Shown here: in pieces, positions 1-64,000 of the stretch
How positions within the stretch are numbered: the stretch's first letter is position 1
Layout of the letters: each line of letters starts with the position of its first letter
DNA from: Dryococelus australis
Lineage: Eukaryota; Arthropoda; Insecta; Phasmatodea; Phasmatidae
Direction of reading: 5' to 3'
Assembly (NCBI GenBank): GCA_029891345.1
Contig: CM056997.1
Location: forward strand, 219,126,712-219,190,711
Length of the DNA: 64,000 nt
Notes under the pieces: generated by a model
What the model was told of the DNA's origin: nothing
The model's input: the letters and a program-made list of their open reading frames with translations, nothing else
Databases searched by the model: none
Program-made: the position numbers and the translations under genes

Positions 1-442
1 TAATTAACTCAGACTCATTAAAACGTGTTCAGTCTGTCTGTTGCTATCATTCGAAATGTCTTACACTCAGGCATCCAGCTCACTATACCTACCTGTCTGT
101 CGCACTTTCCACTGAACCGATGCTCACAGTCGCAGATTTTACTCCCACTGGTCACTTACCTCGCCACTCGTTACTCTCTGGCTCGTCGTCTATCGTTAAA
201 GGCCGCACAATCGCCCGCGTTTAAATACTATCGCTGGCCTTGATCTGGAAGGTTCGCTACACCTCGAGTCACGCAGAGAGAAACTAGGCAATTAAACCAG
301 ACAAATCTTCAGATAAACGCAGAAATTCAATCAGCTGAAGGCGAGGAACGCGCGAGCCGCTAAAGACTTATCGCGGCGCCACGCGGCTGCTGGCCTGTGT
401 AAGCTTGTCTTTGTCTTAGGCCCTCGCTCTTGGATTACATGC
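1..442. other. Unassigned stretch, CpG-rich in places
   Basis: No gene is recognised. The part from about 190 to 430 is richer in GC and CpG than its surroundings, as a decayed promoter, 5' leader or older repeat could be. No coding similarity was seen on either strand. Confidence 0.3.
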
Positions 443-479
443 GTGACATTCACACATTTCCACTCTCACAAAAGCAATG

Positions 480-655
480 TGAAGTATCTAACCGGCAAGA
501 AAAAAAAAATAGATACTTCCATTTTAACAGACGTATATAATGCTTGTGGTACATGGCGTATTTGGGAAACAACCAGACGCGTCATACACAGACTGATCTT
601 TCAAATGTTTAAATCAGAAAGTGTGTAGATTCTGCGAATAGACTAAATCCATAGG
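480..655 (+). repeat. Dispersed repeat family Y, copy 1
   Basis: This segment aligns by eye with 5281-5390 and 38876-38990. Shared landmarks in order are TGCTTG..GTACATG, a block like AACCAGACGCGTCATACA, a GTGATTTTTCAAA-like block, and a G(A/C)GAATAGACT end. The order and spacing are kept although single bases differ often, so it is an old interspersed repeat of unknown class. Confidence 0.5.
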
Positions 656-660
656 GAATC

Positions 661-2403
661 TTGTCTTTCCAAACTATATTTCTGTGACGCGGAAGATTAT
701 GTAATAATTCACGTGACCATTTTCTCGTTGTGTTTGTGTCTGCACGCGCGCCTTTTACCTACACTAAATTTTTCTACCAAACTCTGTGCAATTTTCCCTC
801 TGTCAGATGTTTGTAATAAACTGATTTTTTTAAATTATCACATCACAAAATGCCTTAATGCTTAAAAACAGTATTTTGCAATCAGGGAAAGTTTCGTGGC
901 TGCTGGAAAATAACGTATATGTCGCCACAAAAATAAAGGCATGCTGTCTGCTAACGAATAGTTGTGTAGAGATGACAATGTATTCTATCTGCTGTCGTAT
1001 CTGCGTCTAGTCTCTAGCAGCAAGTATGCAGCGAAACTGTTCGACAGGAAATCAACACAGGAAAAGTGGGCATGCCAGCTGCACACTAACAATGACAAAA
1101 ATGTCGAAAATTCCGCCGAAAATACGATTATTTGACTAAGGTACTTCAGTAATTACGGTATTACGAGTTTTGAAATATTTTTAATAAATCTCTGATTAAT
1201 TTCAATGCAAACGCCTACTCAGTTATAAATATTATCCAGTATTTACATTTTAAAATTTGTCAAAATTGTTAACCACGAACATGACTAGCGCATAAGGATT
1301 ATTTTTCATAAAATAAAACTTGATCAGATTTTTTAATATGACATTTTGTTAAAATTTATTAAGCAACAGACGAGTTTATTGTTTTCATTGGGGAGGGGGT
1401 GGCGTGTAAATTCAGCCACACACCGAATAATACGCGCCCGCACTTGTGCACATATAACCACACTCCCAGATAAAAAATAATTGCCCCCCCCCCCCCCACC
1501 AGCATCCCCCGGGTAAGGATGGGGGTTTATTTCACAAGACATAATAATAGTACTTATTGAGAATATTACCGACAGTTATACCTTACATTTCAAATTTCTA
1601 TAGCGGCTTTCGAAGAATAGCTGAGCGTATTTTCTTGCATAATTTAATTAATTAATTATGTTGACTTTGGCCATTCTCTGTGAACATGGAAAATTATGTG
1701 ATACCCTAATGAGCGGAAACTGACTGATTTTCTGTTGTTGTAGGCCCTATAGGCAAATAAAGACCGCGCAATGAAAGCAGAAAACATCAATGGGATTGAA
1801 ATTTTTTAATGAGTCAATGTTCTGGTTGTTATGTAAAATATGTATAAAAGAAAAAGCCGATCACAGATGCTAGGAAGACTATTCCATAGAGCCAGAATGC
1901 ACGCCAACGAAGCTAACGATGCATAACAAAATGATGTGTTGCTATTAAGACGACTGTGTACTGAAATATTTCACATAAAATAGTTGTTTGCCCAAATACG
2001 TATAGCCACCTAAATAAATAAATGATTTGGTAATATGACTGCTTCACAGAAAATGTAAAAACTAATTATTATCTACGTTCTTATAGCGTTTCTTTTATCG
2101 TATTAAATGTAGTAAATGAGAAAAAAAATTGTGCAGAAAAAAAAATTGCATTTTAAAGACCACCTGAGCAGTTTCCTTAAAAAACAAAGAGGAAAGTAAA
2201 ATTGTAATTCTGTAGTTGAATCTGTGGGCTTTAATTGCTTGTGTAGACTATTCACGGTAAAGCAAAATTTTTTTAACCACCTTTTATAAATAAATATTGC
2301 CATTTAAGTAATAACCACAGTGTGTGTATTCCACCGCACTCGGAAGTTAACGTCTAAGGCTAAAACAATAAATATTTATTGAATATTATTATTTAAAATT
2401 AGA
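661..2403. other. AT-rich spacer, no gene seen
   Basis: No reading frame of interest was found. The only notable local feature is an uninterrupted run of 14 C at 1484-1497 beside a G/C-rich 40-base patch. Otherwise this is AT-rich, low-information sequence. Confidence 0.4.
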
Positions 2404-2435
2404 GGGCTTCCAAAAGTGCTCACTTTACCGTGAAA
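2404..2435 (+). repeat. Isolated inner-end motif of repeat family X
   Basis: The sequence GGGCTTCCAAAAGTGCTCAC followed by TTTACCGTGAAA closely matches 34758-34790 (plus) and 37759-37788 (minus). The flanking sequence outside this motif does not match the other copies, so only one end of the repeat seems present here. Confidence 0.5.
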
Positions 2436-2439
2436 TGCA

Positions 2440-3763
2440 TACAGTGTTACCGCCACTGTATAAGATGTAATGTGTACAGTACCGTGTAACGACGGAAACT
2501 ACTTCAGCGTCTTTCGCGCAGGAGCGCTGGCTACTAGGCACGTGTGTCTACCACCTGTATACGTCTTCGAATCTCGGCGTCAAGTCACGTCACATTGATG
2601 CAGTCCGAATACAGTCTACAAATGCTTTCAGAATCTGGCACTATATTGCAGGGAATTCGGAACATTGTTCGTCGTTGCGTAGACATTTTTAATATTACTA
2701 TTTGTTAGTGTTTGTGAGGTGGGCGCTATAAATACTTAATTATATTTATGTTAGTGTACCTAACTGTTTTTATTTCAAATAAGTTCACAAACTGAGATCT
2801 AAGCATTTTCTTTGAACGTTACATTTTTAAAAGTTTAATACTTCACATTAAATAGTTCAGAACGAACGCAGACAGTAGTAATTGGCGTTTCTACACGTTT
2901 GTCTTGAGAAAGACCACATTGCACGTCTGTTGTTTACATTTACAGCTAAAAATTCCTCGGATGCTCGTTAAAGTATCTCAAGTCTTCTTCTTTTTCTATC
3001 AACTTGGGACACAACTTGTGACAAATATAGATACGGTTTTCTGAATGCTTTTGCTTGGAGCACAGGTTGGCTTGGGACTCGGGATGTTGAGACAGCGCCA
3101 TGACGTCAGAGGGCCATGTGCGTCAATCAGCGTATACTTGACTTAACACGCAGGCTGGGATAGCGCAATTGCAGACAGGCTCCTTCGCTTCTGGGCTTTG
3201 GTTTCAGCTACACAGTAGTCTGGAATGTCAGATGCAAGTAGTTTCCCTCCTAAACGACACTAAACAGAGCTAGTGTCTAGCTAGTGTCAGAGCTATTCTT
3301 TATGCATTGCGTAGTTATTAGATACTACCGTCAACATCCTAAAGCACTAATTGTCTTATATATTTCGAAACATGTTTCATTTTAAATCTTCGAAATTGAA
3401 GTTTCTAGTATAGTATAACAGGACGTATGCGTAAATGAAGTATCTATGTTTCAAATTATTTCCCAGTATTTGTTTTACGACTATGTAAAATGTTACGGGT
3501 GGCAATTTCTTCGTCATTTACACTCTAAGTATAAGTCAGTGATATCAGTCAGCTAAATACCATTCACTGAAAATCAGTTGATAAGCTTCTGCAGACTGGC
3601 TAATCAAGTAAATGTAATGTTAACATGTGACTTATGACAATGTAATTACCGGGATTCAACGAGAATCACAAGAAATAAGTGAAATTCAATTATCATATAA
3701 ATCAGATATTTGGCCTCTTCACTGATTTGACACCATTTTCACTTTATCAGGTAAAACGAGGTT
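2440..3763. other. Spacer with a possible buried promoter
   Basis: No gene is recognised. Around 3060-3240 the sequence becomes more GC-rich and contains a perfect cAMP-response-element palindrome at 3101-3108. The rest is AT-rich without recognisable repeats. Confidence 0.3.
3101..3108 (+). promoter_or_regulatory. CRE-like palindrome TGACGTCA
   Basis: An exact match to the consensus binding site of CREB/ATF bZIP factors, in a locally GC-rich patch. An 8-mer alone is weak evidence and no transcript start or exon nearby supports it. Confidence 0.25.
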
Positions 3764-3935
3764 AGTATGGAGTAGCGCCGGAACGCAAGAGCGGGGGAAA
3801 AAGGGAGAGCCGCGAGAAAACCCGCTGACCATCAGCTTCACCCTGCACGAATCCGGGGATGACCCCGCTGGAAATCGAGCTCGGTTCACCTTGGTGGGAC
3901 GCTAGTGGTCTGACCTCTACACCACCGCGGCCCCT
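3764..3935 (-). mobile_element. tRNA-derived SINE relic, copy 1
   Basis: Read on the minus strand it opens with GGGGCCGCGGTGGTGTAG, a tRNA-like head with a box A-like TGGTGTAGAGG. About 50 bases later comes a box B-like stretch (GAGCTCGATTTCC). The body shares a motif like GCCGGAA(C/T)G(C/A)AAG followed by GCGGGGGAAA with 14173-14320. Flanking GTAAAA..GTTA on both sides may be a decayed target duplication. It is too diverged to be a functional tRNA. Confidence 0.65.
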
Positions 3936-4429
3936 GTAAAAAGTTATGCATTCTTTACTTATTACTGCTGATTCGTAACGGTTTTCTTTTGTTTCTAAAA
4001 CTTGCGGCAGAAGAGCTATGAATTAAAACTGTCATGCAGATGCGCTGATGCAAGTGTATACTCATCGAGCATTAAAAGACGTGGACACTAGCGAATAAAT
4101 TCAATGCAGTAACAAGTATGTTTACAGACAGTGGTTACATAAACAGCCGTTGCTATTTTGTTGAAACCTCCGCAGATGGGAACTGGAATAGCAATTTTTT
4201 TCCTGCGTAATCAAGAGTCACGCCCCCTCTCGGAAATACTCCCAAGGGAAACGAGATACCATTAATTACTTTCTTCCTTTCGAGGTAGGACTAACGTTAG
4301 GGAGGGGTGGTATGCCGTGGACTCATCATCAGCTGTTAGCTCTACAAACAGCTCTGTGACCCATGCCACTAAGGACTAAGATGTTGGAGAGGGGAGGGGT
4401 TCAAGGGACTGACATTCCTGGAGGGATCA

Positions 4430-4587
4430 CTCATTCTTCAGTGTGTCAGGGGGGCGAAGTGGGCAGAAACTAAGGGTGAGGTCCCAAAAGGCGGACAGGC
4501 CACAGCGCCACCCCCGTAATGATGCTGGTCTCATGGCCGAGGGTACACCCCGCCACATAAAAACAGTTCGGACAGCAATGGTCGATG

Positions 4588-4661
<74 letters not shown>

Positions 4662-4960
4662 TTGACGCCGCCGAACACGACCCTGTAATTAGGTCCGCCC
4701 TTGTCTGGGTTCTTTACGGCCGGCCTGGGGTATGGGTACAAGACGTTTCGCGGCCTCGGGATGGGATGTAGGGTGAGGGTTAGCAGTCGTAGAGATGCGG
4801 TTACAGAGGGCACCAGACCCTCCCCTCAAACCCCTCAACCTTTGTGTATGTGGGAGCGGGCATATTGTCCGGTCTCAGGGCTGATGCAGCTTCGCTCCAG
4901 AGGCGATTTGGTGTCTTCCCGGACGTCTGTACCGATCTGTGGCACTTTCGCCTGTGTATA
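4430..4960. other. GC-rich island with overlapping chance frames
   Basis: This block is far more GC-rich than its surroundings and therefore gives open frames on both strands (4427-4813 minus, 4701-5036 plus, 4801-5085 minus). None resembles a known protein and the first runs through a GA microsatellite. It may be a decayed CpG island, the GC-rich part of a transposon, or sequence of different origin. Confidence 0.35.
4594..4659 (+). repeat. (GA)n microsatellite
   Basis: An essentially perfect GA dinucleotide run of about 66 bases inside the GC-rich island. Its purity indicates recent slippage. GA repeats can bind GAGA-type factors in insects, but nothing here shows a regulatory role. Confidence 0.95.
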
Positions 4961-4996
4961 CTCCATTTACGGTAACTTCCAAAACCTCTTAATCCC

Positions 4997-5390
4997 TGCT
5001 CAAGATCTACTTTCACGATACTCCAAAACCTCGTGAAAACAAAGCTTAACCGCGTCTTGGAAATTACACTAGAGGAACAACTCACCGCATTCGTGCGGGC
5101 TCAGTGTAATTATATTTTTCACAAGAACCATTTCTTCCTAGCAATTACCAAAACATCTATTTTCTCCCTATTTTTGTTTACATAAATTATATATGAAACT
5201 TAAAAATTTATAGATATAAAAATTTAGAAGTGAAATTTAACAAATAAATAAGATATTTGTATGTTAATAGGATTACAAAACGCCTGTGCTACAAGACTTT
5301 TAAGGAACAACCAAACGCGTAATAGATGGGGTGATTTTTCAAAGGTATGATTAATTAAGTGCGAATAATTAGCGAACAGACTGTACACCG
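4997..5390 (+). repeat. Dispersed repeat family Y, copy 2
   Basis: It aligns along its length with 38590-38990: CTGCTCAAGATCTACTTTC near the start, an AGAGGAACAAC..ACCG(C/T) block, CATTTCTTCCTAGCAATTACC, and near the end AACCAAACGCGTAATA and GGTGATTTTTCAAA. The 3' third also matches 541-655. Class and original borders are unknown. Confidence 0.6.
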
Positions 5391-6579
5391 ATATGATATT
5401 GCGAGTTTGACGTATAAGCAATGGGAAGCTAAATACACATATCATATGCAACCCTTCAAAAGTCTCGGCCTCTCATCTCATGCTGAATTACTACTTTCCA
5501 GCGTATTTCAATACTTTAGAGGCATATATTTTGAAATTACAACTACGCCTCTCATGCAATATTCCTTATGCTGTAGAACGCACAAATATTCTTTACTTTT
5601 ATGTAGAAGTTAGGGCAGTACAGTTTTTAAGTTATTTAAAAGTACTTGCAATTTCACAATTACCAGATGACACGTGGATTATATTTGGCGACTCCATTGG
5701 AAGGCATTTTTAAAATGAAAAGGAGATTTTAAAATTAATATTTTGCAATTTAATTGAAGCGAAATTTATAGGACATAAATGGATAGTTCAAGATGGCGAG
5801 TGAGACCATATCACAAGCACAAGAAACTGAACTGGTGGACAACTATGTGAATTTGTTTACTGTATTATGGGAAATTGATTATATAAATTCAACACATGAT
5901 CTGTGACACTCCAACACGTCTACTATAAATATATTTCACAGGAAATTGTGTGACTAAAATAATGCTCAAAAACGTTTATTTAATGTGTTTATATTACAAA
6001 AAATTAATTAATGGATTCAAGAGAAATCGAAATTTGTTAAAGCAAAAATGGGCATCCATATTTGGAATGTCGGAAGTAGAATCGAGACGAAAATATAATT
6101 AGGGGGAGGGGGGTGTGGTCTTCTTCCTTGTCAGTGTATTTTTTTTTCTTATTTGACACTAAGTTTTAACTTTATGTCGCATAGAAATGAGGCGCAAGTT
6201 GTTCACAGCTAATTTTTATCTTTATTTAAGTATACAAGTAACTCAAATCCTATTATTAGCGAGAAAAAAAACTATCCATTCTTGTTATTTTCGGAAAAGA
6301 TATTTAGTTAGTACACATGGTCTGTCTGCTGTCCTAGAGGCAAGTAAAAAGTCAGAAACTGGAATAATTGGGAAAATGGTCAGCCGGGGGAGGGAGGAGG
6401 CGAGCGCTTGTATGTGTGTGTGTATGTGCCTGCTGAGTGTGTTTCTATGGGTATCTCCCCCCCCCCCCCACCCTCTTCCGCCAACATGAAAACTTTTCAA
6501 CTCGTAAACCGAAATTCATCAAACGCTGTACACGTATATTAATTAGTAATATCATCTTACTATTATGGTATTCAATCAC
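5391..6579. other. Spacer, no gene seen
   Basis: Short open frames occur (5359-5613, 5480-5713 and 6187-6489 on plus) but none has recognisable content or shared homologues in the window. It contains a G-rich patch near 6101-6115 and a run of 13 C at 6457-6469. Confidence 0.35.
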
Positions 6580-7400
6580 ACCGGGCACTTACTTTCAAAA
6601 TGGCGGACGTTTAAACCATTTTGGTAATATGTTATATTTCGGGAAAAATTCAACGTATTAAGAACAAATTTGGTTTGTTGGTAGTGCATCACGTAAGCTT
6701 TTAATTTAGAAATTATTGTTCTGGTTGGTCTGCCATTTTGTAAGTTAGCACCCAATGAATAAAATACCTTTTACGTGATATCTTGAAGACTACTCAACGA
6801 TATGAGAGTTATATTCAATAATAATTTATTTTCAATATATCGGTCACAAATATTGTAAGTTTATTTGGTATATCTACAATTTATTTCTAACCATTTCCAT
6901 TAAATATAATATTCTGAAATTATTTATTAGATGCGTCTTAAATGCAAACACGTAGCCACTTTATTAAGCCATTTGTGAGACAGCACCACATGAATAAATA
7001 CATTTTTTTTTTTCACATTTTGAGAATCAACTGACCGATTCCTACCAACTTAGGAAAAAAAGTAGTACCGCGGCAGGTAATGTAAACTGTTATGTTTTAG
7101 GTAGGTCATATACTTGATTCTCAAATGTTGGTCATATAATTAATTTATCTTAGTATGCTATGTTGTTAAAGCCATGCAGTTATTTCCAACTTATCCTCCG
7201 TCATTTCGTAAGATAACTTCCCATTACCAATTAAAATTTTTATGTCGTATCTCAGGGAGAAACATATTTTCACCAAATTTGGCAAACAAGAGTAGAACTA
7301 CGCCAGGTAGTAAAAACTAATGTGTTTTGAGTGGTTTAGACCATTATTATGAAAATAGCGGCGATTAATTAATTTTTTCAGTAGGCCTACGTTATATCTA
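6580..7400 (+). repeat. Decayed tandem repeat field (family X interior type)
   Basis: Recurring blocks resemble ACCAAATTTGG(C/T), a 'gatatc' block and 'AAAATGGCGG', for example near 6590, 7044 and 7272, spaced by about 230 bases. The same vocabulary fills 35110-36780. Such strings are typical of long, decayed tandem modules in invertebrate transposons. No coding potential was seen. Confidence 0.4.
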
Positions 7401-8469
7401 CGAAACTACGAATTAAGTCTCAACTTGTGCATGCTGGCAGTAAACGAGTGTATGGAGACGCATGTGTTTATCAAGATTGTGCTGCACTTTAACTGTGCAT
7501 TGCGGAACTACATGCAGTATATACATTGTGAAACAGATAAAGTAGCGAGTGCATTTGGAAGGAGCGTGTCCTCATAAATGGCCATTGTATGAAATATGCT
7601 GTTGAATATATTTCACAAGCGGAAAGTTTCATATTTGCAGAATGAATAAAGTGAGTTGAAAATATGTTTTTTATACAGCATGACAAAGAACGCCCTATGG
7701 TGACCCTATGACACTGTTGAAGCGATATCTTAATCACTGCCCTACGGCAGCAGTCCATAGCTGATGTCCGTTGGTTAATAGTTCTCAGTATGAGACCTAA
7801 GAGTGTTTCCGTTATGATAAAGGTCTCATTTTAGGAGCCAAAGAATACAATGGTCTTCCAATTAGCACATCATTATATTTAATAATTATTTTCGTAATTA
7901 AGTAGTTTGTGTAATTAAAAATGGCATGGCTAATAATATTAATAAAGAAAACTAAGAAAAAAACGTGACAAAATTTTATGAATATTGTATTACATTGCAC
8001 AATAAAGAGTGAGTGGGCAAATGGACCTCGATCAAGAAGAAATAGCGACTGAGCCACAGTCGAGATGAAGCTACGACGCTAACACATCTTTATATCAACA
8101 AGAGCTAGTAAGTCGACTATTTTGCAATGAACAGTATGTAATTGTTTATCCTGTAAAAATCCTGCGGTACTCTTCGACGATTTGGCAGCACTCCAGATGG
8201 GAAACATTGGTCTAGTCGGTTAACAATATTATTGAATCAGAAAATAGTTCATACTGTATACTTTGTACTCTTTATGGGCAAATAATAGTAATGAAAATTA
8301 TCAGTTGCGTCCTTTTTGGTTCTATGATATTGAAGGGCTATTTGCCCATGCAAAAGTATATGCACTTGAAATACAAAAGTATTTTTATTACTTTAGTTCT
8401 GGGTAAAGATTAATTAAATTACTAGCGTTGTGTAAGATGAGAGTGACGAAGTGAATCGGGCTGAAGTTT
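7401..8469. other. Spacer, no gene seen
   Basis: Two minus-strand open frames (7489-7758 and 7812-8057) lack any recognisable motif and do not continue on either side. I see no repeat shared with other parts of the window. Confidence 0.35.
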
Positions 8470-8975
8470 CGCCACGTTGGTGTGGACACCATTAGCCAGG
8501 GCTGGCAGGCGACGCGCGAGAGTACAGGTTGGTGCGACCTCGACAAGCCAGCCCGGCTGTTTGTAAAATATCCCCCCCCCCCCCCTTCCTCAAGGAAGGA
8601 AGTGAGGTCAGGAGTCTCCATATATAAGGCTGGGGCGATGGTGGCTCACGGCCATCTTAATTCCGGAGGACGACGAGACGACTTCAGAGAGGACCACTAG
8701 GCCAGTGGTCCTGCTTCGACACCATCTGCTGCCACTGCCGAGGAGGTCTTCACGTTGGCAACGACGAGACAAAATCAGTGTAATTATAATCCCAGTAGGG
8801 CGCCCCACGTCGTGCAAAGTAAGGATCTTCGTATAATTCCTTAATACTCCCTCTGAGTCACGAGCACATTAATTATAGTCAAAGCTATCGTGTTGTAGAG
8901 TCTAAAAACTGTACCTGATTATTGCGGAGCATTGAGATATACTTATTATTATAATGTAACATTCTGATAAATAAA
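8470..8975 (+). other. GC-richer block of unknown origin with TATA-like motif
   Basis: It contains a run of 14 C (8572-8585), a TATATAAGG motif at 8621-8629 and a GC-rich stretch to about 8820 with CGACGAGACGAC-type repeats. This could be a retroelement leader or solo terminal repeat, but I found no matching partner copy, so the class is left open. Confidence 0.3.
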
Positions 8976-8980
8976 GACGA

Positions 8981-9324
8981 CTGAAATTCTATGGCCATGT
9001 TGTCATAATGAATAACAACAGACTGGCCAAGAGAATTGTTAACCTTGCCATGTCAATGAAAGTGAAGAACAATTTGCTGCTTGAAAAAAGAGACCTCCAG
9101 GAAATTGGAATCACAGCAGACATCATACAGGACAGATGCACAATCGGAACTCTGGTCAACAGCCATCAATTTGCAAACAAACCAAATATTAGAAGAAAAA
9201 ACGTAGGAAAGACTTCAGTGAGAGAATGAAGAGATTTTGGGAAAAGGAGAAAACAAACACAACCACTAAATAAGTTCAATCGCTCTCCTCGGTTGGGCAT
9301 AATGATAGAAGAAGAAGAAGAAAG
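8981..9324 (+). mobile_element. 5'-truncated LINE, C-terminal end of reverse transcriptase ORF plus 3' tail
   Basis: The plus-strand frame from 8981 reads KFYGHVVIMNNNRLAKRI, followed by DLQEIGITADIIQDR, and ends with a stop near 9227. The 'FYGH..rM..nRl.kRI ... Dl.eigit..di.dR' signature is the usual carboxyl end of ORF2 in several insect non-LTR retrotransposons; RTE-like is my best guess. About 80 bases after the stop lies a GAA-rich tail (9307-9324), a common LINE 3' end. Everything upstream (endonuclease, reverse transcriptase core) is missing, as expected from incomplete target-primed reverse transcription. The remaining frame is open from 8981 to its stop. Confidence 0.72.
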
Positions 9325-9556
9325 TTACGCCAAGGGCGAGCTATGTGTAATTGTGTATAGAATCTGTGAGTTATATAAATATAATAGTTTGTATATTGAG
9401 TGCTCTATTCGCCTAGATACGGCAATCCCCCTTCCTTGCGTGGCCTGATTCATCCTCAGGACAGATCACAGCAACGAGTCGAAAATACAGATTAGAGTGA
9501 TGCTTTTTATTTGTATTTCTTTTCTTTAAAAAAGTAATTTCGTACATAACCCCCGT

Positions 9557-9960
9557 TTTTAATGGTTAATCGAGCACTTTTGAAATAAACCTTTCAAATA
9601 TGCCCCTGCCCGTACTTGCATAACGGCAACACTGTCGAGCGTGAGCCCAATCAAATTCCTAACGATGGAGGGAAATTTGTTCCACATCATAACGTTACAT
9701 TGAAAGTGTTTAGCAAAAATGTGTGGTTACCAAAATAATTTATTTTGCTTTATTTGTATACATATACTTATAAAAATCAGCAATTTATAAAATACAATTT
9801 TTTTTTGTAATAACTGGAGAGTTTCACTTGATCGACGAATGTATGAAGTGATCAAGGGCGGGCAACGTTAATGTTAAAAGTCGTAGAAGAATACACAATG
9901 TGCATGTATGCAGATCTTAAGAAGAACACTCACTAGTGCTCCGTTTACAGTGAATAGCCT
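9557..9960 (+). repeat. Repeat family X, uninterrupted copy
   Basis: This aligns with 16226-16275 joined to 34427-34800, that is, with the two sides of Polinton copy 1. Shared landmarks are a CGAGCACTTTTGAAAT-like block, GCCCGTACTTGCATAA, a TAACGTTACATT-like block, GAAGTGATCAAGG, and AGATCTTAAGAAGAAC near the end. It therefore represents the sequence without the Polinton. GCCCGT at 9608-9613 corresponds to the target duplicated around copy 1. Confidence 0.62.
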
Positions 9961-12900
9961 TTAAACAAGGCTATTATTGCATTTATGAGGCGAAACAAAA
10001 AAATTGAGTGATTTTCATAGTTCCCAGTGTAACGTTTCAATTTTACAAATGCCATGATAATGTTATGAATGTCCGTAATTATATGTATTTTTCGTAAGTG
10101 TTAAACGTGTGGATTGTTGTACATATATTTAGTATGTAAGATGTTTTATTTCGACAGTTATGTTGCTTAATAGGATGTGAAATTTTTCTATGCAATTGAA
10201 AGAGTTTTGTCAGTTAAATTGTTTGTTATAATCTTTTCTGTTAATCACGCTACACCAGCACAGAAACAACAACGTTTTGTTTACTGTTAGGATCATTGCA
10301 GTAAAACAGAACATTCCTAAAAACATTCTAAATGTGGCTGTCTGGATGGAAGGGTATAAGAAATGAAGGGCTCTAAAACTAATTGAATATTCAGTCTGCA
10401 AGTTCATCGTATACGAGTAAGTTAATACATCCAAATACTAGAAGAATGGACCAATAATAATATTTAGTGAATTAAAGGTAAGAAGACGTAACAATTTCAA
10501 AATAAGTAATGAGCCCGAAGAGGACGATACCGTCTACAAAATTTACAACAGTTTGAAGACAGAAAAAAGGAAGTTAAACTACAGCTTCCAGAGACGACAA
10601 CTTAAGGACCGGAGGACGTTTCCAGCCAAAAAGAAGGAAGTCTACGCTGTTCCTGAGATTGGAGGATCGACTGCCTGCATCACAGACGTCTAGAGGACCA
10701 GCTCGGAGTTCGACGCCATGAGTCCAGCTGACCGGAACGACATCGGGATGCCTGCTGCAAGCTGAGTTGGATTCGACGCCGGGGTTCCTGGTTCACAGAG
10801 AGGCGCCAGGACATCGATCGCCCGCAAGACCATATGCAGAGGAAAGTTGGTATTACACTACAGTGTCAACGGCAGCTAAGCTCTAGCCTTAACAATCAGA
10901 TACAGAGTGCTTATTCATTTTTACTTATAGAACCCTTAATATTGGTAGTTTGGCAGATGTGCAGCGGTAGTCTTTCTGGCTGTTTTATCGTTGGTTAGCT
11001 TTTAATTGGTCTTGTTGGTCGAATTTTAGTGTTCATATGATTAATTTCTTTGTGGTATTTTAGTTCGTAAATTTTGTTCACAATTCTGAAAATAATTTAT
11101 TCAAAAACCCAAGATTTTATAGAATACATTTCACATAATTGAAACTAATCTTGTGACAGTTCTTAATGTGTCCTAATTTAAACTGCCATGTGTGATTTGA
11201 AGGTACTTCTCCACATTTATTCATAAATGCTTAATTAACTTTTTTTAAAATTTTTTATCAGAATATATATTTCCCTGTAGCCGAGGCATAAATACTTATT
11301 CATCTATTGCACACATAGTTGGATATCGTTGCATACAACAACTCAATTTAAAAAAATATGGTGTAGTGGTGTTAGATGTTACATATATGTTGTAATTGGC
11401 TTCCTCACATGTGACCATAAGTAATAACGCCAGGAGTGTTACATATTTAACTAGCCCACATTTGTAATTCTGCGCTACATATATTTAATAATTGGAGCCC
11501 ATGCGTTTGGCAATAGTAGGAAACAACAGCCATCGCCACATTGTATGTGTTTCACCAGCTCGAGGCGCATATGCTGGTGGCCAGAAATACAGCCAATACC
11601 TTGGAGTGGATGAAGTTTAGTTACGGGAGGGTACACGTGTTACAAATCCCCACGCAGGATTCAGCCTTGTTACAAATATCAGAGATTTTCGTACTGAACA
11701 AGACTTAACGAGCTTTGGTCCTTCTAGAAGTCTACGTAGTATCACAAGGCACTGTAATACAAGTTATGTTCAGTCTTAACATATAAATTTTCTGGAATTC
11801 GCCTTTCGTTTCACTTTTATTTTCGAATTGTTTTGAAGGAGACGTATATTTTTTTAACATTTTAAACTATGTTTCTAAAATTATAACTACTGCGTTGTTA
11901 AAAAGACTCACCGTGAAATACTTACTTTAAGTGAACTGGTCCAGTGATTACTAGTACTATATACCACATGGGAGTTGGGTGTTTAAAGGGGTGAGGGGAA
12001 AGGCGAGTGTTAACCAACACAGATCATCTTGTTCTCGTGTCTCATTTCATTTGTAGAACATCATATCTACGCCACTGCGCTGAGTGGGTATAAATTAGTA
12101 GTTTGTTATATTAGCAGTGTGAGATAGTTGATCATTGTTTTTTATAATGCTGGAGTTGCGGCTAATTCAAAGTTGTCTGCAGATAAATTGGAAAAGCACG
12201 CTAAATTATGTCATTAAATATATAAAAGTGACATATATTCAGTCACGAACTTAGCTTCACCCAGACTTTGCAACACTCCATACAACTATCTCATTTCAAT
12301 ACACGAAGGAAATTGTTTTTCATTGAAGTTCATAAAGAGTCAAAAAATTATTGTTAAACGGCGGTAGCAAGAAATAGCTCATACGATTATGTAGTACCGA
12401 ATAATAGTCTTTTTGGTGGGCAACACATACCGAAAATACATACGTATGTTTTCAAACCAGATTCCATACGACGTTACCCAGAGCGACAATAGTTCATAAT
12501 AACTAGCTTGAAAAAATACAGGAAGCTAATGAATTAATAAAATAAAAAACAGTCGTTGGTGTTGTCGAAGGCTACAATTAGAATAGTGTATGTTGGTAAC
12601 CGAGCCATGCAGCTGTACGCTAACCTATTATAGAACAGTTCGGCCGCTATGGGTTCTGATCAACCAACACTTGGGTTGTGAGTGAGCTGCCGTAGCCACA
12701 GCACAGTTGAAGGCTCACTACATTTCTTGTAGCAATAATCTGTCAACCGAAATGTTTTAAAATGAATCGGAAAAATTTCGCCAGGAAGTAATTGCCATAA
12801 TAAGTAAACTAATGTGACCTTCTAGTATGAAAATATGGACTTTAATATTTTCGAACGAGAATGCCAATTATGAAACAAAAAATAAAATAAAATAAAATAA

Positions 12901-13026
12901 AATTTAGCAACGTAAAAGATTTTAAATAAATTATTTTTCGTCATTGCCAATCGCAAGGGCATTGAATGGCAAGGCGTAGGAAATCGAAGAAAAATTTGTT
13001 ATATTTTTTTACACGGTCAAAATAAT
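9961..13026. other. Long spacer, no gene seen
   Basis: Mostly AT-rich. A GC-richer block at about 10540-10870 looks like leader or coding-derived sequence, but its frames are interrupted and no family is recognised. The short open frame at 10210-10434 (minus) has no recognisable content. A short A-rich (AAATA)n run lies near 12880-12903. Confidence 0.35.
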
Positions 13027-13079
13027 TCTAATGTTGTAGACCAATAGATGAGTCTAATGTTGTAGACCAATAGATGAGT
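13027..13079 (+). repeat. 26-bp unit, two tandem copies
   Basis: TCTAATGTTGTAGACCAATA followed by GATGAG occurs at 13027 and again at 13053 without a mismatch over the shared part. The exact identity indicates a recent local duplication. Confidence 0.9.
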
Positions 13080-14172
13080 AAACTTTGAATGTAGGATTTC
13101 ATTTGACTGTGCTACGGGGAACCTGAGGCGTGGGTGGCAAGGAGAGGATGAAGAAGAGGAGGATGATTACAAAAAAAGAAATTTTGTATTAATTAAAGGT
13201 CGACGAATCACGATTAATTAATAAGATTGGTCACGTCATCAAAGGGAGCGGGCGAGTGTCTCGTAGTGTACGGGCGTGATTCCCTGTACCTCTGACAACA
13301 GGGAGAGAGAGGATTGAAAAAGGAGTAGTAAAAATGTAACTTTTGGGGGAGGAGGGGGGGGGAGCAAAGGGACCGAGAAGCTAACCCCGAAATAAAAAAA
13401 AAGCTAAGAAAAAAGAAGAAAGGAAACAAAGGGATGGGAAAATGATTACGTGCTCTCGGCTGGGTCCATGTAGGGCGGGGCAGGTGTTGCTCGCGGATCT
13501 TTTCTTTCGCTTCGTGACAAACAGAATAAAGCACACTGCGTTCAAGGCGTGGTCCAGTGATCAGAAGATTCCTCTGAGAACTCTTGGGAACAAGTCCGCT
13601 ACCCAGTCTTCCCCAGTCTACTCTTGTAATCAAAGGTAAATTACGAAGGGACTCCATGCCTAGGGTTGACACTGTCCCGTATTGTATATACTGGATTTCC
13701 CATATCCTTGGGCTGGAAGAATTATCCCGTATAGACATAGTGCAGGATGTCAAATATCCTGTACCTCAGACTTGTTATAAAATAAACTGAATTCTAATAA
13801 ACAAAATGTCAGAAATGTTCAGCTCCCGTTATTACAAGTGCGTTTACTCTGATGCTGTAACCCAATGGCCACAGATAGTTACACTTATCGCCGACAGGTG
13901 GTATTCATCAACAAGTGCACTTGAGGAAGTAACGCTAGACAAGATGTGTACAAGGGTACAGTGTGTGTTGCAGTTGTTTGTTTTAAATCAGAAATTCACA
14001 ACACACCGAATTACGCCTAAAGTTACAGATGATAGTTTGTTGCATATCTTCAGAGAGTATGTATGACTCATGAGCAATGCTGACTTTTGCACATTCCAGA
14101 TTGCAAGGAGTAAAGAGATTTAGGCGGCGCTTAAGATCGTGGTTTCGAGAACCGATGACGGTGACAGAGATA
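13080..14172. other. Spacer with purine-rich tract
   Basis: The segment 13310-13440 is purine-rich on the plus strand (G and A runs), which explains a 179-residue minus-strand frame (13214-13753) of biased composition. No protein family is recognised. The remaining short frames overlap each other and look like chance. Confidence 0.35.
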
Positions 14173-14320
14173 AGTATGGAAAGGCGCCGGAATGAAAGGG
14201 CGGGGGAAATGGGAGATTCCCGAGATCCACTTGTGAAAATCTGGTGACCCAGCTGGGAATTGAATCCGGATCGCATTGGCGGGAGGCGAGCAGGCTAACC
14301 AGTCAGCAACCGCCGCCCCT
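14173..14320 (-). mobile_element. tRNA-derived SINE relic, copy 2
   Basis: On the minus strand the head reads GGGGCGGCGGTTGCTGACTG, with a box A-like TTGCTGACTGGTTAGC and a box B-like GGATTCAATTCC at tRNA-like spacing. The body (GGCGCCGGAATGAAAGGGCG on plus) matches the copy at 3764-3935. Both are decayed dispersed copies of one SINE family. Confidence 0.7.
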
Positions 14321-14586
14321 ATTTTAGATATCATTGAAAACTCTTATATAAAAATTTTTCTTCATCAATTCAATGAGGTCTGGTGTGTGTCAAGTTATCA
14401 GAAGTGTCCGTTACAGCCTATATGAAATAGCTGGCAACCCTATAACTACGCCTCGGGTGAAACAAAACAGAGCTACTCTACTGACGGTGACAAATATCAC
14501 TACCAATTAACATTTTTCCATAGCCAAATGGTTTTTCTACATTTTGAGAATATTTTATGCGTTCGTGACGTGATTATTAATAATAA

Positions 14587-14857
<271 letters not shown>

Positions 14858-14858
<1 letters not shown>

Positions 14859-16225
14859 GAAATAATTTGAAAATAATATTTATTTATTTTTAACACAAAA
14901 ATTGTAATTCTAACTCAAAATATTTATTCTTGCGTATTTCAAAATGTAGCTTTAAAATAAAGTTGAATGTACGGGCGTTTTTGTTCACAAGGATTCAAAC
15001 AAGTATTTTCTATTTCTGAACAGGTGAACCAAGAGTCAGATTTAAAATATTTCAAAGAAATATCTTTCAAGTGTGACTTTTAACACACAGACGCACACAC
15101 ACAAACGTGTGTGTTCAATAAAGGCACAAACACTACAATATTCAACATGTTTAGCAAATAATTAATCGCCACTTTGAAATAACTTGCTATATTGTAAGGA
15201 AATCCATAATAAACATATTATTTTATAAAAGTGACAGTACCAAAAAAGAAAAGAATGAAATTGTTGCAACAATTAGAACATTATATAATTGGATCATACC
15301 TTATCACATAGTATAGTATATTCGCGGATTTTTCACATATTTTGAAAAAAACCTTTGAAAAATCCTCCCCATCTATGACTAGCTTGCGTGTTTCGTAAAT
15401 ATGTAATGCATCGCAGGCGTTTTATACTTGCGTTTACATAAAATTACCTTATTTTTGGACGAATTGCAATTCTACTTACATTGTATGTTTAAATTATAAC
15501 ATTTAATTTATAATTAACATGAATAAAAGCAGAAAGGAAAAATTGTTGGTGGTAATACCTAGTAAGAAATAGTGGTTATGAAAAATGTTACTACAGTGAG
15601 TGCGCAGGAAGGCGGGTCACAGTCCTTTTGGTGTAATATTGTAGACTCGGTCAAACATTGTTTGAATGAAATGGAGGAATAAACTTAAAATAAAATTTAA
15701 GCATGGCTTCAGAAAAGTTATAAGTAACAGTTAGTGGACTATACTTAAATATACAGACATGATACAGCTGCTTAATCCGCGAACTCCTTCCGTACTCGCC
15801 AACGAAATGGCTACGTTGGTCAGCAACAAGTGAGAGCGACTTTCTGGCGTAACAGCCTGGTGACATACTGGCTACTTGCCAGTCGGCAGCCGCTCCAGCC
15901 AACCAGGAACCACCTACCTCAAGCAGCATGCAGTAACTAGTCAGATATGAGACCATTTCTAAATGTTCGCGCAGCCCGTCACAGAGAAACCGCCATAACA
16001 TTTCGCCTCTTTGTACTTATCTAGGTACTCTGAAGTGTTGGAAATTCTGGTATTGGTGAGGTGGCGAAGGTTATGAAAATGATGTAAAGGGGGAGGGGGG
16101 TGTAAGTGGACAGTTGCTCTCCCCCTCCTTTTTTTTCCTTGCATTGATTATCTTTGTAAGTTATAGCTTTTGAAAACTAAACAATTTTTTTAATTATCAT
16201 GTAAAATTTCCCTATAGATTGTTCA
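14858..16225. other. Spacer, no gene seen
   Basis: AT-rich except for 15770-16000, which is closer to balanced base composition and gives a 116-residue minus-strand frame (15651-16001) without recognisable domains. A G-rich/C-rich pair (16088-16100 and 16120-16130) could form a local hairpin. Confidence 0.35.
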
Positions 16226-16275
16226 CGATTAGTTGAGAACTTTTGAAATCAAACATTATAAATGTCACTGCCGCT
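16226..16275 (+). repeat. Repeat family X, left part of the copy split by Polinton copy 1
   Basis: CGATTAGTTGAGAACTTTTG followed by AAATCAAAC aligns with 9557-9613 and stops exactly at the Polinton terminus. The alignment resumes at 34427 on the other side. This gives an independent definition of the insertion point. Confidence 0.6.
16270..16275 (+). other. Eroded 6-bp target duplication, left of Polinton copy 1
   Basis: GCCGCT here, GCCTGT at 34427-34432 and GCCCGT at the paralogous empty site 9608-9613. The two flanks differ at two positions and each differs from the empty site at only one or two. Six bases is the usual Polinton target duplication length. Confidence 0.65.
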
Positions 16276-17960
16276 AGTAGTAGGGGCGGGGTTTTCTAAA
16301 TTAAAGGGGATACCGCTTTTATTAATCGGATTAACATTTTGATATCAAAAGGGTTAATCCTTAATCCCATATTAATCCCACAAAAATTTTTTAATACTAT
16401 TTTAATCCGATCAAAAAATTCGTTAATCATTAATCCGATCTTAATGCAATCGAATTTTTTTTCTGGATTTTGTGTGAATTGATAAGTGTGTAGTTTGGTG
16501 CAAGAGGGTGCTAACATACAAATTTATTTTCTTTTTTGGGGGGGGGGGGTGAGGAGCGGCTCTGGTACATCTTCACCCTTGGAACTATGGCGTCGTACTG
16601 AGGTGTGGTGTGTTGGGGAAGGGATGTATAATATAGGGGAGCGATGTTCACCCTCTGAGCTCTCGCACTCCACTAAAGTGTGCCTGTGTTGGGTAAGGTG
16701 TGTGTGTGTGTATATATATATATGTACATATATATATATATGAGAATTCCGTCTGAGAGGCGACTGAGAGACGTGCATCGCGGGCGGCGTTTGAATATCG
16801 ACTGAGTTATACATATGCAAAAAGCGTTTTATAAAAAATCAATTAAACGAAAAGAGAGAAGAATATGTCCAAAACGTGATTTTACTCCAAAACGTGATTT
16901 TACTAACCCATGTCCTGTATGCAAGCAATATAATTTACACGGACTCATCGAATCGGAAATACAGATTTGAAACCAACACAACTACGTGAATAATCTGGTC
17001 TCCATAAGAAACAAGTCCTAACTCACTAAACGATCACAACTATGGGAGTCTCCAGTTGTCATAAAGAAAATTAATTAATGAGCTACAATGAAGCAAATAT
17101 ATCAATATAAATTAAACAGCAGTCTTCCTAAACACAATAACAATGTATTTATTACACTAATTGATGCCTCAGAGTTGTACACATACCTTAAATGATTTTA
17201 ATATAAATTCATTGGGTTCGGGAGATCGCAGAATGAATTTCTTATAGCGCGTATTTCCGGGAAGTGAAATCTACCCCAGCTGATTAGATATGTGTTTAAA
17301 AATTAATTAGTTAAACTGCTAACCAACACAAGTACATGACAATCACTAAACGAATTACGGAACCCAGCTATCCTGTTTTTTAAATTAATGAAATCGTTTA
17401 AGCACCTCCCCCAAAACAAGTCTGGTTTGCTGCGAGGTTGCTGAAGCAATGACTGCAATGTACGACTTGCGCCAACTTATAAACACGATTATAGACGTGG
17501 AGTTTCTGGCCGAGTTGAAATTATGGCAAAAACTCTGAATGTGACTCGCTAAACGAATTCCAGAACCTGTTTTCATAAGAAATAAATTTTAACCATACAC
17601 AATATCGTAATAGATATACACTTACATCTCCCTCTCATTTGTGCATGTAACTTAAATGGTTTTAAAACACGTCCGTTCTATGTGGTCTCTGATGTATGAA
17701 TGAGTTGAGCGTAGCACTTATGTCGTCTTATAAGCAGTGCGTAGAGAGCCTGACTATAGACGTGGAGCACATTCGTCATCTGACAGACAACTTAGTTGAA
17801 GTTATGGGAAAAACTCGTGAGTGAAAGGAACATTTTTAATGTTTATGAAATAGCAGTTAATCGAATAGAGAGTTGTACACACACAACTGCGTTAACGACG
17901 TATCCAGAGAACTGGTTTACCACTGCAAATAAATGTTCCTATTATAAGAAGAAGGATATT
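16276..17960 (+). repeat. Left terminal inverted repeat, Polinton copy 1
   Basis: It pairs in inverted orientation with about 32845-34426. Matching landmarks include TTATTAATCGGATTA near the tip, GTGTAGTTTGGTG, TGGCGTCGTACTGAGGTGTG (left arm form), AGGCGACTGAGAGA, a 'CTATAGACGTGGAG' block and, at the inner border, GGTTTACC(A/G)CTGCAAA. The inner edge is approximate. Confidence 0.8.
16308..16450 (+). repeat. Subterminal TTAATCCGATC iterons, copy 1 left
   Basis: About six imperfect copies of TTAATCC(G/C)AT(C) in both orientations lie within 170 bases of the terminus. The same cluster occurs at the other three arm tips (34219-34362, 39052-39195, 49893-50048). Repeated sites next to a terminus would suit binding by a terminal, replication or integration protein; that role is inference. 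Confidence 0.6.
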
Positions 17961-19270
17961 AAGTGAAAGAGTTGAATTTTGTTTTAAAAACCTTCAATTA
18001 GGTTTTCTGAGCTTTTGTAAATTATGACTGTTTTACCACCAAACATCACCGTGTTGAATCCAAGTAGCTACTGTAGTTGTGATCTGTTTTGCGTGATAAT
18101 ATATTTTTATTAAACGTTTGCTGGACTTTCGCTCTCACTTCTGTAGAAACTCAGGTCAGCTGGAAACGTTCTTGGAGCTATTGTGTATCACTAAGAGGTT
18201 TTGCACCTGCCTCTGAAAGGTGTTTTTGTCAGCCCACTCTCCGTTTCTTGAGTCCCCATGGTCCTATAAGTTGATCAGTGGGCCGACGGAGGTTCTCTTG
18301 ATATTCTACTGTTCCATCTCCTTTCAATTAAATTTCATTCAGATGTTTGATTATTTTCTCCATCAATTTTGTAATTATATGTCCCCTCATCCCTTCAAAG
18401 TAAGTTTTTATTCAGTTTCCTAAATGGAAATATCATGATTTAATTTATAAACATCTTTTCTCCCTCGTGAAGAGTGTAGCGAGAAATTTGTACTTTCTTT
18501 AAAGTGAGCAAACAGGCATCCTGCTACCTGAGTTTAAATACAAACCAACAGCTTACCATCACTGCTAGATATCCACTCTTTTCATTTTAGCAGGAATTTT
18601 TGTTTCACATTTTCTTTAGTAATATTAAATAGTTGATCCACTCATCATACATAAGATATTATATGACATGAGGAATTAAAAACTGTTAAAATAATAAGTC
18701 ACATTACTCTTTTTTAACACAGAAAAAATCTACTTAAAATTATCTTCTCGAAAAATTGCCTGTAAAAGCTAAATATTTACAATTACTTTACAACAAACAT
18801 CGACACTCTAAAATACCTTTTCTAACAAGCAATTTTTCAATCACCTTTTTTACTAACTAAAATAAATATATACCACAAGCATTTTTTCACTTTAAAACAA
18901 ACATATCAATAGAATTAAATTTCCAACAAACATCTTAAGAACTAATTTACCAAACTTTTTTCAAACACTTTATGTGGAAAAAGAAGTTATGTGTCAAAAA
19001 AATTTGCGATCACTATATTTACTACAACAAACATTTCCAAACATATGTAAATTTTAAAACTATTACTGTTTACTATAATGTTCCAAAATCTTCTTACATA
19101 TATTAACCAGAAAATATAACAATAACAAAAACTATGCATATATATACACAAAAAATTATTTATAAAATATTTACAAATATACTACATCAATGGGGATGTC
19201 GTCTCTTTTCTAACTATATAAATATAATATTTACAAACTTTTAAGAGGTTATAAAGACACACACTGAAGG
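17961..19270 (-). other. AT-rich terminal segment of Polinton copy 1
   Basis: Between the left inverted repeat and the polymerase unit. It is very AT-rich, with scattered AACAAACAT strings (for example near 18793, 18899, 18928 and 19024). The corresponding part of copy 2 shows the complement (ATGTTTGTTGAT). No gene was seen. Confidence 0.4.
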
Positions 19271-19276
19271 AGTTCT

Positions 19277-19282
19277 TTTATT
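19277..19282 (-). terminator. Possible polyadenylation signal downstream of polymerase
   Basis: AATAAA on the minus strand, followed within about 20 bases by a GT-rich stretch (CAGTGTGTGTC), the usual layout of a cleavage and polyadenylation site. It lies after the polymerase tail in the direction of transcription. It is a short motif in AT-rich DNA, so a chance match is possible. Confidence 0.35.
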
Positions 19283-19450
19283 GTGTCACATCCGGGGATA
19301 TATTTTCCATACACCTACACACACCAACGACTGGTTCCAAAACACACACGCACGCAGTTACCAGAGGATGTTATGGCATACTGTGGATTTCTTCTTCTTA
19401 TTATCAAGGGGAAAAGATACTGAAGAGAGTTGTATCAATACTCTTGATAC

Positions 19451-19720
19451 TTATGTTATGTCATGCCATACAGTTGGGCAAACAGGTTGTAGCAACATTG
19501 ATGGTAATGCAACAGGTGTTGCAAATAGTTGTAAATATTTGTTGATGTTGTGGGCAGTTGTAGATAGCCATGATGACAGTTGTGGAACAGGAGGTGCGTG
19601 TGGTGGTGGTAGATGGACATCATTGGTGGTGTGGTGCTGGCAGTTAGGGTACCGTGGATGGACTGTATTTATTGTGGTTCTGTAACTAATGTAGGGAGGA
19701 AATAAAAAAAAATACTTAGG
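19451..19720 (-). pseudogene. Pro/Thr/His-rich tail downstream of polymerase, Polinton copy 1
   Basis: The open segment past the polymerase C-terminal motif has the composition of a low-complexity tail (LPPPHAPPVPQ, CQHHTTND). The equivalent place in copy 2 (46900-47130, plus) encodes a similar biased segment and the DNA aligns. Whether it is a polymerase extension, a separate small protein or a transcribed trailer cannot be told here. Confidence 0.4.
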
Positions 19721-19724
19721 GATT

Positions 19725-22700
19725 ATGTAGTACCCCGAAGGTAAGGTTGATACTCCATCTGCCTCAATGTACCGCTTATCATCCATACCTGACAACACTA
19801 CCTTGGTTATGCGTTCGTTGCAGACATAATGAGCATGCAAACGGAACTGATATTGGGTCCTTAAAACCCATGTGCAATTTTCGAGGCAATCTCGATAATC
19901 CTCATACCTAAGTGATTGCACAACGTTGTGTTTTACACACTTCACCTTACGTATATATTGTTCATTCGCAAAAATGTATGCATAAAACTAAGAACGTAAA
20001 CCTACTAAGTGTGTGATAACAGGGCCATCACATTCATCTTTCATCACCCTGGTATGGCCTTTGTTCTTGCGGGGCAAATTTTGCAGGTTAACAAGCACAT
20101 AGTTGGATGTATCAAACTGAACCTTTAAATCGGGGGTAATTACTTTGTAAATGTCATCACAAGCAACAGAATACACCAGGGAATCAGTATCACAATAGAG
20201 GAGGTGTAAGGCTGGTGGAAGAAATTTTGTACATCTGAAGTGATAATTAAATTCGTAGAGGGATAATTTAGAAAGATCAAGAATTGCAACACCAGTGTGC
20301 AAAGGTTGGTTGAATGCAAAAGAACTCTTTGACATCTCGATAAGGTACAAGTCTTCATCGATAATCTTCCTTGCCTGGAATGTTGGTGATTCTATCATCT
20401 TTGCAGCCCTGTAGATCGTGTCATACCTCGATACGACTCTAATGTCCCTTTCCTAGCGGACATTCTGCAATGTTTTTCCATTAACTGAATTATTCATTCA
20501 TTAATGTAAAAACGATATTTCGAATTCGTTCACAGCCTGAGCACGTTTCGCAATATTAAATTCGATGAACGGCTCTGTCCAGGCCTTATGATCAAAGTGC
20601 AAAACGCGATGAACAGAGTCAAGTTTGGCCCCGTACATCAAATAGTGCTTCATTGTTTCCTCGCATATAACATAATTCTTCCACAGTGCAAGTGTTAAAA
20701 AAAGTTTCTCGTGTGAGTCGTTCGGGGTACGCCATTTCCTGGGGTCAGAGGCAGATCAGATAGTGCATCATGTTATTCGTCTGGGAAATACAAATCCACT
20801 TCTGCGAAAAAAACAAGTGTCACCATCATTCACCGTGTTTGAAAAATCCCATGATGAGAACCCATCAGTCTTAATCCACTCAAAATAGTAAATTGGAAGC
20901 TTGTATTGCATCATATGACTGTACAGCCTATTGGCGTCAAAATAGCATATATTTCGATTCCACACTGGGGCCATAGTCCTCACACATGTAAGTATGGTTG
21001 CCTATCACACGCCTTCATTGAGAGGGTGATACTCAATTGTGCAGGGAGTAAATTGCCTGCCAAAGTTCCCAGAGAGGCTTTGATGAACTGGAATGAATTA
21101 ATAAAACGTAACTTGAAATATTGAACCTTTCCAATGAAATCAATCCCATTGGGAATTTGTTTGGTTATACATGTGTATTTCTCAAGGGTCATTTCGATCA
21201 CTTGATTTTTACCTGGGTTTTCGATTACCACAGTTCCGTTGGGTTGTGGTATGTGTCATTCAGCCAAAGGCTTTATGAGAAGTGAGCATTATAATTCTGC
21301 AGGTTACGAAAATCAGGGACAAGTTGTATTTTTGGCAGTCTAAAGTTAAAGTTACACTTCTTAAGTGCATGACCTCTGTTTTCACCCGTCAGATGGACAT
21401 GATAGACCACAAAAGATCCGTACTGAACGGTCACTTACAAATAGGACAACATGCTTCAGCTACCAAACTAGCATAATCAGCAGGGGTATTTTTTGCATTA
21501 TAGGAACAATAACGCTGTATATTCTTGCAAACCACTTTGTAAGTTCAACTAATTTATCTACTAATTGGTACTTAATATCAGCACTCACAAACTCAAAATT
21601 GTTACATAAACTTGGATTGTATGAGCAGACCAACAAAATGCTACAAGCATATGGAATATGTTGGTTGATGATAGTTGTATTACTTATTTCATCATTAGGT
21701 AAGCAAGTGGATATGGGTTTCAGGCATCTTTCAATGTCGTAATAGGCGACGAAACCGAATATTTGCTTTAAATTCCAGTACTTGTCGTTCTCAGTAGAGA
21801 AAGTTCTGCGAACAGCCATTTGTTGATGGCAAAGAATAGTGTGACTCGCGAGTTTCTCCTCACTAACAAAGTACTGGAGGCAACAATCACTTCATCTTAC
21901 TCAGCTGACTACCAACCAGCCGGGACAAATTTATAATAGAGACAAAATGCAAATGTGCGGCATTTACACTCGTGCGAATCGCCAAAATATTCACATGTTT
22001 GTCATTTACGTACAGGAGAAATACGAATGGATACGACTACTCCACCCTTATCGCAAGTTTCGTCAATTATATTACTATTTTTGTCTACTACACATTATAC
22101 ATTGATAGAAATTGAAATATTCTCCTCGAACTTACGAATATCCTGTATTACTACAGGTGCCGACAGACCTTCAGTATTCAAAACCTCGTGAGGATTTGGA
22201 TTTGAAGTAATTCTCTCGTCATTTCATGTGGCAGGATATTATGGCATAGTGGAAACACATTCTTACCAGGTAGTTTGTATCGACGCAATCCTTCCTATCA
22301 GCATTAAATTTGTTAGTTTAGTGTGCGCAGCATCATCGGTGAATTGAGACACATGTACATCCGTGTATGTCAACACTTGCAGACTCCAGCCAGATATATG
22401 TGCACTAAACTCCTGAAGTCCGTTAGTAAGATAAGGTACAATGTCATCATCACAGATTAAACCCACATAGGATAAGTGCCGGACAGAGAGGACTTTGCTT
22501 TGAAAAGAGAATGTTTCCATAGTGCCTTCTTCTGCCATGAGGGATTTCAATTAATCACCCGCTACAGTAACTGAAACTCTAATGGGCCGGGGTGATGCCA
22601 ATACTAAATTTAATAAAGGGGCTTTACACATCGCGAAAAAAACGATAAAAATCCGCATCACTGATAAGCCTATTGTTTAAATCTGTGAATCATTTAGGCT

Positions 22701-23167
22701 ACCCACAAACAGCATAGCCAATAGTTCATATGTCAGGTCTGGCAAACGCTCCACTGGGGCTGGGGACTCGGAAAAAGAATTATTTTCTGGTTCCCTTGGC
22801 GAAATATCTCTAATTAACTTGAAAGTCGTCGGCTGTGAAATGGACAGAGTACTAACTTAATCACAAGAATTTTCAGAGTCAAATAGAATTATATTATCCA
22901 ACAAAAAATCAACCTTTTCTTGTTTGGCGTAAGCAGACATGTTTCGACCTTTTGTTGTTGATAATCTCTCCGTAAGTGAATCCGTGCTTGAATCGCTTAA
23001 GTAGAGATCATCCTCCAAAAGATTAACTCGTGTCTGCTTACGCGAAGGGACACTGTCTTGACAGCTTACTATAGACTTTCTTTCTGTCTGTGTTTCAGAA
23101 TCTCAATACCTTATGTAAAGAATTTAAGTAAACTGTCAATATGTTGCCGCTTACGGTCACTCATTTC
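19725..23167 (-). pseudogene. Family-B DNA polymerase fossil (protein-primed type), Polinton copy 1
   Basis: In Polintons this enzyme replicates the linear element. Reading towards lower coordinates, the segments show an N-terminal block (MSDRKRQHIDSLL at about 23.15 kb; SGWSLQVLTYTDVHVSQFT at 22.3-22.5 kb), exonuclease-domain blocks (FVAYYDIE; KLRFINSFQFIKASL), polymerase motif A (YFDANRLYSHMM, 20768-20983), motif C (LLYCDTDSLVYS, 19988-20398) and the C-terminal KVVLSGMDDKRYI block. The order and spacing of exonuclease, palm and thumb blocks match the Polinton/adintovirus-like polymerase group. The gene is broken in several places and is treated as a fossil. It is the last large gene of the minus-strand unit. 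The family assignment rests on these motifs and is secure. Confidence 0.9.
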
Positions 23168-23179
23168 CACTAACTAAAT

Positions 23180-24050
23180 TTCTTTTGTTTCCCCGATATA
23201 ACAGTTACAACACCACAACAATGTAATATGAAGTGCAATGTTATTCTGAAAACAGAGACAAAGAACCACACTTTGTTCACTTACCTGTAAATAGAATATG
23301 TGTTACCAACATAAACGACTACATACTTTATTATAAATATATATTTTTGAAGGAGGGACCGAAGTTCAGTTTGTTTGGGAAAGGCAACGGGTTTATACAA
23401 AACATACAGGGCATGAGGCTTTCTAAACCATCTTGGACAAGGCAAAAAGCGTGCGGCCGAAAGCTGAAAGCTTGGGGGAGCGGGCGAAAGGCAGATAGCG
23501 AGATTTCAGACAGTGCGGGACAGAGTGTAAGAAAATAAGCAGCAGTCGAAAGTTTGGCTCGCGCGTGGGGCGGGATATCTGTCTATGACATGGACAAGAC
23601 GTGTGATTGAAGCCAGTTTTATTAAACTGCTGCTAGCACCAGCACGCGACACCATCCAGAATCTACCCCATTTCCCTGCCTACTTCCATCCGCTCGACAA
23701 CCCCCTCCCCACACTAGCACTCAGCTTGCAGACCTTGCATTCTCCTGTGCACATGCGCACCAGCGGGAAAAGTTCAACCCTTCCCCTACACCCCCTCACC
23801 AATCCGACGACTTCACTTTGTGATGCGGAATCTCCATCACGCAGCTATCCTCCTCTTTACACAATGTTTCCTGATTTTACTGGTCTAATCTATCTTTCAC
23901 AACTGTTGCTTTTACAGCAAGTGGACTGTTTCCACAACAAAATATTACAGTGAATTTTAAACCCAGTTTTGAATAGCAAAAACAATTAATTAAAACTTTA
24001 CATCTGAAATGCTCTTTTTAAAAATAATGTGAATTTCACAACACCGTCCA
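23180..24050. other. Region upstream of polymerase, Polinton copy 1
   Basis: Between the polymerase start and the repeat-rich middle. The part 23350-23870 is clearly more GC-rich than the rest of the element and carries two plus-strand open frames (23233-23538 and 23585-23953) without recognisable content. It may hold the polymerase promoter or an inserted foreign segment; copy 2 has no counterpart to compare. Confidence 0.35.
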
Positions 24051-24215
24051 ATTTACTTTATACAGCAAAACAATTAATTTTACACTGTCAAAAAATAATT
24101 TACATCATTAAAGTATATATATTTTACTCTGTTAAAATATAAATAGTAGTGTACACCATCAAAGATCGTTTACACCATCAAAACATTAAGAACGATTTTC
24201 ATATTAAAATTTATT
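24051..24215 (+). repeat. Short degenerate repeats around TTTACACCATCAAA
   Basis: Strings such as TTTACACTGTCAAA, TTTACATCATTAAA, GTACACCATCAAA and TTTACACCATCAAA recur at about 20-45-base spacing. They form a weak tandem array inside the middle of Polinton copy 1. Confidence 0.45.
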
Positions 24216-24299
24216 AGTGAGGGAGTGACACACTTTGTTAATATTACTAACTAAACAAACACTCTTTAAACTAAACATTTTAGACATTCTCCAAGTAAA

Positions 24300-25570
24300 A
24301 TTTACTTAAATTTTAAAATGTTTACAAAATTACTTAGAACTACTAAATACTCAATCTGCTCACAAAGATAGAATAATAACCAACCTAGAATGATTTTCAG
24401 GAAATGTCCCCACACACTGTCACACCCACAGTTACCCAACAATTTGAAAATGAAATCTCTTAACACTACTTTCAATCTAAAAAAAAAATTATGTTCCCAA
24501 ACCACCCCATCACACACATCAAAAAACATTTAATTTGTTAGAAGTACCCAATTTCTATTAATCCATCACACAGACCTTCTTCACCACAGATATTACTCTG
24601 AACAAGCTCGAGAGCTGCAGTTATGTACCTCCTGGATACAAGAGGCATAAACAGCATAGTTCTCCCTTGTTTTAGATGTTCCAGAATTCATACTTCAAAC
24701 ACACAAGATCCCGCCCTTAAACATCTCTTACAACTATGTAAACTAACTAAATTTTAAAAAATTGCAAAATATTTCCCCCACACTCATACTCACAGTCAGG
24801 TGCCTATTAGCTTTTTCTTCAGATTATTGTGTGTATCTAACAGTGTAGAGAAGAACCGGATTCATGATATTGTCACAGCCTGCTGTCCATTATAAGGATA
24901 ATGGCAGTCATCCAGTATCTCAATCTCTACTCCAATACATCCTCTCAAATATACATCAAGAACACACTTACAATTACTTACAACAACTTTCCCCACCCTC
25001 ACACTTGCAGTTACCCGATATTTTTGAAAATGGAATCTTTTAAAACTACGTAAAATATATACATGATATGCCCAAACCACTCTCTCACACATCAAAATGT
25101 TTCAATGGTTAGTAATACTCAATGTCCATTTCATCCATCACTCAGATATCCATCGCCAAACGACACACAGAGTAGAGAATATGCCGGGTCTGTGTGCTCT
25201 CTAGACATGCTGTGCATAGCCTGGAATAGTGTCCCCTCATTTTTTCTTGCTTCATAATTCATCCTTCAAACATACATCATCCCAACCTTAAACATTTCTT
25301 AAAAATACTTACAATCTAAAAATTATATGCCCAATCCACCTCATCACACGCATCAAAAAAGCATTTCATTTGTTAGAAGTACTCAATGTCCCTTAAGACA
25401 TCGTCACAGACATCCTTCACCAAACAACGACACACAGAACGAGCTCAGGAACTGAGGTTATGCACCTCCCGGATACACGGGGCATAACTAGTGTAGTTCT
25501 CCCTTATTTCAGCTGTTTCATTATCAATACTAATCATACACTCAACATACACTTAAAAATCTTAAAACTA
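24300..25570 (+). repeat. Diverged tandem modules in the middle of Polinton copy 1
   Basis: Three modules begin near 24495, 25060 and 25325 with a block like CCCAAACCAC..CATCACACACATCAAA, then TTAGAAGTACTCAATG and a CCATCAC(T/A)CAGA block. Two of them (24590-24680 and 25435-25510) share a 'cacctcc(t/c)ggata' block. Intervening segments (from 24400 and 24960) share a CACAGTTACCC-type block and GAAAATG(G/A)AATCT. This is a decayed tandem array with a higher-order pattern. Confidence 0.6.
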
Positions 25571-25629
25571 TGTAAAAAATTAACAAGTAGCTAAATAAAC
25601 AAATATGATAAATTTCGTTCGGCTTGTTA

Positions 25630-25830
25630 CAAGTTGTAATGTTTTGCTAAGAAAATTAATTATTTGAAGCAAATTTCATTCAATATGTTAAAAGTTGGAG
25701 CAGTTCAAAGCAAATTTCATTCAATTTGTTATAAGTTGGAAAGATTCTAAGTAAATTTAATTCAAATTGTTAAAAGTTGGAACGTTTGTAAGTAAATTTA
25801 ATTCAAATTGTAAAGTCTTGTTGCTAAGTT
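25630..25830 (+). repeat. 41-bp tandem repeat array
   Basis: AAATTTCATTCAAT(A/T)TGTTA or AAATTTAATTCAAATTGTTA recurs at 25671, 25712, 25753 and 25794, an exact spacing of 41 bases, each followed by an AAGTTGGA-like block in the first three units. A weaker unit precedes them. AT-rich minisatellite inside Polinton copy 1. Confidence 0.88.
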
Positions 25831-25968
25831 GTAAAAAAATTAAAAAATATAATAACAATTTAACGATTTAAAAGAAATTTCTAAAAATTGAAACAGTTTG
25901 GTAAGAAAGTTACTAAAATGTTCTAAAAGTTTTAACAAATACTGCAAAAGAATTTTAAAAAACCCTCT

Positions 25969-26410
25969 TTTTTTTTTTTTTTTTTTTTGTAATTGTTCAC
26001 TGACATAAAGCCTAGTAGCGAAGCTGTTGGTTGTTGAAAGAGGCCTGAACCCAGATCAGACAACTCAAGGCCTGAGCGGTACCCTGCTGTGCTAGGTGAG
26101 CGCTGGGCTCTGTGCTCATGTAGGCGGCAGCACTCTCCAGCGAGTGGTAAGCTGGCAGTGGGGCTGAAGGTAGCAAGTGAGAGGTTCCCCGTCAAAGAAG
26201 ATCCGGGCAGAGAGAGCTAGGCTAGCAGCGGGCGGGCGGCCGGTTCCCCAAACATATCGACTCCATGCAGCAGCTCCTAGCAGCAGGGACCGGTTCATAG
26301 GGTGTACGATACTCTCATGCACTAGAGGGGTATTGTTGAACCCATGAAGTCAGAACAGCAAATGATGAACTGCGGGCGGGAAGCCCTATTTAGACCCCAC
26401 CACTCTCCTC
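25969..26410 (-). mobile_element. Poly(A)-tailed retroposon-like insert in Polinton copy 1
   Basis: A T run of about 20 bases (25969-25988) is the minus-strand poly(A) tail of a GC-rich segment of about 420 bases, sharply different from the AT-rich host element. Such an isolated GC-rich body with a 3' poly(A) suggests a LINE-mobilised RNA (SINE or processed transcript). No tRNA-like promoter or protein family was recognised, and no clear target duplication was found. Confidence 0.45.
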
Positions 26411-27400
26411 TCTAGCAAAATTATGTAATTGGTAATTCACTTTCAAAATACATAAACCAAACTAATTATGCCTTTTAAAAGTTTCTAAGTTAATTTTAAC
26501 CAGATTGAATGCAAATTAAAAGGATTTTACGTATTTTCTAAATTTAAGCATGTATATATTGGAGTTTAATGTGGAATATGTGTATTTATTCGGTTTTAAG
26601 CTATTATATATTAATGATGTTCTTATTTAACTGATTGCGTATATTAACAATTGTTATTCCGAAACAAACCTTTTTGCATTACGAGGTGTTTGTAAACAGA
26701 ATTTAATGTAATTTACTACGATTCAACACAGTTTCCACCCTCTCATATACATGAACAAACGAGTATCAAGCTATTGTATATATTTCAATTATGTGATTCA
26801 ATCATTATTCATCTAATGTTTTTAAGGTTTGAATCATACGTGACATAGCCGAGACTCGGGCCCAGAAACTTGTGAATATCAACCATATCTTAGCCAGGAC
26901 TCGAACTCAGAAACTAACAAATATCAACCATGCCTTATTCGGGATTGGAACCCATAGCATACTGCCTATAGTGAAATGATTACTTTATGGAGGCTGGCGA
27001 AATAATAAAATATTTTTTGTGTATTTACTGTGTGTTGTATAATATTACGATGTTTTCCGACAGACATATTTGCCAGGAGATAGTTTTATGTATCTTTAAT
27101 TGAAAAGTATTTTTTGGTGAACTAATAGTTTGTTAATTATCAGATTTATTTTTTCCTCTGCCTTTTTCATTACAACACTCGTACGTGTATAATGCAACAC
27201 AGGTTGTTAGAAACCAAACTTTTTTTTCTTATAAAATATCTCTGTTGAAAAAATTTTATCAGTTACAATTCCTCTCTTAGAAAAACAATTTCACTTTTAT
27301 ATTACAAGGGACAGGGTAAACAAACTTACGAAAGGGATTCATTTTACAACATAAATTTATTTACATAATACATACACAATTTTAACACTATCAATTATGG
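26411..27400. other. AT-rich interior of Polinton copy 1, with a 45-bp repeat
   Basis: No gene was seen. At 26840-26965 a unit of about 45 bases occurs two and a half times: a GACTCG(G/A)(G/A)C(C/T)CAGAAACT block followed by AATATCAACCAT. The rest is AT-rich without recognised content. Confidence 0.4.
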
Positions 27401-27690
27401 GTTCATCCAAAACATACAAGCAAGTACAGATTGCTCCAAAACATACACAAATAATTATAGGATGTTCCAAAAACACAATTATTTCAAAAAATGTATATAC
27501 ACGGCATTAAACAAGCAATTATAGGTTGCTCCAAAAAATTATAAACAACGTTTCAACATTAGCAAATACAGCTTGCTCCAAAACACGTATAAACAAGTAT
27601 ACGATGACACAAAAACATTTAACAAGGTATCAAATCATTTAACATAAGTCAGCACAGGTTGATTCAAAATACGTACAAATTATTTCTTTA
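27401..27690 (+). repeat. Array of degenerate GATTGCTCCAAAACA motifs
   Basis: Strings like TTGCTCCAAAACATACA, GGATGTTCCAAAAACACA, GGTTGCTCCAAAAA, GCTTGCTCCAAAACACG and GGTTGATTCAAAATACG occur six to seven times over 290 bases at irregular spacing. They lie just past the end of the small reading segment at 27775-28233 in its direction of reading. Confidence 0.6.
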
Positions 27691-27774
27691 AAAACGAATA
27701 TTTTTTCAAGTGTCGGCCACTTCTGTAAACAAAGTTTTCATGCATTTTCTTAGTATTGGATCCAGATCCCCTTC

Positions 27775-28233
27775 TTAAACTCTGATTTCAAGTAGGGAGC
27801 ATTTCTTATGCCCTGACTTTAACCTGTCTGTTTGTACACAAATGTCTTTACAATTAGGGGCATGTAAAACAATGCTTTCAACCAAGTTTCCGTATGCTTC
27901 AACATAATGTGAGGGCACATCTTCAATACTAAATGGAACAGGTGTTGTTGCAGTCATATAAAACACTGGACATTTCGAACTATTATTGCATTGAATTAGT
28001 TGATGACTCTTTTCATCTCCTTGCAGAAAATAAATTACTTTAAAATGAAAGATACTATCACAAGTCTCCGTAAATTCATGGAGTAGCCAATAAAGCATAG
28101 AAGTTATATTAGGCTTGATTAAGGCTGACATTATGGTTTCCAGATTTAAAATACGCCATGTTACGTGTCTGGTATCCAACAATCGACTCTGAAGAATTAG
28201 CAAGCAAAAATGGATGTATATTGATAAATTCAT
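27775..28233 (-). pseudogene. Unknown 152-residue segment, Polinton copy 1
   Basis: The longest open segment of the copy outside the polymerase. It starts with a hydrophobic N-terminus (IHFCLLILQSRLL) that could be a signal or membrane segment. It then carries a FTETCDSIFHFKV block and cysteines in patterns such as CNNSSKCPVFY and CKDICVQTDRLKSGHKKC, suggesting a disulphide-stabilised or metal-binding secreted-type protein. No homologous family is recognised and copy 2 has no equivalent. It is the last of the small segments in the minus-strand unit. The function is unknown. Confidence 0.45.
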
Positions 28234-28439
28234 TCTCTAATATTTCAAGTTATAATGTGTTTGAGTGCTAAATTGAATTTTTGATAATTTTATTGCTCGA
28301 TGCACGTAACATTTTGATGAATCACACCCAGTATGAACTGTGTAGCCAAACTTGTTTTTGCGATTATAATATAAAGTATTACAATCTACTCTATGTGGAG
28401 TATACTGGTTTACAATACATTTATAAGTATTGCAGTTAG

Positions 28440-28622
28440 TTAAACAGAAACAAAACTAGATGGTTTACTATGTGCTGTTGAAGATTGAGAGAAATACGTA
28501 CATTTGAAATGAATGTCTGACTCACAGAATTCCTTAACAACAATATCTGAATATGCTATAATATAAGTTACAGAATACAAACCTTTATTATTAAACACAA
28601 ACTTGCAAATCGAGGAGAACAT
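28440..28622 (-). pseudogene. Unknown small segment, Polinton copy 1
   Basis: It contains the block FCESDIHFKCTYFSQS. The plus strand of copy 2 near 45185-45235 encodes a closely similar block, so a protein was once under selection here. It follows the cysteine-module segments in the same order in both copies. No family is recognised. Confidence 0.45.
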
Positions 28623-28940
28623 GATTCTGAATTATCCACTTCACACGCATATATATTTCACATTGAGAATAAACTAATACTCCTTGTTCGAAAAAAATCA
28701 TTGCATGCTAACTTTTCACCAAAGCAAATACCGAGACGGTTATCGAAAGTGTAGCGACCAATTTTCTATATTGTTGAAAAACATGAACATGGAGAATATC
28801 ATCATACTGTTTAAAGAACACTGTTCTGTGTCCCATTTGCAGAAGTTCATATACGTCTATAGGGTTAAAGATGCTAGCTATGACTGCTGATTTAAGACTG
28901 AACGGTATCCTTTATATAAATCTTCTTTCATCACTTTTTA

Positions 28941-29210
28941 TCATTTTAAAAAGTTCTTGCTAAGACAAACTTTACAATTCCACATGCTACAGGGAGTAGT
29001 AAACTCTTTCTCACCAATGTACATAAAATGTTGCTGTTTGTTACATTGTTCTGTCCAAACTCTAATAAGAGACCAGCAACTACATTCCTTCTGCAGTACG
29101 TATTTGATTTTCTTGTAGAACATATGTTTTGTGATGTATCCACTTTGAACTTCAAATTCTAGTTGACTGTCATTACAAGGTAGCTTGATGACAGGACGTA
29201 CATTATACAA
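28941..29210 (-). pseudogene. Cysteine-module segment, Polinton copy 1 (second module)
   Basis: It shows LPCNDSQLEFEVQSG, then a KKIKYVLQKECSC block, RVWTEQCNKQQHF and MWNCKVCLSKN at the end. The counterpart in copy 2 (44401-44583, plus) keeps KKECSFCSL, VWTEQCNKKQHF and IWNCKVCLSKN. The paired C-x-C and C-x2-C spacings suggest a metal-binding or disulphide fold. No known family is recognised. Upstream, at about 29290-29400, lies the segment with TPGYRWVWFRIEDED that seems to precede it. Confidence 0.55.
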
Positions 29211-29705
29211 AGGATAAGAACTTCGCCCATTATAAATGTCGAAAACTATTAAAGTATAATAAAGACTGATTAAAGAGAAACACCAATGTCATCTCCATTG
29301 CAGATCTCTACCTGTAGTGGACTATCTTCATCTTCAATTCGAAACCACACCCACCTGTATCCTGGAGTAACACTGGCATAAGGATGAGATGAGTTGAACC
29401 TCTCCATCATAACTGAAGCTCTGGTGTACAATGCTCTCTCTTTATATACTCAGATGTTCTTCCAGTTTGTGGTAATATTAGTTCTTCAACAACAACCTTG
29501 TTATGTCTAATTTATAACCACAAACGTTGCTCTGCCATACCTCACAGTTCCGCATACCACAAGCCGATATTTTAATTAGGATTCTTCCTTGCACTTGCAT
29601 GATATGTCGTTTGAAATTACATGTTTTAATCCATATGGTGGGGCTGTCATAAGTGTCTCTAATAAGATTATATTTTATTTTTGTAAGTCCTGGTTCTTTG
29701 GTTAT

Positions 29706-29981
29706 TTATTCACTTCTAGTTTTATAACATAGGTCCCAAGAAGAATAGGTCAGTTCGCTATCGGGTTTCTTATTAAATACCGAACAGTCATCTTGTTCAT
29801 AACACAACACTCGTTCTGTATACATGTTTCCTCCGAAGCTTTGTGTAAAGTTAGAGTGAACATCTCCATTGCACATTTGGAATTGGAAGTATGTGTTGAT
29901 TAGAGACTTGAACCACAATCTCTTGTATCCTGGGGTAACACTAACTATACACCTTAGTGGGTTCGAAGGTCTCAATTTCAA
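29706..29981 (-). pseudogene. Cysteine-module segment, Polinton copy 1 (first module)
   Basis: It begins with a SVTPGYKRLWFKS block and FQFQMCNGDVHSNF, then RVLCYEQDDCSVFNKKPDSEL. The following module in the same element repeats the pattern 'TPGY.R.WFrI ... CNGD' and then 'D..LPC', so these are tandem paralogues. Copy 2 has the same pair (about 43550-43800 and 44116-44583). Function unknown. Confidence 0.55.
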
Positions 29982-30813
29982 AGTCTTACATAGGTATGAA
30001 TCTGGAACAAACCATTTTTCTCATTAATATCTTTACACATAGGTAGGATGCTGGTACGAATATTCTCTTATAGATTCGCTTTTGCATTGCGAACAGAAAT
30101 TTTTTTTCTCACAGTGAGTAGTGTTATATCGTTTTGACTATTGAATTAATACTCGAACAGTCGTGATATCCTCTGATATTTATGGCTTTCCAATGGTTAA
30201 ACTATTTAAAATTTCCTTCTTTATTTTTCCAAGTATGTTTACTGGCTAGTCTTCGAGAATTGTATTGTTTACCTATTGAAAATGGTCTTCGTAAGCTATT
30301 TTACCATAGTCCCATTTCAGGTCATGTATCTCGTAAGTCTGTTCCCGAAATATTATTTTGACTTCAGGTTTGGGAGATTTAAAGCTTAATACTTCTGAGT
30401 CATTGGCATCAGTTGCATAAGATAGTGCAGGCTCCTCAATTACAAAAGAGTTGTCTTAATCGTTTTCGAATCCCTGTGCATATCACATCATTTTCACGTT
30501 ATTTATTTTTACACGCTCAAATTATACAGTATTTACATAAAGTCTTCACTCATTTTATTTAATCGAACTCTGTGCTTGCCTCGGAAACCACTTCATCGAG
30601 TCCAGAATCGTCCATTACTACATCTGGGATAATTATTATCACTAGCAAATGCAGGCATGCTGTGTGGGCAGTCTTCACACGGGTGATATGATATTATATC
30701 CTCATCAGCTTATAAATGTTCAGGAAGGGACAGATATACTAGCTTTATTTTGTGCCCCACCAAGGAAATTATGATTTATTTCGGCAGCACTTGCAATTGA
30801 AAACAGTCTAAAC
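29982..30813 (-). other. Interior of the small-gene region, Polinton copy 1
   Basis: This contains short segments whose DNA aligns with 42690-43260 of copy 2, including a block reading PCEDCPHSMPAF (about 30670-30700) and one reading FREQTYE (about 30335). Both copies share them, so they derive from real ancestral proteins, but no family is recognised. Confidence 0.45.
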
Positions 30814-31098
30814 TCAATAACGTTTTCGCTTTCCCATATGCAGGAATCTGATTGAATACTTCAACACATTACACTTCAAAATTGTCACAGCAGTGAACTT
30901 GATGCATTGTACCTGTTGCGGGCTGATGCAGAGAGAGACATGTAATTCCTTGTAGATAATGTGTTGTAGATCTAGATGATGTAGTGGGTGCTTGGAGTTG
31001 TAGTAGATGCCTGGCATTGTAGTAGATGCCTGGCATTGTAGTAGATGTGATGGACCCCTGTCACCATTCTCGGTGTGGACGTTTGGAGAAGTAGCCAT
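30814..31098 (-). pseudogene. First small segment after the promoter, Polinton copy 1
   Basis: The ATG at 31098 lies about 80 bases after the predicted transcription start and opens a segment starting MATSPNVHTENGDRG, with a duplicated short CQASTTMPG-type stretch. The equivalent start in copy 2 (42371) is ATGTCTACAACAACC, and the DNA of the two copies aligns around it. The reading frame beyond this is not well constrained and no family is recognised. Confidence 0.45.
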
Positions 31099-31180
31099 GA
31101 TGAATGCTTAAGTCTCACTACTGTTAATACAATGCACACACATGCACACAAAGTGACCTTGGCAGTTGACGACTTAACAC

Positions 31181-31214
31181 TGAGAAAAAATTTAATTAAT
31201 TCCTCCTTATATAG
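31181..31214 (-). promoter_or_regulatory. Core promoter of the minus-strand unit, Polinton copy 1
   Basis: On the minus strand a CTATATAAGGAG TATA box is followed 32 bases downstream by TCTCAGTGTTAAG, a good match to the arthropod initiator TCAGT. The same pair, with the same downstream GTTAAGTCGTCAACTGC, is kept in copy 2 at 42236-42270. Its conservation in two diverged copies and its position ahead of the first small segment support it. Confidence 0.7.
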
Positions 31215-32844
31215 TAAATAAATTCAAGATGGCTGCCATTTTCCTTTAAATTAGCTTAAGTTTGGACTTCGGAAATAAGTTGTAATATCGTGGAATTCGA
31301 CAGATTTCAGCTTCGATAGAAGTCATTTCAAATTGTATTTGTGCTATTTCATTAATATCACAACGAAAAAAGAGTATTTTTAAATAAAATAAGTTTAAGT
31401 ATATACATTTTATGTTAGATAGTATAGTCGAAACTCTGGGCTGGGAAACTTACAGTGAAATCTACACGTGAAATACGCACAGATATGTCAAACTGTTTGA
31501 AAATGTATGTTTTCCATCACCCCTGTATTTAAAGTCATTTGGTTTTAACACGATTTTTCAAAAGGTGCAAAAACTTTTGCTTGTGTTTTGTATAAATCGA
31601 AAGATAGGTGTTTGAAATAAGGTTGGGGTGCTTTCAATGTAAAACATTTATTAAGTGAAAATATGTCTTGTAGTTAGTTGTAGTTTCAATGATTAGTTTA
31701 AATTCAAAATCAATAAGTTTGCTGGAAAATGGGATAAACTTAAAGTTTACAGGACGAAATTTCATTTTATGTAATAAAATATAAAAATTTCTTGGAATTT
31801 GATCTGGGGATTATCTATGGGATTAATGAAAATTAATTTTTCACTTCAGGGATATTAATTTCTTCGATGGGACTTTGGTAGCAAAAGTTTGTTTTTCTGT
31901 AAGTAATTTTATCCCTTGTATCTCGAAAAATAAGAGGAAGCTTCATTTCTGAACAAGTCAACGGACAGGCGAAACTGAAAGTTTGTAGGGCAGACTTTGG
32001 GGGGGGGGGGTGGAGGGGAGCTAGTCAAGCAGGGTCAGTTCAAAATTCGCTGGTCCGAGGGGGTGTTTGACAGGTGGACAGCTCTTGTGTTAGACACAAG
32101 GGCGCAGGGGTTGTCTAGCCGAAGCAGCTCTCGTCTCAGAAGAACACGCACTCTTGGCTAGGTGTTGGAGGGGACGGGGGAACGTAGCGCTAGACAGATT
32201 TTGCATATTGTGGTGCTGGATCAATAGCGGCAGACAGGAACTCTCCTTTCAGACAAAGATGCGTTTTGTTAAGGAGGGGAGATGGGGTGCAGGCAGGAGC
32301 GATGTGAACACTGCTCGCGGGTTGGCGGCATGTTAGTTTGACGAAAAGCAATGACATGGATACATCACTCTCTGCTTTGAAACACCTCTTCTGACATCTC
32401 TAGGCGCGGCGTCGTTTGGCGGAGAGTAGGCTATGACCGAGGGGTAACAGGTCGTCGATCACCGCAATATTTTGATAAGTTTTAATGTATGGGAAAAAGA
32501 TTTTTCGTGTGTTAAACCTATATAGTGTGTCCTTTATATTATAAGCATTTATCATCTCAAGTATGTTTGTGAGATTGGTCTACAAAAGTTCATAAGATTT
32601 TCAACTACCGTTTAATTAACTAGTGCCATGAATTTCACAGACTTGACGGATATTTGTGTTAACATTATCAAGATCGATGTAGTACGTCCATTATTTCAAA
32701 TAATTTTTTCTTCGAGGAAGTTTGATTTCTTGTTAAAATATATACTACATTTATATAAAGTGTTGTGGGATTATACTTAATGGGATTAAGTTCTTCTTCC
32801 CGCCATCCGAGGCTCCTTACTCTTCGATGGAAATTGTGTTAAAA
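31215..32844. other. Segment between promoter and right repeat, Polinton copy 1
   Basis: AT-rich from 31215 to 31980, then GC-richer from about 31990 to 32440, with a run of 12 G (31999-32010). The stretch near 32010-32060 aligns inversely with 41410-41460 in copy 2. No gene is recognised. Confidence 0.4.
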
Positions 32845-34426
32845 GGGAATTCTTCTTCTTCTTATGTTAGAAATATTATTTTGCAGCGGTAAACCAGTTT
32901 TCTTGATACGTCGTTAACATAATGGTGTGTGTTTAACTCCCTTGTCATTTCATTGATTTTTCATAAACTTTTAAAATTTTTCCTTCCTTTATGAATTTTT
33001 CCCGTAATTTCAAATCAGCTGTCTGTGAGATTCTGACAGCGCTCCACGTTTATAGTCAGGCTCTCGACACAAAGCTTATATGATTGCATAAGTTCTATGC
33101 TCAACTCATTCATACCTCAGACTCCACATCGAAGGGATGTGTGTTAAAATAATTTAGGTACGTGTACGAATGAGAGGGAGACATACGTGTATGTCTATTA
33201 TGCTATTGTGTCTGGTTAAAATATAATTCGTAGAGAAATAGGTTCTGTAATTTGTTTAGTGAGTCACATTTAGAGTTTTTGCCATAATTTCAACTCGGCC
33301 ACAAGCTCAACATCTATAATCGTGCATATAAGTTGGCGCACTACAGTCATTTCTTCAGCAACCTCGCAGCCAACCAGACGTGTTTAGTGTTTGTTACGTA
33401 CTTGTGTTCATTAGCTACTTAATTAATTAATTTTAAACACATATCTAATCAGACGGGGTGGATTTCATTTCACAGAAATACACACGTTAAGTTATTCATT
33501 CTACAATCTCCCTAACCCAACGGACGTATATTAAAATTATTTAAGGCACATGTACAACTCTGAGGCATCAAGTAGTGCAATTTTTATGTTAATAGGGACA
33601 TTTTTGCTTCGTTGTAACTTTTTAAATAATTTTATTTATGACACCTGGGGACTCACATAGTTGTGATCTTTAGTGAGTTAGTATTTGTTTCTTTAAGAGA
33701 CCAGGTTATTCACGTAGTTGTGTTCGTTTGGCATTTGCATTTCCGATTCGATGAGACCTTCATGTAAATTATATTGCTAGTAAACAGAACAGGGGTTAGT
33801 AGAATCATGTTTTGGATGTATTCATGTGTCTTTTCGTTTAATTGCTATTTCAAAACACACTTTTCGTGTATGTATAACTCAGTCGATATTCAAAAGCCGC
33901 CCGTGCTACACATCTCTCAGTCGCCTCTCAGACGAAATACTCCAAAAAATTAATACACATATATGTATATACACCTTCTCCAACACAGGCACACCTCAGT
34001 CAAGGGCTAGAGCTCAGAGGGTGAACATCGCTCCCCTATAAACATCCCTTCCCCAACACACCACACCTCGTACGACACCAGAGTTCCAAGGGTGAGGTCA
34101 TACCAGAGTCGCTTCCCACCTCCCAAAAATAAAGAAAATTAAAAATTTGTCCCATAGAACTCTTTTACACCAAACTACACACTCATTAAATTAAACAAAA
34201 TCCACGAAAAACATTCGATCGGATTAAGATCGGATTAATGATTAACGAAAACTATTTCATCGGATTAAAATTGGATTAACTATTTTCGATCGGATTAGGA
34301 TCGGGCTAAGGATTAACCCTATTGATGTCAATTTAATATCAAAGGGCTAATCCGATTAATAAAATTGGCAACTCCTTTGAGTTTGAGACCCCCTCCCCCT
34401 TCCCCTTCTAAACCATTTCTACTACT
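32845..34426 (-). repeat. Right terminal inverted repeat, Polinton copy 1
   Basis: Inverted partner of 16276-17960. Its tip on the minus strand is AGTAGTAG, then a G-rich stretch and TTTTATTAATCGGATTAG. It also shares blocks with the arms of copy 2, showing one family. The inner edge is approximate. Confidence 0.8.
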
Positions 34427-34800
34427 GCCTGTACCTGCATACACCCTAATGGTCATACTGAGTGGTAATATAGCCTGTAAAGTTGGTAATGATGAACGGA
34501 AAGTAGTCTCACATCTTAACATTGCATTCCAAGTGTAACATAAACATCTGTGAATATTAGAATGATATATTTTTATTGCTGTTTTTTTTAATGCATACAA
34601 CTCTAAGAATTCGTAAATGTGTATAATACCTATATACATTTATATTTATTTAAGAGTTTTACTTCTGACACGTGAATAAAGTGATACGATCCATGGCAAT
34701 GTTAGCTTAACATATGGTTGAAGTATACCCAATGGGCATACAAGTAGGTATAAAGAAGGGTCTTCAAAAGTACTCACTTTACTGTGGAAAGTTTTTGTAC
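34427..34800 (+). repeat. Repeat family X, right part of the copy split by Polinton copy 1
   Basis: It resumes the family X alignment at GCCTGTACCTGCATA (9608 in the uninterrupted copy) and continues through an AACATTGCATTCCAAGTGTA-type block, AATAAAGTGATACG, CATACAAGTAGG and GGGTCTTCAAAAGTACTCAC. Its inverted partner is at 37740-38120. Confidence 0.65.
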
Positions 34801-35109
34801 ATCTTCAGTTAAAGAGCAACTAAGTAGAGAGACAACACTCCCATGCATTGTGCCGAGTTGTTATTTAAAACCACAAAATGTAAATATTTCTCTAATACTT
34901 CATTAACATAACAAGAAGTTACTGATATAACAAATGTGCCTACTTTCCTCAATATGGGTGAAAAGCATCAACTTCGGATTTAATCAGACTAATGTTTCTA
35001 CTGATAGGGTTTGCTACCCTAAGCTATTCACAGGCCCTCTATTTTTAAAATATGTGATTGAGCCACATAAAACAAGTACGATTACATGGCCTACTGTAGC
35101 GCTACTTGT
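34801..35109. other. Spacer inside family X element
   Basis: No gene and no recognised repeat. Confidence 0.3.
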
Positions 35110-36780
35110 GTGACGAATCTGATTGAAATCGGTTCTTTGGTCCCTGAGATATGACATAAAAAATTTTATCTTTCTATTTTATGCTATCATACAAAATTTC
35201 CAGAAAAAGGTCTATATGCAATGTTTCTATTGTATACTGTCTACATACAAATGTTGGTTGAATGCGATTAAATGGTTAATATATATATGTAAAATTTACC
35301 TATATTATTTATGAAACTATCACTTTTAACCTCGTTTTCTGAACCATTTTAATCATAAATATTTACATAACCTTCTCTAACATTTATGGTGCGCACAATT
35401 TGGAACAAATTTATTTGAAATATTTCGGTATAACATTCAATAATATTCATCTGGCGAACTTTATAAATGGAGCGCAAAAAAACGTAATGTAGAAGAAATT
35501 CCGATGAGTGTTTACTGCCACTATACAAAGGTAAGCTTAAATATAATACATAGTGTCGTAGATATCGCCCACAAAATTGAAATACTTTTATAGCCGCCAT
35601 TCTGAAATTAAATGTGTCCTACTTTAAGAAATACATGAATTATTATAGGGTACCACAGTATATTTTTGCCAAATATTTGTAAGAATCGTTTGATTGTTTC
35701 CCGATATGTGGGATAAAATAATTTTTTATTTGCAGGCCTACCTTACAAAATGGCAGAGAAATAAGGCTCTGCAGAGACACATTAGATGGTGGTTATAGGT
35801 ACTGCCAGTATACAAAGTTAAGACGGAATTTGTTTAGTTATTAAACTATATTGAGCATAAATAAGAGCCTGATCTACATAAAACATACCAATTTATGCCA
35901 CGTGCTGAAGTACAATTTTTTTGCCAAATTCGTAAACAATCTTTCAATTGTTTCCCAAGATATGACTTAAAAACTCTATTTATTCGCGTGCCACAATCTT
36001 ACAAACTATCGGATAAAAGATGCTCTATGTATATACAGTTGATAGTTGCAATATTTACTGTGAGCATACAAAGTATAGATCAAATTTATTACAGAGTTTC
36101 GACGATGTAACATTCTATGCTGAAATTGTTAAAAGTCCGCCATTTTGAAAATAAGTGTCTAGTATGTTTAAAACATACCACCTTACACCATTGACTCAGT
36201 AATACTTATTTACCAAATTTGGTAGGAATCGGTTAATAATTTACCGAGTTAGTACATAATAATTTGATTTATTCGTATGACGCTGTCTTCCAAAATGGCC
36301 AACAAAAGTGGTTATTTCTTGGTATATATGATGCTTGTAACATATACTTGCAGTATACAATATTTGGTAGAAATTGGTTAAATGGTATTGTAGAAATATT
36401 AAATAAACTTAAAACATTTGTACGGCCACCATTTCGAAAAAAAGTAAGTAATCAATATCAATAACTTCAATTACTTAGGCCCTACATGCCAAGTTAGGTG
36501 AGAAATGGTTGAGTAGTGTTCGGAATATCATCTATAACATTTATTTTGAAATTTGTGAGGTTTTAGAAAATGGCGCACTAAGAAAAATATTCATCTCAAA
36601 ATGTAATGATTGCATAATTGTCTGCTAGTATGTAAAACTTTGTTGAATTTGTTTCAATGGTTCCTGAGTGTCATCCAAAATATAAAAATGACCGTCATTT
36701 TAAAAGTCAGGTGTCTTTACTAAGTATTGTATGTGTACAAAGTTTGGCGAAATTCGGGAGATGCGTTCAAAAATTGAAAA
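35110..36780 (+). repeat. Decayed tandem repeat field between family X ends
   Basis: Blocks like GCCAAATTTGGTAGGAATCG recur at 35668, 35933, 36212, 36488 and 36738 (spacing about 250-280), each preceded by a 'TACCAxxTTA'-type block and followed by a GA(T/G)AT(A/G) block and a CAAAATGGC-type block. It ends in a CA-rich string (36790-36840). This is the same vocabulary as 6580-7400. Confidence 0.55.
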
Positions 36781-36859
36781 AGGGAATACACACTCACAGA
36801 CCCACACAGAAAAACACACCTGCATACACATACACAGACACAGACGGGAAAGAGATATC

Positions 36860-37739
36860 GTAAGCCTTTCTTTCCTTCGGAAAGTAAGCTAAAAACGAAA
36901 AACGACGGTTAAAAATTAAATATTTTACGGACAACATATATTCTGTAATTTGGACTTTTCTAGGGCGTTATTTTTCATTTGCATAGTAAATATAAAATGA
37001 GCCTCTTTTCATTTTAATGTACCGTTTACAGGAATTTCACATATTTGCAGTAATTTCGCGATTCTTCACAGAGAAATAATTCTCGTATTTTCCTATGGAA
37101 TCCACGCTGATTTTCGCTTCTCTAGTCACTAGAGTCTGTGTAGTTGTGAATAGGATAGTGTTCTCGGTTTCTCCTTCAATTGTCAGCGTCGCGAATAAGG
37201 AAAATGAAGATAGATGGAGGAAAGAAATTCTTGCCCCCAATGTCGGCAGCCAATCGTCGCCACAATTACTCTGTGAACTAATTTTGACCTCTTCATGGGG
37301 AGAGCAACAGGCGTATGTTATTTATTAAGATGAAACGACTTGTTGAGTAACTTCTCCTCACAAAGAATGCGATAAAATTATTTCCTGGTAACGGCTGGGT
37401 GACTGCACGATTACGTTGTTCAAAGTTTCCGCATATTCCCGGAAATATTTACAGAAATGTAGGCTACAGCAAATTTACGGAAACGCGTTCCGTCACGGAA
37501 TAATAGGAAAATGGGCTCTATGGATACAAATTATGAAACTAGCTTTTTGCTAATGCTTCGAATTTCTGGTTGGAACAATGTCAAGGATGTATGAAGCATT
37601 CTTCGCAAGAATGATCGTTCTGCGACATTTAGGATACATCAGTCAACTGCAACACATTTCCCCATACCCTTCACAGACATGAAAACAGCAAGATATGCAC
37701 GTCGTCTCAGCCCCGTATTAATTTCCTGGCTCAAGTGTT
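36860..37739. other. Spacer inside family X element
   Basis: Overlapping short frames (37037-37240 minus, 37095-37328 plus) are without recognisable content. No other feature was seen. Confidence 0.3.
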
Positions 37740-38120
37740 GTAGTAGTTTAAAGGCGGTTCACGGTAAACTGAGCACTTTTAAAAGCCCTGCTTAAGATCT
37801 ACTTGTATGGACATTGTGTATTTTCCGCCATGTTTAAAACTAATATGGCCATAAGCCTAATCACTTTATTGATGGGCCAGTCAAGTGAAAATGTGAAATT
37901 ATTAGAAAAGCCAATATTTACAAACTTGCTTATCCTTACAGTAATACGCATTAAAAATCACAAAGAAAAATTAATTTCATTATTCATAAATATTTACCTA
38001 ACAGGATTAAATTGAACGTCGAAACATGGAAATACTCTTCTTCTGCTGTCACTAACATTACTGGACGCAAGTTAGTCAGCGTGTCTGTTAGAATATACGC
38101 AGGTAGAAACAGTCAATTTT
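37740..38120 (-). repeat. Repeat family X, inverted partner end
   Basis: Read on minus, it carries AAAAGTGCTCAGTTTACCGT at its inner end and, going outwards, CCATACAAGTAGATCTTAAG, AATAAAGTGATTAGG, TTTTTAATGCGTAT and TACCTGCGTA, in the same order as 34427-34790. The two ends are therefore long inverted repeats flanking about 2.9 kb, as in a DNA transposon or foldback element. Confidence 0.6.
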
Positions 38121-38589
38121 TTCAGAAGTTGATTAAAAAAAGTGTTCAATTCATCGTGGATCGTCAAGTGTGTGACGATTGTTTTCATATTAATATCATG
38201 TTTACACAAGTTTTACTGCTAAGGTGTTCGTCGCAGAATGGCAATAGTTACAGGAAACGACCGTCATACTCGAGTCCGAATCCTGCTCAAAAAATAATTT
38301 AACATATTTCACATATTTCTTATAGACAAATCACATAACCAAAACTCATCATGTTTTCCGTAATATTAATTTATTTGACAGAAATACACAGAACCCTAGT
38401 GTTAATTTACGGAAAAGCCCCATATTTGAAGTGAAGTATTATGAAATTAACGGAGTGCCTGTTTCTTAAAAATCAACTAAATTAAAATATTTTACAACGA
38501 TTAATGTAAAGTTTTTGCAGGCCTTTCCATAATTTCAAGAAAACATATTTTATAGTATATTCACTGTTACGTCAAACTGTTCTGAGTTC
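38121..38589. other. Spacer, no gene seen
   Basis: The 96-residue plus frame (38012-38302) crosses the family X end and has no recognisable content. Confidence 0.3.
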
Positions 38590-38990
38590 CTGCTTAAGTT
38601 CTACTTTCGGGCTTTTCCTATACTTCAAGTAAACAAAGCATAACAAGTCTACAAAATTACATCAAAGGAACAACGTACCGTGTTCGTGCGTAATCTGGTT
38701 AATAATATTTCGCAAGCTATTTGTTTCTCTCCAGGCATTACCAGGCATTTTCTTCCTGATTTTATTCATATTAATTAATAATGGAATTGTATTGTTTTGT
38801 AAATAAAAATTAAAAAGCTAAATTTCAATTTAGTTAAAAAAATATTTTAAATTGTATTAAAGGAACTTGTAAAATGCTTGAGATACATGACATATTTAGA
38901 AAACAATTAAACACGTCATACATAGGGTGATTTTTTTAACATATGATTCAAAAAGTGTCGAGTGAGAATAGACTACATGAGTGCAAACAC
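38590..38990 (+). repeat. Dispersed repeat family Y, copy 3
   Basis: It aligns with 4997-5390 over its length (CCTGCTTAAGTTCTACTTTC, AAAGGAACAACGTACCG, AAACACGTCATACATA, GGTGATTTTTTTAACATATG) and at its 3' part with 541-655. It ends about 25 bases before the Polinton copy 2 target site. Confidence 0.6.
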
Positions 38991-39013
38991 ACAGCACGGG
39001 TTACCGGAGCTGG

Positions 39014-39019
39014 CCGGTG
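39014..39019 (+). other. Target duplication CCGGTG, left of Polinton copy 2
   Basis: Exact 6-base match to 50081-50086, immediately outside both ends of the element. Confidence 0.88.
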
Positions 39020-40427
39020 AGTAGTAGGTGCGCACAGGTTTCAACCCACTTTTGATTAAACGGATTAACCCTTCGATATAAAATTTATATCAAGGGCTAA
39101 TCCTTAATCTGATCTTAATCTGATCCAAAAAATGTTAATCAGATTTTAATCCGATGAATTTTTTTTCGTCAATCCTTAATCCGATCGAATTTTTTTAAAG
39201 ATTCTTATCAGATAAAATATAATAAAACTTCCATTGATTCATACAATTTATTAATTGAATTAATAATTTTAATTGAATTAATCAATCAGAACTGTTGTGG
39301 TAATTGTGTAGTTTGGTGTAATGGTATGCAAAGGGACAATTTATTTATTTTCTTTCTTTCTTTTCGTCGGTTGGGGAGCAGCTCTGGTACTTCTTTTCCT
39401 TTATAGCTATGGCGTCGTACTGAGGTGTGGCATGTTGGGGACAGGGTATATATATGTGTTGAGTTTTGTGCAAAAGTGGCATAAGTGTTTATTATTTGGG
39501 TTGGTTGTGATATTGCTCGTAGACAGTGGTGGGAGATAGGCGATTTTTGGTAATAGTAATCAAACAGAAAGAGAAAAAAGACGTATAGTTTACACACGAA
39601 AGAAATTATCGGAAATACAATTTTCAAACGAACACAACTATGTGATAACCTGGTGTCGACAAGTACAAACTCACTAAATGAGTATCCTGTATGAAATGAA
39701 TTAACGATCTACAACGAAGTAAAAATATTCCTATAAATTTAACTGCAGTATTTCTAAACACATTAACAAGGGATTTCAAACCAGGTACAAATTACATGTA
39801 CCTTACATGATTTTAAAACACATCCGTCCGCCTGAGAGACTGGTGAAAACTTTTGAAACAGAATCCACATGTAAAAATAAATAAATTTAATAATATGCAT
39901 GAAAAAGAAAACATTCAACACTCAGTGATTTTCCTTTCACTCAGGAGGTCGTTGCAGCACTGACTTGGATATACTGCTTATGTCGAGTTATAAGCTGAAT
40001 GACGTGTTGAGAGCAAACAGAAGCTGTGTGTGCGTCAGCCTGTGTTTCATTACAGACCGATGTGAATACGATTTACTTGATAAATTGATAAAAATTATGT
40101 TTATAATTCATGTACTAATATATAATTTACACTAGTTGAATAAAAAAATTAGTAATGAAATCTCACAGCACCGCTCCCAAAACACGCCGGGTCGGCTGCT
40201 ATCTCAGTGGAGCAATGACTGTAGTGTATGACATGTGGAGACTTGTAAGCGTGGCTGGCATCATCAATGAATGAGACTTCTGGTAGGCAAATACTCTGAA
40301 TACGACTCATTAAATGATTTACACACTACTCATAAGCTTTCTGAATTATATCTAGAAAAAAAGGTCTCCCTACCAAGTTACTATTATTGACGAACAATTG
40401 AATCATGTCTTACTGAACGTTATCCAA
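39020..40427 (+). repeat. Left terminal inverted repeat, Polinton copy 2
   Basis: It pairs with about 48690-50080. Shared landmarks are CCCACTTTTGATTAA, TATAAAATTTATAT, GTGTAGTTTGGTGTAA, CTATGGCGTCGTACTGAGG and, near the inner edge, AAAAGGTCTCCCTA and AATTGAATCATGTCTTACTG. A TTAATC(C/T)GAT cluster lies at 39052-39195. Confidence 0.82.
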
Positions 40428-42235
40428 ATTTTTTACGTATATTTTCCTATTGTATGAATGAATGACTTTAAACACAAATTTTTGTTGAAGTATAAGGAAA
40501 CTCGGATGGTGTGGAGTAGTTTTTAATCCTGCAAAGTGTATTCCTTTAACGGTTTATAGAAACCTTATATGTATTTTAACAAGCAATTAAAATTCCTCTA
40601 AGGAAAATTATTTTAAATAATGGAGATACTACCATGTTTCCATTACGTCTATGAAATTCACCACACTTGGTAACACAAACGCGAGTTGAAAATCATATAA
40701 ACTTTCATTGACTGATCTGAGAAAGGGGGTTTACATGATAAACATTATAAAATTATTTTAAAATAATGGACACACAATAGTGGCTAAACGAGAATTGCAG
40801 CTAACAGTCAGGCGTATGAAATGCCTACATTCTCCGAATTCTGCCAGAGCACCTGCCCCTTCGATCGTCACATGAAAACCTGCCAAACAATGCCACGACA
40901 GGTGACTAAATGCTTCATAGCAGAGAGTGATGTACGTGTGTATTTAGGGTGAGGGTTGGCATCAAACTAACATTGCGCCAGCCAGCGAGACGTGTCCACA
41001 TCGGTCATATGTGCAGCCCCTGTCCCCCCTCCGAAGACCAGACCACCTTATTGTGCGAAAAGAGAGTTTCTATCCAAGGCCACGCACCCCTGCTATCGAT
41101 CCAACACTGCACTCAGCAAAACCTATCCCTGGTAACACACCCCCTCCCCCAACCCTCAAACACCACCAGCCTAGAGTAGGTTTTTGTCCGTAACCCAGTG
41201 GTTTCTGTCCAAGGCCATGCACCCATGCTATCGATACAACACCAATGTCCGTGCAAAACCTCTACATGGACATGCACCCCCACACTCCCACCCACAACAC
41301 CTTCCACCAGCCCAGAACATGTTTTCGGCCATCTGAAGAGCTGCCTGCCTGCCTTGGCCAGGCAGCCCAGAAAACGTGTCTTTTGTCCTCCACATTGGGA
41401 ACTCTCCACCCCTTGGGCCAGCGAATTTTTAACTGACCCTGCTTGACTAACTCCCCTCTGCCCTCCTCCCGGCAAACTCTTATTTTGCTTCGACGCTGAA
41501 GCATGGCAAATCTGTTTCTCCAAACTAGAGACTGGTGTATTCCAAGCAAATTATAATGTCATTAGTCTCGTCGATCATGTTTATATCCATGAAATTAAAA
41601 TGAATTAAATCTTCCACGATATAGTAATTGCCAGATTTAACATTCCAAGAAAAACTATATATTTTAATCCAATAAACTTTACAGTTAATCCTGCAAACTT
41701 TATCCTGTTTTCTGGGAAACTTATTTAAGTATTTCCACGAAACTATGATTAATTTCATAGTAACACCATTACAAAAGATATTCTCTCTAAATCTAAATTT
41801 GTTTTATGTAATGAAAAACATGCATCTTTTGATTTAAGCAACACACTGTTTTTTTTTTTCAACCATTGAAAACTTACATTAAACATACACACGTTAAAAC
41901 CAAATGTCTTTAAATTCAGGGACATAGTAAACATACATATTAAATCTGTTATAATAATTGTGTGTATTTTTATGTGTAGATTTCTCCATAATTTTCCTAG
42001 AATGCGCCAAGAATTTCGACCCTACTCTCTACCTTAAAATGTGTATATTAGAACTTATATTACAAAGAAATACTACTTTTTCGATGTGGTTTTAATGAAA
42101 TAGCATTAATCCAGGCTGAAATGATTGCTATCGAATCTGAAATAAGTCAAATTCATTTATATTTATTCTTATTTTCCTAAAAGTCCAAATTTAACAAAAT
42201 TTAAAGGAAATCGACAGCCATTTGGAATCCATTTA
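40428..42235. other. Segment between left repeat and promoter, Polinton copy 2
   Basis: No gene is recognised. At 41066-41335 a C-rich unit of 135 bases occurs twice in tandem: GTTTCT(A/G)TCCAAGGCCA begins at 41066 and 41201, followed by CGCACCC-like and TGCTATCGAT blocks. Frames through it on both strands reflect composition. The part 41410-41460 aligns inversely with copy 1 near 32010-32060. Confidence 0.5.
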
Positions 42236-42270
42236 CTATATAAGGAGCGATAATTTAATTTTTTCTCACT
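42236..42270 (+). promoter_or_regulatory. Core promoter of the plus-strand unit, Polinton copy 2
   Basis: CTATATAAGGAG at 42236 and the initiator-like TCTCACTGTTAAG with its A at 42268, 31 bases from the first T of the TATA box. The sequence after it (GTTAAGTCGTCAACTGC) is the same as in copy 1. Typical arthropod TATA-initiator spacing. Confidence 0.7.
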
Positions 42271-42370
42271 GTTAAGTCGTCAACTGCAAGGGTCACTTCA
42301 AGTACATGCATGTGTGTGAATTGCATTAGCAGTAGCGAGACTTAGGTGTCTACACAGAGAACGACACTAG

Positions 42371-42683
42371 ATGTCTACAACAACCAGAGGCATCTACATC
42401 AAGAACGATGACAGGCAACAATCAGGTCTACAACAACGCCAAGTGTTTACTACAAATCCAGACACTCATTACATCATCTAGATCAACAACACATTATATA
42501 CAGGGGATTACATATCTGCATCAGCCCACAACAGGTACAATGCATCAAGGTCACTGCGGTGATAATTGTGATGCGGAATGTGTTGAAGTATTCATATGGG
42601 AATGCAAAAACTTTATTCAGTTTAGATTGCTCTCAACTGCGAGTGCTGCCGAAATAATTTATCATTTCTTTTGTGGGGTATGA
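42371..42683 (+). pseudogene. First small segment after the promoter, Polinton copy 2
   Basis: It starts near ATGTCTACAACAACC, the position equivalent to 31098 in copy 1. The DNA of the two copies aligns through the region (for example CATTATA(T/C)ACA..GGAATTACAT and ACAACAGGTACAATGCATCA). The ancestral reading frame is not certain and no family is recognised. Confidence 0.4.
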
Positions 42684-43540
42684 AATAAAACAGGTATATC
42701 TGTTCCTCCCTGAACATTTACAAGCTGATGAGGATATTGTGTCCTATTTGCCATGTGAAGACTGTCCTCATGGCATGCCTGCCTTTGCTAATGATGAGAA
42801 CTTACAACATATGTGGAGGGATTGTATGTCGCGAAGACTGGAACAGCTATCTGAAGCTATGCTATACATATTCCAGATATAGTAATGGACGATTCCAGAG
42901 TCGATGAAGTGAATTCCGAGGCAAGCACAGTGATCTTTTATAATTAATTTTTTTATGAGATACTTTTTGTACATACTGTATAATTTGATAGTGTAAAAAA
43001 GAAATAAAGTAAAGATTATGTGCTACATGCAAGGTTTAGAAAAATACCAAGAGAACTCCTTTGTAATGAAGGAGTTTACTATTTCTTATGCAACCTATGC
43101 TAACGAATTTAAAGTACTATGCTTTAAGTCTCCCAGACATTGGTATAATATAAAACCTCGAGTTAAAGTGATGTTTCAGGAACAGACCTACGAGACACAT
43201 TACCTAAAAGGAATTCTAGTGTCATAGCTTATGAAGAGTGTTTCCAATGTGCAAGCAATTTGCTCTTCGAAGTTTATCCAGTATTTGTGGTTGGGAAAAT
43301 GCAGAATGTAATTTTAAACGTTTAAGAAATGCTTAAGTGATAAATATCAGGAGATATTATGACTGTTTGAGTTTTAATTCAATAGTCAAATGCTATAATA
43401 CCAATCACTGTGAGAAAAATTGTTCTGTTGGAAATGCAAAAGCGAAGCTTTAAGGGAATACTTGTACCAACATACTACATATTTGAATATATATATATAA
43501 ATTTCGAAAATTGGTTTGTAACAGGTATACTTGAATAAGC
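42684..43540 (+). pseudogene. Unknown small segments, Polinton copy 2
   Basis: Two open segments, 42673-42882 (with ADEDIVSYLPCEDCPHGMPA) and 43018-43227 (with VMFQEQTYETHYLKG). Both blocks recur in copy 1 on the opposite strand, so they mark ancestral proteins. The PCEDCPH block with two nearby cysteines and a histidine could bind metal. No family is recognised. Confidence 0.45.
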
Positions 43541-44110
43541 ATTCGAAAACATGGAGAAATTAAACCCATATAAGATGTACTTCAGAATTACTCGAGGATA
43601 CGCGAAAGAATGGTTCCAGTCTCTAAACAACATATACTTCCAAATACAGATGTGCAACGGAGATGAACAATTGAATATTGCAAAATGTTTTAGAGGAAAT
43701 GCATATAGAGAAAGTGTTATGTTATGAAGAAGATGACTGTGCGGTTTTTAATATGCAGCCTGATAGCGAACTGCCATGTTCTTCTCGGGACCTGGGTTTT
43801 AAAAATAGAAGTGAATAAATTTCCAAAGAAGCAGGTTTTCGACAAATAAAATATAAATTGAGTAGAGGGTTTTACGACACCCCTACATTATGGACTGATA
43901 CATTTAATAATAAGGAACACATATGCAAATGCAAGGCAGTAGCTGGCTTCAAAGGTAACCTTGTGGTATGTGGAAGTGTGAGGTTGTAAACAGCAATGTT
44001 TGTATCTGTAAATTTGATTTAACCAAGTAAACATTGAAGAACAAATGTTATCTCAAATTGGAAGAAAATTTCAGTATACAAAGAGAGAGCACGATATACC
44101 AGATCTTCAG
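43541..44110 (+). pseudogene. Cysteine-module segment, Polinton copy 2 (first module)
   Basis: It carries NPYKMYFRITRGYAKEWFQS and IYFQIQMCNGDEQLN, corresponding to the block at 29706-29981 in copy 1 (TPGYKRLWFKS, FQFQMCNGD). Another open part reads EEDDCAVFNMQPDSELPCSS, again as in copy 1 (EQDDCSVFNKKPDSEL). Function unknown. Confidence 0.5.
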
Positions 44111-44115
44111 TTACA

Positions 44116-44583
44116 ATGGAGAGGTTTGACTCAGCACTTCCTTATGCCAGTATTTCTCTAGGATACATGAGAGTGTGGATTCGAATTGAAGATGAAGATA
44201 ATCCACTACAGATACAGATGTGCAGCAGAGATGAACATTGGCATTTCTTGTTAATTAGTCCAGATTATACTTTAAAAGTTTTCGATGTATGTTATGGGTG
44301 AAATTCTTGTTCTTTATATAATTTACATCCTGACAGAAAGCTACCTTGCAATGAGGGTCAACTAGAATTTGAAGTTCAAAGTGGAGACATCAGAAAACAT
44401 GTGTTGTACAATAAAATAAAATACATACTGAAGAAGGAGTGTAGTTTCTGCTCTCTTACTACAGTTTGGACAGAACAATGTAACAAAAAGCAACATTTTA
44501 CATACATAAGTGACAAAGAGTTAACTACTCTCTATAGCATATGGAATTGTAAAGTTTGTCTTAGCAAGAACAGTTTAAAATGA
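44116..44583 (+). pseudogene. Cysteine-module segments, Polinton copy 2 (second module)
   Basis: The first open part (44116-44301) reads ALPYASISLGYMRVWIRIED and LQIQMCSRDEHWHF. The second (44401-44583) reads LKKECSFCSL, VWTEQCNKKQHF and IWNCKVCLSKN. Both parts match the second module of copy 1, and the first part is a paralogue of the preceding module. This supports an ancestral tandem duplication before the two copies separated. Confidence 0.55.
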
Positions 44584-45240
44584 TAAAAAGTGATGAATCA
44601 ACAGCTATATAAAGGATGCATTTCAGAATTAAATCAGCAGTCATGGCTAGCATCTTCAACCCTACAGATGTATATGAACTTCTGCAAATGCCACACAGAA
44701 AAGTTTTCTTTAAACGGTAAGATAGTATTCTCCAAGTTAATATCTTCAAATATATAGAACATTGGTGCTACTCTTTCGATAGCAGTCTCGGCATTCACTT
44801 TGGTGAAAGAATAGCATGCAAAGTTTGTGCTGTGAGATATCTTCACCCCGACAGTAACTTACCATCAACATTAGAAGATTTGATGATTTCTAGTCTTAGC
44901 GAAGAGATAGAAGAGGAGCATAGAAATGGTGTAATCGTCTGCCAACTCACCAGATGTCAGTAGGGAATCACCGTTCGCTGTAAGGAGACCTGCGACTGGG
45001 ACATCCACAACTTTATTTTCGAACAAGGAAGATTAGTTTTTCATTTCATGAGCAACTTATATACTTGTGAAGTGGCTAATGCAGAATAGTGTTCTCACCT
45101 AAATACAAGTATGCATTTATTGACAGATGTTTGTATTCTGTAACTTATAACATAGCAGATTTATATTTTGTTTTGTTAAAGAAATGTGAGAGTCAGACCT
45201 TCATTTCGAATGTACCTATTTCCCTCAATCTTTGACACAG
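44584..45240 (+). pseudogene. Probable third module and following small segment, Polinton copy 2
   Basis: Open parts read LHPDSNLPSTLEDLMISS, recalling the 'D..LPC...LE' part of the preceding modules, and further on ESDLHFECTYF-like, matching 28440-28622 in copy 1 (ESDIHFKCTYF). No family is recognised. Confidence 0.4.
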
Positions 45241-45325
45241 TGTAGTAAACCAAACTAGTTATGATTTCAGGTTAACTAACTGCAACACTTCTAAATGTCT
45301 TGTAAACCACTACAAATAGCATATA

Positions 45326-46860
45326 GTGGATCGAAAGTATAATCTTAAGGATGAGTGCATTGTAATGTCATATTGTGAGGAAGAAAAATATTTAAAACAT
45401 CTCATTTATAATACAGAGAATTTTTTGCCCCATCAGTATTTCGAAGAATTTGATAATAATCTTCATATTTTAAATCATTATCACAAAAACCAATGGAATG
45501 CTTTATTGTCAATGACATGTGCACAGCTAGAGCTGTTGACCGACCCAGACACATATCTTTTTGTAGAACACTGGGTTAGGGGCGGCATTACCTAGGTTTT
45601 AAGAAGCTGTGCAGAAGCCAACAATATTGACTTTGGGGAGGACTACGACAACAGTGTGGTATCGAAATATATATGCAATTTCGACATCAATAGGCTGTAC
45701 AATCATATGGTGTAAACTAAGCTCCCTATTGGCAATTGATGTGTTAATGGAATTTTTCAAACATGGTGAATGATGGTGACACTTGATTTCTTGGAAGTGG
45801 ACCTGTCATTTCAGGAGGAGTGTCATGATGCATTATCTGATCTGACTTTGGCTACAGAAATTGGCATTCCTCCGTACAGCTCGCATGAGAAACTTCTTTT
45901 GACACTTGTACCACATAAGAATGATGTTATACACTGGGAAACACTGAGGCAGTACTTGATTAATGGAGCCACACTTGACCTTGTTCATCATATTTTGAGC
46001 TTTAAGTAGAAGCGTTGGATTGCTCCGTACATCAAGTTTAACATTGAGAAACATGCCCAGGCTGTAAATGAATTCGAAAATCATTTTTCAAATTGAATAA
46101 TAATTCCATTTATGGAAAAAACATGACTTGATATCTGCCGGGAAAGTGACATAAGAGTTGTTTAGAGGTATGACACAATCTACGGGGCTGCAAAGCTAAT
46201 AGGACCTCCAACATTACAAGCAAGACAGATTATCTATGAAAACTTGGTCCTTAATGAGATGTCAAAGAGTTCTGTTGTGTTCAAAAAACCTCTGTACACT
46301 AGTGTTGCCATTCGTGATCTATCAAAATTAACCCTCTCCAAATTCAATTATCAGTATATGTGTACAAAATTTATTCCTCCAGCCTTGCACCTCCTCTATT
46401 GTGACACAGATTCCTCTGCATTTTCTGTTGCTTGTGATGACATCTATAGAGTAATTACCCCAAATTTAAAAGCATGGTTTGATACATACTAATATGTGTT
46501 CTGTAGTCTGCAAAAATTCCCTCATGTCAACAAAAGTCATACCAAGGTAATATAAAATGAATATGCTGGTTACATCATCATACACTTTGTGGGTTTACAT
46601 CCCAAGCTTTATGCATATGTTGTTGCGAATAAGCAATATATATGTAAGGCAAAGGGTGTAAAATCTAACACGTAACAGTCACTCAGGTATCGAGATTGCT
46701 TCAAAAATTTAACAAAAGTTTTAGGAACCCAATATCTGTTCCATTAATATACTCACTAAGTCTGCACCGAATGCGGAACCAAGGTAGTGTTGCCAGGTAA
46801 GGATTATAAGCAATACTTTTAGGCAGATGGAGTACTAACCTTACCTTAGGGACACTACAG
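45326..46860 (+). pseudogene. Family-B DNA polymerase fossil, Polinton copy 2
   Basis: Readable blocks in order are LLTDPDTYLFVEHWVRGGIT and CNFDINRLYNHM (motif A region, about 45.53-45.71 kb), FLEVDLSFQEECHDALSDL with KLLLTLVPHK and HWETLRQYLINGATL (palm, 45770-46009), SKSSVVFKKPLYTSVAI, and LHLLYCDTDSSAFSV (motif C, 46244-46492). They match the polymerase of copy 1 in sequence and order. The exonuclease-side blocks seen in copy 1 are not present. The gene is broken in several places and is treated as a fossil. Its partners upstream are the same small segments as in copy 1. Confidence 0.88.
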
Positions 46861-46899
46861 AATAACTAAATAAATTTATTCTTATTTTCCTCCCTACAA

Positions 46900-47130
46900 T
46901 TGTTACAGCATCACATTAAATACAGCCCACTCACAACACCACAACTGCCAGCACCACACCACCAATTATGTCCATCTTCCACCACACACACCTCCTATTC
47001 CACAACCAACATCACATCTATCTACAATTGTCTACTATGTCTACAAATATCTACAACTGTTTGCAATACCTGTTGCATTTTCATCGACAATGACGCTGCT
47101 GCCATTTGTTTGCCTATCAGTAAGGCATGA
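46900..47130 (+). pseudogene. Biased tail downstream of polymerase, Polinton copy 2
   Basis: The DNA aligns inversely with 19490-19680 in copy 1, including ACTGCCAGCACCACACCACC. The open segment is rich in Thr, His, Ser and Pro. Its conservation in position suggests it belonged to the polymerase transcript. Confidence 0.4.
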
Positions 47131-48689
47131 CATAACTATAAGTATCACTAATGTTTATACAACTCTCTTCGACACATTTTCCACTTGTAAAATAAGAAGA
47201 AGCAATTCACAGTGTAACAAAACATCTTCTGGAAACTGCATTCATGTGAGTGTGTTGTAACCAGTTGTTGGCATGTGTAGGTGTCTGAAAAATAAGCCAG
47301 ACATGACAAATTAACACCCCTATGTGCATCTTTATAACCTCCTCAAGAGTTTGTAAATAATGTTTATAGATAACGAATAGATGACCTTCAGAGTGATGTA
47401 TTATATTTGTAAATATTTTTGAATACATTTTTGTTCATGTTATTTATTATGTAATCTGTGTAAGAAGATTTTGGATTGCTGTATTAGTAGTAGTCGTAAA
47501 AGAGTAATAGTTTTAAGATGTAGGTAACTTTGAAAATGTTTGTTGATGTTATAGATAATTTTATTCGGACACATAACTTGTTTTTCATTCAATATTTTGT
47601 TGTTCTTAAAATGCCATTTAAAATATGGCTGGTAATTAAGTTTTTAAGATAACTGTTGTAAATTTGATAATTTTCATTTGTTTGTTTTAAAGTACTGAAA
47701 ATGGTTTTATATATAATTAATTGATTTGGTAAAAATGTTTGTTGATAAATGTCTTTTAGTGTGTCAATATTTGCAGTAAAATAATTATAAATAATTAGCT
47801 TATAAGCATCATTTTTTTAAAAGAAAATTTTGAATGAATTTTTTTATGTTAATAAAGGAATATTTTGACTGGTTCATTAGTTGATTCCTCAGGTCACTAA
47901 TTTTTATAACCCCTTTTTATGTGAATGATTGGAGATGGAATGCATCTGAATACGAAGAACATGTATATGACTGGTTATTAATCATTAAATGTTTAAATAA
48001 AATTTTTTGGCAAACTTGAAACAAGTAGGTGATGGTAAGATTTTCAGGTCTGAGGATTAAAATTAATTTAAGGCCAAGTAGCAGGATATCTGTTTGCTCA
48101 ATTTCATGGGGAAAAAAATATGTTTTCTGCTTCCTTCTTGATGAGGGAGAAAAATAATACTTGTTTAGAAATTCAATCATAGAAATTTTCATGAACGAAA
48201 TTTAATCAAATCAAACTCAGGATGGCTGAGGAGAAATTACAAAAACAATGGAGAGAATCAAACATGTCTGAATGAATAAATTTGGAACAAAAGTCAAAGG
48301 AACTCATAGTATTTTTAGAAAACCTCCGTTGGCCTGCTGGTCAAGTTGAAGAACCCTGGGGAAATAACAAAAATGAGAGTGAAGTGACATAAATACCTTT
48401 TCAGAGCCAGGAAGGAAGAACTCTTAGTGAAACATCACAGCTCTAAGAATGTTTTCCCAATGCATTTCAAATCTACTATTGTGAGAGTTAAGCAAACTTA
48501 AAAAAATATATATATTTTTGTAACAGCTACCAGATTACCTATTCACTATGATGATGCCTGCTGGTAAAAACACATCAATACTTTACACAAACTGATAAAA
48601 CATAATTGAAAATTTTTAAAAAATAAAATTCCGCTATTTCACAAACATAAATTATTCTTCTTGCAATAGTGAAATTAGCATTAAAAATC
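47131..48689 (+). other. AT-rich terminal segment of Polinton copy 2
   Basis: Counterpart of 17961-19270 in copy 1, for example a TCTTTATAACCTC block followed by GTTTGTAAATA, and ATGTTTGTTGAT strings. No gene was seen; short frames are uninformative. Confidence 0.4.
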
Positions 48690-50080
48690 AAGGTAATGTT
48701 CAGTAAGACATGATTAAATTGTACATCATTAATAGTAGCTTTGTAGGGAGACCTTTTTTTCTAGATATAATTGATAATGTGTATGAGCAGTGTGTAAATA
48801 ATTTAGTGAGTGGTATTCAGATAATTTGCCTGCCACATGTCTCATTCATTGACTGATGCCGGCGGCACTTACAAGTCTCTGCACATCAGTCATTGTTTCT
48901 CTGAGCTCGCAGCTGACCAGACACGTTTTGGCAGAGGTGCTTGTGCGATTTCATAACGTGTTTTTTAATTCAACTTGTGAAATTTATATATTAGTACGGT
49001 CATCGTAAATTAAAAATAATATTTATCCATTTGTTACATAAATCGTATTCACAGCAGTCTATAATCAACATAGGCCGATGCACATGCAGCTTCTGTTTGC
49101 TCTCAACACCTTGTTCAGCTTATAACTCGACATAAGTGGTATATCCTAGTCAATGCTGCAGCGACCTCTCGAGCAAATGGACAAATATTAAAATCAGTGA
49201 CTGTTAAACATTTTCTTTTTATGTGTGTTAAAAAATTAATTCATTTTAACGTGTGGATTCCATTTCAAAAGTTCCTCACCAGTGTCACAGGCGGATGGAC
49301 GTGTTTTAAAATTATGTAAGGTAATTGTAATTTTTACTTGTTTTCAAATCCCTTGTTAATGTGTTTAGGAAAGCTTCTTTTAATTTATAGGGACATTTTT
49401 CCTTCGTTCTAGATTGTTAATACATTTCATACAGGTAACTCACGTAGTTGTGATCGTTTAGTGAGTTTGCATTTGTCGACACCAGGTTATTCATTTAGTT
49501 GTGTTCATTAGAAATTTGTGTTTCCATTGTTTTCATTTTCTGTTTAATTACTATTACCAAAAATCGCCAATCTCCCACCACCATCTACAAGCAATACCAC
49601 TACCAACCCAAAAAATTAATGCTTATGTCACTCTTGCACAAAACTCAACATAAATATATATATATAAACTGTCCCCAACACACCACACCTCAGTACGACG
49701 CTAGAGCTCCAACGGTGAGGATATACCAGAATTGCTCCCCAACCGACAAATAGGAAGAAAGAAAATATTTAATTTGTCCCTTAGCACACTATTACACCAA
49801 AGTACACACTTATCACACTAACGTTTATTGAATAATTCAATTTAATTTATTGTATTAATCAATCAAAGTTTCATTACATTTTATCCGAAGATAATTAAAA
49901 AAATCGATAGGATTAAGATCGGATTAAAGATTAACGAAAAAATTCCGCCGGATTTAAATAGGATCAACAATTTTTATCGGATTAAGATAGGATTAAGGAT
50001 GAGCTCTTTATATAAATTTTATATGAAAGGGTTAATCCGATTAATCAAAAGTGGGGTGAAACCCGTGAACTCCTACTACC
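48690..50080 (-). repeat. Right terminal inverted repeat, Polinton copy 2
   Basis: Inverted partner of 39020-40427. Its TTAATCC(G/T)AT cluster lies at 49893-50048. The arm also aligns with the arms of copy 1, for example around the GCGTCGTACTGAGGTGTGG block. Confidence 0.82.
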
Positions 50081-50086
50081 CCGGTG
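50081..50086 (+). other. Target duplication CCGGTG, right of Polinton copy 2
   Basis: Exact match to 39014-39019. Confidence 0.88.
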
Positions 50087-51291
50087 TGCTTGACGGACTT
50101 AAGAAAGCTGGTGAGAATTTGGAAGAGGCGTAGAAAAAGTTTGGAAAGGGGAGGAGTCTTGGGGGGTAAGGTCACAGTGCATCATAAAAATGGAAAAGCT
50201 TTCAGGAAAAAAAAATTCCGGTTTGGTGGAGCTAGGAATTCCGTGTTGCTTCCACGCCCAGTTGTAAAGCCACCCCTTGTTTGCTCGTGCCCGGGGTAAT
50301 ATCGGGTTCCGAGAGCCAATTAAAAAGAAGGTTTAATTACGTGGGCGACTGATTGAACTTTTGCTTTTTCCTTTCGAACCAAGTACCAACATATAAGTTC
50401 TTTTTGAAAAATAGATAGAGCAAAAGTGTGCATGAACAGATGTAGCTTGACAGTTGTTCAGAAACATGTACTATTATAATGATGCTCCAAAAGGGATATT
50501 GTATTATTTAACTGTCCATTATTTCTTGTAAACGCTTCAAAATATGTATGTTTGAGACACGTGCATGGCAATAATTCGGATAAAAGAGTTTTGTTTAGGG
50601 GAAATTTAACATCACCATTCCCAAGAAAACAAACAAACAAAATAGGGAAATGAAGACTTTTTATGTCCTACATGAACATAGGTTACATATAATGGGATAA
50701 TTACCAATGAGAGCTCGGAATATATTTAATTTATTATTTTTCTTATTTAGGTTTTCGATATACAAATACGGCATGAAGTATATGCATCTATAATTAACAA
50801 ATATTTTTAGAGGATGGTGTATAAGTATAACTTCCTTATAAAATCAATTATTTGCTCCTGAAAGTAACCAAAACAACATAAATGAGCTCAGACCTCATAA
50901 TAGGAAGAACTTATTGAACGACTGCCACCAGCTATTACATAACACAGTACAACACGTAAATCTTATGCATTACTTCGCAGAGTAGAGTTTCACCTCAATT
51001 AATAGCTCACAGCTATTCTGCTTGGACCCACTTAAATTCAAGGAGAAATATATTTAAAAAATCATTCCGTTCCGAAAATACATTTAGAAATAAACACATA
51101 TAGGAGTTATGTTTTTTTAAATTATTGTCTGTAATGTTCGATAATTCGTACGCATGCAGCGCAGAGCGATGTCGAAAACAAAAGCGTTCGTCAATAGATG
51201 TGTTTTCACATAAAGAATTGTCTGTATTATAGGCACCTGCCTGCATAGAATGGCCATAATGTGTAGTAATAAATCATTCCAGTATTCGCTT
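50087..51291. other. Spacer, no gene seen
   Basis: The part to about 50330 is GC-richer with a 71-residue frame (50084-50299) of basic composition and no recognised family. It probably continues the host sequence or repeat into which Polinton copy 2 inserted. The rest is AT-rich. Confidence 0.35.
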
Positions 51292-51406
51292 GGAGTGATT
51301 TCGGGAAGCCGTGGGAAACAGAAGTAAGTATAGCTGGGACTGAGAAATGCAACTAGTGTCTTCCCCTATGCACGCCTAGTGGGTTGCCACTCAGCCACCT
51401 AGCTCA
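51292..51406 (-). mobile_element. tRNA-derived SINE relic, different family
   Basis: On minus it starts GAGCTAGGTGGCTGAGTGG, containing an exact RNA polymerase III box A (TGGCTGAGTGG, 51388-51398 complement). The plus strand shows GGAGTGATTTCGGGAAGCCG followed by TGGGAAACAGAAGT, a body common to a widespread type of insect tRNA-like repeat. Box B is too decayed to be sure of. Confidence 0.6.
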
Positions 51407-51412
51407 ATAACA

Positions 51413-52227
51413 CGCGTTGTTTGACAGAGGTATAGTACCGTGGAGAATTATTGTTTTGGTACAAGCATGCCATCCAGTAGTGTTTACGAACCATTCGTAA
51501 TAAAACACTAATCATTTATGTGCTGAATTATACGCTTCAGTGTTCCGAATCGCACAACTTCCTGAAGACGAATCCACACTCGCATTTGGGCTGCATCCCA
51601 ATTCCCTTAAAGTGTATACATGTCCATACTTCGCCCCGCCTGTCACGTCACTAAGTTTATACTAGCGCCATGCCAATTCTTAGTATAGTACACACAGAGT
51701 CTTAGTCAAGTACACGAAGTTGCTTCAATGCTGGGTGAATTTGTGTAAATGCAATATTGTTATTTATTTTTTTGGAAAAACACCAAATAACCCCATAGAC
51801 TTAAACGAAAGCGAAGACAACCAACATAAAAAATAAAACGTTTCTTTACAGCAAACACCATACAGTCGTTAGCTCAGAATGACAAAATAATGAGTTTAAT
51901 TTATAGTAGTTCGTGTTATTTACGCCAGGTTGTGCGATGATTCAAGTACAGCCAGAAAAATTCCGTCCCAATAGTCATCGTAATTTTTAGCCCAAAAATA
52001 CCTCAAAAATTTCCCTTTTTCCCCTTAAAATTTTTCTTTCATCCCTCAAGATTTACGTTTTTTCCGTAAGAAATGTAGAAGCCACACAGAAGCCACATTT
52101 ATGCAAAAACGAGTGAATTCAGGTGAAATGTGGGGCTTCATATTCCTCTTAGAAGAAACAATGCAGTGTCTGAGGAATCGACAAAATGAAATTAGTGTAA
52201 TAGTTCTACTATAAAATTAAATATCAA
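51413..52227. other. Spacer, no gene seen
   Basis: No reading frame or repeat was recognised. A few CCC(T/A)T-rich patches occur around 52000-52050. Confidence 0.35.
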
Positions 52228-52420
52228 TAGATAGTATAAAAGGAAGTTCCTGGCGCGCGACTGTCTGTATGACTGCGCTAATCTCGGAAACCACTGAACA
52301 GATTTGGATGCGGTTTTTACTGTTATGATCTGCATTTATTGAGGAAGCTTATTAAAAATTGCCATTTGAGCTGAGCATTAATGGTATTAGTGAATCAAGT
52401 TGGGAAAAAGTTTTCTGCCA
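52228..52420 (+). mobile_element. Helitron-like 5' end relic (tentative)
   Basis: GATAGTATAAAAGGAAGTTC followed by a GTCTGTATG block and AATCTCGGAAACCACTGAAC, then AGATTTGGATGCGG, resembles the leader of many arthropod Helitrons, where 'ctcggaaactactgaaccgatt' follows a tata-rich start. It is similar in layout to 56205-56300. No 3' terminus was identified. Confidence 0.3.
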
Positions 52421-53700
52421 GCGCGTTCTCGTGAAATACGCTGTCTAATCATTATGCATAATCATGTACGAAAGAACTGTGTAAAATTAAATGATCTTCA
52501 ACAATTAGCAGTAGAATTTATTTATCTTGAATAGATAAGTAGTAATAAGCGTATTTATAATTTAAATTACGCGACAAAAACGAGCGTAAAATTCACTGTC
52601 TTTTCTAACCATAAAGAACTTAATACTTAGCGCAATAAATTTGTTCATAATTAAAACTATTTAATGTTGATTATAAATGTCGTTCACAATATACAATTGT
52701 AGCAAATAATTTAAAAGTTGTGAAAAGTTTCGTGAAAACTTAATTTCTAAAATAGAGACAGGCGCTCACGGACCTATACATTGGCGGGGATACAGTGTGG
52801 AGATGCGTCAAGTGCGGTGGAAGGAGGGAAAGTGTACGAGATGAGTGCGCGGCCATCTACATAGTTCCTTCATCGCCTGCTAGAGTGAGTGAAATAACCA
52901 CCAGTGTGTATACGATGTTAAAGATGTCATTTTCCATACAGCAGAAAGTTATATAAAAAATTAGTATATAATACATTCCAGGCAGGACTTTGTAAAGTAT
53001 ATTTTAATTTCAATGCTTTATTTTTTAAAATCTATATTTTCTTATTTTACTATATTAAATTGGTTTTTGCTGTTGTACGAAAATTAAGTCGACTAACCTT
53101 GTACCCATGCGTGTGGCGACAGGTCCGCCAGGGCAGGCGGGCCAGCTGTGACATGTGCGTGCAGCAGGCGATTAGTGTATATGACCCCCGAACTAAGTGC
53201 GCATCATCTGTCAGCTGTTACTTGCTCGTGAAGTGACATAGATAAGCACAGTGCGGGAAAGGAAGGGAGACCAATGACTGCCTGGCACTCGGCTGGCCGG
53301 CCTTGCCAATCAGACATCTTTGAAGAGATGCATTTATTAACAAGTAGAATAATTAAATAATTTATTTTATATTTCATTTGAAAAATACCGAAAAAATTAT
53401 TTGAATAATACAGTAAAATGTATTTTGAATGCATTTGTAATGTAAAAAATAGTTAAAAATATTAAATAATCCCCTTCATCCTCTAACCGTTCCTTCCAAA
53501 ATACTCCAATCGCATTCCCCAATTCCCCCCATATTGCACTATTAAAAAAACCGTGGGTCTAATTACATCCTTAGTTTACACCCCCCCCCCCCCCGGGCCT
53601 TTTATTTTCTCTCTCACTCTCTCCCAATCATTTTCGCTTACCAAAAAAGGAGGTCCAATCGCATCACATCAGAGCCCATTTTTTAAGAAACAAAATTTAA
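52421..53700. other. Spacer, no gene seen
   Basis: GC-richer patches at 52750-52880 and 53100-53310 have no recognised content. A run of 14 C lies at 53581-53594. Confidence 0.35.
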
Positions 53701-53788
53701 CCCTTAACTGAATATTGTATCATATGTGTCACAACAGTGTGTGAGACACTTTTAACCCTTAACTGAATATTTTATCATATGTTTTATA
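53697..53788 (+). repeat. 55-bp direct repeat
   Basis: TTTAACCCTTAACTGAATAT followed by T(G/T)TATCATATGT occurs at 53697 and 53752, spacing 55, with one difference over about 30 bases. Recent local duplication. Confidence 0.88.
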
Positions 53789-53819
53789 AAACAAAACTCA
53801 CGAAAAGCGACTTGTTTGC

Positions 53820-55955
53820 TGCGCTTACTGGGGTAGGCAACGAAAGGAGGCACTAGGCCTGCCATCTTTGCGTCCAGAAACGACAGTTATGTCGTCTTTC
53901 GTAGTTGTGTTTTGTATTTTCATTTGTCTTTCCGAGACGTCATTTCCTTCTTTTGTGCAGATCATGGAGGCAGCTTCTGCCCCCATCTTCTGTGTGTCGG
54001 TGGTGCTCTCCATTTTGTGAGTGTAACTCAAATCCTACAAAACGAACGGCTATCGCAAAGAAAGTGAATGCAATATCCACCAGCTGACCGTATTCCCTGG
54101 GACTAGTTAGCCAGAGTCAGGCTGGGCCGGAGGGGAGATACTCCGCAGGTGGCTCCAAGCGAGTTTATGAACCTGAGCGTGGTAGTGGGAAGACGTCTTC
54201 CCACGACGAGTCGCTCTCTTCAACTCGCAATGCAGATGGTCCAGCTACCCCCCTTCCCCCCCCCCAATCATCCAACTACCCGTGCTCAGCCGGCCAATCA
54301 CGCATTGGCCAATCAGAGTGTGCCTACTCTGGAACAAACACTCGTGCGCTCGCTGCTTGGCTTTCGCACTTCGCACCGAACCTCAGTGCTGGGAGGACAT
54401 CCTCTCAAAGGCCTAGCCTGTCTCCCTCCTCAAGGGAGCTGGTCAGCCATTGAGGTTTAAGGTTTTAGGCGAGTCGGCTAGCGGCTCGACATCGTAGAGG
54501 CAACACTAGCCTTGCTCTGTCTTTCTGAAGACATGACTAAAGTCGGCCGACAAACTGAAGGTACAAACACAGACAAAATGTCGCACAACACACAACAGAA
54601 CGCAGTAATCACACGAGAACCGTGTAGGCTATCTTTACCCAGTAAACCAAGTACGAACCCGGAACGAAGTGCTGCGGACACACATCCGAACAGCGGGAAA
54701 GTCAACAACACAAACTCAACAGAAGACAGGCGACTGGAGGACATCGCCACCCCATACACGAGTGTAAGCGAGGCCAGCCAGTCCCTGTCTGAAGGCGACG
54801 ACAGCACTGTGGGGTCTGTGAACGTCACTAGCGAGTCAACCGGTGGTGGGGGAAGCAGACGAAACAGTATCTCGCCCCAACACTCGCAATACTCTGACAC
54901 TGAAAGTCGGGCTTCTTCTCCTCAAGTCCCGGACAAGGAGGGCTTCTATGTCCTCAGAAAGACAGCAAAACACCAACCAATAACGGAGGAAGGGAAGAAA
55001 TTTTTAGCAAAAAACAGGTTCCAATTCTTGGTAGATGAGGGCGTGGAGGGAAGGGAACAAAACCCACCAAACATACAGAGATACAGGCCTGTGCCTATAA
55101 TAATTCCAGACAGCAGGTCACTGAAAACAGTGGCTAAACTGCTCTGCAATAGCAATGTCAGCTTTCGTAATACTCTCACTCTGAGGCGAGAACTAAAACT
55201 TACGTTCAGCACACAGACAGATTACGATAAAGCCCGAGCGCTTCTCAAAGAAATACACCACTACACACACGCCCACAGTGATGAGAAGGCCCAGAGGTTC
55301 ATCATTAAAGGCTTGCCCGAGATCGATGTCGATATTGAAGCCCTCAGGGCTGATATCACTACTCGTGGGTTCGAAATCATCGACCTTCGCAACTTCACAC
55401 GGAAATCCCCTGCGTACACCCCTGAGAAACCCAAATACATCTCCACTGGCACTTGGTCAGTTACAATAAAGAACACAAAGCAAGACTTTCTCAGGGTCAA
55501 GCGACTCTACTGGACTACTGTCTGGATAGAGCCGTACAAACCGCGTCCTGGAGATGTGCCACAATGCCGCAACTGCTGTCAGTGAAAAAACAAAAAAAAT
55601 TGCAACAAGCAGACAGAGTGTGATAATTGTGCAGTCCCGCACGAACACATGAAATGCCCCCTGAACAAAGAGACCCCAGGCCCTGCGGTGTGCTAACTGC
55701 AACGAGGAGGATCATCACGCTGCGGACAAGTCTTGTAGAACATACAAGGCAATAGTAAACGTTAGGTGAGCAGACATGTACAAAAACACTCGTCCGCAGT
55801 ACACTCAACCACAGGCGCCACAAATCACGAACACAGCTCAGCAGAACTGCGAACACACCCGGGCACACAAACACAGCCTGTGGTAACGGTTCAGGCTTCG
55901 CCGATGCCAGTTGTGTCCGGGGAGGGAGGTGCATGTCACAATCCCCCCCCCCCAA
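53820..55955 (+). mobile_element. 5' half of a non-LTR retrotransposon (leader and ORF1)
   Basis: A GC-rich leader of several hundred bases (about 53820-54532, left edge uncertain) precedes the gag-like ORF1 (54533-55585) and its eroded carboxyl end (to about 55780 or a little beyond). No endonuclease or reverse transcriptase follows; the sequence changes to an unrelated tandem repeat at about 55955. LINEs usually lose their 5' end on insertion, so keeping only the 5' half suggests a later rearrangement or deletion. Confidence 0.65.
54533..55585 (+). pseudogene. LINE ORF1 protein, gag-like, PRE_C2HC and zinc-knuckle type
   Basis: This nucleic-acid-binding protein forms the retrotransposon RNP. 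The 350-residue frame begins at the ATG of MTKVGRQTEG. Its first half is polar and Ser/Thr-rich (disordered), with SISPQHSQYSDTESRASS near residue 120. A PRE_C2HC-like domain follows (RFIIKGLPEIDVDIEALR to IEPYKPRPGDVPQCRNC, about residues 255-348). The frame stops within the first zinc knuckle (CRNCCQ), at a TGA. The next codons in the same frame still encode CNKQTECDNCAVPHEHMKC, so the knuckle array was once intact. A further in-frame stop and a shift in frame follow before the usual NCNEEDH-type knuckle. The domain type is known from Jockey-like and related LINEs of insects. The relic is relatively young compared with the Polintons. The antisense frame 54478-54900 is a shadow. Confidence 0.78.
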
Positions 55956-56204
55956 CCCAATTCGGTCACAATAAAATTTTGTAGTTTATTTGTGCTCAGT
56001 TTGTGCTAATTTATTCCGCAAATATTGGAGTTTTTGCTAATCTAGTTTCTGAGATATTAGCATATCTTGGGGGGGGGGAGGGGGGTGGAAGCTGTGGCTT
56101 GCAATACCCCCTTCCCCTTGAAACCATTTCCTATTAAAATTAAAATTTGTAGTTTATTTGTGCTTTGTGCTCAGGTAGTGCTAATTTGTAACAAAAATAT
56201 TTTA

Positions 56205-56600
56205 TCTATACTAATATATAAAGAGGCAGTGTTTGTAACTTTGTGTGTTTGTGTGTTTGAATGTAGGAGGTAATCTTCGAAATTACTCATCCGATTTTAA
56301 AAATTCTTTCACCAGTTGAATGCTACGTTATCACTGAGTGTCATAGACTATATTTTATTTTAAAAATCAATACGGATCCCCACTTAAACTCCAATAATGT
56401 AACCCAAAGTGTAAATAAATGACCTATAAAATTCCTTACATTGCCTGCGCTGCGAAAACTATTGATGATAGAACAAAATAATGTACTACGGCTTTGCAGA
56501 ACACATCATTATCTACAAAAAGTGTCGCGACACCATATGTCTAACTATTATAGTTATGTCACAATAACAATTTTTTTATTTTAAAAACTGAATTAAAACG
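56205..56600 (+). mobile_element. Helitron 5' terminus and leader
   Basis: TCTATACTAATATATAAAG at 56205, preceded by A (Helitrons insert between A and T). It is followed by a TTTGTGTGTTTG-type stretch, CGAAATTACTCATCCGATTT, TTCTTTCACCAGTTGAATGC and TACGTTATCACTGAGTGTCA, the customary leader of arthropod Helitrons. Further on, CACATCATTATCTACAAAAA and GTGTCGCGACACCATATGTC also fit. A 3' hairpin plus CTRR end was not located. Confidence 0.7.
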
Positions 56601-56668
56601 CCACCGCTAGAAAAGGCACTTTATTTGTACCTTGGTATTAATCCTTATCAAAATTAATTACTTCACAT

Positions 56669-57073
56669 TCAAGACTGGTTCAGTACCTGTATATTACTTT
56701 TTGAATTACTGGGAAACATGTTAGGAGGGCTTATATTCCTTAAAATCATGATAGGAGTACCGACTTTTAATGATAGTTCGTGAGGTGGCAAGTCAGAAGG
56801 ATTAAGCGAATTTAGAAAATCTTGAGGAAAGTGGACGACATCGTCAACATTGGTGACTGTGTCAATCGACTTATAGGTTTTGACTTGGCAGGGAACTCTT
56901 TGTATAATGAGATTGTTGATTTCATTGACAGTGTCGTTCCTAGGCGATACTATTGCCCTGGAACACAACCAGTGAAAGTCGCCTAGGAAAGACTTTATGT
57001 TTTCATGGCTGTTGAGATTTTTTTTTAAAGGAGGGCGTGGTTTCATACTGCTAATCATGCTTCCCCCAATCAC
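56669..57073 (-). pseudogene. Helitron PIF1-like helicase fragment
   Basis: Helitrons carry a Rep/helicase protein for rolling-circle transposition. This 134-residue frame shows RAIVSPRNDTVNEINNL, VKTYKSIDTVTNVDDVVHFP, FLNSLNPSDLPPHELSLKVG and TPIMILRNISPPNMF, the conserved stretch between helicase motifs IV and V of Helitron PIF1 domains. The N-terminal Rep part, Walker A/B and the final motif VI are absent, so it is a fragment of roughly a tenth of the usual protein. It lies on the opposite strand to the Helitron 5' end at 56205, which implies two fragments or an inversion. The first 25 residues of the frame do not match. Confidence 0.8.
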
Positions 57074-57465
57074 AATAAAAAAAATACGTTATTATTTTTG
57101 CTCAGGTTGTGCTAACTATATCTTAAAATATGAGATGATGTTATAACTTGTTTAGTGATGCATCGGCATATTGTTTTTATTGGGTGTATGGTAAATTATA
57201 CTAGTTCCCAATGTCTCTTATCACAGTTAATGTAGATCATTTGTTTGTAATTTTTGTTATAATTTGTACTGAAATTACTAGAGTTTGTGTTATTAAGTTT
57301 CACTGATGCAGGGAAATTTAGCCAATGGAATTGGGGAGGGAGGTGGGGAGGGGGTTTGACGGAGTAGTATGGCTGGATTCATGCTAACTCTCTACTTCTA
57401 CTAATCACAATACAAGTTGTGTATTTATTTGTTCTTAGTTTGTGTTAATTTTTGAAGTGTATGTT

Positions 57466-59000
57466 TGTGGGAGTTACTCACCTCTTTTAATGCCATTTAT
57501 CTGTATCTGTTAGTGTTATTCTATTGACTTGTTTACCTATTTACCAATATCTAGTCTTGTTGGGATGTGTCGTAGATGAACCCAAGGCATACAGCGAGAG
57601 TAAATTTGCTAATCAATGATAAGGATAAATCTTAAGCATTTTGCAGTTGGTTCTAGTTTTTGGCGTATTGATAATGCAAATGTTTTGTTAGTTCGGTTTT
57701 ATGGGCATTATGTGCTGGTCTGCAAAGTGCGGAATTAAGGCAGTTTGATTTCTCTTGCTTCTTTTCCCCCTTCATCATCCACTCAGCCCAGTAAGGTATA
57801 AATTAAAATAAAGTGATTTGAGATTTGTATATGTCGAATGGTCTTACAGTCTACTACTGATTTTAGTATACCTTCACGATAGCATTTTTTGCACATCTGT
57901 ACGTCTGTGATCACTAACAGGCTTCGGTATGCTGAGCCACCCTGAACGCAACTGCGGCGGTATGTTTTGTCTTGAGCGCAGGCTTTTAGAGGGGGATCAT
58001 AAATACATAAAACCAGCCCTAGTCTGGCTGTGGGGTCACTTGCCGGTCCGCTAGCCGTTCAGGTATATCTGCGAACTTCCCTTCCAGACAGCCAGTGCAG
58101 ACAACTTGACAGTCCCTTGAAGAAATCTAAGGGTTTGCAGTATTTATTCAAACTGAGCGTGGCCAGCAGGAATTTGGCCAAGCCGGCTGAATAGCGTGAT
58201 AAACCATGCAAAGAGAGAAGTGATACGATTTTCTGGTCACAATTTGTAATGTCTATTATATTATTTATTCCGTTGTAGAAATATTTAAAGCTTTAACTCT
58301 CCAAATACATATAACTCCTTTACATCGACTTTTTAGAGACAGTGGTAGATACATTTTTGTTACAGAATATAGGGGAATTTGTTAATTACAATGGCTTAGA
58401 GGGCTATGACAACACCTTGATTCGGAGAACTGTTGACGGCCTGTTAATGAGATTGATAATTATATGGGCTATTATTTTCCACATATTAAGGCAGTTACTG
58501 ATTTCTACAGCGACAATAATTAAAAGTTTTTCTAATATGACATGTGAATCGCAGACCATTTACTGCACTTTTAAAATGATTCATTCAAATTTTTACTTCT
58601 GTAGATTTCGACGCAATTTTTAATGAAAAATCTCAAGTTCCAACCAGACCAATGTTAATTACTTGTGATTTGCATATTTTTGTGTCTCGTGTTTTATGCA
58701 AAGTTAGAGAATTGGTTATTTTAACTCTGTTGTCAAATATTGTTTATGTGTTAAACATGTCTCTTAATATGCTAGGAACTGTGTTAAACATGTCTCTTAA
58801 TATGCTGAGTTTTACGATCTTCACCTCCTGATATGCCAACTCTTTCAAAACAGGCGCCTACCGAAGCAAGCATACGCTTCGAGGAAATAAAGTAGGAAAT
58901 ATACTCACTATGCCTTGAAGAAAATCATAACTTTTTTGAAATGATAATAATTTCTTATTCGAAAATAAACAAAAACCGTATTGCAACAGAAACCCGTATA
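57466..59000. other. Spacer, no gene seen
   Basis: A GC-richer block at 57890-58190 has a few promoter-like strings but no recognised family. A 25-base direct repeat (TGTTAAACATGTCTCTTAAT at 58749 and 58782) is present. The frame at 58342-58623 is uninformative. Confidence 0.35.
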
Positions 59001-59181
59001 GAGGCGAAATTATCCAACGACTTAAGGTTGAACTTACGAGTTTTGCGGTATAATTAATCGTGAAATCTTTTCGCAAAAGATGTGTCATATTTAGAACCAC
59101 ATCTTTTGCGAAAAGATTTCACGATTAATTATACCGCAAAACTCGTAAGTTCAACATTAAGTCGTTGGATAATTTCGCCTC
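59001..59181. repeat. Near-perfect palindrome, 84-bp arms and 13-bp loop
   Basis: The left arm 59001-59084 begins GAGGCGAAATTATCCAACGA and ends CGCAAAAGATGTG. The right arm 59098-59181 is its reverse complement with a single mismatch, and the loop is TCATATTTAGAAC. As RNA it would form a long hairpin. It may be a foldback-type MITE or a recent inverted duplication. No clear target duplication was found. Mirror-image frames on the two strands (58858-59100 minus, 59082-59264 plus) are a result of the symmetry. Confidence 0.95.
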
Positions 59182-62100
59182 TTACGCGTCTTAGGTGTCT
59201 GCAAACATATCACCAACGTTCAACGTGTCGGGACGACTTAATTATGAGTTACACAGTCAAATAGAACATGTCTTCTCGCACAGACACGCGGTCAGTAGCC
59301 AAACAAAATTTGCAAGTGAGACATACGAAGTTGAAGTTGAGCTTGTGCATAAATCTTTCTGCGAAATGCAGGTGGTCCTAGTCATATTTACGGTTAAGAA
59401 TTTTGAAAAAAATTTCTGCACACCAAATATTTGATTTTCAGTTACTACACTATTTCCAATTAATCACCATGTTTCTGATGAGATTTTAATCGAATTAGTT
59501 TTTATTAACATTAAGCATACATCGTTAAGCAGCTTTAAGTATTTCCTCATCTTATTTTGGCCTGAGTAATTTAACTTCTAAGGCAGTTTATGACGCATAT
59601 GCAAAATTGTCCATTGGCATGCAACATACTTTAAACACTAAAGTTTCGCTCATTATTATAATATCTACGCCTCGTTTCAGAACTTTATAAGCGCGCCTTG
59701 TTTGGGATTTTCCTGAAACAAGAAAATTTGTTGTTACTGATTCCGGGCCAATTAATCGTTTTCATAACACTTTGGATGCTGCTGAATACATACAAACTGC
59801 TAATATCATCTTTAGTTTTCACGATTTACAACGTAAGAGTAATAAAATGTTTGTCGTCTGTCTGGTGACATACCTATATCAAAGTTATTCTTCAACCGAG
59901 TAAAGTTTACAATATTTTATTTGCAATTATTTCACGAATGTTATAGGAACTACGTGTTACTCATACAAAACTATTTAAACTCTTCTTTTTAAATGTGAGT
60001 ATTACATGTAAACCAAATAGGCCCTTTAATATAAGTTATATCATTAAATGAAAGCATTCTTGGATGACCTCAAAATTTCTGAATTTTAAATTGAATTGTA
60101 TTTCTTTGCAGGTAAATGAAGATATGTTATAATTGAGTTTCGTAAGATTTAGTCAAATATAGGTAATTTTCCGGTAGTGTAACATCAGTTTAGAAACGTG
60201 AAAACAGCAGCTACACAGGAAAAGACGTTGATTAACTGTATTCCTATTCCTTAGCTGTGTCTTTGCACACTACAAAACATGTATTACGTCCTGACCTCTT
60301 ACAGGACTCATGCTGCTGCGTTGTTTTGCTTTATGTCTGTTCATTGGAAAATACATTTTCTGTGCCTATCTGCTCCGGCAAGCTCGGTTCCCAAGAGGTA
60401 CCAACTTTCCAGCCAAAATGGTGTTATTTTGGCTGGCCGTCAGCGTACCCATCACGTGTCTAGGCCGACTGGGAGGGATTCGAAGACGGTATTATGTGAC
60501 TACCTGACGTGTCGTATCGGTCTGCCCGTCTGCAAAACAGAAGCGTTGTCAGTATTTCCATAGAAGTCGACGGCGAAGCTGTGAAAGGTGTTTACAAGCT
60601 ACATATGCGAAGACAGCATGCTTACATAGTGGATACGAGGTAGGTATACTTCTATTTCATTACGAATGCAAATTCCTATTGTAATATTATTGAAACCATA
60701 ATACTGGCTTCGCGGCAGTGGCTTCTTCCTCATTTACTGTACGACATACTTGTTTTTTAAATTAAATAACCCTTACATACACCACATTAGTCGTTTTCCT
60801 TTCAGGTGCTAGAATTAACAATTTGATATTTATAATGAGGGTATATAATAATATTGCAGTATTGGATTAGTACAGCATTCATAATACTTACCGATTTTCA
60901 ATGCCTCGTGAGTTGACTTTCGAAAAATCTGTTTTTAGTTGTTGTTGCTCCTTATAGAGAGATCACGCCTGAAATTTCATAATTCTAGGCCCAGCTTTTT
61001 GGCTTGTGCATGCATCATGAGGTCGTGTGTCGGTCACTCTGGACACTTCATTTCATACACGGAGATTAAGCATACAAAAGGTATTCAGGGGTCATTGATA
61101 CTTATCATAATCATGTATGAACGTAGCACACAAAACTTACTGAATAAATTCTGGTCAGAAATATTATCTGTATTAAGTTCGTAACAATTCCCATTTCAAT
61201 TATGTTGTTTTTATTTGCGCCAAATTCAGGTCATTCTAAATGATATTCCGGCAAATTGCGCAATACCCAAATCTGGACTTGGACTCAAACACAGGTGGAG
61301 ACATTTCCTGCTGGTTGAATCCATGTTCCCAACATATTCCTATACTGTAATCGCTTCAAGCAAGAAAAGCGCTGTTCCGAGAAACCAAAGATGCATAGCT
61401 TTGTATCGTTGTAGAGGGCGAATACAAAGAGTTGGAGGGGGGTGTTTTGAGAGGACGCATCCCACTTTACATATTCTGCATATAATCTAACGTTTGGGGA
61501 TATATGTTAGATACGAATAATTGAAAGATTATCAGTAACTGTGATTATTAAGGCATTTATTATAAGTTCACTTCCGTAATTTCACGTATCCTTATTGCAG
61601 TAGATACTGAAAATATCCTTAGTTAAATTGTGAAGTTTGAATCTAGTCTCATTTATATCATACATTTTTCAAATTTGTCTAATTCATCGGAGCGTACATT
61701 TTTTGTAATTACAAAAGGGGGGGGGGGGCAGTAAATCTGTGAAACTCGTTTCAACGTTGTAAAATATATTTCGTTCGTTAATCGTAATTTTTCTTTCTGT
61801 TATAACATTCCATACTCCTGAACTCAAGCCCCTATCACCCTTCACTAGTTGTTTTGCCGACTTGTAATCCTTGGTTATTATTGTATGCTATTGTTTTAAG
61901 AAGTAATAGTTTACTACTTGCAATTCTTCGTTGTTGTGTAATGCATTGATTAAAAGTTTGTAGCATTCACCCGACAGTACAGTGTTGTTTATTCCGAGGT
62001 GTCGTTTTGCAGCATTCTCTGTATTATATCAGAAAATATTGTGTGTTGGCTCTTTTTTATTTTGCTCAGAAAATAAGCGAAATATTCTTTCAGAGATAAC

Positions 62101-63454
62101 TATATTTACTAACATCGTTCACATGAGAAAATTTTGCTCCCAATCCTCTAATGCATACCATTCTTGAGTGATTTCGATTGAATATGTGTTATCGTAAAAT
62201 TACTGTAGACAGAATTTTTAAATTCTACAAAGACACTGAGAAGTAGGACATATGCTTTAATGATGGTTTAGTAAAATAAAATTTAATATTTAAATAATAA
62301 ATATTATAAACATGATTAATAGTTTTACTATATGTTTTAAGTCATAAAGTGGGATTATATGTGAGTATTGGTAACTGCAGATAATCAGGAATAACACCGC
62401 ACAATTTGGCGTAGAAACTGTTTGTATAGTCATTTTTTCGAAGATATAAACAGTGTGGAAAGTCCGTTCACAGTAAAGGAAATAAACACATCGTCAGCTG
62501 GACCATATGATTCTGCTAGTACAAAAAATGCAGCTGGGTGATAAATATCAGTTATATTATGTAAAATTCTTGTAGTGAGTGAATGTTTGATTTAAGGTCC
62601 ATCTATGGCGTAAAATACTTGTATAATGAGTGAATGTTATGTTTTCATGGAATAGAATAATATTGTGTTTGGCTTTTGATTTTTTTTATTAAAAATAAGC
62701 TTGTGCTTTAAAAAATGTTTTCCAACCGTTGATATGCTCAGATATACCTGTTGTGTTATTTCTACATCACTGTAGTTATCAGAACCCACATATGATCATG
62801 CGATATATGCATGAATTAATAGCTACAATAAAAAATAAAGGTATTCGTTTTTACATCATTCACTACTGCCCTTTCAAATGTTGTAATTAATTGTAATACA
62901 AACTTACACTCTGCTTCAAAGTAATCGGCTGTTCAATGTTCACTTTTGCAAGCTCTGCCATAGGCCTGGTCACTTTAAGCCATGTTTAAGTAAAATCGTG
63001 AAAATATTAGCAATATAAATTTATTACTGATATGCGTATTTCTACTCTAGTGTGCATAAAACTTAATACAACAGATTTAGTGTGCACAAATTTAATCATT
63101 ATACTGGCAATACATCATCAAGCCTAATTATTTTCGATAACTGGAAGCTTGCACGCCAGTCTCAGTATTTAGTGAAGCATATATAATTTTGGTAAGTAAT
63201 AATTTTTTATTGGTTCCTTTAAAAAGTGTTTGATTTTACCAGAACATGGTTTAGTATAAGAATATGCAGTAAATTTTTCTGTTTTAATTTTGTAACACAT
63301 TATTTACATGAATCTCCAATAACAGATACATGCAAATGTATTGTGAGCGTTATTTTCTCACGTTTGTGACAAAAAGTTCACATCATGTATCGTGTTTTCT
63401 CCATGAGAAGTTTGAAACTATTTTCAATAAACAAAATAAAAATAGCACACACGT
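59182..63454. other. Long spacer, no gene recognised
   Basis: Frames at 60257-60563 and 61215-61490 (plus) were inspected. They have mixed hydrophobic content but no recognisable domain, and could be decayed repeats or unrecognised exons. A run of 12 G is at 61717-61728. A perfect 11-bp stem with a 6-base loop (CCAGCCAAAAT/ATTTTGGCTGG) lies at 60409-60436. Confidence 0.35.
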
Positions 63455-64000
63455 AAAGCTGGTTCCACAATAGTGCGATGCGTTGCGTTGCGATGGGCGG
63501 TAGCCAATCAGGATGAAGCAGATTCCGTTTGCAGTTCGTCGGCGCCGAGTGCGTTGCGCGAAATTCTTGCGTTGCGATTGTCGGCGTCAGAAGAAAAATA
63601 AATGTTTGTTTACAAGGAGAATAAAACATCTATTCTTAAATTTGAAACCGACGATAGCGTTTACGCCGAAGTTTTCGTATTTGTATTTTTATTATTGCTG
63701 CGCGGATGTGCAAAATAGAAGACAAGGCTTCTTATAAATGTGGACAATGTCATAACATTTGTTTATTAATATCAAAATAATTATCCATTGTCTTCTACCA
63801 CTTAAAACATTTCGTTTCAACTTTTAACACGTGTCTTTTGTTACATTTGTGAGGTCTGAAAATGTAAAATTCCACCCTTAAACTAGATAGCAGCACCATC
63901 TCAGACAGCGTCCGTGGCCCACAGATCATCGCTTAGTTGTGAAACAGCTAGTATAACTCGTCGCAGCCCAACGCATCGTAACGTATCGCATCCGACTATT
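63455..64000. mobile_element. Inverted-repeat element (MITE-like), cut by the window end
   Basis: The left end AAAGCTGGTTCCACAATAG then TGCGATGCGTTGCG pairs with the window's last bases, whose reverse complement reads AATAGTCGGATGCGATACG. Both ends continue with GCGATG(C/G)G-type and GGGC(T/G)G blocks. The interior has no coding potential. The superfamily is uncertain. Confidence 0.55.

What the first reader, a model, noticed from the sequence alone, without database searches (positions are those of the whole stretch)
27775..31098. Small unrecognised gene set instead of the usual Polinton capsid and integrase genes
Between promoter and polymerase both copies carry several short segments with conserved cysteine blocks (QMCNGD, VWTEQCNK, WNCKVCLSKN, PCEDCPH) that fit none of the standard Polinton genes I know. 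No retroviral-type integrase, FtsK/HerA ATPase, adenain-like protease or jelly-roll capsid block was visible. The family may depend on others for mobility, or may be a lineage with a different gene set.
Basis: partly seen in the sequence, partly recalled or inferred. Interest (0 to 1): 0.74.

Follow-up and report, generated by a model that had tools for sequence, protein, structure and literature searches.

The report
Two decayed Maverick/Polinton elements, reduced genes
Two old, broken copies of a virus-like jumping element (a Maverick/Polinton) lie in opposite orientation in this genome; between their ends only a polymerase and a few genes of unknown kind can be read, and whether the usual shell and integration genes were truly missing from the living element cannot be settled from these two fossils.

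Summary
The segments are real and lie in two inverted elements, A (16276-34426) and B (39020-50080). Both have 1.4-1.7 kb inverted terminal repeats (arms 18-19% diverged). Three of four ends read AGTAGTAG, the published (AGT)2 Maverick end motif; the fourth has one change. B has a perfect 6-bp target duplication (CCGGTG), A a degraded one (4/6). Downstream on the same strand lies a polymerase region with an endonuclease-VII-like motif before PolB motifs, as in insect Mavericks. These are fossil Mavericks/Polintons.

The "several short segments" are gene0 (PCEDCPH; third-codon-position excess, p=1.7e-8), two tandem, diverged copies of one ~180-aa domain (QMCNGD; VWTEQCNK/WNCKVC), and a further frame (27778-28455, one stop).

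No Polinton integrase, ATPase, protease or capsid family was seen among 209 scanned pieces. But the polymerase itself reaches only E=0.068, so this absence weighs little. The 23.3-27.7 kb middle looks non-coding. The ends imply a Maverick-type integrase; whether it was encoded here and lost, or supplied in trans, is open. No relatives were found in the collections searched, and the genome search did not complete.

The parts
16276..34426 (-). Element A, whole; genes on the minus strand
   Evidence: TIR arms and A-B homology; ends AGTAGTAGG...CTACTACT
16276..17954 (+). Element A, left terminal inverted repeat
   Evidence: 16283-17954 to 34398-32855, 74%; 286 of 1535 aligned sites differ, 18.6%
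32855..34426 (-). Element A, right terminal inverted repeat
16270..16275 (.). Flank left of A, GCCGCT; right flank 34427-34432 GCCTGT: degraded candidate 6-bp target duplication, 4 of 6
39020..50080 (+). Element B, whole; genes on the plus strand
39020..40468 (+). Element B, left terminal inverted repeat
   Evidence: 39021-40468 to 50079-48649, 77%; 252 of 1387 sites differ, 18.2%
48649..50080 (-). Element B, right terminal inverted repeat
39014..39019 (.). Target duplication CCGGTG, left of B
50081..50086 (.). Target duplication CCGGTG, right of B
30276..31107 (-). gene0 of A in broken pieces (PCEDCPH block at 30596-30709)
   Evidence: pieces match B; codon-position signal over B 42593-43230; not low in stops in A
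42412..43224 (+). gene0 of B in broken pieces
29481..30020 (-). Tandem unit 1 of A (QMCNGD)
43539..43986 (+). Tandem unit 1 of B
28944..29449 (-). Tandem unit 2 of A (VWTEQCNK, WNCKVCLSKN)
44038..44580 (+). Tandem unit 2 of B
28443..28911 (-). Two further pieces conserved in B, no relation to the units found
   Evidence: profiles p3, p4; no codon-position signal, p=0.63
44613..45232 (+). Counterpart in B of the two further pieces
27778..28455 (-). gene3 of A: 153-aa and 72-aa pieces in one frame with one stop between; its place is deleted in B
   Evidence: one stop in 600 bp, none of 200 shuffles as low; pieces
23300..27700 (.). A only: non-coding-looking middle with direct repeats and a T run
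   Evidence: no low-stop frame on the minus strand; repeats
19454..23102 (-). PolB region of A in broken pieces: endonuclease-VII-like motif at 21401, motif A at 20938, motif C at 20197
   Evidence: Pfam DNA_pol_B_2 E=0.068, below its cut-off; PHROG endonuclease VII E=0.22
45320..46672 (+). PolB remainder of B: motif A at 45683, motif C at 46397; N-terminal part missing

Best explanation
Two fossil copies of a Maverick/Polinton element that had its own family B DNA polymerase (protein-primed in the known relatives) and long inverted repeats, and that was inserted by a Maverick-type integrase (6-bp duplication, AGTAGT ends). Upstream of the polymerase, on the same strand, stand gene0, a gene or gene pair made of two tandem copies of a ~180-aa two-part domain (a first half predicted beta-rich at low confidence and a cysteine-containing second half), and gene3. 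The most likely reading is that these are the poorly conserved, unnamed ORFs of an otherwise ordinary Maverick, and that the standard genes were lost by deletion or are too decayed to recognise. Shown: two copies, ends, target duplication of B, order of the pieces, tandem duplication. Inferred: priming mode, integrase action, loss of the standard genes. Not known: what the tandem domain does; a role in the particle or in contact with the host is the guess I would make first.
For: Ends and 6-bp duplication of B match hallmarks used for vertebrate Mavericks, (AGT)2//(ACT)2 ends and 6-bp TSDs (PMC8097293, passages). TIR arms. PolB motifs A and C in both copies and an endonuclease-VII-like motif in A, in the expected order, with weak but consistent library matches; published insect Maverick PolBs carry a recombination endonuclease VII region, found there at E=0.02 and 0.32, besides the PolB2 domain (PMC5803895). 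Layout: Sf Maverick 1 has eight small tandem ORFs and the large PolB ORF on the same strand, and four of its nine ORFs have no recognised domain, as here. Deletions are demonstrable: B has about 270 bases where A has 7.4 kb, and B's piece 45320-45592, which I read as PolB, has no match among A's pieces in the rows shown. Open-frame test: low-stop minus-strand frames at 19.25-20.75, 21.95-23.0, 27.8-28.4 and 28.7-30.2 kb in A.
Against: No trace of a standard gene besides PolB: no Walker A and no (S/T/C)DxGxEF pattern in six frames of A or B, and no Polinton-type family other than DNA_pol_B_2 in the shown Pfam rows (25 of 30 for A, 20 of 20 for B). A and B have very different repeat arms (41-44% against 18-19% within each), yet share the order gene0-unit1-unit2-PolB, which fits a lasting gene set. 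The middle of A shows no open frame. A domain duplicated in tandem is not something I know from Mavericks (recall).
Confidence: 0.6

Rival explanations
1. A distinct Maverick lineage with a reduced gene set: it replicates itself with its own PolB but has no integrase or capsid, and uses those of a complete Maverick in the same cell (a polymerase-bearing satellite).
For: Two copies with strongly different arms share the same reduced order; no standard gene seen besides PolB; ends and 6-bp duplication show that a Maverick-type integrase acted on it; nine Polintons without a major capsid gene also lacked protease and ATPase genes (PMC4028283, passage).
Against: The interior of A and B differs by only 22% (B 42400-47300), little more than the 18-19% seen between arms, so the interiors may share a recent, already deleted ancestor or have been exchanged; then the two copies are not independent witnesses. 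The scan has little power.
Confidence: 0.25
2. A Maverick lineage with a full but diverged virion gene set, in which the tandem units are capsid or fibre proteins unlike the known ones.
For: The first half of the unit is predicted as all beta (8 strands, mean pLDDT 58.5), and is duplicated in tandem.
Against: The model is of low confidence, no fold comparison could be run, no credible sequence match in solved structures (best E=0.99, none), and no ATPase or protease seen.
Confidence: 0.1
3. The segments are chance or non-coding conservation, not genes.
For: No codon-position signal between A and B in units 1 and 2 (p=0.6) or the two following pieces (p=0.63); gene0 windows of A not low in stops.
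Against: gene0 has p=1.7e-8; one stop in 600 bp in gene3, 0 of 200 shuffles as low; unit 1 and unit 2 align in the sense frame.
Confidence: 0.05

Closest known systems
Sf Maverick 1 (Spodoptera frugiperda; PMC5803895, passages and section 11, part 1 of 2, seen)
   Same: Small tandem ORFs and PolB on the same strand; PolB with an endonuclease-VII-like region besides the PolB2 domain; several ORFs without a recognised domain.
   Different: Sf Maverick 1 has recognised ATPase, integrase, protease and CAP ORFs (eight small ORFs, 1,944 aa by the lengths in its Table 2). Here about 3.3 kb upstream of the non-coding middle, none recognised; no sequence comparison was possible.
Vertebrate Mavericks with (AGT)2//(ACT)2 ends (PMC8097293, passages seen)
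   Same: AGTAGT ends, inverted repeats, 6-bp target duplication.
   Different: Intact ones hold eight (seven in Xenopus tropicalis) conserved ORFs.
Polintons without major capsid, protease and ATPase genes (PMC4028283, passages seen)
   Same: PolB element without recognised virion genes.
   Different: Described there as concerted loss; I saw no statement on the integrase of those nine and could not compare sequences.
Bidnaviruses (PMC4061559, passages seen)
   Same: Maverick-derived PolB and inverted repeats; a zinc-finger protein (NS3).
   Different: Carry parvovirus-type helicase and capsid, not recognised here (one chance-level Pfam row, HBoV_NS1-like_N E=0.067); the 6-bp duplication and AGTAGT ends point to Mavericks.

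Membership tests
Maverick/Polinton | Long terminal inverted repeats | tested here: met
   1.4-1.7 kb arms in A and B
Maverick/Polinton | (AG)3 or (AGT)2 end motif | tested here: met
   AGTAGTAG at three of the four ends, one substitution in the first base at the fourth (motif from PMC8097293)
Maverick/Polinton | 6-bp target site duplication | tested here: met
   Perfect in B (CCGGTG); 4 of 6 in A
Maverick/Polinton | Family B DNA polymerase | tested here: met
   Motif C once per copy, motif A in both, in order with an endonuclease-VII-like motif in A; Pfam DNA_pol_B_2 only E=0.068, below its cut-off. The loose motif A pattern also matched three other places in A by chance. The assignment leans on motif reading from recall
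Maverick/Polinton | Protein priming of that polymerase | not testable with these tools
   Inferred from the family only
Maverick/Polinton | Retroviral-type (rve) integrase | tested here: inconclusive
   None in the shown Pfam rows and no (S/T/C)DxGxEF pattern; a looser first-aspartate pattern matched three places (two in arms of A, one antisense in B), taken as chance. The test could miss it, since PolB is itself barely found
Maverick/Polinton | FtsK/HerA-type packaging ATPase | tested here: inconclusive
   No Walker A pattern in six frames of either copy; copies decayed and deleted
Maverick/Polinton | Adenovirus-type cysteine protease | tested here: inconclusive
   No such Pfam row; a loose pattern matched 10 places in A and 1 in B and says nothing; published insect PRO reaches only E=6.1 and 0.58 even when intact
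Maverick/Polinton | Major (double jelly-roll) and minor capsid proteins | tested here: inconclusive
   No Polinton-type capsid row (an unrelated CRPV_capsid row at E=0.073 is chance level); half 1 of the unit is predicted all-beta at low confidence
Bidnaviridae | Parvovirus-type SF3 helicase and capsid | tested here: inconclusive
   Only a chance-level row, HBoV_NS1-like_N E=0.067; same low power

The most novel reading that the evidence does not exclude
A lineage of Mavericks that kept only replication (PolB, inverted repeats) plus a private set of genes built on a tandemly duplicated two-part domain, and that moves as a satellite: it copies its own DNA but borrows the integrase, and perhaps the particle, of complete Mavericks.
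Probability: 0.2. Interest if true: 0.7.

Novelty: new member of a known kind. Interest (0 to 1): 0.36.

Why it matters
If the reduced gene set is real, it would be a PolB-bearing satellite of Mavericks, the reverse of the usual non-autonomous transposon (which lacks all enzymes), and would make the split between replication, integration and packaging in Mavericks testable. If it is only decay, it is one more pair of broken Mavericks with a tandem-duplicated ORF that better copies may explain.

Tried and rejected
Pfam on separate pieces (10 pieces each; 41, 42: 127 of 138 and 82 of 106): matches at chance level. At E up to 0.3 at most about 38 and 25 chance matches are expected (the filters drop many above 0.1); 30 and 20 families were seen, best 0.0048 and 0.0012. 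Five of the 30 for A were not shown. The only Polinton-type family shown is DNA_pol_B_2 at 0.068. Viral-sounding rows (HBoV_NS1-like_N 0.067, CRPV_capsid 0.073 in A) and DDE_Tnp_1_7 on 28240-28455 (0.018) were dismissed as chance for this reason.

PHROGs on ten polymerase-region pieces: two weak matches, endonuclease VII E=0.22 on 21276-21434 and an unknown family at 0.25.

Solved structures by sequence: single pieces none; profiles A5, A6, A7, A1 no credible match (best E=0.96, an unrelated peroxiredoxin on A1).

Relatives: viral contigs with A1, A2: none confirmed of 80 and 600 pattern stretches. A motif pattern gave one contig, L001, whose ORFs look to me like those of a phage; dropped. A second pattern gave none. 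Genome contigs with A2 only: none of 41. phages by tblastn with one PolB piece: none. These collections are of viral contigs, prokaryotes and phages, so the absence says little.

Whether 23.3-27.7 kb is a discrete insertion: no exact 12-bp inverted repeat between 22900-24500 and 25500-28400, and only an 11-bp AT-rich direct repeat. Its origin stays open.

Structure: unit 2 second half, mean pLDDT 50.9; first half 58.5. Too low to interpret beyond 'beta-rich'. Rfam on 16000-51000: nothing.

A similarity of the unit's NGD stretch to strands of Maverick capsid-type proteins occurred to me from recall; I could not test it and give it no weight.

Papers: search listings. One search (six spellings of non-autonomous or mini Polinton/Maverick) found 0 papers; this says only that those phrases are not in that library. 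Passages only were also seen of PMC9683012, PMC6431247, PMC2836005, PMC6035795 and PMC11071296, not used as evidence.
Full report
Setting. The window holds no long prokaryote-type genes (24 ORFs of 100 aa or more in 64 kb, the longest 357 aa) and reads as eukaryotic DNA with decayed mobile elements.

Two elements. A gapped self-comparison shows two structures, each bounded by long inverted repeats: A with arms 16283-17954 and 32855-34398, and B with arms 39021-40468 and 48649-50079. The interiors match each other in inverted orientation: A 28696-32062 with B 44826-41409 (72%), A 17932-21016 with B 48676-45603 (70%), A 28379-28697 with B 45336-45013 (77%) and A 32143-32845 with B 41184-40466 (62%). 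B has about 270 bases where A has about 7.4 kb (21016-28379).

Ends. Following the arms outward, three of the four ends read AGTAGTAG and the fourth differs in its first base. B is flanked by CCGGTG on both sides. A is flanked by GCCGCT and GCCTGT, which agree in four of six positions. A study of vertebrate Mavericks (PMC8097293, passages seen) used the end motifs (AG)3 and (AGT)2 and perfect 6-bp duplications to define elements. This is the strongest evidence for the family, and it does not depend on reading decayed protein.

Polymerase. The minus strand of A holds, in order, an endonuclease-VII-like motif (21401), a PolB motif A (20938) and a motif C (20197); B holds motifs A (45683) and C (46397) (motif names and patterns recalled; the loose motif A pattern also matched three other places in A). 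Library support is weak: DNA_pol_B_2 E=0.068 on 20771-21001 and PHROG endonuclease VII E=0.22 on 21276-21434. The combination matters because insect Maverick PolBs are annotated with a recombination endonuclease VII region, itself only at E=0.02 and 0.32, and a PolB2 domain (PMC5803895, section 11, part 1 of 2). [quoted passage not shown] I did not test that here. The A-B codon-position excess in PolB is modest (37/197, 60/197, 44/196; p=0.021), at the position expected for the frame.

The segments of the finding. Reading the open pieces, the order in transcription direction is gene0 (A 31107-30276), unit 1 (30020-29481), unit 2 (29449-28944), two further conserved pieces (28911-28443), gene3 (28455-27778, A only), then PolB. 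gene0 has a clear signature of past selection on protein (p=1.7e-8), although its windows in A are not low in stops (p=0.73 and 0.36). Units 1 and 2 are diverged copies of one domain (with a profile of unit 2 alone, 3.7e-6 and 5.1e-6 for the first half, 3.5e-4, 4.5e-3 and 0.23 for the second). In one search the best match was in sense frames in three of four pairings (1.1e-6, 3.1e-6, 7.2e-7); in the fourth (unit 1 of A with unit 2 of B) an antisense match of 16 residues (7e-6) beat the best sense match (3.1e-5). The A-B comparison of the units gives no codon-position signal (p=0.6), which I count against the coding claim. Open-frame tests against shuffles (34 windows, minus strand) give p=0.02-0.04 in 28.7-30.2 kb and 0 of 200 in 27.8-28.4 kb; with 34 windows the first is weak and the second is firm.

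The middle. On the minus strand 23.3-27.5 kb has no frame as open as the genes: over the nine windows from 23300 to 27499 p for minimum stops lies between 0.07 and 0.95, and for the longest run between 0.03 and 0.97. It contains direct repeats (24359-25597, 66-74%) and a run of T near 25970. It is either an insertion or a non-coding spacer; no boundary signature was found.

Missing genes. 127 of 138 pieces of 45 aa or more from A and 82 of 106 of 42 aa or more from B (those in the arms left out) were scanned against Pfam. No integrase, packaging ATPase, C5 protease or Polinton-type capsid family is among the 25 of 30 families shown for A or the 20 for B; two virus-named rows in A (HBoV_NS1-like_N 0.067, CRPV_capsid 0.073) are at chance level. 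Pattern search of six frames found no Walker A and no (S/T/C)DxGxEF in either copy; loose protease and first-aspartate patterns matched 11 and 3 places and say nothing. Power is low: insect Maverick PolB gives 2e-14 and 6e-17 when intact, and the integrase 4e-12 and 6e-16 (by CDD). Here PolB is down to 0.068, so an integrase of the same age could be invisible. The published PRO and ATP ORFs are weakly recognised even when intact (E=0.58 and 6.1; 1e-3 and 2.3).

Age and mosaic. The arms differ by 18.6% (A) and 18.2% (B), so both insertions are about equally old. Arms of A against arms of B differ by 41-44%, subterminal regions by 33-35%, the interior by 22%. The interior is thus little more diverged than decay alone gives, while the arms are far apart. 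Unit 2's second half is at 12.8% (37/290), below the arms' rate (p=0.006, one of many regions tested). Exchange of interiors between element lines, or faster change of the arms, would explain this; it also means that the shared gene order of A and B is not proof of a long-lived reduced gene set.

Mechanism, most likely. The element was copied as linear DNA by its own PolB from its inverted-repeat ends (inferred from the family) and inserted with a 6-bp stagger by a Maverick-type integrase (inferred from the ends and duplication). The integrase was either lost from these copies or supplied in trans. The tandem units and gene0 are accessory or particle genes of unknown function. Low-confidence models show the first half of the unit as beta-rich and the second as mixed.

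Verdict. An ordinary kind of element (fossil Mavericks) with an interesting but unproven point (reduced gene set, tandem-duplicated domain). The genome search that would settle it did not complete (19 attempts).

Noticed in passing
56672-57073 (-): Pif1 helicase 2B domain, E=2e-11, as in Helitron-type elements (recalled); not followed further.
   Followed up: no
54001-56000: A stretch of 51% GC where the other 2-kb bins have 31-42%, with a 357-aa open frame (54512-55582, +) that matched no Pfam family at E up to 0.1.
   Followed up: partly
58992-59189: A palindrome of about 200 bp (93%).
   Followed up: no
4956-5386, 15311-15744, 38545-38958: Three copies of a ~420-bp repeat at 66-67%, one ending about 60 bp left of element B and one about 530 bp left of element A.
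   Followed up: no
A 16276-34426 and B 39020-50080: Repeat arms of A and B differ by 41-44% while the interiors differ by 22%: possible exchange of interiors between element lines.
   Followed up: partly
24359-25597: Direct repeats of about 0.3-0.4 kb at 66-74% inside the non-coding middle of A, with strong C over G excess on the + strand (GC skew -0.295 in 24001-26000).
   Followed up: partly
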